In this document: positions 1 through 64,000 of the stretch, piece by piece | Layout of the letters: every line of letters starts with the position of its first letter | How positions within the stretch are numbered: position 1 is the stretch's first letter | Source: Hysterangium stoloniferum | Taxonomy: Eukaryota; Basidiomycota; Agaricomycetes; Hysterangiales; Hysterangiaceae | NCBI GenBank assembly: GCA_015178975.1 | Contig: WHVD01000010.1 | Coordinates: forward strand, 1,364,001 to 1,428,000 | DNA: 64,000 nt | Direction: 5' to 3' | Notes under the pieces: generated by a model | Databases searched by the model: none | Told to the model about the DNA's origin: nothing | Seen by the model: the letters and a program-made list of their open reading frames with translations, nothing else | Program-made: the position numbers and the translations under genes

Positions 1-1482
1 GAAAAAGCAAAAAGAAGACTCAGACAATTGGCGATAGCAACGTAGTCATTCCGAGATCCAAGAGTAGAAAAAAAAAATGGCAAGGGGAGACTGGAAACAG
101 ATACAGACGCACTCAGTCATAGACAGGAAATGAAGATAAAGTGGAGGGGAAGGGGGAAAGAGGAAGAAAGACAGACACAGTCAGATGAGTAGAGAAAAAA
201 GAAATCAGTAAAAGCAAAGTAAAGTGCACGACGGGGTTGATTTTGACTTGATGCAATGTGAGTGGGGAATGGAATGGCGTTTTTAAAATCGCTGTTAAGG
301 ATGGAGGGTGCAGTAAATGGTGATTTGATTTTAGAGTGACGTGGGTGGAATGGGTGTTTGAAGTTTGAAGTGAAGAGAAAGGAGCTAGAAATCAGTGAAA
401 GTACTTGTTGATACTTTGATTGGGCTGTTGAATGATAAAAGTGATGATGATAATGAAATGCTAACAGACGGCGTAAAAAGAAGAACAGACGGGAAGTATG
501 GGTGTGGGCCTCAGGACAGGACGAAAAATCACCAAACAGTTCCAATCGTCCCCAAACAAACAAAACGGAACGAAAGGGAGGTGAACGTCCCAGGCACAGA
601 TGTACACGTACACCATTGTCTTTTGAGGTCGGTCTGTATCTAACAGTGGACTCCGACACTCGACACGGCATACGATCCGAGATGCGGAATACGGCATTAT
701 CTCCTAAAAACGAATACACAAAAAACACGCGTTTTGCGTGGCTTGTGGGGGTGGTTACTGGGTGTATAGCGGACAATACTTTGATGAGTACATGTGTTGA
801 AACAGCAGGTGTTGGAGACGGTATTGCATATTCGAAGGAGGGTGAACTGACAAGAGGCTGAAAAGAGACACATCCATCCTGTTTAATCCTCATCTAGAAG
901 TCAAAGTCAAAGTCGAGGGACATTTGACAGAAGACAAATGATGGGAGACAAGAGGGTGGATAGAAAGGACACAGGTCAAGACAGGATGATGAAAAACGAG
1001 TGTATGTGTGTAGTTGATACCATATACAGGTATAGAGAGCTAGTGATACCATATACAGCCTGTGGGCGAAGTAGTGCAGTTGCCGGTGCCGGCGCTGGTG
1101 ATGACAATCTAGTAAACAGCCGTGTGGGCGACAATTCCGAGTCTGGTTGATAAGATAATGGACAGGCGAGGATGGTGGGTAGATGGTGCGATAGAGTATC
1201 TTGCCACCTCTCTCGGGTACAGTGGGTCGGAGGAAGGCGATAGGAGTGGTAGTAATGACAGTGATAAAGCAGACCAGTTGGCGATAAGTATTGATTGCAT
1301 TACAGTTATGAGATGGTGGTGACAAGACGATGAATACGGCGAGGGAGGTGGATAGACGATATAGCAGACATTGGTTAAGCTTGAGATTGAGAATGGAGAT
1401 AGATGCAGTCAAGGTCGGGATCAGGGTTTGAAGAGCCGAGTTCACTTCGCGCGGCGACTAGAGGGTAGAGTTCTCGCACACC
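1..1482. other. Intergenic, no gene seen
   Basis: Downstream flank of the Ser-rich gene. Open frames exist on both strands, but their translations are compositionally random (runs of F, S, H or R) and have no splice or domain logic. The only structure I can support is one copy of a 126-bp dispersed repeat at 621-746. Confidence 0.6.
621..746 (+). repeat. Dispersed repeat, copy 1
   Basis: This stretch matches the reverse complement of 39504-39628 over its whole length with a handful of substitutions and small indels. One indel is a 4-6 base insertion after CTCCGACA. It runs from TTTTGAGG to GGCTTGT. No coding capacity, obvious inverted termini or target duplication is visible, so it may be a MITE or a fragment of a larger element. 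Confidence 0.8.
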
Positions 1483-3589
1483 TCAAACAATCTCAAACGC
1501 CCCTAACAACCCCTCCCCCTCTCTCAAGCTCCCACTCTTCGAGCCCGTTTCAAGCCCTTCTGGATCAACCAAACTTCCAAACGAGATCCTCCTCGCCATG
1601 CCCATGCCCATGCCAATCCCCATATCCATATCCATAACACATGAAGGAAACGCAGTCGTCCTCACGCGACGGAGTGTTTTGGGAGGTGATGCAGAGACAG
1701 AAGCATCGGCAGAAGGGAGAATGTCCGTCGCAAATGGTGCGTAAAGGGCAAAAGGCTCAGAAGAAACGGCGTATGGAGTTGGTTTAGTGCTAAGATGAGG
1801 AAGTTCGGCACCGAAGAGACAGTTGCTGCTGGAGCGGCTATTGAGATTGATTTTGGAGGTTTGCTTTGCGGCGGAGGACGCGGTCGGGTTTGTTGCTGAT
1901 GATGACGATGAGGATTTGGGCTTGGGCTTGGGTTTGGGTTTGGAAGGCGAGAATACTGATACAGGTGAGGTGGTGGAGGCCTTAGCGATTGGAGAGGACG
2001 ATTTAGATCGAGAGCCGGATTGAGAATGGGTTGATGAGGAACCGGAATTGGATTCCGACGTTGAGGAACAGTTGGAAGCAGAGCCGCTGGCGGGAGCTGA
2101 TCCAGAAGATAGTCTAGTCGAGGAAGGCTTGCTAGATGACCGCGTAACAGGCTTACTCAAGCTCAGACTTGGAGGCTTCGACCCGCTGGACACCTTGCTA
2201 GCATCCTTGCCCTTGCCCTTGTCCCTCTCTTTCTCCTTTTCGTCACCCCGTTTCTTCCTTTCCGGTGCACCAGCCGTAGTCCCCGACCTAGATCTAGTCC
2301 TAGGTCTTTTGGCCTTAACCTGTCTCGCCTTTTCTTCATCGTCCGTCTCTAGATCTTGTGGAATTTTCTCAGCCGGTACAGGTGCAGTCTTGCTCTCCAC
2401 CACACTCTTCTCAGCGCCGGCTCCGGCTCCAGTCCCAGATTTAGACATCTGCTTATTAACACTCTTTACGCTCCCAAAGCTCGGCGCTCTCTTCAAAGTC
2501 CCGGGATGCGCCGCAATCGAAAATGAACCGACGCGTCTCAAGGGCACCGATGTTCTCTCCGTGTTCTCAACCTCCAAGGGATTGGAAGCCGTAGATGCTG
2601 TACGCCTTAATACAGGAGCGGGCGCGGTGAGTGAAGCTGTTGATGGTGCACGAGAGAGGGGGCGAGGACGAAAAGTTGGGAAGTTGCGGGATTGGGGCTG
2701 GCCCAAGATGGGGGAGTAGGCGGCGTTGTTGTGCATGTTATGCGTGTGCTCGACACATGCTGGTGGGGAGGGAGAACGGGAGGCGGGTCGTGCGTAAGGG
2801 TGATAAGAAGGTATAACGCGGTCTGTGCGTTGGAGGCGGGATGAGAGACTGATGACAACAAAATTAAAATTAACACTGTTAGATGTACGAACGTACGATT
2901 CGACGCGACGCGACTTACCGAGATAAACTCCCACTAGTCGTATCCTTCGAGGGCAAAAAATCCATACTAGACTGTCTATACAACGGGCGTTTTCTTGTCG
3001 CGGCACGTTTCGATGGCTGGTAATGTAGGACTTGGTGGCTACTAACAGGCTGCTCCTCCTCATCCGCCTCATCAATGGTCATATTCATACTCATATTCTC
3101 CTTGCCCTGGGTGCGGGCAATCTCAACGAGTTTGGCCCTCGTCGCGCGGACCGAATGGGGCCATTCTAGGGGACCTTGGGTTTGGGAAACGCTGCGTGCA
3201 ATCTTATCCAGAAGATTGGAGGGAGGTACAGGGCCGTTGAAGGGTGTATAGAGGTGTCCGGGGAGGGCATCAAGGGTCTGAGAGGGCGAAAGTTAGTGTT
3301 GATAATGAAGGGTTGGGGTTTGCGCGAGCGAGACGAGACGTACACGGACGAGAAGCGACACCTGCTCAGACTTCCATTCCCACTGAACATCATCCTCGGG
3401 CCCGCCGGTAGAGCTTCCCCAGCTATCGATACTTGTCCTCGGAGATGCAATAAGCTGCTTTGAAAAGAGATGAGGCGTGGAAGGCGTGCATGCACGGGGA
3501 GTGCGAGGGGAGTAGATACGTGTTAGGGTAGGAAGCTGCGGATGAGGCATAACGAGGGAGAGTGCTGGCAAAGGGTGACGGTTAGACAT
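1483..3589 (-). CDS. Ser-rich conserved fungal protein, function unknown
   Basis: Three exons on the minus strand: 3589-3344, 3277-2919 and 2848-1483. The introns are 66 and 70 nt (GTACGT...CTCAG and GTAAGT...ATCAG), and the frame closes exactly to give 656 aa. Residues about 70-135 (WEWKSEQVSLLVR, then TLDALPGHLYTPFNGPVPP and NLLDKIARSVS) look like a conserved folded block across the first intron. Residues about 200 onward are low complexity: Ser, Pro and Lys rich, with basic stretches (KRPRTRSRS) and repeated SFGS or RRVGSF motifs typical of phosphorylated, disordered regulators. The start at 3589 is the first ATG in frame. I recognise no catalytic domain. A nuclear or signalling role is only a guess from composition. 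Confidence 0.75.
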
Positions 3590-4290
3590 GATGGTGGTGA
3601 GAAGAAAGAAAGAAATGAGTCGAGATGGAGAATATATTGTTTGGTTGTGGGAGAGTCGGTTGCTGGTCGTCGTCGCGTTGGGGTTGGATCGGAAGGTAAG
3701 AGAGAAGGCAGAACACGAGGCGTTTATGTTTATTTAGGCGCCGACATGTGTTTGACTCAGGGCAGCTTAGTGTTCTTATGTGAAATGAACATTCTTATCA
3801 GCCACACCCATCACATGGAGAAGTATATGAAAGAATTCTGGATCAAGAACGCGCTCGAGTCTCGGGTTAACTTGAAGCTCGAGCGTTCAGAATAGTCTTT
3901 AACGTCGCCAAAACTAAAAACAGAACAATCAACATCAATGGTTTTCCCAACGCTTGACGCTGCATCCGCGGTGTTACCACGCATCAAATCGACCGTGCCA
4001 GATTGACCCCCAGGACTGGTCGCTATTCCGGTACCAATACAGGTCTCAATCAGTTTTTTTGAGGCTCTATGCCAGCTTAAAGTCCCGGTATGAGGCACTC
4101 AAAATCATACAAGGCCAGATTTTTTGTCCAGATCTTGGATAGGACAAGAAACAGGTCATCAAAATGATTGCCTGATTTTGTCTCCGGGCTAATTCGGGGG
4201 CAAGTGCCGAGGGTTCGGTTTTCCTGCACTCCCTCCCCCTCGCGAGAGCGGAAAGATCTCGCCTTCGTCACCGTCAAAGTCACTACCTAT
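3590..4290. other. Intergenic, nothing recognised
   Basis: Upstream region of the Ser-rich gene. No coding frame, repeat or RNA gene is convincing. Confidence 0.5.
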
Positions 4291-4299
4291 GTCCTTCAA

Positions 4300-6110
4300 G
4301 TTTGCATGGTTTACTTCAATAGTCCCTTATGGTATGGGAGCATATCACATTACTGTATGGCAATCTTTCCTTCCGTCGTCAGTAGACATGTCCACCGAGT
4401 GCTCGTACTCGTTAAATATGTCCATGTACAGTGGGTATCATGGTTCCGTGTGTTCCCAAGCGACTTGCGCCACCCCTCGTGCGCTTCCTTTGCGTTCCAT
4501 TTGTGTTCTAGGGCGGAGACCACGGTAGCACGAAGGTAAAACTCCCTAGGCCTTTCTTCCTTTGAGCAGGACTCGCATGCAAGGCCGTTGCATATGCTTT
4601 TACGTTGGCACATGCCGGACAATGCGTCACGGAACAACAGAACTGTACGTGCTCATATACTTTACACGTGATGGGCTAACACAGTTACACAAAGCGGCAG
4701 TGCCGTACCATTTCTCCTCCTTCCCTTCATTTTACGCAAGGTTATCACGACAGTCATTTCACACCCCTGGAGTCACGCATTCCCTTGACGCAAAGCAGAC
4801 TGCCGAACATCACGGTACTCATTGAAGGGAAGACCTTGAGCAGGTTGCCCACGCCGAATACACTCATCTCGAGAAACGTAACGATATCCGGCGTAGACTT
4901 TGCACATTCCTTTGGCTCTGCGTCTGCGTAGTACTCTATGTGATATATTGAGCAAAATGACCCGTAATACGATTCCATCAGGGAGAGGAGGGCAGACACG
5001 GGAGGGTTCCTTATGCTCCCAACATATCTTCATGCATTTCACGATCAGGTGCATCTTGTTCTCTTCGTCAAAGGGAAAATCCCGGCCAACGCCTCGAGAC
5101 TTACGTGTACATGCAAGGGGAACACGACTATTCCGCGCATTATGGTCTCTGTCAGCCACTCGCTTGTTCCCTTCGGATGCGGTAGACTATTCGTGGGGAA
5201 AGGCACAGTGCATGTGGCCTTCATGGACACAGGTATAGACGGGAATGTCTCGTAATCTACGAGGTACTTGATGGAATTCGTGTTCACTTTTGCGCTGGTG
5301 AAGTCCACGTGTCCTCCCGTCACTATCCTGCCGAACACAACAGTACGTATCATATTCTCGCCTGGCTCGTCGTCGTCGTCGCCAGCTATTACTGTAGGTG
5401 ATATGCTGCTGTGCGCACCATAGAATACCCTTGCGACAGCGTCTACGAGCATAGACCGCTCTCTCCGGGGCCTGTAAGAACGAACGACCACCCCGCTTTG
5501 CTTGACATCTATTATGGCATTGCTTAAGAACCAAAGGAAAGACGTACTCTCCTGCATGCGAAAAGACTTTTTCCATCAGATCGCTGAGTTCACATTGCTG
5601 ATCCGTCTACACGGATTTGTAGGTGATCATCAGCGGCTTTATGCACATGCTCCGTATGATTTCCTCCACCCCTCTCGTCCTTCTTATGCTATGCATTATG
5701 ACACGTGCAAGCGTGAAGCGCATCTTGTTCGATCCCTCAAAATTAAACGTATAGCGTCGTTCCCCCAGGCATACTGACACCGGTAGCACTTCCACATTCC
5801 TCGCCATGGCTTCCCTCCGTATGAACTGCAGGTACGGGCCTATCGCGTACTGGTAATTTTTATAATGATGTCCAGCCAGTCGCACACCTGGCCATAGCAT
5901 CGTAGGACACTAGGAACGACCATGAGCCAGACTTATTCACAAAACAAGACGATCTTTCCTTCGTATGTCTCTATGTAGTCTAGGACTACAATGGTTCTCT
6001 TCAGGGCCCTTCAAGCGCTCTGGGTCGTTCACTGAGAGACATAAAATGTGGGGAGACGTACTTACTGTAGGGTGACACCGTTAGAACCTGGCTGAGCTTG
6101 AAAACCTCCC
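4300..6110 (-). pseudogene. Decayed protein-coding region, family not recognised
   Basis: Reading the minus strand from about 6107, coding-like peptides follow one another but jump frame. They include MSRKPREVFKLSQV, then TIVVLDYIETYEGKIVLF, SGSWSFLVSYDAMAR, YAIGPYLQFIRREAMARNVE, IRSMCIKPLMITYKSV, FGRIVTGGHVDFTSAKVN and YLVDYETFPSIPVSMKA. A hydrophobic stretch near 4990-4760 (YGSFCSIYHIEYYADAEPK) follows. At least four frame changes or stops separate them, and few of the breaks sit at plausible introns (the first would be only 34 nt). Total span corresponds to about 500-600 aa. Amino-acid composition in the chosen frames is far from random. I do not recognise the fold. It could be an old host gene, a transposon protein or an endogenous copy of a mycovirus structural protein; the last is inference only. 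Confidence 0.5.
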
Positions 6111-6131
6111 TAGGCTTCCTGGACATGGTAG

Positions 6132-7667
6132 TTCTGTAAATATTTTCCTGCGTAAATATAATTCTTAATTTAAAAGAAAATCAACCTCCATCTACAATTT
6201 AGTCTAAATACTTACCTGTGGGTCGACAATAACATCCTTAAACACTACATTGGCAGTCATATCAGTATCTGTGTAGGATTTTCACTCTTTTCCTCTTGCA
6301 ACTCCACTGATGTTGTGAGCGGGCAAGATTCAACAAGCTAAACTGTGTTTGAGACAGCTTAAGTCCCAGTTGGTGTGTGTCACCTGCTCATCCCTACCAT
6401 TGATCAAACCAGAGTGAGCCATAATTTTTTATTCTTTGAACTATAGTAACTCTCCTCTGTGTTCACAGTTTTGGCTCACATCCTAAATATATTTGTCAGA
6501 GGTTTTAATAACTTCAAATAGTGATGTAAGTGCTGGTATTGATAACTACATTTCGCAATCTATAACTTTCATAAAAAGTGTACCCAAGCTATTTTCTCTC
6601 CCCTTTAGGGGCTTCGAAGAGGTGTTCAGTTTGAACAATTAAAACATCGGCTCACATTATGGCTGAGGTAGACCTAGTATGGTTAATGACAGCGGGTTCC
6701 AGTCGAAATAGACCTCTTTTCATTCTTCAGTCCAGTAATATTTGCCCAAGTATCCTCTGATTACGCCCGTTCACTGCCTGATATGACTTGTAGGTGGGTG
6801 GTACCGCTGGCAAGATTTATAATATTGTATTGCATTGTATTGGAGGAATCTAAGCATTCCCGGTCGCCCGGTGGTACATATATAATGCCTAGCTCTCCCC
6901 CGTATATTTACGAATTAAAAATAGTGGAGTTAGAACACCACAAAACTCCGAATGCTTTGCATTGGTATCGATTTATGCTAACAAAATGCTCTGGTACTCG
7001 AAGTGGTACAACAATCATATACCTTTTGAGCACGATAATGACGCAAGTCGGTGATTGGCCTGGTTAAAATACCATGATGGGAAATAATTAACATAAAGGA
7101 AGGCTCAGGCTTACCATTAATATTAATCTTGATGGGAAGCAGCTGGCCGTTGCAAACACATGGTCGGTTCATGTACAATACGTGAATGTCGCATCTCTTC
7201 ACATGTTCTGTCCGCTTTCATTTTCCTTCTTAACTAGTAGACACCAATAATCGTTCACTAATTGCCAGGGATGCACACTTCCTGAAGGTACGATGTGGGG
7301 ATTTCGTAACAGCAATTAAAGGTTGTCTACTAGTAGATCTACCATGGCAGCAACTGCAATCACCTACAACGAAACTGCACAACACACCTACACCACACTT
7401 TAATGCATTATTTTCCCTAAAGCAATAATAGGCACGGAACGTGCACACACATTTCCTCCCCTTTCCTCACCAAGTCAGACTCGGCGGCACGCGGCCATGC
7501 GCGGCATCCACTTCCCTTTCAACAAGGTTAGGTATGAAAGTCCATCCTTCTAGAACTCATCACGTCAACCTGCACACGGTTTCTACTCGCAAAACGATTA
7601 CTACAAGACCCCGACAACACACGCAGGCTTACATCTCTTGCTTAAAGTCCGGCTTAATCTCAGTCAT
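6132..7667. other. Intergenic, nothing recognised
   Basis: AT-rich stretch with short random frames on both strands. No repeat partner in the window and no RNA gene was seen. Confidence 0.5.
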
Positions 7668-8630
7668 CTAGATGGAGTTGACTCTCCGTGTCACAAATTT
7701 GGGATAGGTTAATGTGAGATGTCGGCCATCCATAGACGCTTTTACTTCCTCGAACTAGATTGAAATTGGCAATGTCAGTTTTGAAGAGAAAGAAACGGCA
7801 AAACCACACACTTGGGTTCCCTCCGGTAAGGGCAATGTCCTGACATATTTACGCTCCTTCCGTTCCCGAATTATCCGCTCTCCTTCCATCCGTTCATCGG
7901 TCGTAACACTCTCCCAGGAAATAACAACCTTATCATTCTGATAACTAACATGTACGTCGGTCTTTTGTATCCCCTGAAGGTCAAACTTCGCGGTGACAGT
8001 CTTGCCGTCTGCCGAATCTTGGAACGTCACCCTGCAAGCACTGGTTAATTCATGCCAATTGACAAATTGGTCAGATCAGACGACTCACTTGGACTTCCGT
8101 CGTTTGAGCTTAGGCGTAGGGGATTTTGCACCCTCGCGTGGCACAGAGGAAGGGTGTTGAGGAGATGGCGAAGATGGCGAACCCGACAGCCCTAAACTAC
8201 CTGCGTCATTCGAGTTCGAGTTCGAGGCAGACTCGGAAGAACTACTAGCTGGTAATGGCAAGCCTATCGGTCGCCTCACAGTTGCCTTGGACGTTATAGT
8301 GCTCTTATGCGCCCCGTTACCGCCCAACCAAAAGGGGTGGTACCCGTCGTCCCCGTCTTCGATGGGGCCATTGCCAAGACTATCATTCGAGTAGTCGAAT
8401 GCCGCGGACGAACGGATGGCATATGGTGTAGCTCCCGCAAAGGGAGTAGCACCCGCATTAACAAACTCAGGCGCATACTGGGGAGAGCAGAAGGAGGAAT
8501 CAATCTGCTGCGGGTAGGGGGTGAAGGGGGTGGGAGAGAATACAGCATGCCCTGGGGAGCGAGCTTTATTGCGAGAGAAAGCCTCGTCAAAGAGGCGATC
8601 AAAAGCATCCCAGTTAGTTGGAGCAGGCAT
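7668..8630 (-). CDS. Small heat-shock protein (Hsp20/alpha-crystallin)
   Basis: Three exons, 8630-8089, 8031-7812 and 7754-7668, with two 57-nt introns (GTGAGT...TGCAG; GTGTGT...TCTAG), give 282 aa. Residues 1-180 are a long Ser/Pro-rich N-terminal arm. Residues about 182-282 are the alpha-crystallin domain: VTFQDSADGKTVTAKFDLQG, VHVSYQNDKVVISWES, KYVRTLPLPEGTQ, then FEEVKASMDGRHLTLTYPK in the last exon. The last intron splits the G-T-x-F-E-E strand, and joining the exons restores the family pattern. The expected role is an ATP-independent holdase in cytosol or nucleus. The N-terminal arm is longer than in most fungal Hsp20s. The start at 8630 gives MPAPTNWDAFDRLFDEAF, typical of these proteins. 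Confidence 0.93.
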
Positions 8631-8762
8631 AGTTGATTGTTAGATACTAGCTAGCCTTCTAAAGCGCAAAGTAAAAAAAAACGAACAGAACGAACAAAGT
8701 CGAAGTCGAGAGTGAAAAGGGGGAGAAAAGACGCAGGGTCGTGGGCACACAAAATGAGAGCC

Positions 8763-8769
8763 TATTATA
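8763..8769 (-). promoter_or_regulatory. TATA-like box of the Hsp20 gene
   Basis: On the minus strand the sequence reads CCATATAATAGG, about 133 nt upstream of the Hsp20 ATG. Spacing is plausible for a fungal core promoter. I looked for a perfect TTCnnGAAnnTTC heat-shock element upstream and did not find one. Confidence 0.35.
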
Positions 8770-8773
8770 TGGC

Positions 8774-10846
8774 TTCAGGCGTTCACTTTCACGTTAAGTA
8801 GGATTCCTGCGGGAAAGGGGCCCGGGGTCACGCTATCAGATTATCTTGATTTCTTTCTTTACCGACTTGGGGAAAAGGTATCGTGATAAATCAGCAGAAC
8901 AAAACGCCCCTAAACACATGGTACAGTATCAGAGTAACTCAAAGCCGCAGGCCACTTATGGCAAAAGCTCGTATCCCGTGCACAGATAGGATAGTGAGCC
9001 AGAACCACGAGGTTTGGGGCAGGCGAAGCTCCATTTCATGACAGGTTCCGTGAGGGGGTATGAATAATTTGTTTGACAAGAATATAATTAGATTAACGAC
9101 GATGAATTGTTTAGGCAGAGACAGTCCTTGAAGGATTGTTAGAGAACTTCTCAAGACTGGGGTTGAGAGTATGTGAGAAGTCGGAGTTACAAAAAGTGTA
9201 AGTGGGCGCTCGAGAAGTTTTCAGTCTCTTGCTTTCCGTCATCACTCTGTTTGCGATGCACATTGCATATCCAGCGCTGTCAGGGAGAAGAGTAGCGTGA
9301 CTTCATGTATAATGTTGGCGATCAAGATTTTGTCGTTTCGGGCCATCGTCGTTATTGCTTCCCCGCATTAAGGATTGACATCGATGGTGAGTGACCGATA
9401 CACCCTGTGTTATTTTTGTTCTCCATGATGCATATATCCAATCAAGCATGTTAGACTACCGAGGACATTCCCGTCTTTGCAGAAAAATTTTCTCTGGACC
9501 TGAGATTTCGTTATCTTCTCATTCCAGTTCATGTATGTAGTGCTGACGCCTGCTTATTCATTTCACAGTATCTCAGTCTTCAATACATACGAGATGGCTT
9601 TCCCCGTAAATGAAGGAGTAGGTGTGACTTTATGACGGCGCACGTTTTTTCTATCCCCTGCTTGTGACTTCACAAAAGTCTGACTTAGTCGAATTTCGGA
9701 CAATGTGCCGATAATTTGTAGATAGGTACACAGATCCCTTTGATTTTGCTTTGCTTTGGCACCGGAAATGCCGGGTCTGGACCTCGCACGAAATGAGAAC
9801 ATAGGATCTTTGAGAACGTGTTTTGATAATCCTGCGCACTTGGCTACCATGGAACACCAGTTGCAAAGTGTTTTTCGATGCTTGAGACACGTGCTGGTCT
9901 GTCGCCTTACAAGCAACCGTTTTGTTCGAATGTCCGTCAGTCGAACTTTGACTGATCCGAAGTGAGTGCACTCCCATATAAATGGAATGGAGGTCACGAA
10001 TCGGAAATGAATTCCGCAGTTAGTACGTTTGTAATTTAACGTTCATTAGAGGTTACCATTCAGACGCCTATGCAAGTTTCCAGAACACCGACACCTTAAC
10101 CTAGATGGTGGTACCAAACAAGGGCTTGCTTATGGCACCAAGATCTGAACAGTAGGATGAACTATGAGCGTTTATTCTCCAGAATGTGCATGTTATTACT
10201 ACTCATTTAATATTGTTCAGGTCCGCACCTTGGTAAGTGTGCTAAGTTATCATGCAAAGGATGATTTTGTTTCCGGGACCCAATCTGTTATGTCTGGTAC
10301 CAGTACCTGGCTGTCACTTCTGGCTTCCAAAGCGGACAATAGTATTACCGTCACAGTGCAGTGAGTGTGATTGGTACACTTTGAAATTTCGTACTCCGCC
10401 ACACTGAAACTGAAGTGCTGTGAACTTTGCTGATCAACAGCCTACTGCAGATCTCTGGATAGTTCTGCATGCTGTCTCCATTGTCATGTACTTAATGCAT
10501 AGCCATCTTCCTCAGCAATCATTGTTCCTCTGATTGTATATCTTGAAGCTTTGTCTGGTGCTTATGTATAATTTTTGTCTGGATGTTTCTGACTCTTACA
10601 GCATGGAGGTCCAAATTTCCAACCTCGAGAAATACATACATGGAAGACTCTTGGAAAACATGAAGAATGTTTTTTAAAGTATTTCAGATTATTTTAAAGG
10701 AATAGAAAACTTAATATTATATAAGTTCTGATATTTAATGTTATGACTGGGAAACCCACTGGGCCCTGGATCCTACTGTTAAAGTGATAAAGGGAGGTGG
10801 ATGTGAAGCACTAGAAGTGCAGAAGCTTAGACACAGGCATGGTCAT
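8774..10846. other. Intergenic, nothing recognised
   Basis: Upstream of the Hsp20 gene. One 144-codon minus-strand frame (9997-9563) is basic and Cys-containing but has no recognisable motif and no neighbouring exons. I treat it as chance or as old debris. Confidence 0.45.
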
Positions 10847-11704
10847 TGTTAAGATCCAAAGTCTAAAGACAAAAGGGGTGATGTTGGAGGGCCAATGGGT
10901 ATTTTGTACTTAATCTGGGAGGTCCAGTCCTACAAAACAAGTGGAGCTTGGTGTTAAGATCTAAGCTAAGTGTGAGAAAAGGCTCTAAGTTGGAGGTGCT
11001 GATGATGGTAACATAGTCAATTGGGGGGCCAATGATAGAGATTGTACTAGTTGGGAGGTCTGACTCTATAAATGTAGTGGAGCTTGGCTTCAACTTATGT
11101 ATTGCATCCTTGCACAAACTGTTAGGGTGCTCTGATATTTCAAACAAGGCAGATACATAGTATGATAGGCATGAAGATCAACACTTAGCTCAATCAACCA
11201 GAGGGCCAAATCACTAAGAGTTGTAAGGTGAGGGATCACTGCTGCCAATGACACCTTTGAGAGTATTAGATAGGGAATTATAGGACTGAGAACTAGAAGG
11301 GGGTAATCTGAGTCAATATTTGAACTGAAGAAACCATAGCATACATGAAGGAGCTTTATACTACAGTGAGATGGATGATTGGAAGGCCAATCAGAGAAGT
11401 GGAAGTAATGACAGGTTGAAATAAAGTAGGGAAAAGGAATGGGGATTCCAAATGAGACTAAATACAATATAGCAAAGTATTCTGAAAAGGTGTGAGGTGG
11501 CAAATGGGATGTATACATGGAACAGTGATGGGAAAATGAATGGAATGGAGATGGGACAGAAAGCTAAGGCACTAAGGTACAAAGAAACATGTGTCAGGGG
11601 AGCTGCAGGTGGTGCTACTGTGAGTGGGGGTACTGATAGTGGGACACCAGAGGGTTATGAGGCTAAAACAGCTTGTGGGGGTCCAAAATGACAGGGATCT
11701 AACA
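10847..11704 (+). mobile_element. LTR-like fragment, family A relative
   Basis: It begins TGTTAAGATCC and ends GGATCTAACA, a typical TG...CA LTR outline of 858 bp. Its right part matches the reverse complement of 47618-47930 and 49202-49375 (family A LTR in the 3' nest): ends GGTCCAAAATGA/GATCTAACAG, shared GAGGGCCAAATCA and TGAACTGAAGAA blocks. The middle carries the family A block GCTTGGCTTCAACTTATG near 11083. Flanking pentamers are GTCAT and GTATT, so there is no clean target duplication. It may be one LTR of a longer element or an old solo LTR. Confidence 0.65.
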
Positions 11705-12854
11705 GTATTCCCTCATTAGGTCAAGACCCTTCAAGACCTTTCTAGAAAATGATATCAGCATGCCTCATGTACTCACTTGTTGAAGGTATTCATGTCTATG
11801 ACCTGTTAGTCAAAACAGGTACTAGTGGAATATAAAAAAATTCAAAAAAATGCAAAATAAATTATTGCCTCTTTGTCTTTGCTCCCAATGCCTCCACCTC
11901 TCCCTATTAAGTGTCAGTGATGAAGATGATGTTGAAAAACTTCACCAACAACTATGGGAGGCTGAGGAGTGATATAAATTGTGACTTGAATAGGAGGCCA
12001 CCAAGAAGAAAAAGGAGGAGGAGGGCAGTGTTGGTAGCAAAGAGGAAAGCTGCTAATGATGTAAAGGGGAACAGCAAGGGCAAGGGTAAGGGGTCAGCAG
12101 GGCTGATCAAGGTGCTTATTTCTTTCTTCTTTTGTTTATCTCTTACTGACTGTATAACAGACAAAAGGAAAACACATGGAAGAAGAAGATGAGGTTGATG
12201 GGGTTGAGGGGGTCAGGGGCCCATTTTCCTTCAACATGGTCCTTGTGGGCTTCTTCATGGTGATTGTCTTTGAGGAGTGTGTCTAGTGGGGATGTGATGT
12301 TGCTTTTGGATTTGGGTCTGAATGTGGTTCTGGGTGTAGATGGGTCAGGGGAGTTGTCATGGAATAATTCCACTTTCACATCTCAGTTTGGGAGATGGCA
12401 CATGGACCATCTTGTATTTACTTCATTGGATGTGCTGGTGTGGGCAGATGTGGAAGATAACAGTCCAGCATCTAACCCTTTCACAGTGGTATCCAACTCA
12501 AGTCCCAAACCTGACTCATCCAACTCAGGACTATGTAAGTCAGGCATATTTAGGTGGTGAAGGGCTGTGATGCTTAGTACTTGCAGCCTTCTTCAGTAAC
12601 TGTGGAGATGGTTGTAACACAATTCTGTCCATTTACAGCCAGTTTCACATAAAATGGTGAGTAGCTTCAGCATCTCCTATTACTACCACTGCCTTATCCC
12701 CACTACACCCTCATTGTGTTGAATGTTGTTGTGTACTCTGCACTGTTTATGATCCTGTCTGTGAGATTCCATCTCTTCATTCTCCACCTTGGCATGCACC
12801 ACATAATGCCCACACTGTCCAAACAGTTCACACCAACACTACATGGCTCACCCC
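11705..12854 (+). other. Retrotransposon-like debris
   Basis: This lies between two family A LTRs and shares their purine-rich plus strand. A 93-codon frame at 11911-12192 has a Lys/Arg-rich core (KRRRRAVLVAKRK and KGNSKGKGKG), which could be a remnant of a nucleic-acid-binding gag tail. No RT, integrase or protease motif is present. Call it unresolved. Confidence 0.35.
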
Positions 12855-12859
12855 CACTC

Positions 12860-14759
12860 TGTTAAGTTCTGAAACAAGGATAAGTTCTGAGGAAGTCCCA
12901 TAGAGGTTTCTGGTAATTATTCCAAACACTTTCTGGGAATGTCCCATGGAGTCCCTGGGTAATTAGTCTAGGGAGTTTCTGGGGATATTAGTACAAGGAG
13001 TGTATCAGAATAATTACCAGAAGTACTGAGATGGACTTGGCTTCAGCTTATGTACTGTGCCCTCATACACTCATTTGAGTGTCCATATTTCAAGCTAACA
13101 GAATGCCTACAAGGAAGATGTAGATTTGTTAAGGGTGCGTACATGGAGGGTTTCCAGAGAAACCCGCAGGAAATCCGGTAGGACTTGGCTTCAGCTTATT
13201 GGCTGCACCCTCGTGAGATTGTGTTGTCCAATTTCAAACAGGCGGACAGGAAACCCGGGGAGTCCAGGTGGAGTTTGTGGGTCAAGGGGTTGTAGGTCAG
13301 AGATCGTGGGTCGAGAGGTCAGGGAATTGAGATAAATAAGTTAGAGGTTTCAGAGATAGATGTGTTGGAGCCTGTGGGCTCCGACTAGCGAGAGCAGTGT
13401 AATTCAGAGAGGAGTTTAGAGCAGAAAATGTACTAGATTACTGGGGAGAATCTAAGCTGATTTTCTGACTGGATTGTATGTACAACATCTGCCAGACTAT
13501 ATAGACTGTGGAATGAATAACATACCAAATCCAGTAATAATGAAATGAAACTAGCAAAACATAAAATCGGATAAGTAAACACCAAATTTGGTGTTAAGAA
13601 TGGGACAGAACAGAGTGGAGTCCGAATTGTGACAAATCATAAATCATAATGGGAAATGGAGCAGGAGTGGAGTCTGAATTGTGACAGGTCATTTGACTAA
13701 AACGGGAACAGGGCTCAGTTAGAGGGATAACGGGTTTTCTGAGCAGGGTCCGGTGACTGATGTGTGGGACGAGGTTGGACATAGACAGGGATGGAGTCTG
13801 GCGGGTATTCCAGTGACTGATACATGATGTAACAAAGTCGAACGTGGACAAGTCTGACGTAGGAGTCTGGTGGGAATTCCGGTAAACTGACAATTGGTGT
13901 GTATATGGTGTGGGTGCATATAAGTTAGTGCCCGGAGTCTGGCGGGAATTCCAGTTGTAACAAGATTCCAGAGTTCCCATGGGAGTTCTGGGAATTGAGC
14001 ATGCAGACAGAAAAGAGGAGTAGAGACTAGATCAGGACATATTCAGGGTGTAACTAGTTCAAGATTGAAACTAGAGAGTAAGTACATGAGTATGGGAGAC
14101 TTATATAGACTGTGGAATGTAATAATACCAAATATGGTAATAATGAGGGGCAGAACTATTAAACATAAAACAAAACAAGTAAATACTAAACTGGGAATTT
14201 GGGATGGGATGGAATGGAAGTGGAGAACAAACTAGACAGGTCATTAGGCCATAATGGGAGTGGGGTTCTATGCTCTGTTAGAGCGGTTCCAGGAGTCCAG
14301 TCAGAGTCCAGTGATGGGCACAGAGAGTCAGGTATAAACAGGTTGATGTGCAGGTTGCAGAGTCTGAGGACTGGTGCATGAGACACAGTGTCGGATATAG
14401 ACAGGTTGACATGTGGGTCCAGCAGAGTCCAACGACTGTGGGAGCAGGGTTCTATGCTCTGTTAGAGGGGTTCCGGGAGCCTGGTTGGAGTCCAGTGATG
14501 GGAACATAGAGTCAGGTATAAACAGGTTGTTGTGCAGGTCTGGTGGAGTCCAAGGACTGGTGCATGAGACACAGTGTCAGATATAGACAGGTTGATGTGC
14601 AGGTCCAGTGGAGTCTGACAACTGGTGCATATAGGGTGATGTGTGGGTCCCAGCAGGTACTCCAGTTGTAACTGTACCTTGGGTACAATATAGAGAGTCA
14701 GGTGCATATAGGATGGGGCCCAGAGCCCAATGGCTTTTCTGGTCCTATCACACCTAACA
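12860..14759 (+). mobile_element. Solo LTR, family A (A3), with a nested LTR
   Basis: It starts TGTTAAGTTCTG and ends CACACCTAACA, flanked on both sides by the 5-bp target duplication CACTC (12855-12859 and 14760-14764). Without the nested LTR and its duplication it is about 1.06 kb. It has a TATA-type segment (ACTTATATAGACTGTGG, near 14100) followed by short degenerate modules of the type GTCCAGTGGAGTC. The same segment occurs at 13498 and at 49780 (inverted). No coding capacity. Confidence 0.85.
13127..13962 (+). mobile_element. Solo LTR, family A (A2), nested inside A3
   Basis: It starts TGTTAAGGGTGC and ends CAGTTGTAACA (836 bp), with the perfect target duplication AGATT at 13122-13126 and 13963-13967. 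Its first 370 bp match the reverse complement of 57235-57602, and its middle matches 49650-49799 inverted. The sequence around 13485-13500 preserves the empty site into which LTR B1 inserted in the other copy. About five degenerate modules containing GTCTGGCGGGAATTCCAG run from 13600 to the end. Confidence 0.88.
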
Positions 14760-15477
14760 CACTCCCTATGGGCAATGAATGTGTGTGTCCACATGCAACA
14801 TGGACAAACATCATACCCTGGGCATCCTTGAGCTACTGTGGCACATCCTCAGAGACATCATTGACATCTGGGATGCTGAATATGCTTGAGGCATTGCACT
14901 TGAACATCCACACCATGCTGTTGGTGTTGAGTACAATTGCATGGCAGCTTGTTCCTGATGTGTGGATGGAGGTGGCCTTGATGTTGGTGAGGGAACATTA
15001 GTCAGTGTAGAGCATTAGGGTCACTTGAACTCCTCCAGGGTGAGGAAAAGGAAGGAATAAAATGAAGGGGAAGTATAAATAGTGAATGATATGTGACTAC
15101 CACCTGGATGGTCATTGGATAAACTCCTTAGAAAGAGATTAACACATTAAGAATTGTGAAGGCCTTTGGGTATGCTCTGACCCTTGAAGCTTAGATGCCT
15201 TGGAGTGAGTGTTTCCAACATGAGAGCCACACATTGACCTCTTCAGTGGTCTGACTCTGACTTCTGGACACCTCAAAACAATCCAGGATGAGAGATACAT
15301 ATTGGGGGGAATATATACTAGCTAAGCCCTAGAGATCCTCAAAGGAATCCTACATCTCTTGAGTGCAATCCATCTGCCTTAGCTGCATCCATTTAGCCCA
15401 TTTTGTGAGACATTTTCTACTGTAAGGGTGGCCCCTGCCATCTGTAATAAGATACATGGCAGTTAAATCTCACTAAC

Positions 15478-15710
15478 CATAAGTATCCATCCATCTGAGC
15501 CCTGGTCTTTCACCAGCAACTGCCCTGTCAGCAACATCAAATCATAATAATTGGGAACATAGATGTATTTAATTGAATATAATCTATAATACTATAGTCC
15601 AATATTTAGATAAATTGTCCCTCAAAAAGAGATATAAGGTTGTTTTTATTTTATTGCTTAAAAATCCTCAAAATGGAATTACAAGTCGAATGGGCAAGGG
15701 TTGCATAGGA
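15478..15710 (+). repeat. Direct repeat, copy 1
   Basis: It contains GAGCCCTGGTCTTTCACCAG, ACTGCCCTGTCAGCAACATC and AAAATCCTCAAAATGGAATT in order. The same blocks recur at 15775-15930, with a central deletion there. Likely a local segmental duplication of transposon debris. Confidence 0.75.
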
Positions 15711-15774
15711 TACCTCAAATGATTTTTGCTGCATAAGCACCCAGAAACCCTAACCCAAATGCTGACTCACAGTT

Positions 15775-15930
15775 AAGATCCATAAGCATTTGAGCCCTGG
15801 TCTTTCACCAGCTACTGCCCTGTCAGCAACATCAAATCATAATAATTGGGACTATAGATGTATTTAATTTAATTTAATTACTTAAAAATCCTCAAATGGA
15901 ATTACAAGTTGAATTGGTGAGGGGGCATTC
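15775..15930 (+). repeat. Direct repeat, copy 2 (shortened)
   Basis: Second copy of 15478-15710. It lacks roughly 70 bp from the middle and has an expanded TTTAATTTAATTTAATT run at the deletion point, which suggests slippage. Confidence 0.75.
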
Positions 15931-16549
15931 TTATACCTTCCCATCACTTTCCCTCTCATCATGGCCATCAACTGCTCCTGTTAATACCACTGAGGAGTAG
16001 GTGACTAATTCCAGAATAGAAGCATGATGCCTTCCTAATTCTTTTTTGGCACGTGTCGCCCCACCTGCCTGGCTAGCATTGAGTGAACCGAGTACCTGGG
16101 ATGGCCCGCAGCCGCGATATCTGTTTAGGTTACTTAAATGACAAGGTACGTATGTAACTGGGGATGGTGTAGCGCCCGACACTGGCAACTGCACACTGGC
16201 CCAGCGATGATCGTATTACCGCCGGTTGTAATAGTTATTCATTACCCACTGAACAGTAGCAGTATGATCTGTCGTGAATCATACCGGAATTGCCGCGGCA
16301 CAACATATTAATTAATGTGTTAACTTGAAAGGAAAAAGCAAGAATAGAATCTTGCAGCCTTGCACTACCATCGGGACAATCCCCGTTGTTACGTAGGCTC
16401 TACAAAGGATGAGGTGCAAGCTAAGCTTTCCAGCCACATATCCACACCTAAAATAAAAGCTTCGTAAACGTACAAAGATGACTTGATAACTGGTACCGAG
16501 ATGGTGAGTTGCATTGTTTCATGGACTGAGCTCACTGGCTTGGGCCCTC

Positions 16550-16556
16550 TATATAA
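16550..16556 (+). promoter_or_regulatory. TATA box upstream of the DUF2235 gene
   Basis: The sequence CCTCTATATAACCTG places TATATAA about 184 nt upstream of the ATG at 16740, in a pyrimidine-rich context usual for basidiomycete promoters. Confidence 0.45.
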
Positions 16557-16739
16557 CCTGTAGTTATTCCGTGCCGCCGTGTCCTACGGTTCTTCCTTCG
16601 CATTCTTACGACATTACTTACACTCGACAGCATTTTCCCAGATCCTCACGACCATCATCAGTTTATCAATCCCGTTCAACATTACTGAGTTCATGACTCT
16701 TTAGGGTATTATATTCACGATCAAAGACTTTATTAAACC

Positions 16740-19258
16740 ATGACTACATCAACAACAACATATTTGAGCCCCAGTATGCTACCAGACTCAACACCTGACC
16801 ACCTACCGACACAACCCTCCCCGAGGGGCCGTACAGAAGCCCTTTCCAGTGACGATGGTGAGAAGCAAAAGGTACCCAAGAGGCTGGTTGTTTGCTGTGA
16901 TGGGACATGGCAAGGTATGCAATTCTGTGACATTTCCGTTTCAGTTCAAAAGGCAGGCTGACAAAATGGAATATTAAGATGCCCTGGTGATAGACATGCC
17001 GTCGAAATATACTAACATTCTTAAGGTTTGGAACGACAGCTTTCGCTTATTCCTATACCTCGCTCGCTGCAGACCATACTTACATGATATTCGTGTAGTT
17101 GTCACGAATGATGAATTTGCAGGATAATCGCACGTACGCATCGTTCTTCACTTTGATTCTAAAAATAATTAAATACGTAATGGACAATGTCAGAAACCCC
17201 CCCATCCCTCAAATCGTTTTCTATCAAGCCGGTGTCGGTACCGATCCGGGTATATTCATGAATTTGATTGCAGGTTAGTAAGAAACGTGTCCAGTTATTC
17301 TTAGCACCTAGAATGTGAGATGTCTGTTAGGTGCAACAGGTGCATCCCTAGGTGAAAAAGTCCAAGAAGCGTACGCGTTCATTGCGCAGTAAGTAGGAGG
17401 TCTCGTTTCATAACATCCCTCTATGTTAATCTCCCTTTTCCAGTAATTATCAACCAGGAGATGAAGTGCGTTTAGCTAACTCCCATGTTTTGCTACCTCT
17501 CGTTCCTCATGATGATGATTGATTGATAGATATACCTATTTGGGTTTTCACGAGGTGCTTATACAGCACGTATGATTGCTGCACTTATCGTAAGATCAGC
17601 TTCTCCTTCACCATCGTGGTTTCTCATGAGAAACAGGGGGAGATTGGAATCCTGGACAAGAACGATATGGATCATTTTGCGGATATCTTTTTAAATTACG
17701 AGAAGAGAGCTCATATCACAAATGAAACCGGTAGGCGCCGTTTTACTTATGGTTATCTCATGGCCGTTTGTCATCTCTTGTCAAACGATACGATACATTG
17801 TAATAACGATTCTAATTTACTTCATTCACAGAAAAAGCGCAGCTATCAGAGAAGCTCGCTCCCTTTTTGAGTCCCACTGCAAAAGGTCGTTTAAGAGCCG
17901 ACGCGGATGGTGATAAATTTACTGTGAAGTAGGTCTCTTCAGAGTAAATCACAGCCACTGACCCGTTACTAACATCATCACTTTCATTCCCTTTATCACT
18001 ATCACCTGAAGAGTGCTTGGCGTATTTGACACTGTTGGCGCACTTGGTTTACCACGCGAAGTGTCTATCTTACCTCATGTCGAAACGTTATTTGGATTTC
18101 CGGATACATATCTTGGGAACCATATCGAGTATGCATTTCAGGCGATGGCTATTGACGAGGTTAGGACTGATTTTGTAAGTTCGCGACTTCAAAAGGCTTC
18201 CATGATACATTTTGGGGTGCTTATTGTGACATGGGATATTATCGTCGTCGTTATGACTTTTAGGAAGTTGCCAAGTTTCATCAGACAGAGATAGGAAGGG
18301 AAAAAGGACAGGTGTTGAAGCAGGTTTGGTTCTCTGGTGGGTTTAGGATTTTCTAAGTTATTCGAAATGATTGGTTTTGTCTAAAAGATGATGGCTAGGT
18401 TCTCACTCTGACGTGAGTATGGTCTCGCTGTTAGACGCAACCATCAAATTAAAAGTATCACCTAGATTGGGGGCGGATACCAAGCCCATGATCTATCCGA
18501 TATCACACTGGCTTGGATGGCGGTACGTTGCGCGTCCTATCTGCAATACTTGATATACAGTATATGCAACTCATAATAACAACATCTGTTACATAACAGG
18601 CAAGCATAGAACAAATGCTGTCTCTCGATGTCGGCTACATGATATCACTCCCCAAGCCCGTAGGCGCCTGGGGCACACAAGCACCACACGAGTAGGTCTT
18701 CATACTCATCCTCGGAAAGATTATGTTTCTTCATTAATTCACTCTCCGTGTGACCTTAGCCCAATCACAGGCATATTTCAACTAGCATCTCAAACTCCGC
18801 GATCCCTTCCCCCGCTCTCACCCCCGGCTCCCATCTTCCCGACGTACGAATCAATCCATCCCTCCGTCCTTTGTCAACGCGATAAAGTCTCCAATATAAA
18901 AGCACTCGTTTCCAAAAACCCAGGAATTGTGTGTACATTGTTGCCACTTGAAGAGGAGATTAAGAAACTATGGACGGAGGAGGTTACGGAAAATGTTGAG
19001 AAGTGTACGCGACGCTTGACGGAGGCTTCCGAGGCGGATCGCAATGTCACTGAGGACGGGGAATTGTTCGGCACTGGGAAGACTAAACGGGATAGTGGCT
19101 TCGGAGTGGATGGCATTGCAAGACTGAAGCTTCTCTTTGGGGCTGCAAGGGATGTGCTTAGCGTGAAGAGCAGTGAGAGTTCGAAGGAGAGAGGGAAGAA
19201 AGAGAGAGATACGACAGGATCCTGGCTTGCGGCAGTCTCGAAAGAGATGAAGTCCTGA
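16740..19258 (+). CDS. DUF2235 alpha/beta-hydrolase-type protein
   Basis: Fourteen exons: 16740-16914, 16979-17025, 17123-17273, 17331-17388, 17444-17465, 17530-17589, 17637-17730, 17832-17928, 18012-18174, 18264-18336, 18399-18412, 18466-18522, 18600-18691 and 18760-19258. All junctions are GT-AG and the frame closes at 533 aa. Family signatures in order: KRLVVCCDGTWQD; PPIPQIVFYQAGVGTD; ATGASLGEKVQEAYAFIA; the nucleophile elbow IYLFGFSRGAYTAR; VLGVFDTVGALG; FHQTEIGREKGQVLKQVWF; SGSHSDIGGGYQAHDLSDIT; and DPITGIF. DUF2235 is the fold of Tle1-type phospholipases. Fungal members are widespread and poorly characterised, so substrate is unknown. No signal peptide is seen. Residues 415 onward are a less conserved, charged tail. 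Exon 11 is only 14 nt. Confidence 0.9.
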
Positions 19259-22243
19259 TGTCATTCAGTATCACTCGCGCAGTCGCCGTACACCAGGTCT
19301 CTGCAGTTGGGAGTTTTAATACTGAATGTTTGGGGGCGCGGGTTTGTAAAATCAGCGGGAGGATTATCATTGACGCACGGTACATTATAAATGAACTTCG
19401 CCAAGTCGACCGATACTGGTTGTAGTATAATTAATTGCCTAGATGATAACTTCATTAGAGCTGTTTTTGTGGGGATGGTCATTGAAGAAGTACCTGAGTG
19501 AAGCAAATAAGTATATGGATTAAAACTAAGTTATAATTAATAAAGTGACAGGCATGGTTACTCATACAACAAGACAGTAAGACAGATGTGGAACATGACA
19601 AGGGATGAGTCCAAACTGACAGACTGACAAGGACAGTAAGACAGATTGGGTAAGGATCTCAGGGACCGAAGTAAGTTCAATGTAAGTTGTGTTGAATTTT
19701 TGGGACTGCAAACAATGTCGCACGTGATGGACAGGCAACCGGCTATGGTCACCTCAAACCAAACGTGCTGCGAATCGTAAAAGTCAAGAAGTTGTAGGTT
19801 GAAGTTTGAGCCAGGTCTGAGGTTGGGTCTTAACACAAGAGAGAACATATAATAAACATCAATTCCATTGGAGTTAGAGAAATGACGAGTTGGTGGATAT
19901 TGCTACAAAAGGACACCTCTAGAAAAGCGGAAGATTTGAGACAATCTTTGAAAAATATTAATCTGATGCATGCACTCACAGAACGTAAAGCCTATTATTT
20001 TGGGGCATTGGAGAGCCTGTGCGGGTGGCGCAATGGTGAGGAGAGCCCGGGAGTGTGTGGTGATGGTAATATTGGGAACTTGCGCAGACCACAGTGGATA
20101 TTAGAATATAACTTGGCTTTTTTATCTATGAGTAAACTACTGGGGATTATATATATCTATAGGGAGAAGGTTCTGGAAGGGATGACAGAGATATTACTAA
20201 AGCTATGTTAAGTATGTTTTCAAGATATTCTATAATATTCTAGGAATGTCAGGTTGATTACCAACAGGTAAAAGGTGAAGAGCGGGTTCACTCCCATTGG
20301 AGGGCCTGATATGGCACTTTTTGTGAAATTATTCAACGCTGCAGTAGATTGAAATAAGTAGCGTGACTCAGACTCAACCAAAGCCATTAACCCTTTGCAT
20401 TACATAATGCCCGCGCGAAAAATTGTGTAAAAAATTGTGTAAAAATTGCGAACCTTGTAGCTCTCTAAAACATTGACCAATTGCCTTGTAACTTCATTTA
20501 TGTATTTCACTACTGATCTAGTATAATTTGGTGTTGTAACTCCACATTTTGAACTACAGCATGTCTCCCAAAATTGCAGTCCAATTGACCTTGCGAACCC
20601 ATTCATGAACCAACAGATGTGTCACTCCCAATGAGCTTGTGATATGGGGTTTTACATGTATCTAGGTAGTAAAAAATGACAGCGCGCGGCTGTTGCGGTC
20701 GAAATAACACCTGCAAACCTGTATGAGGGTAGTTTGTATCCATTTATTCGGCGAACCTACTCACATTAGCTCTATTGCATTTTCAGACATGTGGGGCTTC
20801 AACTTATGTATATATGAGGTGAGCTGTACATATGAGTTATTTTTATACTTTGTTCAAGCTTATCCAAGATGGTTGACGTCACGCATTTCCATCTTCAACA
20901 ATCTACACGTCTGTTATTCCCCAACATCGCTGGAAGTGCAGTTACCTGGGGTCAACAGCGCCAACCGGGGTTGAAGAAAATCAGGGACGTCTTGCCCTCT
21001 TAAAATATGGAAGCCATTGGTTGAGTCCCAGTCACGCTTACAGCATCGCAGAATTTCAAAGAAGTCCCACATCAGGCCCTCCAACCCGTTCTTCGCCTCC
21101 TACCACCACCATCACACACTCTTAGGCTCCCCTCACCGTTGACCTCCACCCGCACAACCCTCCCTTAGGATATTCTAGTCATTAGGTGTTCGGGACATTC
21201 CATTCGTCCACACATGTCACGAGTAATCAGTGGCGAGGGATACACAGAAGACATCAGCAATACTGTTGCAAGCTGGCAGGAAAAGCTTTCCTTTCCTCAT
21301 GGTGGTAAACGTCGACAAGGATGAGGCTTCTATCAAGCCTGTCGCTAATGTATGTACATCTTCTCCTAGAAAAGGTATTTCGTATGCGTTGCATGAGGCC
21401 TCGTGGAGAACCTGGAATCACCAGTATAAAAACAAGGCAAATCATGAATGCATTCACATATTCAACGGAAAATGCCTGCAACCGGCGGGACAATAAGAAT
21501 CACGACTGTGTGTCAATGTTTTTATGGGATATTAGCGACCATTTTGGAATTCCATTATCATCCCAACATCAAACTGATGCGATCACTGACTCGGAGGAGA
21601 TGACGATATAACTCTATGCGATCGACTTCGGGGATTTGCCGAGCGTACATGAATACGTTTATTAAATTACTCGACATTTGCTTCCGGTGAATGAAAGGAA
21701 GAAACGGAACACGTTTCGGCGTCTAAATCAGCACAAAGGAACGGTCTCCTTGTCCTACCTCGCTAGCCTCTATTCTCGCCATGAACAATGGTCCCTTCAC
21801 AGATGCTCTATCATAGTGGCTGTTTGTCGAGGTCAGTGGTACTCTCTTTTTACCAAGTATTTCTCTTGTAGTAGACCAGAGATCTATTGTTCCTAATAGC
21901 CAATCCACTTTATTTAGCGGCCACACCCTTCTGCAACTGCTTCCCCTATCATTACACAACTTTATACACTAACCACCATCCTCATACCGTGATATATTCT
22001 GCCATACACACCCCACCCAATGGGATCTTCTTAGCCACGTCAAATCTCGCGCTCGAATTTGCACAGCAGCCTCAAAGTGAGGCATCTCTGTCATTTTTAC
22101 AAGGGCAATTGGCAGTGAATTACAATTGACTACTCTTCCTTTGTTTTTTCCCTAAACCATCTATTAGAGCACCCTTAGTGGTAATTTAGACCCACCAGAG
22201 AGTGCAGCGGGTGTGACACCTTCGATTAACTTCAAATATCTTC
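19259..22243. other. Non-coding, nothing recognised
   Basis: Nearly 3 kb with only short random frames. The last 150 bp or so (22085-22243) match the reverse complement of 26850-27005, so they belong to the flank shared by the C2H2-finger gene copies. Confidence 0.5.
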
Positions 22244-22980
22244 ATGGGATTGGACGCAGACGATCAAGAAGGGAGCGCGTCATGTACCGTCAGAAGACTA
22301 TTCAAGATTGCGACAACTCCCTCAACGAGTTCAGAGTCGTCAGAAGTGACACCAAGGAGTAGCGTCAAGACTGCCGCGGCGTTTGTGGAGGATCAACGGT
22401 CTGATGATACCGCGCCATTCACGTCGCGGGCAACGGGGGCTCTTCAAGCGGCACTGCGGCGTCTCTTTTAGCAGCGGTGAGCTGCTGCCCGCCCTGGTCT
22501 TTTGTTGAAGGTGCAGATGGAGGTTTTCAATGACGATAATGAGCCTGCGAGACTGGTCGGTTGGAAGTCTAAGCGCGTGGAGACCGACGATGAGGAGGAG
22601 CAGACCAAGGAGTCAATCCGGGGTGTTCATCGCAGTAAGAAGCCAAAACACAAACCGGGTCGCACCTGTTTCGGTTGTCGAACAAGCCGGAACACGCGTC
22701 CGCCTCCTCCGTAGGACCGCACATGTGTTTATCTTGCCATATCACATTCACGTGCAAACATGATCTCAAATGGCATAACACCAAAACCAAGCAACATCTT
22801 GCATCACTGCGTGCTCATGACCAAAAATCAAGCGTGGATAAAACCAAGGCCTTTTACTGTTGCTCTCTGACGTTCTTGCGAGAAGATTCCTTTAGAAGAT
22901 ATCTGTTGCAATGTAAACGTTGTCGCCAAACCATCCATGGCAATGTTATTATCATACGGCTCTTGAAGTATGCCCTATGA
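22244..22980 (+). pseudogene. C2H2-finger family, copy a
   Basis: It opens with MGLDADDQEGSAS and a Ser/Thr-rich leader. It then has the family block VQMEVFNDDNEPARLVGWKS with an acidic stretch (VETDDEEEQTKES) and HRSKKPKHK. In a shifted frame follows the finger CLSCHITFTCKHDLKWHNTK (C-x2-C, then H-x6-H spacing) and TKQHLASLRAHDQKS. Two stops near 22470-22480 and a frameshift near 22675 break the frame. Introns might explain part of this, but no copy in the window is whole. The finger type resembles U1-like or C2H2 RNA/DNA-binding fingers; function unknown. Confidence 0.6.
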
Positions 22981-23017
22981 GAACATACTATCTGGGAGCT
23001 GTGTGGTGGTTCACTAC

Positions 23018-23125
23018 TAAATAGCTGAAATGGTGCTCAGGAGGGTATCTCATTCGTATATTATAGGTGAGCATCTCAGTTTCTATTACGCAGATTATAG
23101 CCCTATTCTTCTCCCTGTTTGTAAT
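23018..23125 (+). repeat. Inverted repeat arm behind finger copy a
   Basis: The reverse complement of 23438-23540 matches this stretch (GGAGGGTATCTCATT, then ATTATAGGTGAGCA and GCAGATTATAG). Copies a and b therefore share the same 3' flank and point at each other, tail to tail. Confidence 0.75.
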
Positions 23126-23538
23126 AGATCAAGCACTGTCCTCACATCCCTATTGTAGCTGTAGTACTTTTTTTAGAAGTTGTATCATTTCATTTCACCT
23201 TTGTATCTCTGTCAGGTCATCATATTAATCTAAGTTGTTTTTGGGAAAACTCATTTGGCCTTGCGGCGTCACATAGTCAAAGTTCGTGGAAGTGCTCTTG
23301 ATATCGATTCCAATGTAAATCATGGGCCGCGACTTGTATCGCCGGATGACACCGGAGGTCCAGGGTGGTTGAGCCGCATTTTTGATGCCTCTACGTTATT
23401 CTTCTTACTCACTTGCCTTGATGGTGTTTGATCTATTGCAAAACAGCGAGAAGAATAAGACTATAATCTGCATAATAGAAGATGAGGTGCTCACCTATAA
23501 TACACAAATGAGATACCCTCCCGAGTGACATTTCAGCT

Positions 23539-23990
23539 TTAGCAACAACATGCATATTTGACTGATGCTTCCTGGAAGTATGTCCTTGAGCAAGAACAAT
23601 GAATGGCCAAAATTCTATCCCGAATCGATTTTGGGTCATGAGCGCGCAGTGATGCAAGATGTTGTTGGGTTTTGGTGCTATGCCGTTTGAGATTGTGTTT
23701 GTGCATGAGTGTCATAGTGCAAGGCAAACACGTGTACTGTCCTATGGGGGAGGTGGATGCCGCTGTGTTCTCGCTTCTTTGACTACCCGCAGCAGGTGTG
23801 GCCATTGGTGTTTTGGCTTCTTACTGTGACGGACACCCCGGATCCCAATTTTGGAGGCTCATCATCGTCATTGACAACCATCTGCACCTTCAACAAAAGA
23901 CCTGTGCAGACAGCAGGGGAAGCAGCTGGAAGTAGGTTTATCGCGCAGCACTTAGACCTAAGCATGCAAATACCGCCACATATGAACATG
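23539..23990 (-). pseudogene. C2H2-finger family, copy b
   Basis: Minus-strand copy. A degraded N-terminal block (LLKVQMVVNDDDEPPKL) runs into SQNTNGHTCCG. In another frame come ENTAASTSPIGQYTC and the finger CLPCTMTLMHKHNLKRHSTK with TQQHLASLRAHDPKS. The finger cysteines and histidines are kept while the frame linking it to the N-terminal block is lost. Tail-to-tail with copy a. Confidence 0.6.
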
Positions 23991-24826
23991 AAATAGCAAA
24001 TCGTCCGAGCCCTTCACAAGTTACCGAGCTCCCGCCATCGGGAAACTTTATAGTAACGTGAACAGTACAACTACTGAATAAATAACTGCTACCGCCAGTG
24101 ATTCTGCATAAATGCTTTGGCCTTAATACCAGTAGATGTAAAGAACCAATAAAATGGGTTTGTGTAGAAATAGACTCGTGTGCCCAAGCTTAAGTTAAAC
24201 TTACACAACGACACTAAACAACACCGTCCCATCCCATATCAAGCTTATATGACAGTACCCAGCCATACTGTACCTTAGAACACACGTATTATCATCTCAG
24301 CCGCACGTTAACCGAAGAGTATTTAACTACGACAGTTACACACCCCATACCTCAGTCGAATCACCCTTACGTGTCGACTGAGGTATGTTATTATCTTCCT
24401 GATTATAGTCACAATAGCTTAACAAGAACATGTCATAGTATATTTGTTATAGTTTGGTGATTTGTTCTCAACGAGCAGAGTGCCGCTGCGACTATTTAGT
24501 GCGCGACATAGTAACGTCACAGTAGTCCCACCAGCAGACGTGTTGTAGAATGAGTCACGCATGCTGCTTGTAATGGTCATTTCATTCTGCTCATCCATTA
24601 CATAACATAACATGTACAGGGCAATGGAACTACGTCGTTGGGTGCGAATTTAGGGATCACTTATTTGGCACGGACAAGACAGAGAATGCATGACATCCAT
24701 GTTGTATGGCAGAAGATAACGCGTTTCGGGAATCGGATCAGAGATCAATCTGGGCCAAAGAAATTTGCACAAAGAATAAATGGAATTAATATTATAACGC
24801 AATCAGGATACAATTGAAAGGTAAAA

Positions 24827-25291
24827 TCAAAGTGATACAACTAGATACACTACAGCTACAATGGGGATAGGACGATATTCGGGCAGGATACGAATCTGGA
24901 TCATTCTCGGGCGGCCATCCAAAGTATTTTGCATTTGTAGTGTTATGGCGCACGAGATCGTCTTGGTGCTTGAATGCCATAATGCAGGGCGAGCAGGCGT
25001 GCGTCCATTGAGATAAGGTGGACGTGCTCTTGTTCCCGTTTTTTCGCCGGCAGGTGCGGCTGTTTGGTGTTTTGGCTTCTTACTGCGACAAACACACTGG
25101 ATCGACTCTTTGGTCGATTCCTCCTCATCGTCAGTCTCCACACGCTTAGACTTCCAATCAACCAATATGACAGGCTTATTGTTGTTGTTGATAACCTCCA
25201 TCTTCACCTTCAACAAACGACCCGCGTGGGCAGCTGCTGGACAAGAGGCCGCAGTGCCTCTTGATTGTCCCCTTCTAAGTGAGGGTGCCAC
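24827..25291 (-). pseudogene. C2H2-finger family, copy c
   Basis: The frame contains RLLKVKMEVINNNNKPVILV, DWKSKRVETDDEEESTKES and CRSKKPKHQTAAPA. It then shifts, so that the finger (SPCIMAFKHQDDLVRHNT) is read in a different frame at 24980-24920. The 5' flank at 25270-25320 carries the family leader seen inverted at 26860-26900 (GAGGGTGCCACACA and TGATGGCTCTGAAC), so this copy includes upstream sequence. Confidence 0.6.
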
Positions 25292-25372
25292 ACAAGCTAC
25301 ACTCTCTGATGGCTCTGAACAATGATTAAGGGTATTATAACAGGGGTTTAAGGAACATATACCTTCAGAGGA

Positions 25373-25636
25373 TTATTCAAGACCCACACCCCGGATCGGC
25401 TCGTTGGTCGGCTCCTTCTCATCGTCGGTCTCCACGCTCTTAGACTTCCAACCGACCAGTCTCACAGGCTCATTATCGTTGTTTAAAACATCCATCTGCA
25501 CCTTCAACCAAAGACCCACACGGGCAGCAGCTCTTCTATAATGTCCCCTGCTGATGGTGACTTCCTGCTTCCCCATGCTCATCTCTTCCCCCTCAAGGGA
25601 ATCCCCCACCTCCCCCAACTCTGATCCCCGTATCAA
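25373..25636 (-). pseudogene. C2H2-finger family, copy d (N-terminal part only)
   Basis: It has LWLKVQMDVLNNDNEPVRLV, GWKSKSVETDDEKEPTNEP, then ends. No finger follows. Its 5' end runs into a 40-bp minisatellite (25601-25759), which separates it from copy e. Confidence 0.6.
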
Positions 25637-25759
25637 TGTAATCCCCCACCTCCCCCAACTCTGATCCCCGTATCAATGTAATCCCCACCTCCCCCAACTC
25701 TGATCCCCGTATCAATGTGATCCCCCACCTCCCCCAACTCTGATCCCCGTATCAATGTA
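25601..25759 (+). repeat. 40-bp minisatellite, four units
   Basis: Units at 25601-25640, 25641-25680, 25681-25719 and 25720-25759 are almost identical. Each carries CCCCCACCTCCCCCAACTC and CTGATCCCCGTATCAATG. The third unit lacks one C. Confidence 0.93.
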
Positions 25760-26170
25760 TGCCCAGGTGGGGCCACCACTCTGCCCCGTGTATCTTCTAC
25801 CCTCAACCGAGATGCATGGGCGTTTTTCCTGGCGGATTATCCTGACCGACCGTTTGTAGTTGCCCTGCTGGATATCATTGACCATGGTTGTGATATCGGC
25901 TTTGGAGGTGTTATGCTGTTTGAGATCGTCTTTGCGTTTGAATGTTATATTGCAAGGCAAACATGCATGCTGTCCCACGGAGGAGGTGGATGCAGCGGTG
26001 TTCCAGCCTGTTCGACGTGTGGCCATTTGGTGTTTTGGCTTCTTACTGGGATCGACTCCTTGGTCGGCTCTTCCTCATTGTCAGTCTCCATGCATTTAGA
26101 CTTCTGACTGATCAGCCTTGCAGGCTCATTATCATCTTTGGAAACCTACATCTGCACCTTCAACAAAAGA
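25712..26170 (-). pseudogene. C2H2-finger family, copy e
   Basis: The minus strand has a degraded N-terminal block, then SQNTKWPH and, in the 26026-25712 frame, TGWNTAASTSSVGQHA and the finger CLPCNITFKRKDDLKQHNTS. After the finger the sequence diverges and runs into the minisatellite. Here the KKPKHQ motif and the finger are contiguous in one frame, which shows the ancestral order of the family. Confidence 0.6.
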
Positions 26171-26189
26171 CCTGCACGGGTCGTCAAGA

Positions 26190-26716
26190 CCATGACAACT
26201 CCATCAATGAGCTCCAGGTCGTCGTGATTGACACCGAGGGGCGAACCACTACCCCCGCGGGTTTTGTTGGAGGTGTAGATGGAGGCTTTCAATGACGATA
26301 ATGAGCTTGCAAGACTGGTTGGTTGGAAGTCTAAGCACGTGGAGAGCAACGATGAGGAGGAGCCGACCAGGGTGTTAATCTGGCGTGTTCATCGCAGTAA
26401 GAAGCCAAAACACCAAACGGCCGCATCTGCTTTGGGCGGTCGAACAAGCCGGAACACAGCTATGTCCGTCTCCTCCGTAAAACAGCACCCTGTTTGCTTT
26501 GCAATATCACATTCACGCGCAAAGATGCTCTCACATGACATATCACCAGCACCCTACAACATCTTGCATCGCTGCGCGCTCATGACCAAAAATCGAGTGC
26601 GGAAGAAACCCAGGCCGTTTATTGTTGCTCAAGGACGTTCTTGTGGGAAGATTCTTTTTGGTGCGCGTGACTGTCAAATTTACAGGGGTGATTGGCAGCG
26701 AGTTGACATTGAATAG
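26190..26716 (+). pseudogene. C2H2-finger family, copy f
   Basis: Plus-strand copy. A leader (TTPSMSSRSS) with one stop precedes MEAFNDDNELARLVGWKS, HVESNDEEEPTR and HRSKKPKHQTAASA. The finger is frameshifted (read as VCFAISHSRAKMLSHD in the open frame). The open frame ends at 26716 inside the shared flank. Confidence 0.6.
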
Positions 26717-27005
26717 TCTTCATTATCTTTACTCTAAACCCCTCTTAGACTACCCTTAGTCGTCGTTCAGAGTCATCAGGGAGTGTAGCTTGTGTTGTGA
26801 TGCGCTCCTTTCTTGATCGTCCGCCTCCAACCCCATGAACATCTTAAAGGTAATTGAGGGTGCCACACACTGCGCTCTTTGATGACTCTGAACGACTACT
26901 AAGTGTGCTTGCTCTAAGAGAGAGAGGGTTTAGGGAAAAAATAAATGAAGAGTAGTCAATTGTAACTCACTGCCAATTGCCCTCGTAAAATTGACAACCA
27001 TGACC
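26660..27005. repeat. Imperfect palindrome of the finger-family flank
   Basis: Arms of about 130 bp (26660-26795 and 26870-27005) face each other around a spacer of roughly 75-80 bp. Shared landmarks are GTTCAGAGTCATCA with its complement TGATGACTCTGAAC, and GGCAGTGAGTTACAATTGAC against GGCAGCGAGTTGACATTGAA. The outer arm also matches 22085-22290. So the 5' flanks of two copies of the family sit head to head here. Confidence 0.75.
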
Positions 27006-28665
27006 CACATCAAGGGTGGTTTTCTACTGCTCCTGCCTCCTGAGACCACTTTGCAGCAATGGCGCACATCTCCAGGTGAAGGCCCATAAAAACGTCACAT
27101 TCTCTTGAGTTTCCCATCGTTCTTGGAAATGTAGCACCTTCCAGAACCCGTACATACTTCAGAGGCACCTCACGACTCAGCTGAATCATCGTGGCTGGAA
27201 GAAAACTCGCCTATTGTTTGAAGAAGAGTTTAGCTGAGAAGGAGATTCCACGTAGATGAAAAGATATGACCGCTTGCGGTGTCCATGACAGAATGTCTTA
27301 TAATAAGATATCGAGGATCGCGATGCGTTTGGGAACTGGTATAATAGCAGAGGATGAAATTGCAGAGGGTTGTGGCCGCGCTAAATAGGTAGATCGGCCA
27401 TCCAGAACAATGGGTGGCGATATATTGCTAGTCCACTGAAATGCAAATATGTGGTAAAGATAGAGTACGACTGAACTTGTCAGCCAGGCACTGGCATAGA
27501 AAGGTATAACGGGGGCATGATTCACAGCGATGCTAGCGAAGCAGAACAACAGGAGGCATCATGTTGCTCTGTCCAGCGAGAATCAGAGTCTCTGTATAGC
27601 TGTCCTAGCCCTGTGGCCGCCTGACAAGTCCAATACTACTCACTTTCTATCAGGTGTTTGCATTTTGGTCAGTCAACACAAAGTGGAAATCGAATGGGGT
27701 ACGTTGGATCATATTGTAGGTTATAAGGAAACCGACAATATATGAATGAGACATTGATAATAAAGTCAGTCAAAAGAATAAACTTGTGCAATATATGAAT
27801 GAGACATTGATAATAAGGTCATTTAAAAGAATAAACTTGTGGATCCGCAATCACATGGTAGGTCGATTTAATTTCCTCTAAAGTGTGTTGAGACACTTAG
27901 AAAAAGCCAGAAGAAAAGTGTATTGACCTCATCAGAAGGAATGCACGTCTGTTCGCCTTGCAATAAGCGTCAATACGACCTCCATAAGACAATAAGTGCA
28001 GCACCCCTTGCATGGTTATGCGAGAATAACCCAGCCTCACATTCGGCTTGAATTTCGCGTTTTCATTGATTCAAGGTGAAATGGAAATAATACAACCGAT
28101 CATTCTACAACTACAATTGGGATGGACGACATTGTCTCATCATATTAGTTCAATTGTTCTTGGCCCAACCTTTTTCGTATTATAGTGATATATTGTTAGT
28201 GGAAGTGGCAGTGATATCAATGCCACCCGAGAACTTAGATCTTAACACCTAATTATAATGTCCCCAACTCCTCATTTTTATTCCCCCACCTTGTTCATTC
28301 CCAGCCTTGACAGTTTAAGGTTCTCTCCTTGACCTATGTCTTCCTCAATTAGAATATATCATAGTAACAAAACTAAATTATGTGCCTTATATTATTATCA
28401 GGAACCAATCAGTTTTGCTAATACATATTGGTTGTATATAAACTCTATTATCACATAAAAGTGTATGAACACTGCCTGAAAGTGCCCCATCGAAGTTTTT
28501 CTCATCATTTTTCCAACTAATCTACATATTACTCACTGACTACGTTCTATCTACTTTGCATCCTCACATGAAAACAGTACAGTCTTATAGCAACCCATTA
28601 TGTGTAAATGGTACAATGCACACCACCTTCCAACCTAAAAAGTCAGCTCCCTTTCACCTCCCATT
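27006..28665. other. Non-coding, small tandem duplication
   Basis: No gene supported. A 52-bp unit (ATATGAATGAGACATTGATA and AAAGAATAAACTTGTG) occurs twice in tandem at about 27738-27840. The rest is AT-rich without recognisable structure. Confidence 0.5.
27738..27840 (+). repeat. 52-bp tandem duplication
   Basis: Two adjacent copies differ at a few positions (AAAGTCAGTCAAAAG against AAGGTCATTTAAAAG). Recent local duplication. Confidence 0.9.
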
Positions 28666-28667
28666 TA

Positions 28668-28752
28668 TTGCTCTTTGCATAATTCATGGCAGAGTCCAAA
28701 ACCTTCATTTTTTGCCGCCGTTTTGAAGTAAGAAGTTGTAAAGGGCATATCT
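28668..28752 (+). repeat. Left terminal inverted repeat
   Basis: 85 bp, matching 33069-33153 inverted with three transitions (positions 24, 63 and 79 of the repeat). It contains GGCAGAGTCCAAAACCTTC and TTTTGCCGCCGTTTTGAAG. Confidence 0.95.
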
Positions 28753-29035
28753 GATCTAATGTGTTTTCTCTTATTTCCTATGGTGCCAGATTGTCACAAA
28801 AAGTATGTGCTGCTGGTGCTGCTGGTATGATTACCTCACATAAGTTAGTCAATTTTCCAAGAAATCTAGCGGTTTAAGTAAATGGTGACCTTTTCATTCC
28901 CAATTATAACACTATATTGAGACTCTTTACGGTTGGAATAAGTAATCTGTGTTCTCAATGTCATGTAAAAATGGTTTTACTTTGTCACACAGTCACGGTT
29001 TGTGCCATGACAGTTTTTCTCCCATCGCACTCGCT
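28753..29035. other. Left subterminal region of the transposon
   Basis: AT-rich, no gene. It should hold the transposase promoter. I see no clear TATA box at a standard distance from the ATG at 29036. Confidence 0.5.
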
Positions 29036-30233
29036 ATGCCACCACGACAACGACCTTTGTCCGATGACTTACGGTGGACCCTTGTTTTTATGGCAAAACA
29101 CTTATCTATAGCTAAAATTATGGAATACACGGGTCAGCGGCGCCGAACAATCGAACGTATCTTGTCCATCTATAAGCGCACTGGACAAGTTGTCCACTCC
29201 CCTAGCAGACGCAAAGGACGAAAGTCAATACTTGATGAAGGCGATCGAGAGGTGAGTGCTCACATAGATTTTCATATTATAATTACCTGACGTTCTTTTC
29301 TAGTTTCTGCTTGGTTCAATCGCAAAGGCATCGGACATTTACCTGGACGAGCTGAAGGAGAGCCTAGAAGATATGTGTGGGACTTCAGTATCATTATCAA
29401 CTGTGTGGAGAGCACTTCAGAAGTCAGGTTTCACTATGAAGAAGGTATGTGCTTTATTATTACTCATTTAGTGGTGTTACTAATATTCAACGGTATTGTT
29501 TCTCATGTAGCTTACAAAGATTGCAAGAGAACGTAGTGCAGAGAAACGTGCAGCCTATGTGTATCACATGGGTAAGACATACGTTGCAGACCAACTCGTC
29601 TTTGTAGATGAGAGCTCATTCGACCGCCGGACAACTTATCGTGGGTATGGGTGGGCACTAAAGGGTCAGCGGGCTCTGCGGAAATGTTTTTTTATGCGGG
29701 GAAGACGGTATGTCTCTTTTCTGTTTTTTACTTTAAACTACTAATGTAAATATAAGGTATTCTGTTCTTCCGGCCATCTCACATAGTGGCATGATATCCG
29801 TAAAAGTTGTTGAAGGATCTTTCAATACGGAGCTTTTCATGGAGTTTATTGAGGGCCTTCTGGACCGCATGCAGCCATACCCTGCCTGGAATTCAGTTAT
29901 TGTGATGGACAACTGCAAGATTCACAAGGATCCGGCAATTATTGATCTAATTCATTCACGGTATTATCTTAATCCTCTTTTATTTATACTACTAATTGGA
30001 TTTTATACAGTGGAATGCGAATTGAATTCTTACCCCCTTATTCCCCCGACTACAACCCCATTGAGCTTGCATTTTCTGCTATCAAAGCACAAATTCGGCA
30101 TGAGGGTGGTGTTGAGCGAGCTGTTTGGACTGCAAAAGATGATTCAGATGTATATGTGCGGTTGATAAGTGCAGTTTTTTCAATTATGGCAGATGATGCA
30201 CATGCGTTCTATGATAAATGTGGATATGTCTAA
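29036..30233 (+). CDS. Tc1/mariner-type DDE transposase
   Basis: Five exons, 29036-29251, 29304-29444, 29511-29707, 29757-29960 and 30011-30233, all with GT-AG introns, give 326 aa. Residues about 1-70 are a helix-turn-helix DNA-binding part (LRWTLVFMAKHLSIAKIMEY, RRRTIERILSIYKRTG). A second HTH-like segment follows (SLSTVWRALQKSGFTMKK). The catalytic DDE_3 core shows the three acidic positions in LVFVDESSFDRR, VIVMDNCKIHKDP and LPPYSPDYNPIELAFSAIK. No stop or frameshift. Cut-and-paste transposition at TA would be expected. The start ATG gives MPPRQRPLSDDLRW; upstream in-frame codons are not coding-like. Confidence 0.93.
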
Positions 30234-30270
30234 ATGTGATGACCAAATAGAATGTTTTCTTTTACCCATA

Positions 30271-32100
30271 CTATTCATGGCGTGATTTCTTGCGAAGGGG
30301 TTCCACTGAAAGTATGGTAGAGTCCTCTTTTGCCCATCTGATCAGTCGATTGGCTGTTCCTGCATTCATTCCATGCTGTTCAAATAAATCAAGCAAGTCT
30401 TTTCCTGACAAATCAGTGAGGTCATCCAATCGAAGAAACCCTTGTTCTATGAACAAGGGATGGAACCGACTATAATTTTGGTTGTCACGACCACGAAGTG
30501 AATGCACATCCAGGCTACCCAGCCACTGTTCGAGAGTAGGATAATCCACTTCTGAAGCCGTTTTGTGAGACTCTGCTTTATAGACATTCTTTGGAGAGGC
30601 AGAGCTTGGATGCCCACGAAAATGGAGTGTACCTTCATCACTAACTCGAATAGGTGTATATGGTGTTGGTACAGCTGCCTTTGGGAACTTGATTTCAGGC
30701 TGATTGAGGGCCATTGGTAATACGAAATCTTTAAGCTGCCGCATTTCTGCAAGTAATTTTTGAGTTTCGGTGACTGCGGAATTGTCATCTAGCTTTGCTT
30801 TGAGGTCACGAAGCTGGATACGAGGTGTTAAGTCCAATGATGTTGGTGGCTTGGTAATGGATGCTTTGCCTTGGGACTTCTATGTGTTAGTACAGAAAAA
30901 TAGATGTCTTATGGATATTATACATACCACAAGATTGGCCCAAATAGCTTTATCTGCCATTGTATAAACATAGTGATCCCGACTCTTAGGTAGAGTAGTG
31001 CAAGCTGCATTACACTTGTCGCATGCGTGATATTTCTCAATGTCCTTGATTATGTCGTGTTCCTTTGTGAAAGCATCAACGCTATCTCCCATGTGGCTCT
31101 GAAGGGCTGGCTGGTTGACATCATCTGTTAGTATCTTTTTTTGCTAATAAATAGGTTAAGTTTCAAATTGTCTCTGATATAATTTAACTTACCTTTCCAT
31201 GTGTGACAGCTATATCTTTATTGAGATCCTCAATGCGAACTGACCAAGGCCGGACAATTCCTTTTCCTTCATTTTTACGCTTTTCAGCCTCAATCCAAGT
31301 AGCCAAATCACATATCAGTATGTTCCAGCATTTTTCACTCTCCAACAGTTTGGGTTTGGGTTTAGGGGACTTTGGCAAGAAAGAGAAAATGTATCCCACC
31401 CGAAGGTTGGAAACCTTCAAACCCATATAATCTGCTAAGTCAACCAGGAAGTCTGTGTATCTCGCATCTGAGTTTATTCTGAGGTCGCGTGTAGCAGCTC
31501 CATATGGAATTTCAAATCGGATCTCGAATATGTTTTTAACTTGTCCAGCAGACACCATATTCTCGCCATCATTTTCAACTTCATCATATTCTTGACTGTA
31601 GTCACTTGTGTCCTTAAATATATCACTACTACCTTGTGTATTTAAGGACTATTAGCTGAAATATCAAGAATCTAGTAAATTATAAAAAAATACCTTCGGC
31701 CAAATAATCTTCTCTAAGATCTCCTGTGATTGTGTTGTTCTTGTGATAGCCATGGGCATGAGCTATAAATAAATAAAAGTACAAGAGTAGAGTAGGAGAT
31801 ATTAGATTACTTACTAGTAGTACCAGATGCTGCCCGAAAACCTGCCTCCTGTTTTTTGTTATGTATAGCAGAAGAACCCTTTTTCATCTCCAAAAGGACA
31901 TTTGCAACACGCATCTCATCTATCTCAGGGTCATTCTGTTGATTTTGCAAGGTTTTTGTGGCAGCATCCTTGAAAATTGGCCGTAGTTTAGGATGCTGAT
32001 TCTGAGGAGCTGCCGGTGCAGGGATGGATGGTTCAGTGACATGGGTAGTAGCTATGAATTGGCCTTTGGAACCTCTGATTGTCTTTCTAGTGCCTCCCAT
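30271..32100 (-). CDS. Transposon accessory protein with Cys cluster and SAM-like C-terminus
   Basis: Five exons, 32100-31815, 31762-31694, 31632-31193, 31143-30928 and 30879-30271, close to 539 aa. The N-terminus is basic (MGGTRKTIRGSKGQF) with a Gln/Pro-rich linker. Residues about 150-260 form a conserved block with DLADYMGLKVSNLRVGYIF, KPKPKLLESEKCW and NEGKGIVRPWSVRIEDLNK. Residues about 304-337 have HACDKCNAAC (Cys 306, 309 and 313), then HYVYTMADKAIWANLV. Residues about 450-525 resemble a SAM-type helical domain (FIEQGFLRLDDLTDLSGKDL, GMNAGTANRLIRWAKED). From memory, proteins of this layout recur in many copies in mushroom genomes without an assigned function. Its position inside the inverted repeats makes it part of the element. 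A role in target binding, regulation or multimerisation is inference. Confidence 0.85.
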
Positions 32101-33068
32101 GATTGTAATTGGATGCAGTTTCCGAAGAACCACTGCCTATACACTGATGAAAAATGTAGAGCACCTATCCCAAAAAGAAATTGCTTTAGAGGCTAAAATA
32201 CAAATATCTATAGCAAATCCCTCCACGAGAATCTTTATATGTATAATGAAATCACTCTGGTATATTCTCACAAAAAATTGACCATTAAATACCAATATAA
32301 AAGGAGTCTTATAACACTTACTCATTAGGTTGTAATGCATTTTGGAGGATAACCGAAAACTTTAAAAGTTGTTTATCCACTAAAGTATATATATTTATAT
32401 TGTTTGTTGTAAAATTAATATTTAATCAAATTCAGCCTATCAGATAATATTCTGGAGAATAAGGAAATATTAATATTTATCTTGTATCTGACAAAAGTTA
32501 GTCAAACAAACATATATAGATTATCCTTTTGGGGATAAATTCTACAACATGGATTGGTTGGCCAGATAGTTCTGGTTAACTTTCTAAACCAAATAAATTT
32601 AAATTATATGAACTACATTTGAAAGTTTGTATAATATACAAGAGAATGCATCTCATCCCAAGGATTAAGTCATAACCCAAATAATTTTGGTTAACTATAA
32701 TGTTTGTGGACATTTTAAAAGTCATGGAGATACTAGAGAATGTATTTTATCCCAAAGATTAGGTAACAACCCAGATAATCTTGTATAACCATGACATTTG
32801 TGCATATTTTAAGGGAATGTACAAGTCTTAAAGATGAAATTTTGGGTTAATGAAATATAAATTTCTAAAACATGTAGTCATAGCCAGGAGAAATAGTCTC
32901 ACTTAAAAATATGAGGAGTTTTTCATAAAATTTCGTGTATTCAATGAATTGTGACTATCCTCCTTTATCTGTTGAGATAGTGGAAATTTTGGCTCCATAG
33001 TTTTCAAGAAAGACAAAAATACATCAATTTTTATATACACCACTTGACCTGAATCACAATATTTGAGG
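32101..33068. other. Right subterminal region of the transposon
   Basis: About 970 bp, very AT-rich, without a gene. It contains a direct repeat (32642-32812). It should include the promoter of the accessory gene; no clear TATA box was picked out. Confidence 0.55.
32642..32812 (+). repeat. Subterminal direct repeats, about 94-bp period
   Basis: Two diverged copies starting at 32642 and 32736 share GAGAATG, then ATCCCAAGGATTA or ATCCCAAAGATTA, AACCCAAATAAT or AACCCAGATAAT, and CATTTTAAAAG or CATATTTTAAGGG. Possible transposase-binding or accessory-protein-binding sites, by analogy with other DNA transposons. Confidence 0.65.
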
Positions 33069-33153
33069 AGATATACCCTTTACAACTTCTCACTTCAAAA
33101 CGGCGGCAAAAAATGAAGGTTTTGGACTCCGCCATGAATTATGCAAAGAGCAA
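33069..33153 (-). repeat. Right terminal inverted repeat
   Basis: Inverted partner of 28668-28752. It ends in GCAAAGAGCAA followed by the TA target duplication. Confidence 0.95.
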
Positions 33154-33155
33154 TA

Positions 33156-33732
33156 ACAGCCAGACAGACGCCTTACTTCAGACTATTACAATTACATGTT
33201 CAGTCACGCATCATGCATGGGGTCTGAACCCGAACCCATTTGGCCTGTGTCATGCATCATCCGGGTGTTAGGAGCCATGCCTGCGTGGTCTATGAGGTCT
33301 AGGTATCTGTCCGGTGGGTCTGTATAAAATTTTCTTTCCTCAAACAACTGATAAAGTGGCCCATATTCAGGTCGGGAATGTACCGCAGCTCAAAATATTA
33401 GCAGGTGAAGTTTCGGTGATATTTTTGCTCTGAATTCCCCCCAACTTGCTTGGTATATCATCATCTTTGCTAGTCAACGATAAAAGCTGGTAGTCATGCC
33501 GGTTGAGGCACCGATTCTGTTCACGCGGGGTTCTAACCACACATGGAGTCTCCGATGGGTTGATCGTGAAGTTGTTTTAATAGACTAAATGGAAACATAT
33601 GGGCCGAGGTCATTAGAGGCACGGCGTACCGTACTAGTACGGATATTCTGACTATTGAAAAAGGCACCCTGTATGTTGTGGTTATTGTGGGAGAATGAAA
33701 AGTGGATAAACCAATAACATCGTGTCTGCACA
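33156..33732. other. Intergenic, nothing recognised
   Basis: Between the transposon and the 3' end of the F-box gene. No coding or repeat signal. Confidence 0.5.
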
Positions 33733-35525
33733 TCACCGCTTAAATGACGATATCTTTTGTTTCCTGACTTTAAACGTATTGAGCTTCCGTCGCAACGCCG
33801 TCCCCCTTTTACTCTCCGCCGCCCTCGAGGCAACTAAGAAAGGGAGATCATTTTCAACCGCCATCCAAAGTTTACGATAATCCACTATCCGACTCCATCT
33901 CTCATCATCGATGTGCCAGGAGGTCCTCGGGCCACTCTCGATGCAGAGATCGAGCGAAAGCTGCTTTGAGCCGCGAATAAGGCATGATGTACTGCATAAG
34001 CGGCTGAGGAAGAGTGCCACGGGTTTTGAAACTTCCTTTGATATTGGGGAGGTACCGAAATCGATACAATGAATATTAGGGAGGGAGGGTATGGAAATGC
34101 TTGGCAATGAGAGTGGGTCGCTGTACGGAGATGGAGCGGCGGGATCGAGGTAGAGGCCTATGTGGTACAGCCCAGGACAGTGTGTAGCCAACGATACAAG
34201 AGCGGAGAGCGTTAGTCGAGGAGGAGAATCGATGTATGGGTCGGGAGCCAAGTGGAGTTCTGTTAAATAAGGCCATCGCTGCGCAATTTCTTCCAAATCG
34301 CTGTCTGTGAAACAAAGCTCTGAGTGTATTAAATGGAATTCTTCGATGGTTGGACGGGATAGAAGAGGCTTCAGGGTTTCCAAAGTGATTTCACCCGAGG
34401 GAATAAATGAATCGGGATCATTCGGGAAGAGGTCAAAACCAAGAGCGATAAGTGCAGGATAACCTGCGGCACAAAGCTGTAAGAAATTATGTAGAGTGCT
34501 GGGGACTACGAAATCTATGGCATTGATCCAGAGACGGGTCAATCGGGCAGGAAATGTCGCGTTTTGGAAGAGCTTTGTTGCACAAGTGAAGCTGATGTCG
34601 AATATGAGGATATTAAACACAGGGAATGATCCTTCCTGGGGCGAAAAGTCATCGATAATCTCGACATCTTTTATATCTCCTTTGCAATGACCGTAAATGT
34701 CCGAGCGTATCGCTTCGAGGCACGGCAAAGCCGCAACAGTGGCCAGCACAGAGGTCGTAATCCAATACCGAGGGAGGCCTAGCTCCTCCAGTCGTCTCAA
34801 ACTACGCAACAAGTCTAATAATGGAGTTTGTATATGTGCGACTGAGAACGAGGCAGATATCAATAACGAAGTGAGCCGAGGTAGCCTTGACGAACATTCG
34901 TATAGAAATGTGCCGGCTTCTTTGAATGCGTGCTCATCCATCAAATCTGCCTCAATAGAAATTTCTAAATTCGACAATTCAGAGTGCATGAATAACGTCG
35001 CATAGCCAAAGTGGATGCTGTACCATGCCAGATGTTGCAAGTGGGGAAGTAGAATGAGTTTAGGTCGTGCTCGAGCTATTTCAACAAGAACGGATACGTC
35101 AATATCAGCCTCTAATTCACTGCTACCATCGTCTTGATATAGAAGACATCTTATCCGACGCGCATAATAGTCGAATCTTGTCCAGGCACAGGGTAGGATA
35201 CCGGCAGCGGAGTACCTCCACTACAGTCCACCAAAATAATTTAAACGAAATAGAGAACCACAAAGTCAGTTCAGTTTGGAAATATAGAATAAAAGCATGC
35301 ACAGACAGTATACACAGAGTCTTGACTGGCCATATGCATTGGACCGAGCAATTTAAACAAATTAACTGGTTGGTTAATGTACCACCACATTTCATCAAGA
35401 GCGGGCTCCAGCCACGCCTTGCATACTAGTGCGTGATTCAGAGATGTTTCTACATTAAGGCATTTGAAAACAATGGAGGTGATATCAGGTATGTTATGTA
35501 CTCTGTGAGGTGTAGTTGATGGCAT
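33733..35525 (-). CDS. F-box/leucine-rich-repeat protein
   Basis: Two exons, 35525-35316 and 35220-33733, with one 95-nt intron (GTGTAT...CTGTAG), give 565 aa. Residues 1-70 have the shortened F-box usual in mushroom families: HNIPDITSIVFKCLNVET, LNHALVCKAWLEPALDEMW and LFKLLGPM. Exon 2 resumes with WTRFDYYARRIRCLLY and VLVEIARARPKLILLPHLQH, then irregular leucine-rich repeats (RLPRTSLLIS-type segments, LRRLEELGLPRYW, WPYLTELHLAPDPY, HCPGLYHIGLYLDPAAPS) and a basic tail. Expected role: substrate receptor of an SCF ubiquitin ligase. Such genes are strongly expanded in Agaricomycetes. The start is the first ATG before the F-box. Confidence 0.85.
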
Positions 35526-35999
35526 TGTGGGCTGCGCAAACTCCGCCGGGTGCCGAGAACACGCTCCGAATTTGTATCAACTTGTGACAAACATTTGTTT
35601 GATAATTCTCACGCTCTACTTAAATGTCAAAAGCTTTTAAAAAAATGTGAAAGTTTTGAGAACAACAAGCCTATCGGGAACCTCCATATATAAAATAAAA
35701 TGCTGAATAAATAAAAATATGGTAAAATATAGTGAATAGCATAAAAGTGAACATGATAGTGCCGCCACCGCCAGTGGTCACTGGTTCACTGGTCATGCGT
35801 CACGCACGTCTTGGTTTCACATCGATGTCTTCAACATTTAGGCCAGAAAACTTGCAAGTATTAGAGGCGACAGACGACCACTTTAAAGTCTTCGAAGCCA
35901 GATTTCGTTGATACTTTCCCCTGATTTACCTTAATCAATCTTCTATCGGTACCATCTTTGCTGTATTCAAAGCCTCTTCTCCGACACGCGTAGTAGGCG
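35526..35999. other. Intergenic, nothing recognised
   Basis: Upstream of the F-box gene. AT-rich, no further feature. Confidence 0.5.
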
Positions 36000-36350
36000 A
36001 CTCAGATCCAAGTGGAGGGTGGGATGACTGCGGCGTACTTCCACTAATATTCACCAAAAGAAATCCAAAGAAATCGAGAATCATCAAGTCAGGACAATTT
36101 AAGAATAAAACCTAAGCACGGACACTATACATTGAGTCCTTATTCGCCGCATGCATTGGGCCAAGCAATTTGAACAATGCAACTGGCTCGTCAATAACCC
36201 TCCACAGTTCATCGAGAGCAAACTCCAGCCACGCCTTTCACACGAGTGTACTGACTGGGCACGTTTTTTCACCAGCGCGATTGAATTTTTTTGGAAATGA
36301 TATCGAGCCTGTAATGTTATCTGTGAGATGTAGTCGATGTCATTGTGGAT
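36000..36350 (-). pseudogene. Decayed F-box exon-1 copy
   Basis: Minus-strand sequence matches the intron and first exon of the neighbouring F-box gene (compare 35210-35430). Shared pieces include ATGCATTGGGCCAAGCAATT against ATGCATTGGACCGAGCAATT, and GCTCCAGCCACGCCTT. Some of the F-box peptide survives (LLTSQLHCSNCLAQCM for NQPVNLFKLLGPM in a shifted frame), but no LRR part follows. A truncated tandem duplicate. Confidence 0.7.
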
Positions 36351-38015
36351 AACACTAGGGTGTGACCCCACCCAATCACATAAAATGTCCCCTGAGTTTG
36401 AAACCGAGAATGTTATACCTTGAGGTTCTCGAGGCGCTAGGTGCACCGAAAACTTGAGTGGCCATGGAAACTATCGTCCATTTAGTTCTTGGGACCATGG
36501 AATGTTTATTCTCATGCGATGGAGGGATCCCGCCGCTGGCCCCTGCGGTCAAAATTCCCTGCATCTCTAGGACAGAACCCATCCGGATAGGATACGATAT
36601 GAGCAAAGAAAGGGGTGGGTCTTAGTGAAAAAAAGTAAAAATAGAAAGAACTTCGACCGAAAGACTGGAGTGTGGGCCGAGGAGGCGAGGAGCGAGACCG
36701 TTCACAGGGTCCGCGGAAGGGGAGATTAACCAAGGAATGAAGTATAACGAATAAGTTTGGGGATGGTGGTCGGACCCACTGTTCAAGACGACGAGCAGTG
36801 TGCTGCATGGTAAGGTATGTTTCTTGATGTGGTGTGTAGTTCCGACCTTCCAAGAAGGAAGTAGTTGCCGAGTTAATATGCAATGATGTGTGTTTCGGGT
36901 ATTGTGAACCTCAAAATAATCAATTTTTTTAAAAAGGCCAAACGCTGATGTGCTGAGCGAATGCTGACGCGGGATGTCTAAGCTTGTTAGCTTGAGCACA
37001 GAGGGTCATGGTCGTGTCAATATTATGATGTGAACAAACGCAAACACAGTATTCACACTGTTTCTACTTGCAGTGTGAACAGAACTGAGTGGACCTAGCT
37101 GGCCCGACCTTAACTCATCAAGCTGCTCCAAGATCAAATAGAAACAGTTGGCTTCAAACCGCACCCCCAGAGCGGAACACAACAATCCATATTCCGTTTA
37201 CCCAAGCAAATCAGGCGCCGACTTAATGTTCATATGTGATACAAGATTTACACCAAACTCCGAAGAATAACTAGATCCTCAGTAGATACGGTTAATATCT
37301 AGGTACAAATTCATTGCGTTTGAAAAAAGACGGTTGTGGAAGCGAGATTGAGCAATCCAATTTGGCGTATTGGTCCGTTCTGAGAATATTGGCCTCTCTG
37401 CCACGGGTCCTCAAGTTGTATAGGCACACCACTCCACATTGAGATCACAGCAGAGGACGGTGAATAACTGACGGCTATGGGTGACAGGTAGCAAGACGAG
37501 ACGAAAGTAACAATGATTTTGTAAGGTGGAACTTGGTGGCAATCACTTGCAAAGATTACTGGCCCGCTGCCAACAGTAGCTGATCATTGAGTTCCACAAT
37601 ATCTGCTAATATAACGTACGCATTTTGTTAAAGGGAACACGTTGTTCTTCCGAGCGTCACGTAAAGGAAATTGTAATACGTTAAAAAGAAACGTGTAGTG
37701 TTCAACTGCAATGAAAGATTGGGCGTACCGCGAGACTTCACGGCTCCATCCGGTCAGACCTGGAATGCGCGGCAGTGGTTGTGCTAAGATACACATTCTT
37801 GATGAATCCTGTGGTCTTTCTTTGAGTACAATGGGTGAACGACGGGGTTAAGGGAAATCATAGGCGTGGGAAGTGGCCACGGGAAAAGCCTGGTGACTTG
37901 CCGTTCTCAGGCTCCACCGCACTTTAGGCCACTGTTTCCCCTTCTAAGCTCCGCCATTGTGAACACCAACATCCCTCACTCCGAGAAAATTTCCAAACAA
38001 TGATTCCTATCTTTA
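36351..38015. other. Non-coding, nothing recognised
   Basis: About 1.7 kb with short random frames only. No repeat partner found in the window. Confidence 0.5.
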
Positions 38016-38502
38016 ATCGTCTGAAACGACCTTTTATTTTATACTCCGAAGAGCCAGAACCTCTGGGTTCTTTCTGACCCCCCGCAGCAGTTACGGTCTA
38101 ACGGTTCCTTATCGCCTTCAATCGGACTAGTACGTGATACATTCCAATCCAACCCTCAAGAACAAAGCCGCTCTCAGGGTTTCGGCATCAGGGAACTTTC
38201 TCCTCCATAATCGAGTAAGTAATCAACTATCAAATTCTATTGTCCACCGAGACTCACTCGTCTTTTACAGCATCGTTGCCGTCCACGGGTTGGATGGACA
38301 TCGTGAAGCATCGTGGACAACAGAAAACGGCAGTCTTTGGCTTCGCGATTTCTTCCCGCAGGATGTGCCTGCCACCAGGATTTTGATGTATGGTTATGAT
38401 GCCTACACCCAGAGCGCGGCTGCATCATCCACGCAGAACTTGAATCAAAGCCTGACAGGCGTCAACATTGAATTCCAGCCAGACAGATATGACAGAAATT
38501 AA
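38016..38502 (+). pseudogene. Truncated alpha/beta-hydrolase (SERAC1/DUF676-like N-terminus)
   Basis: The first open segment (38016-38129) contains SSYGLTVPYRLQSDY but has no ATG in frame. A GT-AG intron (38130-38270, 141 nt) joins it to 38271-38502, reading IVAVHGLDGHREASWTTENG, then LWLRDFFPQDVPATRILMYG and YDA. This is the N-terminal hydrolase block found in fungal serine-esterase proteins, often fused to patatin, NACHT or TPR modules. After YDA the family similarity stops and a stop codon follows within about 35 residues. Missing start and missing catalytic Ser/His region point to a gene fragment. In fungi this module is often part of NLR-like immune proteins, but nothing here shows that. 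Confidence 0.6.
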
Positions 38503-40516
38503 CCCACGTGTTTGAGAATAATCCCTCCAAGGCTGTGTGCAATGAAGATAATAGGCCGTTTCTGAAGTACTTCCTATGAGCGGAAATCACAAGTTCGCTA
38601 TATATGAATTGTACAAACCCTAGTATCTGCAATTCGTCTGAGAGAAGCCAAGCAGGTCACATCACTAAGTTGGGATCGTCTTCTCAGCTCACTTCCCGGC
38701 CCCACTGTCCGCTCCCCCGTTCTTTCTAATTCCTCTACAACTCCTGACTCCCTTCTGTTTTCGATTCAAGTATTCCTGATTATCTAAATGAATGCCATAA
38801 TACCCGTAAACCCATATCCGTAAATGAGGTACTAAACATCCCACAAACAGCGCGCTTCAGGCGTCACCTACAAAGTAGACGGCATCTCACCCTCAGGATA
38901 AGCCAGTCGCCGGATAAGACAGTAGCCTATATTACTCATTGAAAGATATTGTGTCTTGGGGCCTCTATACCTGGGAACCGTATACTACCTGATGTGGCCG
39001 GCCGGTGTGATAGTGAACGTGTGGGGAAAAGAGTCTTAGGCGACGAAAGAGAAATGTTCGGTGAGGATGATTGAATACAAGTGTGGGCGAGTTGCGATAT
39101 AATGGAAGATAAGTTGGCTGATGATCGAATATACTGACCAAATTATTGACCGCTATACACCCAGGAACCACCCAGTGCCATCTTTGCTATTATACCACCT
39201 AGACGATACGGTTAATCAAAACTTGAAAATAGATGTAATGAGAATCTAGACTTGTTCTGTGATGAATTCGTCTAGATCCAATCCTTGGAACTGCGTCGTT
39301 CTATATACTGACCATGCATCGTTGGGTTTCCTGAAATCGTATTGATACTTGGTTCCTGGTGTCGTGAAACCCATGAAAGACGCAAAAAACCACGGGCGTT
39401 CTCTATGACCTGAGACTTCAATCGTGCCAACGAAGTCGGCAGCCAGACGTTCGATCTCTTTCCCAGCAGAAGAGTAAATATAAAGCTCATCTATTACCTA
39501 TGTACAAGCCACGCAAAACGCATGTTTTTTGTGTTCGTTTTTTTCTGAATAGGAAATAATGCCGTATTCCGCATCTCGGATGGTATGCCGTGTCGGAGTC
39601 CACTGTTAGATACTGACCGACCTCAAAACATAAAGCAAGGGGAACAGCGAAACAAAAGAACTAAGGGAACTTGGAAGAGTGACATGAGCTTGAATGATGG
39701 TCAGAAAATGTTGATATTTTACCAAATTTTCTAAGCATTTTTTGAACTGAGAAACTGTTTGAAATTCCTAGTTTTACTGGTGTTGGATTTTGGGAATCTG
39801 ATATGCGAGCAACAAGGAGCACGGACTATACGCTTATATTAGTAAGCAGTTACTAGGCGTATACATATAAGGACGATACATGTATTGTAGTCCTTATCCG
39901 TTTGTAACGAGACTCACTTCGTATTACAACAACTGGATTGTAAGAGGTATATACAAGTGACCGAGTCTTGACCATGGGAAAGATGACTTTCAGTCGTACT
40001 TTCTGAGGACTGTAGAAGACTTTTGAGTGTCTAGTAACCGCCTGGTACATGTACAGAAGGTCACGGTGGTAGATGAGATGACCAACGTCACGTTAACCGA
40101 AGGAAGGATTAATGGGATCAGACTTGGAGAAAATACAAACACCTTGAGAGGTGGTTGTTTTACGACCCGACTGCAAGGCCCATCTGGTGTATGCCCGTGT
40201 CGATTGGGAAAGTGCGTTACAGACAGAATTGAGTAAACCCTAGACTCTCTTTTGTTTGACCGAGAAGCTGCCACAACTAAAAGTCTTCTACAAAACTTTC
40301 TGCAAAATCTTGTGCAGTCTTTTACAAAGAGTACAGGCTACCGGCAAGGACGTTGGTAGCGGTAGAAATAGAAAAGGATAATAGATGGCAAACAAGCTTT
40401 GGTTAACGCGCGCCACTCGTAGGCCATACCGTTCGAATTGATTCTTGTGCAATATGGGGTTTCGGGCGCTTATTGCAATATATTGACCGTTTAAAGCGCC
40501 CAACTGACTCATCAGC
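38503..40516. other. Intergenic, one dispersed repeat
   Basis: About 2 kb upstream of the DUF6535 gene. Only the 125-bp repeat copy at 39504-39628 is recognised. Confidence 0.5.
39504..39628 (-). repeat. Dispersed repeat, copy 2
   Basis: Inverted partner of 621-746. Shared blocks include TAACAGTGGACTCCGACA and GAGATGCGGAATACGGCATT. Confidence 0.8.
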
Positions 40517-43500
40517 ATGGCTTCGCAGTATGCACAAGACCTTAGCCGCGCCGAATCACAGATACCGTTTGTCTCAGGTATTAAATCAAAGTTTACACTT
40601 ATTCTAAACTGAGGCACGTAAGCAGAGCAACAAGGAACGGCCAACCGTCAACCTTCGTCTACCAATGTTCCCTCGAGCCCAACCGAGGCGGCATCCAGTG
40701 GCCATAATGGCTTAGAAAGCGAGGACGATAACCCCTATAGCAAGCACGTTGAATCAGATTCAACCATATGGTCATTATATCTGAAGGAAACGGAGAAAGA
40801 GGACAAAGAGCTTGCCAACTCATTGCAAGTTGGTGTCGACGAGCTTCTAATATTTGTGCGTAGAATTCGGTTTCCTTCATAGATATTCAATTAATTCACA
40901 CCTTTTCAGGCGGGTTTGTTTGGAGCAATTCTTACCGCCTTCCTGATTGAAAGCAGGAAGAGTTTGCAGGTAGATCCTGTTCAGGAAATCCTTCAGGCGC
41001 TTCAAAGTCACTTCGCTGTACCTACCTCTCAGCCTTTTCAAGTCTCCAAATCATCCCTTATTGTCAACTATTTGTGGTTCATTAGTCTCAGTCTCACTCT
41101 CTTCAGTGCTCTTTGTGCTGTACTTGCAAGAGAATGGCTGGCGAAGTATATTCCTGTATCCCCCGGAAGTCGCTCAAGTGATGCATGTGAACGTCTCCTT
41201 CGTGTTCAGAGAGCACAGAAATGGCACCTCGAATCAGTTGTTACTGGAATCCCGCTTTTGATTCAACTAGCTCTCTTCCTTTTCTCTGCAGGTCTCGTCT
41301 TATTTACCTGGGATAACAGTGTAGCGTTGGGCGTTCTTATGCTTTTTTTGACCATATTTGGAATCGTTCTATATATACTTGGCACCGTTTTTCCCTTGTT
41401 GTCCCCCGCTTGTCCCTTTCAGACAACAGCGTCACGGTTTTTCCCAGTCGTCTCTGCAAGCGCAAAGTATGACTCGTCCACACCAGACCATTGTGGGTCT
41501 TCGCCACCAACAAGGACGGATACATTTAGAATTTCTAAATGGCTACAAAGCCTTGCTCGGTTCTTCGCCGAATTGCATGGCAAGCCTCCACGGCCCGAAC
41601 TTGAAGCTGATGTCCTGGCATGGGTGATAGCAAACTCCACATCGGAGGAGGCAGTTAACGAGGCAATTAGGGCTGTAGCAGGTGCTAAACAATGTGAACA
41701 GTTGCGGATTGCCTTGTGCCAACGAGCCGTCACGGAGAAATTGTGCAAAGTTTTGGAGAATTGCTTTCACCTCACGGCAGGTCCCGTCACTATCCGTGAT
41801 GCAGCACTTGCGGAAGTTTCTCTCCTTGCAATGTCACGAGTCCTATCGCCGCCAACAGACAAACTCATAAACAAAGAGTACCTTACGCCCTTCAATACTC
41901 TCCTACACGTTGGGAGACCATTACATCGGTTGGACAATTTAGATCCTTGCGTGAAGACATTGGGGTGGGCGGTTCATATTAGTATTTGGGTAAATATGGA
42001 CGATGACGGTGACCGAGAGGTCCCGACAGACCCACACATTGAAACGGTGGCCACCATGGGTGCAGCACCATACGAGCGAAAGACGTTGATGACGGCGACG
42101 ATCGATGGAGCACTGTCAGAAAAGGAGGGCTTACGTGTAACCTGCGAACGGTTCATATTGGCATATTGGCATCTTCGTAGGGATTTTTTCCATGGCTCCG
42201 GCAAAGAAACTGATTGTTGGGCAGCGGATTGCCGAACAATGGTAAAAGAAAAGGGTTTAATGGCCGGTAAACTGCCTATACCATGAGTCAAAACACACAT
42301 ACCTAATTATTATCACAACAGGAAAAGAAAAAGAGTGGTTGAAGAAAAGGGTTAAAAAAGCAGGTGGTGCTGTGAAACAATTACTAATGGAATGTGGTAA
42401 GAAAATGCCAAGTAAAGGAGGAGTACGATATAATATGCACCGGTGTTCAGCTAGATTCCCGACTGGGATGGTCGGTGCCATTCCCGACATTGTGGCACTG
42501 TTGAAGGACTCTGACTCGCACGTTCGATCAGGGGCAGTAGCGGTCCTGGGGAAGATTTCAGAGCAAGGTACGGTGTGTGACAATGGGATGGGAATCCAGC
42601 TGACATTTGGCCGCAGTCGAATTTCGAGCGGCCATTGGGTGTATCACTCCCGACATTGTTGCACTGTTGAAGGACTCTGACTCTGACGTTCGATCAAGCG
42701 CAGTATCGGCCCTGGGGAAGCTTTCAGAACAAGGTGCGGTGTGACAATGGGATAGGAATTCAGCTGACATTTGGCCACAGTCGAATTTCGAGCGGCCATT
42801 GGGGGTGTCATTCCCGACATTGTTGCGCTGTTGAAGGACTCTGACCGGCGCGTTCGATCAAGAACAGGATCGTCCCTGGAGAAGGTTTCAGAACAAGGTG
42901 CGGTGTGTGACCATGGGATGGGAATCCAGCTGACATTTGACCACAGCCGAATTTCGAGCGGCCATTGCCGGTGTCATTCCCGACATTGTTGCACTGTTGA
43001 AGGACTCTGACTCTGACATTCGATCAAGCGCAGTATCGGCCCTGGGGACGGTTTCAGAACAAGGTGCGGTGTGACAATGGGATGGGCATCCAGCTGACAT
43101 TTGACCACAGTCGAATTTCGAGCGGCCATTGGGGGTGTCATTCCCGACATTGTTGCACTGTTGAAGGACTCTAACTGGCACGTTCGGTCAAGCGCAGTAT
43201 GGGCCCTGCGGACGGTTTCAGAGCAAGGTGCGGTGTGTGACATTAGGATGGCAATCCAGCTGACATTTGACCACAGCCGGATTTCGAGCGGCCATTGCTG
43301 GCGTCATTCCCGACATTGTCGCACTGTTGAAGGACTCTGACTCTTACGTTCGATCAAGCGCAGTATGGGCCACAGGGAAGGTTTCAAAGCAAGGTGCGGT
43401 GTGTGACATTAGGATGGGAATCCAGCTGACATTTGACCACAGCCGAATTTCGAGCGGCCATTGCCGGTGTCATTCCCGACATTGTTGCACTGTTGAAGGA

Positions 43501-46500
43501 CTCTGACTCTGACATTCGATCAAGCGCAGTATCGGCCCTGGGGACGGTTTCAGAGCAAGGTGCGGTGTGTGATATTGGGATGGGAATCCAGTTGACGTTT
43601 GACCACAGCCGAATTTCGAGCGGCCATTGCGGGTGTCATTCCCGACATTCTTTCACTGTTGAAGGACTCTGACTCGGGCGTTCGGTCAAGCGCAGTATCG
43701 GTCCTGGGGACGGCTTCAGAGCAAGGTGCGGTGTGACAATGGGATGGGAATCCAGCTGACATTTGACCACAGCCGAATTTCAAGCCACCATTGCGGGTGT
43801 GATTCCCGACATGGTTGCACTGTTGAAGGACTCTGACTCTTACGTTCGATCAAGCGCAGTATGGGCCACAGGGAAGGTTTCAAAGCAAGGTGCGGTGTGT
43901 GACATTAGGATGGGAATCCAGCTGACATTTGACCACAGCCGAATTTCGAGCGGCCATTGCGGGTGTCATTCCCGACATTCTTGCACTGTTGAAGGATTCT
44001 GATAGGTATGTTCGATCAAGCGCAGTATCGGCCCTGGGAAAGGTGTCAGAGCAAGGTGCGGTGTGTAACATTGGATAGGAATCCAGCTGACATTTGACCA
44101 CAGCCGAATTTCAAGCAGCCATTGCGGGTGTCATTCCCGACATGGTTGCACTGTTGAAGGACTCTGACTCTTACGTTCGATCAAGCGCAGCCTCAGCCCT
44201 GGCGAAATTTTCAGAACAAGGTGATCCAATAAATCTTGTCGAAGAATCTTTCTCAAGTCTCCACAGGGGAGTTTCTCCCTCTCGTCAGGGCTGAAATACG
44301 TGCGGCTGTAGGGTTGTCGGTGAAAGGAAAGCCAACGCTGCGTGGGTCGCTTTTAATCCCACTTCAAAGTATTCCCATTCCCCCATTCCCCCCTCTCATT
44401 CTGATCGATACTGCGGTAATCTAGCAAGTGTCCCCGATATGCGAGAGCCCTCCGGATTATCTACCCGTCCTCTGTCGTCCTCTGTGGATCTTTTGTATAG
44501 TACTGATAGTGTTTCGCGTCATGAAGACATCAAGATCATTCAATGCGCAACAATTGCATGTATGTGAAGACCGGTCACATTATTCATTCACTAATTTCCA
44601 TCCCACCTTAAAGCGCGGAATTTTTACCTTCCCTTATCCAGATTCGACCTCAGAGCGCTACAAGGCAAGCTCGCTCTGTTAACAGTGGTCACTGCTCTCC
44701 ATACATGTGGTCCGTGCACCGATTTCTCATAAACTGGCATGATTCATGGACTTGCAGACGCATTTGGAACCGCCATTACCGCCGCCATTCCCGACGTTGT
44801 TACACTGTTGAAGGACTCTGACATGCACGTTCGATCAAGGGCAGTATCGGTCTTGGGGACGGTTTCAGAGCAAGGTGGGGTGTGACAATGGGATGGGAAT
44901 CCCGCTGATATTTGACCACAGCCGGATTTCGAGCCCCCGTTGCGGTTGTCATTCCCGACATTGTTGCACTGTTGAAGCACTCTGACTGGCGCGTTCGGTC
45001 AAGCGCAGTATCGGTCCTGGGGACGGTTTCAGTGCAAGGTGCGGTATGACATTGGGATAGGAATCCATCTGACATTTAACCACAGCCGAATTTCGAGCGG
45101 CCATTGCGGGTGTCATTCTCGACATTGTTGCACTGTTGAAGGACTCTGACGATTACGTTCGATCAAGCGCAGTATGGGCCCTGGGGAAGCTTTCAGAGCA
45201 AGGTGCGGTGTGTAACATTGGGATGGGAATCCAGCTGACATTTGACCACAGCCGAATTTCGAGCGGCCATTGCGGGTGTCATTCCCGACATTCTTGCACT
45301 GTTGAAGGACTCTGATTCTGGCGTTCGATCAAGTGGAGTATTTGCCCTGGGGACGGTTTCAGAGCAAGGTGCGGTATGACATTGGGATAGGAATCCAGCT
45401 GACATTTAACCACAGCCGAATTTCGAGCGGCCATTGCGGGTGTCATTCTCGACATTCTTGCACTGTTGAAGGACTCTGACTCTGGCGTTCGATCAAGAGC
45501 AGTATGGGCCCTGGGGAAGCTTTCAGAGCAAGGTGCGGTGTGTAACATTGGGATGGGAATCCCGCTGACATTTGACCACAGCCGAATTTCGAGCGGCCAT
45601 TGCGGGGGTCATCCCCGACATTGTTGCACTGTTGAAGGACTCTGACTGGCGCGTTCGATCAAGGGCAGTATCGGCCCTGGGGAAGCTTTCAGAGCAAGGT
45701 GCGGTATGTGACATTGCGATGGGAATCCAGCTGACATTTAACCACAGCCGAATTTCGAGCGGCCATTGCGGGTGTCATTCTCGACATTCTTGCACTGTTG
45801 AAGGACTCTGACTCTGACGTTCGATCAGGAGCAGTATCGGCCCTGGGGAAGCTTTCAGACCAAGGTGCGGTGTGTAACATTGGGATGGGAATCCAGCTGA
45901 CATTTGACCACAGCCGAATTTCGAGCGGCCATTGCGGGGGTCATCCCCGACATTGTTGCACTGTTGAAGGACTCTGACTGGGATGTTCGATCCAGGGCAG
46001 TATCGGCCCTGGGGAAGCTTTCAGAGCAAGGTGCGGTATGTGACATTGGGATGGGAATCCAGCTGACATTTGACCACAGTCGAATTTCGAGCGGCTATTG
46101 CGGGCGTCATTCCCGACATTGTTGCACTGTTGAAGGACTCTGACGATTACGTTCGATCAACGACAGCATCGGCCCTGGGGACGGTTTCAGAGCAAGGTGC
46201 GGTGTTTGACAATGGGATGGGAATCCAACTGACATTTGACCACAGCCGAATTTCGAGCGGCCGTTGCGGGTGTCATTCCCGACATGGTTGCACTGTTGAA
46301 GTACTCTGACTCTTACATTCTATCAAGCACAGTATCGACCCCGGGGAATGTTTTGGAGCAAGGTGCGGTATGTGATCATGGGATGGGAATCCAACTGACC
46401 TTTGACCACAGCCGAATTTCGAGCGGCCATTGCGGGTGTCATTCCCGACATTCTTGAACTGTTGAAGCACTCTGATTCTGGCGTTCGATCAAGTGCAGTA

Positions 46501-47431
46501 TTTGCCCTGGGGAGGGTTTCAGAGCAAGGTGCGGTGTAACATTGAAATAGGTATCCAGCTGACGTTTGACCATAGCCGAATTTCGAGCCGCCATTGCGGG
46601 TGTCATTCCGGACATTCTTGCACTGTTGAAGCACTCTGACCCTTACGTTCGAGCAGGCGCAGTATGGGCCATAGGGAAGGTTTCAGACCAAGGTGCGGTG
46701 TGACATTGGGATGGGAATCCAGCTGACATTTGACCACAGCCGATTTTCCAGCCGCCATTGCGGGTGTCATCCCCGGCATTGTTGTACTGTTGAAGCACTC
46801 TGACTCTTCCGTTCGATCAGGCGCAGTATCGGCCCTGGGGAAGCTTTCAGACCAAGGTGTGGTTTGTGACATTGGGATGGGGATCCAGGTGACATTTGAC
46901 CACAGCCAAATTTCGAGCGGCCCTCGCGGGTGTCATTCCCGACATTGTTTCACTGTTGGAAGACACATATTTACACGCCCAAACAGAGGTTGTTGACTTG
47001 CTCGTTAAGCTAGCAGCTCATGGTGTGTGCCCTTGACGCGCAAGTTGAAACCTTCCCCTCACCCATGTTTTCAAAGAGCGCTTTCGTGAAGCTATTATTG
47101 GCTGTAACCTACAACATCACTGTATATCCCTTGTTCATGCCGACAATGACGCAGTCATTTCAGCTGGTGGAAAATTGTTTGTAGCTTTTGCTGACTATGG
47201 TAAGCTTTAATTCTTTGCATCATTGACTCCTTTCACCGTCTTGCAGGTTACCTTACCAACATTAAGCTGCGGATAGTCCTCTCTGCATTGTGCTATCTAT
47301 ATTTACCCACACCACCTCTGCAACATCATTGTGTGCTGATTGAAATTCTCTTGAAATCTAGTAAGTGTTTGTATCCTGTAGTTGTAATAAATGCTGATCT
47401 AGGTAGCTTGTGTAAGCCACACCATTCTTGA
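40517..47431 (+). CDS. DUF6535 membrane protein with 25 HEAT repeats
   Basis: Exons: 40517-40577, 40623-40855, 40910-42266 and 42322-42396, then 25 HEAT exons of exactly 117 nt (first 42451-42567, last 46906-47022), then 47077-47199, 47247-47360 and 47403-47431. The frame closes at about 1638 aa. Residues about 60-265 are the DUF6535 domain (STIWSLYLKETEKEDKELAN, VGVDELLIF/AGLFGAILTAF split by an intron). It has four likely membrane segments near 96-114, 147-171, 207-232 and 236-262. Residues about 265-575 are helical. The rest is HEAT/PBS-lyase-like repeats, each reading AEFRAAIAGVIPDIVALL, KDSDxxVRSSAVSALGKLSE and Q. Predicted topology: membrane anchor with a large solenoid. The last three exons are less certain, and an LTR lies 186 bp downstream. 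Function unknown. Confidence 0.82.
42451..47022 (+). repeat. Tandem exon-intron array, 25 units of about 166 bp
   Basis: Each unit is a 117-nt phase 1-1 exon encoding one 39-residue HEAT repeat plus an intron of 47-49 nt (GTGCGGTGTGTGACATTGGG to TTTGACCACAG). Exon starts are 42451, 42617, 42781, 42947, 43111, 43277, 43443, 43609, 43773, 43939, 44104, 44758, 44922, 45086, 45252, 45416, 45582, 45748, 45914, 46080, 46246, 46412, 46576, 46740 and 46906. No exon has an indel or stop, while introns vary by 1-2 nt. One intron is 537 nt (44221-44757). Confidence 0.93.
44221..44757 (+). other. Enlarged intron inside the HEAT array
   Basis: Between HEAT exons 11 and 12 the usual 49-nt intron is replaced by 537 nt of unrelated sequence, still starting GTGATCC and ending CTTGCAG with phase kept. 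HEAT exon 12 is the most diverged of the interior units (DAFGTAITAAIPDVVTLL). This may mark an insertion or the seam between two merged arrays or genes. Confidence 0.6.
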
Positions 47432-47617
47432 AGTTGCTCATATTTTATGCTTCATGATATATTTCATGGGTGATATTTCTTCTGAGCATATTCAGGCTTT
47501 GATCCTGCAAATGGATAGACATGGACTATTAATAACATTATAATTTACAATATAGTTTGTGAGTGGATGAATGGTGAAAATTTTACCCACTACAGTACAT
47601 ATGGCTTATGCCAGATC
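47432..47617. other. Short gap between gene and LTR nest
   Basis: 3' flank of the DUF6535 gene. No feature. Confidence 0.4.
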
Positions 47618-47931
47618 TGTTAGGATCTTATCATTTTTGGACCTCCATGACTTGTTTTTTACTAGAAAACCCTTGCTGTTTTGTTATCAGAGTCTTCTCA
47701 TGTCAGTACCCCTTGCAGTGTTCCTGATACTTGTTTATATTTCACTCCCACTCTATTCCATTTCTGCTTTATCTGTTCCTCCATTTCCATCTCTATGCAT
47801 ACTCTTATTTTGCCACCTAGTATTGTTTCTTAGTACTGTACATTAGTTTCTACAGTATCTCTCCCCACCCTGTCATCACTTCCCTGTGATCCATCCTACA
47901 CTTCACTGCTTTGATTGGCCTTCTGATCACC

Positions 47932-49196
47932 TGTAATGTATTCAGGGGTTTCTCTTAGATAGCTCAATATATGCTATAGTGTCACAGAGCCTCAACAATA
48001 AAACAAGCAAAGGTCCAGTAATTTAAATACTGATAGATTAATAAGCTGCACTATTAAGCTTAAACAACTCAAATCAATGCTTATTTTGATTATTGAAAGG
48101 TTCAATAGAACAATATATGACTCTTTTAGCAAATAAAATAACTATTCCTTGAGAATAGGGGCTAGAAGCTGAGTATATATGCAGTAACTTAGCAGAGACT
48201 TGATATAAAGCTTCAGATTCTTGTATGCTTATTTGTAACTATTAATAGTTATTTAACAAGGTGTTAAATAATTTATTAGTAGAGAAAATAATGTGTCTTG
48301 GAGTATTTGAGTGCTTGTACTTGATTAATTCAATAAACTTAGGGCTGGGCCTTGAATAATCTAGTATTGGCAGGGAAATTCAGTAAGGATATTTAGATAC
48401 TTATTAGGTTTATTATGTAATTAATAAGCCTAAAGGGTAGCTATAAGGCTGGGGGAACTTAGATGATTAGCTAAGTTCAAGAGTACTGACAAAGATTCAA
48501 GATTCTGCAAGTGTAGGTGCTTGCAGTTAGTGTATCAGACTCAGGGTATTATTGTCCTTAGGATGATTAGATAGGCTTCTGAGCTGTGCAGTAAAATATG
48601 TGTGTGATAGATTGATTTTATTAGAAACTTGGCCCTCCTTATATACATTTTGATAACTAAATATTTAATCATTTATTTATTTTATAAGATCATTATTTAG
48701 GTCATAATGACCTCATATTCTACTTATTTTTTACCCTTTATTTACCATGTGATTCCCCTCTCTGAGATAAGGGTTCCAACCTTTGGCTTGAACATGAAGG
48801 TTCAAGGCCATGGTTCCAGGACAGAAGCAATTGATGAGTTGGCAGAATTAAATAATGACTTGAGTAGTCACATCCGTGACTTGTGTGATATCCCGACACT
48901 GGAGACTTATCTAATAGGTCATGTGACTCCAAAAATGCACACATTGGAGCAAGCAATGTGCTGAAAGGCAATAACTAAGTAAATAAAATATAAATAATTA
49001 GTTAAAAATTATAATAAATTAACTAAGACATAATAGCATAATATGAGCTCATATATGCTATTATTATGTGAAGTTAAAAGGAACTAAGCCTTATATTTCA
49101 CAATAGAATATAATAAAAATACAATAAATTCGAGAAAATATTAAATAATTCAGAGAAAATTAAGAGAACTTTATGAGATAAAGCTGATACCTCACA
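47932..49196 (-). mobile_element. Solo LTR, family D
   Basis: On the minus strand it reads TGTGAGGTATCAG to CCTGAATACATTACA (1265 bp), flanked by the perfect target duplication TCACC (47927-47931 and 49197-49201). Its ends and core promoter resemble those of LTR B (ATTACA terminus, ATGTATATAAGGAG core), so D and B are related families. It interrupts the family A LTR. No coding capacity. Confidence 0.85.
48639..48645 (-). promoter_or_regulatory. TATA box of LTR D
   Basis: Minus-strand ATGTATATAAGGAGG, sharing the core with the TATA region of LTR B2 (60806). Confidence 0.6.
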
Positions 49197-51094
49197 TCAC
49201 CTGTCTTGATGTCCATGTATGTATGTATATATACTATGATTCTTCAGTTCAAAAATTCATTTAGATTAGTCCTTCTTAGTCTCTCACTTTCCTTTTCCCT
49301 GATATACCCTAAATGAGTGGTCTTTGGCAAGCCATGACCCTCTATCCTTTGACTCTTGATGATTTGGCCCTCTATGTTACGACCAGAAAACCTGCCAGAC
49401 TCTGGGCACTAACTTATATACACTCGCACCCTACATGCACTAGTTATCAGTTTACTAGAATACCCGCCAGATTCTGGATGTCAGACCTGTCCATGCTCGA
49501 CCTTTGTTACTTCATGTATCAGTCACCAGAATACCTGCCAGAACCTGCACCTATCTGTCTCTGACCCTGTCCCACATACTAGTCACCAGACCCCGCTTGG
49601 AAAACCTGACAGCTCTCTAACTGAGCCCCATTCCTGTTATGGTCAAATGACCTGTCACATTTTGGACTCCACTCTGCTCTGTTCCATTCCTAACACCAAG
49701 TTTGGTGTTTACTTATCTTGTTTCATGCTTACTAGTTTAGATTTCATTATTACTGGATTTGGTATGATATACATTCCACAATCTATATAGTCTGGGAGAT
49801 GTAATGTACTAGCCTTATTTTAATATTATTTTCTGGAAAAAGGAGTCCAATGCTCTATCAAAGTGTGCAAATACTCAATTCACTGCAAGGTAAAATAATT
49901 TAAGTATTTGATATTAATCAGTGGCAGCCTAAATAGACTTAGAACCCCTGAAGTCAAGAGTTTACTTGAATATATGCACCCTACTTCGCAAAGAAGGTTT
50001 TGAGAGCTGCTTATGTAAGCTTGTTCTTTTTCTGTAAAAACAACCACTAAAATATGAATAACAATTTACTGATTCCAAAACTAGATTCAACTTCGATTCT
50101 AGCTCGTTTATATATATTTTATATTATTTATCAAACAGTAAAAATATAAATAAACAGGTCAAAAGATCAATTATAGAATAAAACCATATTTGACAATATA
50201 TGCTTTATTTTAAATTAATCTACTGGATCTACTGTGATACTAACTTATCAGGATCTTAATGTAGTCTTAATGATTCTGCAAGAATATTCTCAGTATTTAA
50301 CTGTAAGCCAAACCAGGAGAAATTAGAATTATATTCTAATTTCAAACAATGAAACAACAATTTATTTATTACTTGGTTGATAGCCAACAACTCTAACCGA
50401 GGTGGCAACTGATTCCAACAACTTAAATAGAAGTTAGAAAAAGTAATAAAGCCAGCTACTCAATTAAGAGGTGGCAAGAGGGAACAAATAAGTCAACAAC
50501 TCAGATTGAGGTGACAAGGTGTGAAGAGTGGCAGAAGTTCTGACCATTCTATATACAAAGAAATGAGTAGAAAGGAAGGATATTGACCTATTCGGTACAA
50601 TATAAGAGGAAGTGAGAGAAAGAGCACGAGATGACGAAGGAGTCAACGAGTGCGATGGTTCAAGTGGAGGCCTCGACTGTTATAGTTCGAGGCCAGAAGT
50701 ATTCAGTAGTTCAGATAATACTACCTATGTGGTAGCTGACACGTTACCCTGATCACCGCTCGTAGTAGACCTAGTTTGTGTCTTACGAGTGGTGGTTCTT
50801 GGGTTAAAGTGTGTCTGAGTTCTAATTGGTGCTGAGTGCACCCACAAGTATACACAATGCTTCGAACTAATGAAATATGCAATATTCGAAGAATATGAAA
50901 GATAGAAAAAATATGAATAGAATATGTAAAATATAAATAAAATAAAAGGAGTGTTTTACCACAATGAAACTGTGGTAAAAGCATACTCCTCACACAAGGT
51001 GAACAACAGATCAGTCAACAACTCAGATTGAGGTGACAAGGGATCTGATTGGGCCAACAACTCTGATAGAAGTGGCAAGAGTTTCCAACAGCTC

Positions 51095-51523
51095 TGTCAC
51101 GAATCGATTATTCTTCGATAAAGTCGAATAATATTCTACTAATTGAACTCGAAAGCCTCGTCTGACGAAGTATATATTCACCCTGTTGATGAAGTAAGAG
51201 GCTATTACCAGTTGCGAGAACTCATGGAAGTAATTGTCGAAGAAGTTACGACAAAGTAGATTACTAATATCACTAATATACAGATATTTCGACTGACTTC
51301 CCTCGCTTCTTTCGTAGCCCTTTTATGTTTTTCGTCGTATTGTTATAACTATGTTATGAACTAATTATGAAATCATATATGACGTTGAAATGAGACATGT
51401 CGAAAGAGATTTGATGGTGTCGATAATGTTCGGTTTTGTCGAGTTGAATTTGATAGGTCGAAGAGTTGTCGAATATTACCTTTGAATGTTTGTGACAATA
51501 CGTGACATGTGACGGTTGTGACA
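51095..51523 (-). repeat. 3' LTR of the Gypsy element (complete)
   Basis: 429 bp with terminal TGTCAC/GTGACA. Segment 51095-51250 is found inverted at 56219-56372; segment 51284-51523 is found direct at 56375-56614. Confidence 0.93.
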
Positions 51524-51603
51524 GTATCCTCCCTTTGTGACCGAGCCCACGAGGTCGGAGTTTGAAAAGTTTTTTCATCGTCTATTTTCATGTTCTTCAA
51601 TCA

Positions 51604-52439
51604 ATGTCTGATATAGAAGTCGATCAACTCGAATCAGGATCCGAGTTTTTGGGTTTTGAGGATAGGAATGAGATTGTTGATGTGGTTGGTAAGTCGTTTC
51701 TGGGATTTCTTTAAAATTAGTTAATTAGTTATTTTTTAGAAGAAATTCCCAAAAAATGGATTGAAGATTGCGAAGAACCATACAATAAGGCGACTCGTAA
51801 AGGAATTGGGATGCAATGGGAATTTGAGGCAAAATCAGACAATGCGTAATTTTTTGGTTTTGTCGAACTTTTGTCGAATTTTGCTAATTCATTTTTTCCA
51901 GTTGCACAATGTGTTTCAACATGAATTTCGTGTGTAAGAAAAGTAATGCGTCGTCGAATTGCGATCGGTGCAATCGATTGCATCGGGCTTGCTACTGGAC
52001 CGTGAATAGGCCAGCCGGAAAACTGCGTCGTAATCGAAAAAAGAGTCGAAACGTCATTGAAGAATTGGAAGACGAAAACGAAGATGGTAGTCCAGGAATT
52101 CGAAAGCTTGGGCAAAGGAAAAATAATCGTCACAAGGTCATGTCAAGAATGTCGAATTTTTCTAGACGGTCGAGAAGGTCGGAACATCGGTCGGATAAGG
52201 ACTTGGAGAAAGAAATAAAATCGATTGGCAAAAGGATGTTGAAATTAGAAGATACCATGGAAGACTTAATCGGTGAGGTGAAAGCGTTCAGAAAGGATTT
52301 TTCGGTTTTGTCGAAGAAATTGGTCAAAAGTGGCGATTTTAGTGAAGAGACTGACATTAGTGTGAATAGTGGTAGATTTAGGAGGGTGTGGTTTGATAAG
52401 ATGGAGGAATTGAGAGAGGAAGGAATTGAAGATTTGTAG
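51604..52439 (+). CDS. Zn2Cys6-like Cys cluster plus coiled-coil protein of the Gypsy element
   Basis: Three exons, 51604-51688, 51740-51845 and 51902-52439 (introns GTAAGT...TTTTAG and GTAATT...TTCCAG), give 242 aa. An acidic N-terminus (MSDIEVDQLESGSEF) with WIEDCEEPYNKATRKGIGM precedes a six-Cys block spaced C-x2-C-x6-C-x8-C-x2-C-x6-C (CTMC, then C, then CDRC, then CYW). This matches the spacing of fungal Zn(II)2Cys6 clusters, although the usual basic residues between cysteines are few. A basic stretch (KLRRNRKKSR) and a coiled-coil-like region (KEIKSIGKRMLKLEDTMEDL) follow. The frame is intact, unlike pol on the other strand, whose stop is 109 bp away. It lies just inside the left LTR. 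A DNA-targeting or regulatory role is inference. Confidence 0.8.
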
Positions 52440-52547
52440 ATACTTAAAATTTTGATTAATTGATGTTTTTTGTGTTTTGATATGTTTTTTTTCGATTTTG
52501 TCGAATAGATGTCAAAATAAGTGTCGAAAGATAGTTGAATGAGATTT

Positions 52548-55500
52548 TTAATGTCGTGGAAGATTTGGATATTTTTGGTGAAATTCTTCGATAAGGTCGA
52601 AAGCATGTTTGAGATCTTGAGAGCCTAACCATGAAGTTTCTTCGTCTGTTCCTTCGTAACCTAACCAAGCAACTAAATATCATAATGAATCCTTATATAT
52701 TTTATCAAATTTTGAATCCAAAATTTCTTGAATTTCATATTCGGGTTCTTCTTCAACATAAATCGGAGGAGGAGGAGGTTGTTTTCGATTTGGGAAAGTA
52801 TTGGGATAAAATGGTTCTAACATCGAAACATGAAAGACGGGATGAATTCCTTTGAGGTGATTGGGGAGTTTTAATGTATATGAATGAGATCCTGGTTGAG
52901 CAATGATTTCAAATGGGCCTAATAATTTTCCCGATAATTTTTTCGATGGTCGAGTCGTTCGAATAAAGTCGGATCGTACAAAGACTTGAGAATGGATCAG
53001 AAAGTCGAAAGACTCTTTTCGATGTATGTTGAAATATTTTGATAACGTTTTTGCACTTTCTGGATATTTGATTTGAGATGTTTATGTAGAGCTTCGAGAT
53101 CTGTCGTATAATCGTGAGCTAGAGCGGAAGCTAGATCTTTTTCAGGGTGAATTTCTAACAGGATGATAACCTTTATTAGCAAAAAATGGCGTTTCACCAG
53201 TTGTTTCGGAAGGTGCATTGTTGTAAGCAAATTCGGCTAAAGGAAGTAATTCGGCCCAATTGTCTTGTTGATAATTAGAATATATTCGTAAATATTGTTC
53301 GAGGGTTTGATTGACTTGTTTGGTTTGTCCATCACCTTCAGGATGATATCCGGAAGTGAAATGTAATTTCATGTCGAGTGCTGTTCCGAGAGATCGAAAG
53401 AAATGTGACATGAATTCAGATCCTCGATCAGAAGTTACATGACTAGGGACTCCATGTTTTGAAAAGACATGTAATACGAAAAGTCGAGTGAGTTCGGGAG
53501 CATTGATCGTAGTATAAGTTGGAATGAATATTGCTTGTTTCGAAAGTCGATCGACGATTACGAGTATTGAGTCGTAACCATTCGAGGTCGGTAATTGTTC
53601 GATAAAGTCCATCGAGATCGAATGCCATGGTCGAAGAGGGATCGGAAGTTGCTTTAGTAATCCAACGGGTCGATGTCATGGAGTTTTTGATTTTATACAC
53701 ATTACACATGATTGAATAAAACTTTGAATATCTTGTCGGAGTCGGGGCCAAAAGAAATCTCAATATATTGTTTGATACGTTTTCGTTTGACCGAAATGGC
53801 CTGCAGTAATATGATTGTGTCGTGCTTGAAGAACTCAAAGTCGGAGGGTTTGATAATCGGGAATGTAAATTCTGTTTCAGAAACATAAAAAGTCTTGTTC
53901 GTTCTTTTGCCAATCTTCTTCGGTATTGTCGGAAATCTGTCGAATCTTGTCGAGAGTAAATTGATCTTCTTTTTGAGCTTTAAATATATCTTTCAATAGT
54001 TGATCCGTATCCATAATAAGAGTAGCTTTTCTTGCTATTGGAAGATAGTATGTTGCACGCAAGGAAGCTTGAATTTGCTCATTCATAAATACTGGTCGAA
54101 GATTAGTCAGATTCTTTTTCGAGTAGTCGGGTTCATTTGGATAAATGTCGTTTCTTTGGGAAAGAACATCTGTTTTCAAATTTAGTTTTCCTGGTCAAAA
54201 TCGAATAATCAAATTAAAGGTCAATAAATATTCTGCCCATCGAGCTTGTCGTCGAGACAGAATTTGAGTTGTTGCAAAATATTCGAGATTCTTGTGATCC
54301 GTTAAAACTTCAATTGGTTCTTTTGTTCCTTTGAAATAATGTCGCCAAATTTTGAAAGATTTGAATATTGCTAATAATTCTTTATTGTAAGTGTCGTAAT
54401 TGATTTTGGAGGTCGAAAGTGTTCTTGAATGATAAGCAACTGGATGAATTTCGTTATTGGGAGTCTGCATAGAGAATATTGAGGCTATAGCATGATCAGA
54501 AGCGTCAGTTTCGAGTATAGGTTTATAATCTGGATTCCAATAAATTAAAATCGGAGCTGTAGTAAATTCTTTTTTCAAATAGTTAAATGCATGTTGACAT
54601 TTTTCATCGAAATGCCATTGAACCTTTTTTCGAGTAAGTCGAGTCAACGGTAAAACAATTTCAGAATAACTTGAAATAAATCTTCGATAGAAATTCGCAA
54701 ATCCTAAAAATGATTGAATGTCACAGACTTTTTGCAGTTCGGGCCAGTCTTGAATAACTTTGATTTTTTCTTCGTCCATATATACGCCTTGAGGAGAAAT
54801 AACATATCCTAGAAACTCGACACTGGTTTTATGAAATTCGCATTTTTTGGGTTTTGCAAATAATTGATTTTGTCGAAGCCGTCGAAGAACTTCTCAAACT
54901 TGTTGTAAATGTTCTTCGAGATTGTCGGAAAATATTAGTATGTCGTCGAGATAGATAATTACCCAAATATCAAGTAAATCTGAAAATATTTCATTCATTA
55001 ATTGTTGAAAGGTTGCTGGAGTGTTGCATAGTCCAAAAGGTATAACCAAGTATTCAAAAGATCCATATCGAGTCCGAAAGGCTGTTTTCCACTCATCTCC
55101 TGGAGCAATCCTAACTAAATTATAGGCGCCTCGGAGATCGATTTTTGTAAAATATTTCACCGTTCGAAGTCGATCCAAAAGATCTGGAATTAAAGGAAGT
55201 GGATATCGATTTTTCCGTGTGATTTTATTAAGTCCTTGATAATCGACGCAAAGTCGTAGGCTTCCGTCTTTCTTCTTAACGAATAAAATCGGTGCGCCGG
55301 TGGGAGATTGCGACGATCGAATAAACTTCTTCGAAAGGTTCTCTTGGAGATATTCTCGTAGCACTTGAAGTTCTGTCTCGGATAACGAATAGATCAGACC
55401 CATAGGTGGAACAGTTCCTTCTTCTAATGGGATAGCATGATCATAACTTCGATGTTGAGGTAAAGCTTCAGCTTCTTTTTTGTCGAAAACATCTGAGAAG

Positions 55501-56201
55501 TCAGAATATTTGGTCGGAACGTTCAGTATGTCGAATGATGTCGAAGTCGTAGTTTTTGCACCAGAGGCCTTACAAGTCTTGAAAGATTCATCACAAATGA
55601 AAACCACAAAGGTTTGAGAGTCTTTTGCTTTCGCAGCTTGTAAGAAAGTCTTTTGATTGACTATGTTGATATTCGGATTAACAGTCTTGGATTTCAATTC
55701 TTCATGGATTTTCTCAGATGTCGATGAATGACTCGCCGAGGTCGAAGCATGCTTCTCTTCCGATAACGTTTCAATTGACGGTTGAATCAGATTCGGATTT
55801 GTCGAAGGTGTCAAAGTAGGTTCGAACGATATATGGCCAGATTGCCAGTCAATCACAGGATTTTGCTTCAGCCAGTTGAGTCCTAATACCACTTGACAAG
55901 ACGAGTCAAGATTGGTCAGAAAGAATTGTAATTCTTGAATTTGTCCGGATGGAAAGTAAACTTGTAATGTAGTCGTATATGTGATTTGTCCCGATGTCGG
56001 AGTCGATCCATCAATTAATTTTAATGATAACGGATTTTTCAATTGGTTGAAAGATAGATTGTTTTGTTGTGCAAACGTTTTGTCCATAAAAAGATGACTA
56101 GATCCTGAATCAATTAATGCTTTTATTTTTGGAATTTTTTTTGATTTAAGTTCAATAATTAAAGAATGAAATATTTTCAGATTTACTTGATATTTGGGTA
56201 A
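52548..56201 (-). pseudogene. Gypsy pol (protease, RT, RNase H, integrase, chromodomain)
   Basis: Minus strand, one main frame from 56201 to the stop at 52548. Protease has [13 protein letters not shown] has [24 protein letters not shown] block 4 and [13 protein letters not shown] with the YxDD box. RNase H has LETDASDHAIASIF and LTDHKNLEYF. Integrase has the HHCC region (HNHITAGHFG, CVMCIKSK) and the D,D,E positions in SMDFIEQLP, TSDRGSEF and NQTLEQYL. The C-terminus has YEIQEILDSKFDKIY and WLGYEGTDEETSW, a chromodomain-like end. Six in-frame TGA codons (54894, 54195, 53877, 53760, 53676 and 52680) and two compensating frameshifts around 53160-53045 inactivate it. At several stops the family has Arg, so CGA to TGA is likely. 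Gag is absent. Confidence 0.92.
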
Positions 56202-56218
56202 TTATCTATCTCGATGCG

Positions 56219-56614
56219 TAACTTCTTCAACGATTACTTCCGTGAGTTCTCACGACTGGTAATAGCCTCTTACTTCATCAACAGGGCAAATATATACTTC
56301 ATCGAACAAGGCTTTCGAGTTCGATTAGTAGAATATTATTCGACTTTATCGAAGAATAATCAATTCGTGACAGCATATTTCGACTGACTTCCCTCGCTTC
56401 TTTCGTAGCCCTTTTATGTTTTTCATTGTATTGTTATGACTATGTTATGAACTAATTATGAAATCATATATGACGTTGAAATGAGACATGTTGAAAGAGA
56501 TTCGATGGTGTCGATAATGTTCGGTTTTGTCGAGTTGAATTTGATAGGTCGAAGAGTTGTTGAATATTACCTTTGAATGTTTGTGACAATACGTGACATG
56601 TGACGGTTGTGACA
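56219..56614 (-). repeat. 5' LTR of the Gypsy element, with its inner half inverted
   Basis: Segment 56375-56614 is colinear with the left LTR. Segment 56219-56372 is the reverse complement of left-LTR 51095-51250, so the TGTCAC terminus now lies inside the LTR and abuts the direct half. The 33-bp spacer of the left LTR is missing. The primer-binding region is therefore gone. Confidence 0.88.
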
Positions 56615-58474
56615 AGCTCTGATAGAGGTGGAATTAGATGTCCAACTGCCCAGATTGGGGTGGAGTAGCCTGCTTACTGCAGTGACACACATATGTGGTG
56701 TAAATGGGTTGATAAAATTGGTTATATTTCATGACTGGAGCAGAGCTCCTTATATACACTGAGATCTGAGACATTTAGAGACATATTGAACTTTATTTCT
56801 ATCCTATTTTAGCTATTTTACTTGGAATGTTTTAGCCATTCTCTATTGTAGCATATATGATGACATAATATATAACATAATATTCCCATGCTAGTACACA
56901 TGTGACACCCGTCGTGCCTTGTGACTGTCGCGCGCCCCTGTGATGATGGTCACTTGTTGTGACGAATATTCCCGCGTGTTGTGTAATAAGCGCCAGGTGG
57001 CCGGTTTGAAGATATATAGTTAAAAAAGAATAAAAAGTAGAAATTTTGTAGCTCCCTCAATTTATAAGATAAAAATACAAAGTAAATTGCATAAATTCAA
57101 TATAAATCAAGAGAATATTGTAGAATTTTATAATCACGATATAAGTACATTTTAACAGCTTTTGTTAAGAATTTCGTTTTGGGGAAATTGCGAAAAATAG
57201 GAAAAACCTTTAAAAATACATAACAGGAGATGTTGTACATACAATCCAGTCAGAAAATCAGCTTAGATTCTCCCCAGTAATCTCAGTACATTTTCCACTC
57301 TAATCTCCTCTTTGAAACACACTCTTATTTACCTCATTGGGCCCACAGGCTCCAACCTATCTATCTCAACCCCTGACTTATCTCTGCCTGACCCCTTGAC
57401 TTCCACAGGATTCCCACAGTCAACCCTCCAACCTCACAACTGCCAACTACCCCCACACTCCCCAGGATTCCTGTCCACCCATCTGAAATTGGATGACACA
57501 ATCTCATGAGGGTGCAGCCTATAAGCTGTAGCCATGTCCTACCAGCTTTCCCATGGGTTTCTCTGGAAACCCTCTGATAAGCTCCACGCACAACTCTTAA
57601 CACTCCAGTAGACTAAGCTAAGTGTTGATCCTCATTCATATTGCATTATTTGCTCTTGTCATGTAACAGGTAGATTTGATATCAATTACTAAGCTGCTAA
57701 CTAAATTGTCACACTACAGTCCATTAATTTGGTTTTCATTCTCTCATCAGACAGAACCAATTGTTACAATGCATGTATTCAACATACGAACATTACCAGA
57801 TATCTAAGTTATCAATGTTTGATACATGTAGTTAGGATACCTATTTGTGAATGGACAGTAAAGACTCAAAATGCATATCATTGTTTAGCTAAAATTAATC
57901 TGAGACAATCGTAACAGTGCATGCACAGCCACACTATATTTCGATCATGCGCAGTTATTATGTAGCAACTGTAGTTTGTACACAGTAATGTGCAGTTGCG
58001 CAGCACTATGTCTATGTATTTAAATGGCTGAGCTGAATCACAAAAATATAACCTTTTGAACCCCCTAAACTAGACAACCTTGTCACATTTGCATTTGTTC
58101 CACCTGTTCCAGGTTTACAGGATATTACCTTTCTCAGGTTAACGAGAATCACTCTTATCACTAACGTGACTTATCTTAGTTATGCACTCCGAACGAAAGC
58201 TATTCATTCGTTTTCCGATATTTCATTTTATCTTTAACTACTATTAAACAAGAACCCTAAACTAATAGTCTACTGACACACTCAGCCCTTTCATATATAA
58301 CAAGTTGATGTCTTTAAGTTACTGCTAAGTACCTAAGGACTCTCAAGCTAAAAGATACATCACAAATTGGTGGAGACGACGAGAAATTGTCAGTCAGACT
58401 GTTAATTTTAGCATTCTTGTGATTCGCAGGCAAGAACAAATGAACGAGACATACCATAAGAAGATAAGCCACTG

Positions 58475-59483
58475 GTGATGTCCCACAAGTCCTCCCATAG
58501 TCCCGAGGACAGAAGAACGGCTTGGTCGCAGGATGAAAGCCCAGTCCGCACTCCGGAGGATCAGTTGAGACATCTGAACTTGACTATTCCAATGACCCCA
58601 CTCACCAATTTCACCGGTCTTCCCAGAGGCCAGGGAGATGAGAAGCTTTCGGTAGGTCCTGGAAATGTGATCTACTTGTTAATTAATCCAGCACGGCTTC
58701 AAAGAACCATCGCAGGCGATGGACTCACTGAACAACGACACGAGCTACTTTTGAACATCAGGCATGAAGTCATGCCAAAGGCTAAAAGACTGCCAGTTGT
58801 CCCGTTACCTAGACACGCTGAATCCTTAGTTAAGGACGTCTTGGATAGATTAGAGATTTTCTTACTAGGTATTCCAATAGAATCCAACTCCCCAGACACA
58901 GAAATGTTGTACTTCGCAGATCTGATATGATTCCAACAGTTGAGTTGACTGCTGATAAAATATTTGGATTGTTCAGAAGGTTATTTGCGAAAGAAAGGGA
59001 TAGAACTACCGAGTTTGCCTGAATGGGGAGCAAATAATGACCCTTTGGAGGCATGGAATGCTAATGACTTTGAGTTAATAGCAGTCATGTATAGAGAGGA
59101 CATCAAAAATTTACTCGGATTCCTTTTCCCGAATGGCACACTCATCCCAAGTTGATCCAAGCCTAGTGAGCTTGTTAGTGAACCTAAGTCGCCAGGAATA
59201 GAGGGAATATGTTCCTCTACACCAGCTGAGCAGCAAATCGAGTGAATTAGCAGGGTGTCCGACGACAATCCATTTATAGAAAAATGCGAATCTAAAACAA
59301 CAGAGTTAGAAGATACATGTAAAAGGATATCCAAGTTGCAATTCGGACCTCGCCTTGAATCCTACACTCCAGGAGTGTACACTACGCATCCAACCTTGAT
59401 GACCAACACGAATTGATTATCTGAAATGTTTTTACAACCAAATCAGCTGGACTTACCAACACAAGATCATCGGGACCCACTTA
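58475..59483 (+). pseudogene. Element F gag, N-terminal part
   Basis: The open frame 58475-58930 reads MSHKSSHSPEDRRTAWSQDE, then KLSVGPGNVIYLLINPARLQ and LVKDVLDRLEIFLLGIPI. After a frame change the sequence SLPEWGANNDPLEAWNANDF and FLFPNGTLIPS continues, then further stops. It ends with LDLPTQDHRDPLSN at the B2 insertion point. Together with the part from 61895 this reads as one Gly/Pro-containing gag (DPLSN joined to PPYQGNAPGGNPP). At least three stops or frameshifts. Confidence 0.65.
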
Positions 59484-59960
59484 GTAACTGTTATGTATTT
59501 CTAAGTTTTTTCCAATTTTTAAACAATTTCCCCTAACAAATTGCGAAAACACGACTATTAAATTGTACAATATTTGTTTGATTTATCCTGAATTTATACA
59601 ATTTATTTTGTATTTTTATCTAATAAGTTGAGCAAGTAATTGAATTTCTACTTTTTATTCTTTTTTGATTAATATGTCGGCGACTCAGCGCTTATTCACA
59701 ACGCGCGAGTAATCATGTGACATTCACATGATATTTCAAACTCCGACGCCGACAAAACGCGATTTGAAATACTCGCGCATTATCAAGGCGAAATATATAT
59801 ATTTTTATATTATTATAATAAAATATTATATTTATAACTAACTAAAAGTAAATATAATAATTATATAATAATATAAAACCGGCCTGGCGTTTATTACACG
59901 GCGCGCGGGAAAATCGTCACAACGAGTGACAACCGTCATAACAGGTGACAGTTGTCACAA

Positions 59961-60195
59961 AGGCGCGCGACGGTCACAGAGGCGCGCGACGGTCACAGAG
60001 GCGCGCGACGGTCACAGAGGCGCGCGACGGTCACAGAGGCGCGCGACGGTCACAGAGGCGCGCGACGGTCACAGAGGCGCGCGACGGTCACAGAGGCGCG
60101 CGACGGTCACAGAGGCGCGCGACGGTCACAGAGGCGCGCGACGGTCACAGAGGCGCGCGACGGTCACAGAGGCGCGCGACGGTCACACAGGCGCG
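59961..60195 (+). repeat. GC-rich 19-bp minisatellite, about 12 units
   Basis: Unit AGGCGCGCGACGGTCACAG repeated about 12 times with almost no divergence; a variant last unit carries ACTGTCACAACG. B1 has one such motif (GGCGCGCGACAGTCACAA, minus strand near 56930). Long open frames across the array are a by-product of the repeat, not genes. Confidence 0.95.
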
Positions 60196-60472
60196 CGACT
60201 GTCACAACGCGTGACAGTCACAAGACGCGAAGGGTGTCATGCGCGCGCACAGGCGCGAGAGCATTATGTCATCATATATGCTACTGCAACAAAAACAGGA
60301 AACTCTCTGGAACATTCCAGTGGCTTCCAATGGAACATTAGTTAATAGGTACTAATATTAGATAGAATATTTTAGAATATTCTATAAAATTCTACAATGT
60401 TCCATTATGCCAAGAATATTCTATAGTGTCTTAGAAGTAGTTAGAACTTTCCACAATGCTCTAGAAAATTCT

Positions 60473-60764
60473 AGAATGACATCACTCCTCCCAGAATGAC
60501 ATCACTCCTCCCAGAATGACATCACTCCTCCCAGAATGACATCACTCCTCCCAGAATGACATCACTCCTCCCAGAATGACATCACTCCTCCCAGAATGAC
60601 ATCACTCCTCCCAGAATGACATCACTCCTCCCAGAATGACATCACTCCTCCCAGAATGACATCACTCCTCCCAGAATGACATCACTCCTCCCAGAATGAC
60701 ATCACTCCTCCCAGAATGACATCACTCCTCCCAGAATGACATCACTCCTCCCAGAATGACATCA
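60473..60764 (+). repeat. 20-bp minisatellite, 14 units
   Basis: Unit AGAATGACATCACTCCTCCC repeated 14 times, essentially identical, directly upstream of the LTR promoter. TGACATCA resembles a bZIP (CRE/AP-1-type) site. Absent from B1. Confidence 0.95.
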
Positions 60765-60805
60765 TTAAATCTTCTAGAATCTTCTAAATGTCTCAGACTA
60801 AAATG

Positions 60806-60812
60806 TATATAA
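60806..60812 (+). promoter_or_regulatory. TATA box of LTR B2
   Basis: AAATGTATATAAGGAGCTC. The same core is present in B1 (minus, near 56752) and LTR D, about 40 bp downstream of the 20-bp array. Confidence 0.65.
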
Positions 60813-60853
60813 GGAGCTCAGCTCCAGCCTTGAATAAAAAAATCATATCATCT

Positions 60854-60854
<1 letters not shown>

Positions 60855-60885
<31 letters not shown>
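60855..60885 (+). repeat. Poly-A run (31 bp) between direct repeats
   Basis: 31 consecutive A, preceded by AAAATCATATCATCTC and followed by TCATATCATCACATC. The flanking sequence is therefore duplicated. Not present in B1. Confidence 0.9.
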
Positions 60886-60890
<5 letters not shown>

Positions 60891-61894
60891 TCATCACATC
60901 AACCCACCACATCTGTGTGTGTCACTGCAGCAAGCAGGCTACTCCACCCCTATCTGGGCAGTTGGACATCTAATTCCACCTCTATCAGAGCTGTTGGAAA
61001 CCCTTGCCACCTCTATCAGAGTTGTTGGCCCAATCAGATCCCTTGTCACCTCAATCTGAGCTGTTGACTGATCTGCTGTTCCCCAGTCACCTCAATCTGA
61101 GTTGTTGACTTTTGTTCCCCCTTGCCACTTCTTAATTGAATAGTTGGCTATCTTTTATATATTATTTCCACTTCAGTTAGATCTGTTGGTTATCAACTAA
61201 TAATATATAAATAATCTTATACTATAGTCATCTCTTAATTGAGTATTTGATTATTAGTTTTCTCTACATTGTTATTTGTAGTTTAAGACTTCAGTCACCT
61301 CTAGTTGAGTAATTTGACTGTTTATTACATTGCAAATAATCCCATTCCTTTGTTCATTTATTGTGAATCAGTAAAGCAAATTCACATAAACAAATACTGA
61401 GAATATCCTTGCAGAATCCTTAAGACTACATTAAGATCCTGATAAGTTAATATCACAGTAGACCCTGTAGGTTAGTGTAAATAAAGCATATATTAGCCAA
61501 ATAGTGTTTTATTCTATATCTAATCTTTTGACCTGTTTATAAATATTTTAACTGTTTGACAAATAGTATAAAATATATATAAACTAGCTAGTATTGAAGT
61601 TAAATCTAGCTTCGGAATCAGTAAATTGTTATTCTTATTTTAGTAGTTGTTGTCACAGAAAAAGAACAAGCTTGCACAAGCAGCTCTCAAAACCTTCTTT
61701 GCGAAGTAGGGTGCATATATTCAAGTAAACTCTTGACTTCAGGGGTTCTAAGTCTATTTAGGCTGCCACTGATTAATATCAAATACTTAAATTATTTTAC
61801 CTTGCAGTGAATTGAGTATTTGCACATTTTGATAGAGCATTGGACTCCTTTTTCGGAAAATAGTATTAAAATAAGGCTAATACATTACAGTAAC

Positions 61895-63579
61895 CCTCCG
61901 TATCAAGGGAATGCACCAGGAGGGAATCCACCTTTGGATAGTTCTAGTAGTAGTGGAGACAGTAACTATAAGGGCAATAGACCACGTAGTCAGTTATCGT
62001 TCTATAAGGCTCAAATGGCAAAACTGTCCTTATGGGATAAACCACAAGAACATTCGGATCAAGAGCATTTTGATCTAAAGTTGAAACACGATATCATTCC
62101 TAAATGGGATGGAAATTCAGATACTTTAGCCAAATGGATAAATAAGATCAATAACTTATCTGAATGCAGCAGTCGCATCTATATACAGTTAGGACAAATA
62201 GTGCCAATCTGATTGGAGAAAGATGCGGATCTATGGTATTGGTCATTAAGTAATCAAGAAAGACGTACTGTGAGCCAAAACTGGGGAACCTTACGGGATA
62301 TAATATGTTCTTTTTATATGAACCGAGGTTGGCTAGATAAGCAGAAGAGTTGGGAAAATAGAGCTCATTATCGAGAAATGGGACACTCACATGAAAGCCC
62401 TATGAACTATTATATTTGTAAAACCGAACTGTTAAATCTGGTTTATACAATGTCGGACACCGAAATTATGATGGAGGTAATGAACAATGCACCTAAATTT
62501 TGGACGACGATTTTAGATCCTCACAGGTGTCGTAACCTAAGCGAATTCTCAGCCGCCATAAAATATCACGAAGATAGTTTAGAGGAAGAACCTTTCTTGT
62601 CTCCTGGGTCATTGATAGATAAACATATTAGATATTTGGAGCAATAGCAAGAGATTATTGCAGCAATTCCTTTGGTCGAAACTACTCTCCCGGAATGAGT
62701 AATCCCAATCCACACTGAATAACCAGAGCTCACCTTATAGGTAGTAGTCCCCATTTGGGAAAGCTGTTGTTCCCAAGAGACGATTCTACAATATCAAAGG
62801 GGAAGACACCCGAGATGAAAGGAGCTAGGCCCTGTCAGCATTGTGGTAGTGGTAAACATTGGGGTAATGAATGCAAGCATGCATGGCAAGGAACTCGACA
62901 GGTAAGAGCCAATCTAGCCAGGTATACAGAAGAGGACTACCAAGCTCTTAATGAATATGAGCAAGCGAATTTGAGTGATAGTAGTAATGATGAAGGGGAG
63001 ACACCAACCAATTTCCAGGAAGAAACTTCTGATGATGATGACAAAATGTTTGGTAGTTTCAGGTCTAAGATTGAAGCTACTTTTGGAGAGTTGGCTACCA
63101 CATTTAAGAAGCTCAGTAATGAAGGAGGTGTTAGAGTTTCTGATGATGAGGTATTCACAACCCAGTTAAAGCTTGGATGTCTCTTATTAAATGTGAAGAA
63201 GTTTGTAATTTTAGGTGGTATTCAACCTCAACCTCATCACTCTTCATGGTTATCTTCAGAGTTTGACTACTGGAAAGATGAAAATATTGAAACATATGAA
63301 AATCTCCCATCATTGACAGATAGTAGAAGTAATGCTCAGGAGATGCTCAAGCTTCAAAGAAATTTTCTGAGTATGGAGTTAGGTGATGATGAAGATATGG
63401 ATGAGACAGATGAGGCATATGAAATTGAGGAAATAATAAACTATAGAGGAAAAGGAAAGTTCAGAGAGTACCTTGTAAAATGGAAGGGATATGAAGATGT
63501 AACTTGGAAAGGAGTGAGGAGTTTTGATACCACAGAGTGTATAGATGAATACTGGAAAAAGAAAGGAGAAGAAATTTGA
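61895..63579 (+). pseudogene. Element F gag C-terminal part fused to a chromodomain
   Basis: Resumes gag after B2: GNRPRSQLSFYKAQMAKLSL, KHDIIPKWDGNSDTLAKWIN; after a TGA at 62210, KDADLWYWSLSNQERRT, RAHYREMGHSHESPMNYYIC and TMSDTEIMMEVMNNAPKFW (retrotransposon gag domain). Further stops and a frameshift lie near 62645-62740. From about 62755 the frame is open for 274 codons: a CCHC zinc knuckle (CQHCGSGKHWGNEC), ARYTEEDYQALNEYEQA, an acidic linker, then a chromodomain (EIEEIINYRGKGKFREYLVK, WKGYEDVTWKGVRSF). Protease, RT, RNase H and integrase, normally between knuckle and chromodomain, are missing, so an internal deletion has joined gag to the pol end in frame. Confidence 0.72.
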
Positions 63580-64000
63580 TAAACTTCCAGTAGGAGGATA
63601 TCTGAAAACTATCAAGTATACCAAATTCTAATATACTCTAAAGGTCATTTAAACATCTGGGATGTGATTCAAACATAATTTGGTTTTTAAAACTTTCAAA
63701 AGTTTTAAACTCTCTCATACATTACAAACTAATGAATCTTTCTGGACACAAGTAGATAATAAAGAAAATTAGTAGTTTGAAACACTAATACTTTTAAAAA
63801 ATAGATACCTTTAAATAGTCCATTCCATGCATATGTATATAATTGGCACCTCTAAATACATATGTATTACTTTGGAATAGATCTGTCAATCTAAACAGAT
63901 TTCTACTTGATTCAACATACCCAGAATATATAGGGGGTTTTACTTAATAAAGACAGCTGTGGTATGAAAAATTTCCAATAATATTTTACATATTTTACAT
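63580..64000. other. 3' flank of element F, nothing further recognised
   Basis: AT-rich, no frame longer than chance on the plus strand. The 3' LTR, if any, lies beyond the window. Confidence 0.5.

Follow-up and report, generated by a model that had tools for sequence, protein, structure and literature searches.

A DUF6535-HEAT gene of Hysterangium stoloniferum with one exon per repeat and a hypervariable codon pair, a candidate member of a diversified family of membrane-anchored recognition proteins

Knowledge of non-self sensing in fungi rests mostly on the NLRs and het genes of ascomycetes. The TALE repeats, which are bacterial and bind DNA, form long near-identical arrays differing mainly at two adjacent residues, and in TALE or armadillo repeats every unit reads a single element of an extended ligand. 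In the NWD/HNWD NLRs of Podospora anserina, which are het-d, het-e and het-r, as in further fungal NLRs whose repeats are highly conserved internally, the repeats show concerted evolution, with hypervariable positions on the predicted binding face, in the parts of the two reports drawn on here (PMC4986451, PMC12222747). In N-NACHT/HEAT fungal NLRs a HEAT solenoid is the C-terminal repeat domain of a receptor candidate (PMC12258605, in excerpt). The alphaRep proteins are artificial HEAT-like binders, randomised at positions 18/19, 22/23, 26 and 30, which bind folded proteins; a crystal structure of one complex shows each partner bound by its concave face, on which the randomised residues lie (PMC3754942, in excerpt).

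The window, that is, the whole stretch of 64,000 nucleotides of H. stoloniferum that was analysed, contains an intact-looking gene exactly at positions 40517-47431 of the plus strand. The spliced model runs from the ATG at 40517 to the TGA at 47431 with 36 exons, 35 introns (all GT-AG, 42-56 nt) and an open frame of 1732 aa, in the order DUF6535 membrane domain, 11 HEAT units, conserved linker, 13 units and a degenerate unit. Its parts, together with the surrounding collinear stretch, are as follows.

33266..49802 (+): region in which contig C32 runs collinear (90-98% identity)
40517..40577 (+): exon 1, with the start codon and the N-terminal tail (splice model)
40626..40855 (+): exon 2, in which DUF6535 begins (Pfam match and splice model)
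40910..42176 (+): exon 3, bulk of the DUF6535 membrane domain, then a region without Pfam match (Pfam, hydropathy, dN/dS)
42225..42266 (+): exon 4 (splice model, paralog alignment)
42322..42396 (+): exon 5, basic linker toward the solenoid (splice model)
42451..44220 (+): HEAT array 1, 11 units, one 117-nt phase-1 exon each, with 47-49 nt introns between
42516..42521 (+): codons 22-23 of unit 1 (Ser-His), one instance of the hypervariable pair
44267..44709 (+): inter-array linker without Pfam match, in three exons (44267-44368, 44425-44559, 44614-44709)
44758..47022 (+): HEAT array 2, with 13 regular units (44758-46856) before a degenerate last one (46906-47022)
47077..47431 (+): C-terminal exons (47077-47199, 47247-47360, 47403-47431) and stop codon

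A first-pass annotation had placed a DUF6535 protein with 25 nearly identical HEAT repeats at these coordinates. The coordinates, the membrane domain and the repeats are borne out by the GT-AG model and by Pfam, and the number of regular units is corrected to 24 (11 + 13), the 25th being degenerate and the array being broken after unit 11 by a 537-bp segment (44221-44757) that separates units 11 and 12. The linker could be cut out in 15 of 17 stretches (the window and 14 paralogs), C79x and C224 being absent from this count as the spacing rule yielded none there; it lies in the same place in all 15 genes aligned, at 76-98% identity. A gene-breaking insertion was therefore rejected for this segment, which is present likewise in the 14 paralogs. 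The 48-nt intron at 42177-42224 can also be read through in the window copy, and the model without it was rejected because its equivalent carries an in-frame stop in 9 of the 12 paralogs checked; it has GT...AG ends in 15 of the 15 paralogs aligned. Reading the gene as a pseudogene was rejected on its open frames, its few stops and a membrane-exon dN/dS below 1: against 15 paralogs (computed on 40910-42265) the DUF6535 exon gives 0.26-0.57, which indicates that it is under purifying selection.

In Pfam, DUF6535 (PF20153) matches aa 69-231 with an E-value of 1.3e-45 (about 155.8 bits, against a curated cut-off of 23.9), and HEAT (PF02985) matches with 4.8e-52, array 2 alone giving 1.4e-63. Hydropathy places four strongly hydrophobic segments in exon 3 (aa 94-112, 152-170, 211-229 and 235-253), in keeping with the four-helix membrane anchor suggested before. 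DUF6535 is the sole match above cut-off in the 558 aa that precede the units (below it, HlyIII at 0.032 and CAMSAP2 at 0.22); no Pfam match was found in exon 3 after DUF6535 or in the linker, and only a sub-cut-off CwfJ_C_1 (0.0086) in the C-terminal tail. The families shown for the arrays (25 of 27 and 25 of 46) are, DUF6535 excepted, all of HEAT/ARM type. A single-sequence AlphaFold model of exon 3 (pLDDT 46) was set aside. The function of DUF6535 is still listed as unknown in its Pfam entry. Our literature search on DUF6535 or PF20153 found a single paper, an expression study of Flammulina that lists the domain in one row of a table, and pattern scans of genome and viral contig collections for relatives gave 0 confirmed among 27, 2 and 83 stretches.

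The window units have the high internal repeat conservation of the NWD/HNWD kind, and the likeness extends to few hypervariable positions, a changing repeat number and several paralogs, the comparison here being between paralogs. In contrast to the parts of the Podospora system described above, the repeats are HEAT and not WD40, with one repeat per exon and two arrays joined by a linker, and a DUF6535 membrane domain stands in place of the N-terminal effector and NACHT/NB-ARC. The Pfam search of the whole protein showed no NACHT, NB-ARC, HET or recognised effector domain, and thus not the nucleotide-binding domain of fungal NLR/STAND receptors, whereas the NACHT profile has 38 matches elsewhere in the same genome. 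Since those domains were not seen, the resemblance to HNWD is, as far as sequence goes, one of evolutionary regime and not of membership. With the N-NACHT/HEAT receptors, as excerpted, the protein shares a HEAT solenoid on the C-terminal side, but it has a membrane-type domain and no NACHT match.

Every HEAT unit occupies one symmetric 117-nt exon in phase 1, after which comes an intron of 46-54 nt (47-49 nt where the next exon is a neighbouring unit), and the layout of one exon per unit with short introns had been absent from the first-pass annotation. The units are alike within and between genes (the window exons have a mean nucleotide identity of 85.5% to each other), and amino-acid diversity is highest in a block of three codons, 21-23. 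Codons 22-23 start 65 bases after the start of the unit exon, a place that recurs in every unit, and read, in the 24 regular units in order, SH SD RR SD WH SY SD SG SY RY SY MH WR DY SG SG WR SD WD DY SY SG PY SS. The dipeptides listed before stand for these 24, while the degenerate 25th reads LH in register and not YL. In the window, codons 23 and 22 vary more than any other of the 38 codons of the unit (2.37 and 1.86 bits, against a median of 0.70 bits over the other 36), so that their prominence was rightly seen; the variation is not restricted to them, as codons 27 (1.55), 35 (1.55), 30 (1.41) and 34 (1.36) vary too.

Among the 24 window units, introns have a nucleotide diversity of 0.110 and four-fold sites one of 0.113, and codon positions 1/2/3 outside codons 22-23 give 0.116/0.120/0.146, but the values rise to 0.43/0.56/0.49 in codon 22 and 0.68/0.49/0.16 in codon 23, the first two bases of the pair reaching about 4-6 times the diversity of introns or four-fold sites. 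The concentration of diversity at the pair exceeds what chance would give. Away from the hot codons, average diversity in the unit exons is close to the intron level, so that constraint on the unit appears weak except at some core residues, such as the strongly kept Leu16 (codon test, p 1.6e-10). In-frame stops occur in 0 of the 25 window units and in 6 of 420 units overall, whereas about 23-26% would be expected from neutral drift along the same tree.

The pattern recurs through the family. The DUF6535 profile has 75 matches in the genome, and 29 of the 30 best lead into HEAT-unit exons. In our sample of 17 stretches and 420 units from this one genome, 15 genes have 8 or more usable units; codon 23 ranks within the first three of 38 in every one of them and codon 22 within the first seven in 13; the near-identical repeats with an amino-acid hot spot reported for the window are therefore seen again across paralogs. 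The peak over introns and four-fold sites is found in the window and 11 tabulated paralogs (codon 22 weakest in C1b), and in the more distant C545 (23 units) the three most variable codons are 22, 27 and 23. Codons 22-23 encode 67 kinds of dipeptide in 381 units (SD 105, WR 34, WH 27, SG 27, SY 24). Paralogs have 2 to 26 units in array 1 and 11 to 21 in array 2, and close copies differ in unit number and order; turnover of repeat number and order thus holds between close copies, within the scope of one genome.

The nearest copy, C32, has 11+16 units against 11+14 in the window, with mostly different dipeptides. It is 97-98% identical in the non-repeat gene parts and just upstream and 90-95% further out, and collinearity is interrupted by two stretches present only in the window, one of about 165 bases at 35118-35282 and one of about 1.26 kb at 47935-49195; positions 47023-47431 are 97.6-98.0% identical in paralogs C32, C200 and C2b. 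C32 was rejected as a proven allele: for three further window pieces (29000-32500, 11000-14500 and 55500-59500), which are rich in multi-copy DNA, no C32 match was among the best candidates scored. The C32 probe matched a multi-copy element, and the window is rich in such elements. The profile of the RNA polymerase largest subunit finds three main loci and one weak partial match, a count that suggests a collapsed assembly and makes it somewhat likelier that C32 is a recent duplicate than an allele.

In codon tests, which assume a single tree, an assumption that recombination between units violates, the outcome for the predicted dN/dS excess is mixed: it is found at codon 23, where beta is 6-7 and alpha 1.7-2.4 (p 1.2e-6 and 2.7e-7), and not at codon 22, where nonsynonymous change does not exceed the codon's own synonymous rate (p 0.7); codons 15 and 35 likewise show positive selection. 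Variation at codon 22 is mainly a two-base exchange between Ser (TCT) and Trp (TGG), with a double-substitution rate of 1.4 against <=0.08 at 9 other codons (ten were refitted with bounds, codons 8, 21, 23, 25 and 27 among them), and four-fold diversity within its TCN codons is 0.208, above 20 of the 22 other codons listed. The transition/transversion ratio is 0.48 at codons 22-23, 1.1 at other exon sites and 1.5 in introns, and because the hot codons are transversion-rich, RIP or deamination was rejected as the source of their variation. Codons 21-23 are mutually linked (z 7.4-12.1), against z <=3.6 with the 13 other variable codons tested. Linkage also decays fast among the other codons (mean z falls from 4.1 at distances under 4 codons to 1.0-1.8 at 8 codons or more), so the weak linkage to the remainder of the unit is not special to this block.

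AlphaFold predicts helices at residues 2-19 and 22-37 of the unit (pLDDT 91), which with the PF02985 match places it among HEAT repeats, and the hot spot lies at the turn into helix B. The alphaRep repeat, which is also two-helical, is shorter, at 31 aa. By our own reading, its randomised positions 18/19, 22/23, 26 and 30 align with unit codons 22/23, 26/27, 30 and 34, bringing the hot codons onto binding positions of the scaffold; in contrast, alphaRep is artificial and without a membrane domain, and codon 26 (alphaRep 22) is nearly fixed in the fungal unit. Without codons 22-23 the excess of variability at the alphaRep-equivalent positions is not significant (p 0.11), and the test for a variable helical face gives weak results in helix B (p 0.08 over residues 22-37, 0.03-0.04 over 24-37), with helix A similar over 15 genes (p 0.03) but not in the window (p 0.54).

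In the likeliest reading, to which we give slightly better than even confidence, the gene belongs to a large diversified family of membrane-anchored recognition proteins, which would work as the Podospora HNWD receptors do without being NLRs. DUF6535 would anchor the protein in the membrane, and the inner face of the solenoid may be a recognition surface made up of the varied residues together with those of helix B codons 27, 30 and 34. As each unit is a frame-neutral exon, units can be gained, lost or moved by recombination with the reading frame kept, and whole-exon turnover with exchange of the codon block could generate new surfaces. Selection would retain those that recognise changing partners, such as non-self hyphae, mobile elements, viruses or bacteria, and binding would be relayed to the membrane side via DUF6535.

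It is improbable, though the least so of the alternatives, that codons 21-23 are a mutation or conversion hot spot without a role in recognition, copied around an otherwise drifting family. This would suit a diversity peak contiguous over four bases (22.2 to 23.2), the four-fold diversity and double substitutions of codon 22 and the intron-like diversity of the remaining codons; however, bases 1 and 2 of codon 23 vary while its third base does not rise much above background, stops are rare among units, the DUF6535 exon appears to be under purifying selection, and the transversions differ from deamination or RIP. The variation might otherwise tune stability or partner choice in a structural or housekeeping membrane scaffold, expanded under relaxed constraint in a genome rich in transposable elements. 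The abundance of multi-copy elements in the window agrees with this, as do stop-bearing units in C1c, C224, C79x, C200 and C157, of which C200 and C157, otherwise full-looking with one such unit each, also speak against a recognition family. The sharp placing of the hot spot, its recurrence over 15 genes and the conservation of Leu16 count against a scaffold, which we consider a distinctly poor candidate.

HEAT surfaces usually bind folded proteins, which counts against an array whose units would each touch a single element of an extended ligand, be it peptide, glycan or nucleic acid, so that the string of dipeptides spells a sequence; no one-to-one code was noticed. The alphaRep binders with equivalent positions also bind folded proteins, in the part of the report used here (PMC3754942). 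Such a modular array would fit the two adjacent hot residues per unit, the recurring dipeptide set in long arrays, and designed armadillo proteins with target peptides being among the nearest solved structures by sequence; TALE repeats share the two adjacent variable residues but are not HEAT, and no homology is claimed. We hold this possibility to be unlikely, slightly less so than the scaffold.

A further and rather speculative reading, no better placed than the scaffold, sees here fungal receptors that form a class apart from NLRs and generate diversity on two levels, by HEAT exon cassettes and by a block of three codons that is swapped in large part independently of the sequence around it. 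The Dscam of insects gives many isoforms from one locus. As the 24 regular unit exons are all symmetric in phase 1 and almost alike in sequence, skipping any of them in splicing would keep the frame, and one locus could, somewhat like Dscam, give many receptor isoforms within one mycelium.

If the recognition-family reading is true, the DUF6535-HEAT family would be a separate recognition system within a Pfam family so far listed without a function, and a natural counterpart of the alphaRep binder design, in which the layout of one exon per repeat makes receptor diversification directly testable.

In the 111 Mb genome searched (554 contigs, the window lying on contig C2), the splice model gives a readable gene at 40517-47431, plus strand, encoding 1732 amino acids in 36 exons, with 35 introns that are all GT-AG and 42-56 nt long. 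The numerous short introns, together with DUF6535, point to a mushroom-type basidiomycete. The first domain of the product is DUF6535 (155.8 bits, Pfam profile), within which hydropathy indicates four strongly hydrophobic segments; behind it lies a region without a Pfam match. Next come 11 HEAT units, a conserved linker spread over three exons, 13 more regular units and a degenerate one, before a short tail closes the protein. A single 117-nt exon, of phase 1 at both ends, encodes each regular unit, and the introns between neighbouring units measure 47-49 nt. One of the 35 introns, the 48 nt at 42177-42224, is placed by comparison with the paralogs; in the window copy these 48 nt can also be read through.

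The first-pass annotation had described repeats that were nearly identical except at two adjacent residues, corresponding to unit codons 22 and 23 of 38. In the 24 regular window units amino-acid entropy indeed peaks at codons 23 (2.37 bits) and 22 (1.86), but the description overstated the uniformity of the remainder, since codons 27 and 35 (1.55 each), 30 (1.41) and 34 (1.36) vary as well. The hot spot itself is correct, because nucleotide diversity at positions 1/2/3 of codon 22 (0.43/0.56/0.49) and codon 23 (0.68/0.49/0.16) far exceeds that of introns (0.110), four-fold sites (0.113) and the other codons (0.116/0.120/0.146). With the two codons excluded, mean diversity of the units is about that of the introns, and in the per-codon rate model (356 units) significant constraint is found at codons 4, 16 and 19 only.

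A profile search returned 75 DUF6535 matches in the genome, which are counted per exon and do not give the number of genes, and a search with a 166-base unit gave at least 551. Among the best 30 of the 75, with 1.5 kb of flank read, HEAT-unit exons lie downstream in 29; the sole one without them, L009 (G000:C441:1292790-1296380), is the top-scoring DUF6535 match of the genome, and possibly represents an ancestral or different architecture. The unit set comprised 420 units from 17 stretches (the window and 16 others), of which 381 were used, the other 39 being incomplete, gapped or with a stop. A spacing rule yielded the linker from 15 of the 17 stretches, with 76-98% identity in the alignment.

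HEAT units before/after the linker in the window gene and its paralogs (named after their contigs), degenerate last unit included
Window: 11/14
C32: 11/16
C200: 10/14
C157: 14/21
C2b: 11/16
C2c: 11/15
C121: 18/14
C377: 14/15
C1a: 16/16
C1b: 11/14
C1c: 2/13
C24: 11/14
C212b: 12/11
C517: 26/at least 15 (stretch ends inside the array)
C533: stretch ends ahead of the linker
C79x, C224: partial

Fifteen genes supplied 8 or more usable units. By entropy, codon 23 is among the top three of 38 in all of them, and codon 22 ranks 1-7 in 13, the exceptions being C1b (21) and C1c (12). C545, a more distantly related gene that carries 11 and 12 units, has 22 (3.46 bits), 27 (2.61) and 23 (2.43) as its top codons, with 29 (2.24) and 34 (2.23) close behind. 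Two members look decayed, with few units and in-frame stops (G000:C1:4143721-4150500 and G000:C224:509000-517900).

C32, which could represent an allele of this gene or a duplicate of recent origin, is collinear with window 33266-47934 and then 49196-49802, two stretches being present in the window only. Identity between the two copies is 97.2% in the exons ahead of the units, 97.1% in the linker and 98.0% in the tail, and averages 90.8% over the 11 same-position units of array 1, where the dipeptide at codons 22-23 is shared at 2 of 11 positions; in array 2, aligned from the 3' end, it is shared at 5 of 14. End units tend to hold their place, whereas inner units do not. Over the 381 units, the nearest relative lies in another gene for 203 and in the same gene for 140, with 38 ties.

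Repeats and probable mobile DNA elsewhere in the window:
25593-25759: 40-bp tandem repeat, 4.2 copies
37311-38653: multi-copy element
47935-49195: insertion, absent from C32 at the same place
54195-56087 and 62755-63579: retrotransposon remains, with minus-strand matches to reverse transcriptase and RNase H profiles and, at 62755-63579, a chromodomain match barely above cut-off
59954-60206: near-perfect minisatellite, 19 bp x 13.3
60473-60764: near-perfect minisatellite, 20 bp x 14.6

The piece 37311-38445 has 12 near-full copies on other contigs (73-80%), in addition to those beside the C32, C2 and C200 family genes, and the adjoining 38439-38653 occurs in inverted orientation beside many of its copies. 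Because it is absent from C32 and has about 40 other genome copies among the matches listed (86-95%), 47935-49195 is probably a recent transposon insertion immediately downstream of the gene.

For the codon tests, a tree was made from 356 units with codons 21-23 left out. The per-codon rate model gives a replacement excess, as the proposed diversifying selection would produce, at codon 23 (beta 7.05 and alpha 2.35, with p 2.7e-7), but no significant one at codon 22 (beta 7.1, alpha 6.3); an excess beyond the corrected threshold is also seen at codons 15 and 35. Allowing two-base changes gave a large gain in fit for codon 22 only (gain 143, rate 1.4), the double-substitution rate being at most 0.08 at nine other refitted codons and at most 0.10 in an earlier fit set, and left codon 23 with beta 6.05, alpha 1.72 and p 1.2e-6. 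Codon 22 is TCT in 172 and TGG in 104 of the 381 units. RIP-like mutation is disfavoured by the transition/transversion ratio at codons 22-23, which is 0.48, against 1.1 at other exon sites and 1.5 in introns. Stops occur in 6 of 420 units (one each in C200, C157, C1c and C79x, two in C224, none of the window's 25), compared with 23-26% under neutral simulation (s.d. 13-19 points, 20 runs). The DUF6535 exon has a dN/dS of 0.26-0.57 between the window and 15 paralogs, a range that includes 48 bases later assigned to intron. In shuffles within genes, codons 21, 22 and 23 are mutually linked (z 7.4-12.1), and with 13 other variable codons z is at most 3.6 (21 with 14) and 3.0 (23 with 27). Linkage decays with distance at other codon pairs too (mean z 4.1 for pairs less than 4 codons apart, and 1.0-1.8 at separations of 8 codons or more). 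We take these linkage patterns to reflect either the swapping of very short tracts or repeated change to the same favoured states, both of which fit the data.

For a single unit, with the 24 window units supplied as the alignment, AlphaFold predicts helices at 2-19 and 22-37 (pLDDT 91, pTM 0.51), which places the hot codons at the turn where helix B begins. Among the solved structures nearest in sequence are alphaRep and designed armadillo proteins. A passage in PMC3754942 gives alphaRep positions 18/19, 22/23, 26 and 30 as randomised; as we read the alignment, these would correspond to unit codons 22/23, 26/27, 30 and 34. The six equivalent codons vary more than the remaining 32 (p 0.010), but not significantly so when codons 22 and 23 are removed (p 0.11), and codon 26 is nearly fixed. 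A helical-face test was weak for helix B (p 0.08 for 22-37, 0.03-0.04 for 24-37), and for helix A gave p 0.03 across genes and 0.54 in the window.

The closest known parallel in repeat evolution comes from fungal NLRs with highly conserved repeats, for which passages in PMC4986451 and PMC12222747 describe concerted repeat evolution with a few diversifying surface positions; HEAT is a major repeat type in Sordariales NLRs, according to a passage in PMC12258605. The earlier comparison with HNWD-type genes holds for this shared repeat regime, but not for domain content: a nucleotide-binding domain was not seen in the window protein, which is therefore not classed as an NLR. Literature queries, mostly by topic without the family name and with subscription papers outside the search, returned a table row in one paper for DUF6535 (PF20153) and no description of a DUF6535-HEAT family, so that novelty is unproven. 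In our view, recognition is the best explanation for this gene family, an assignment that we hold with about even confidence, and allorecognition is one among several possible uses of such recognition proteins.
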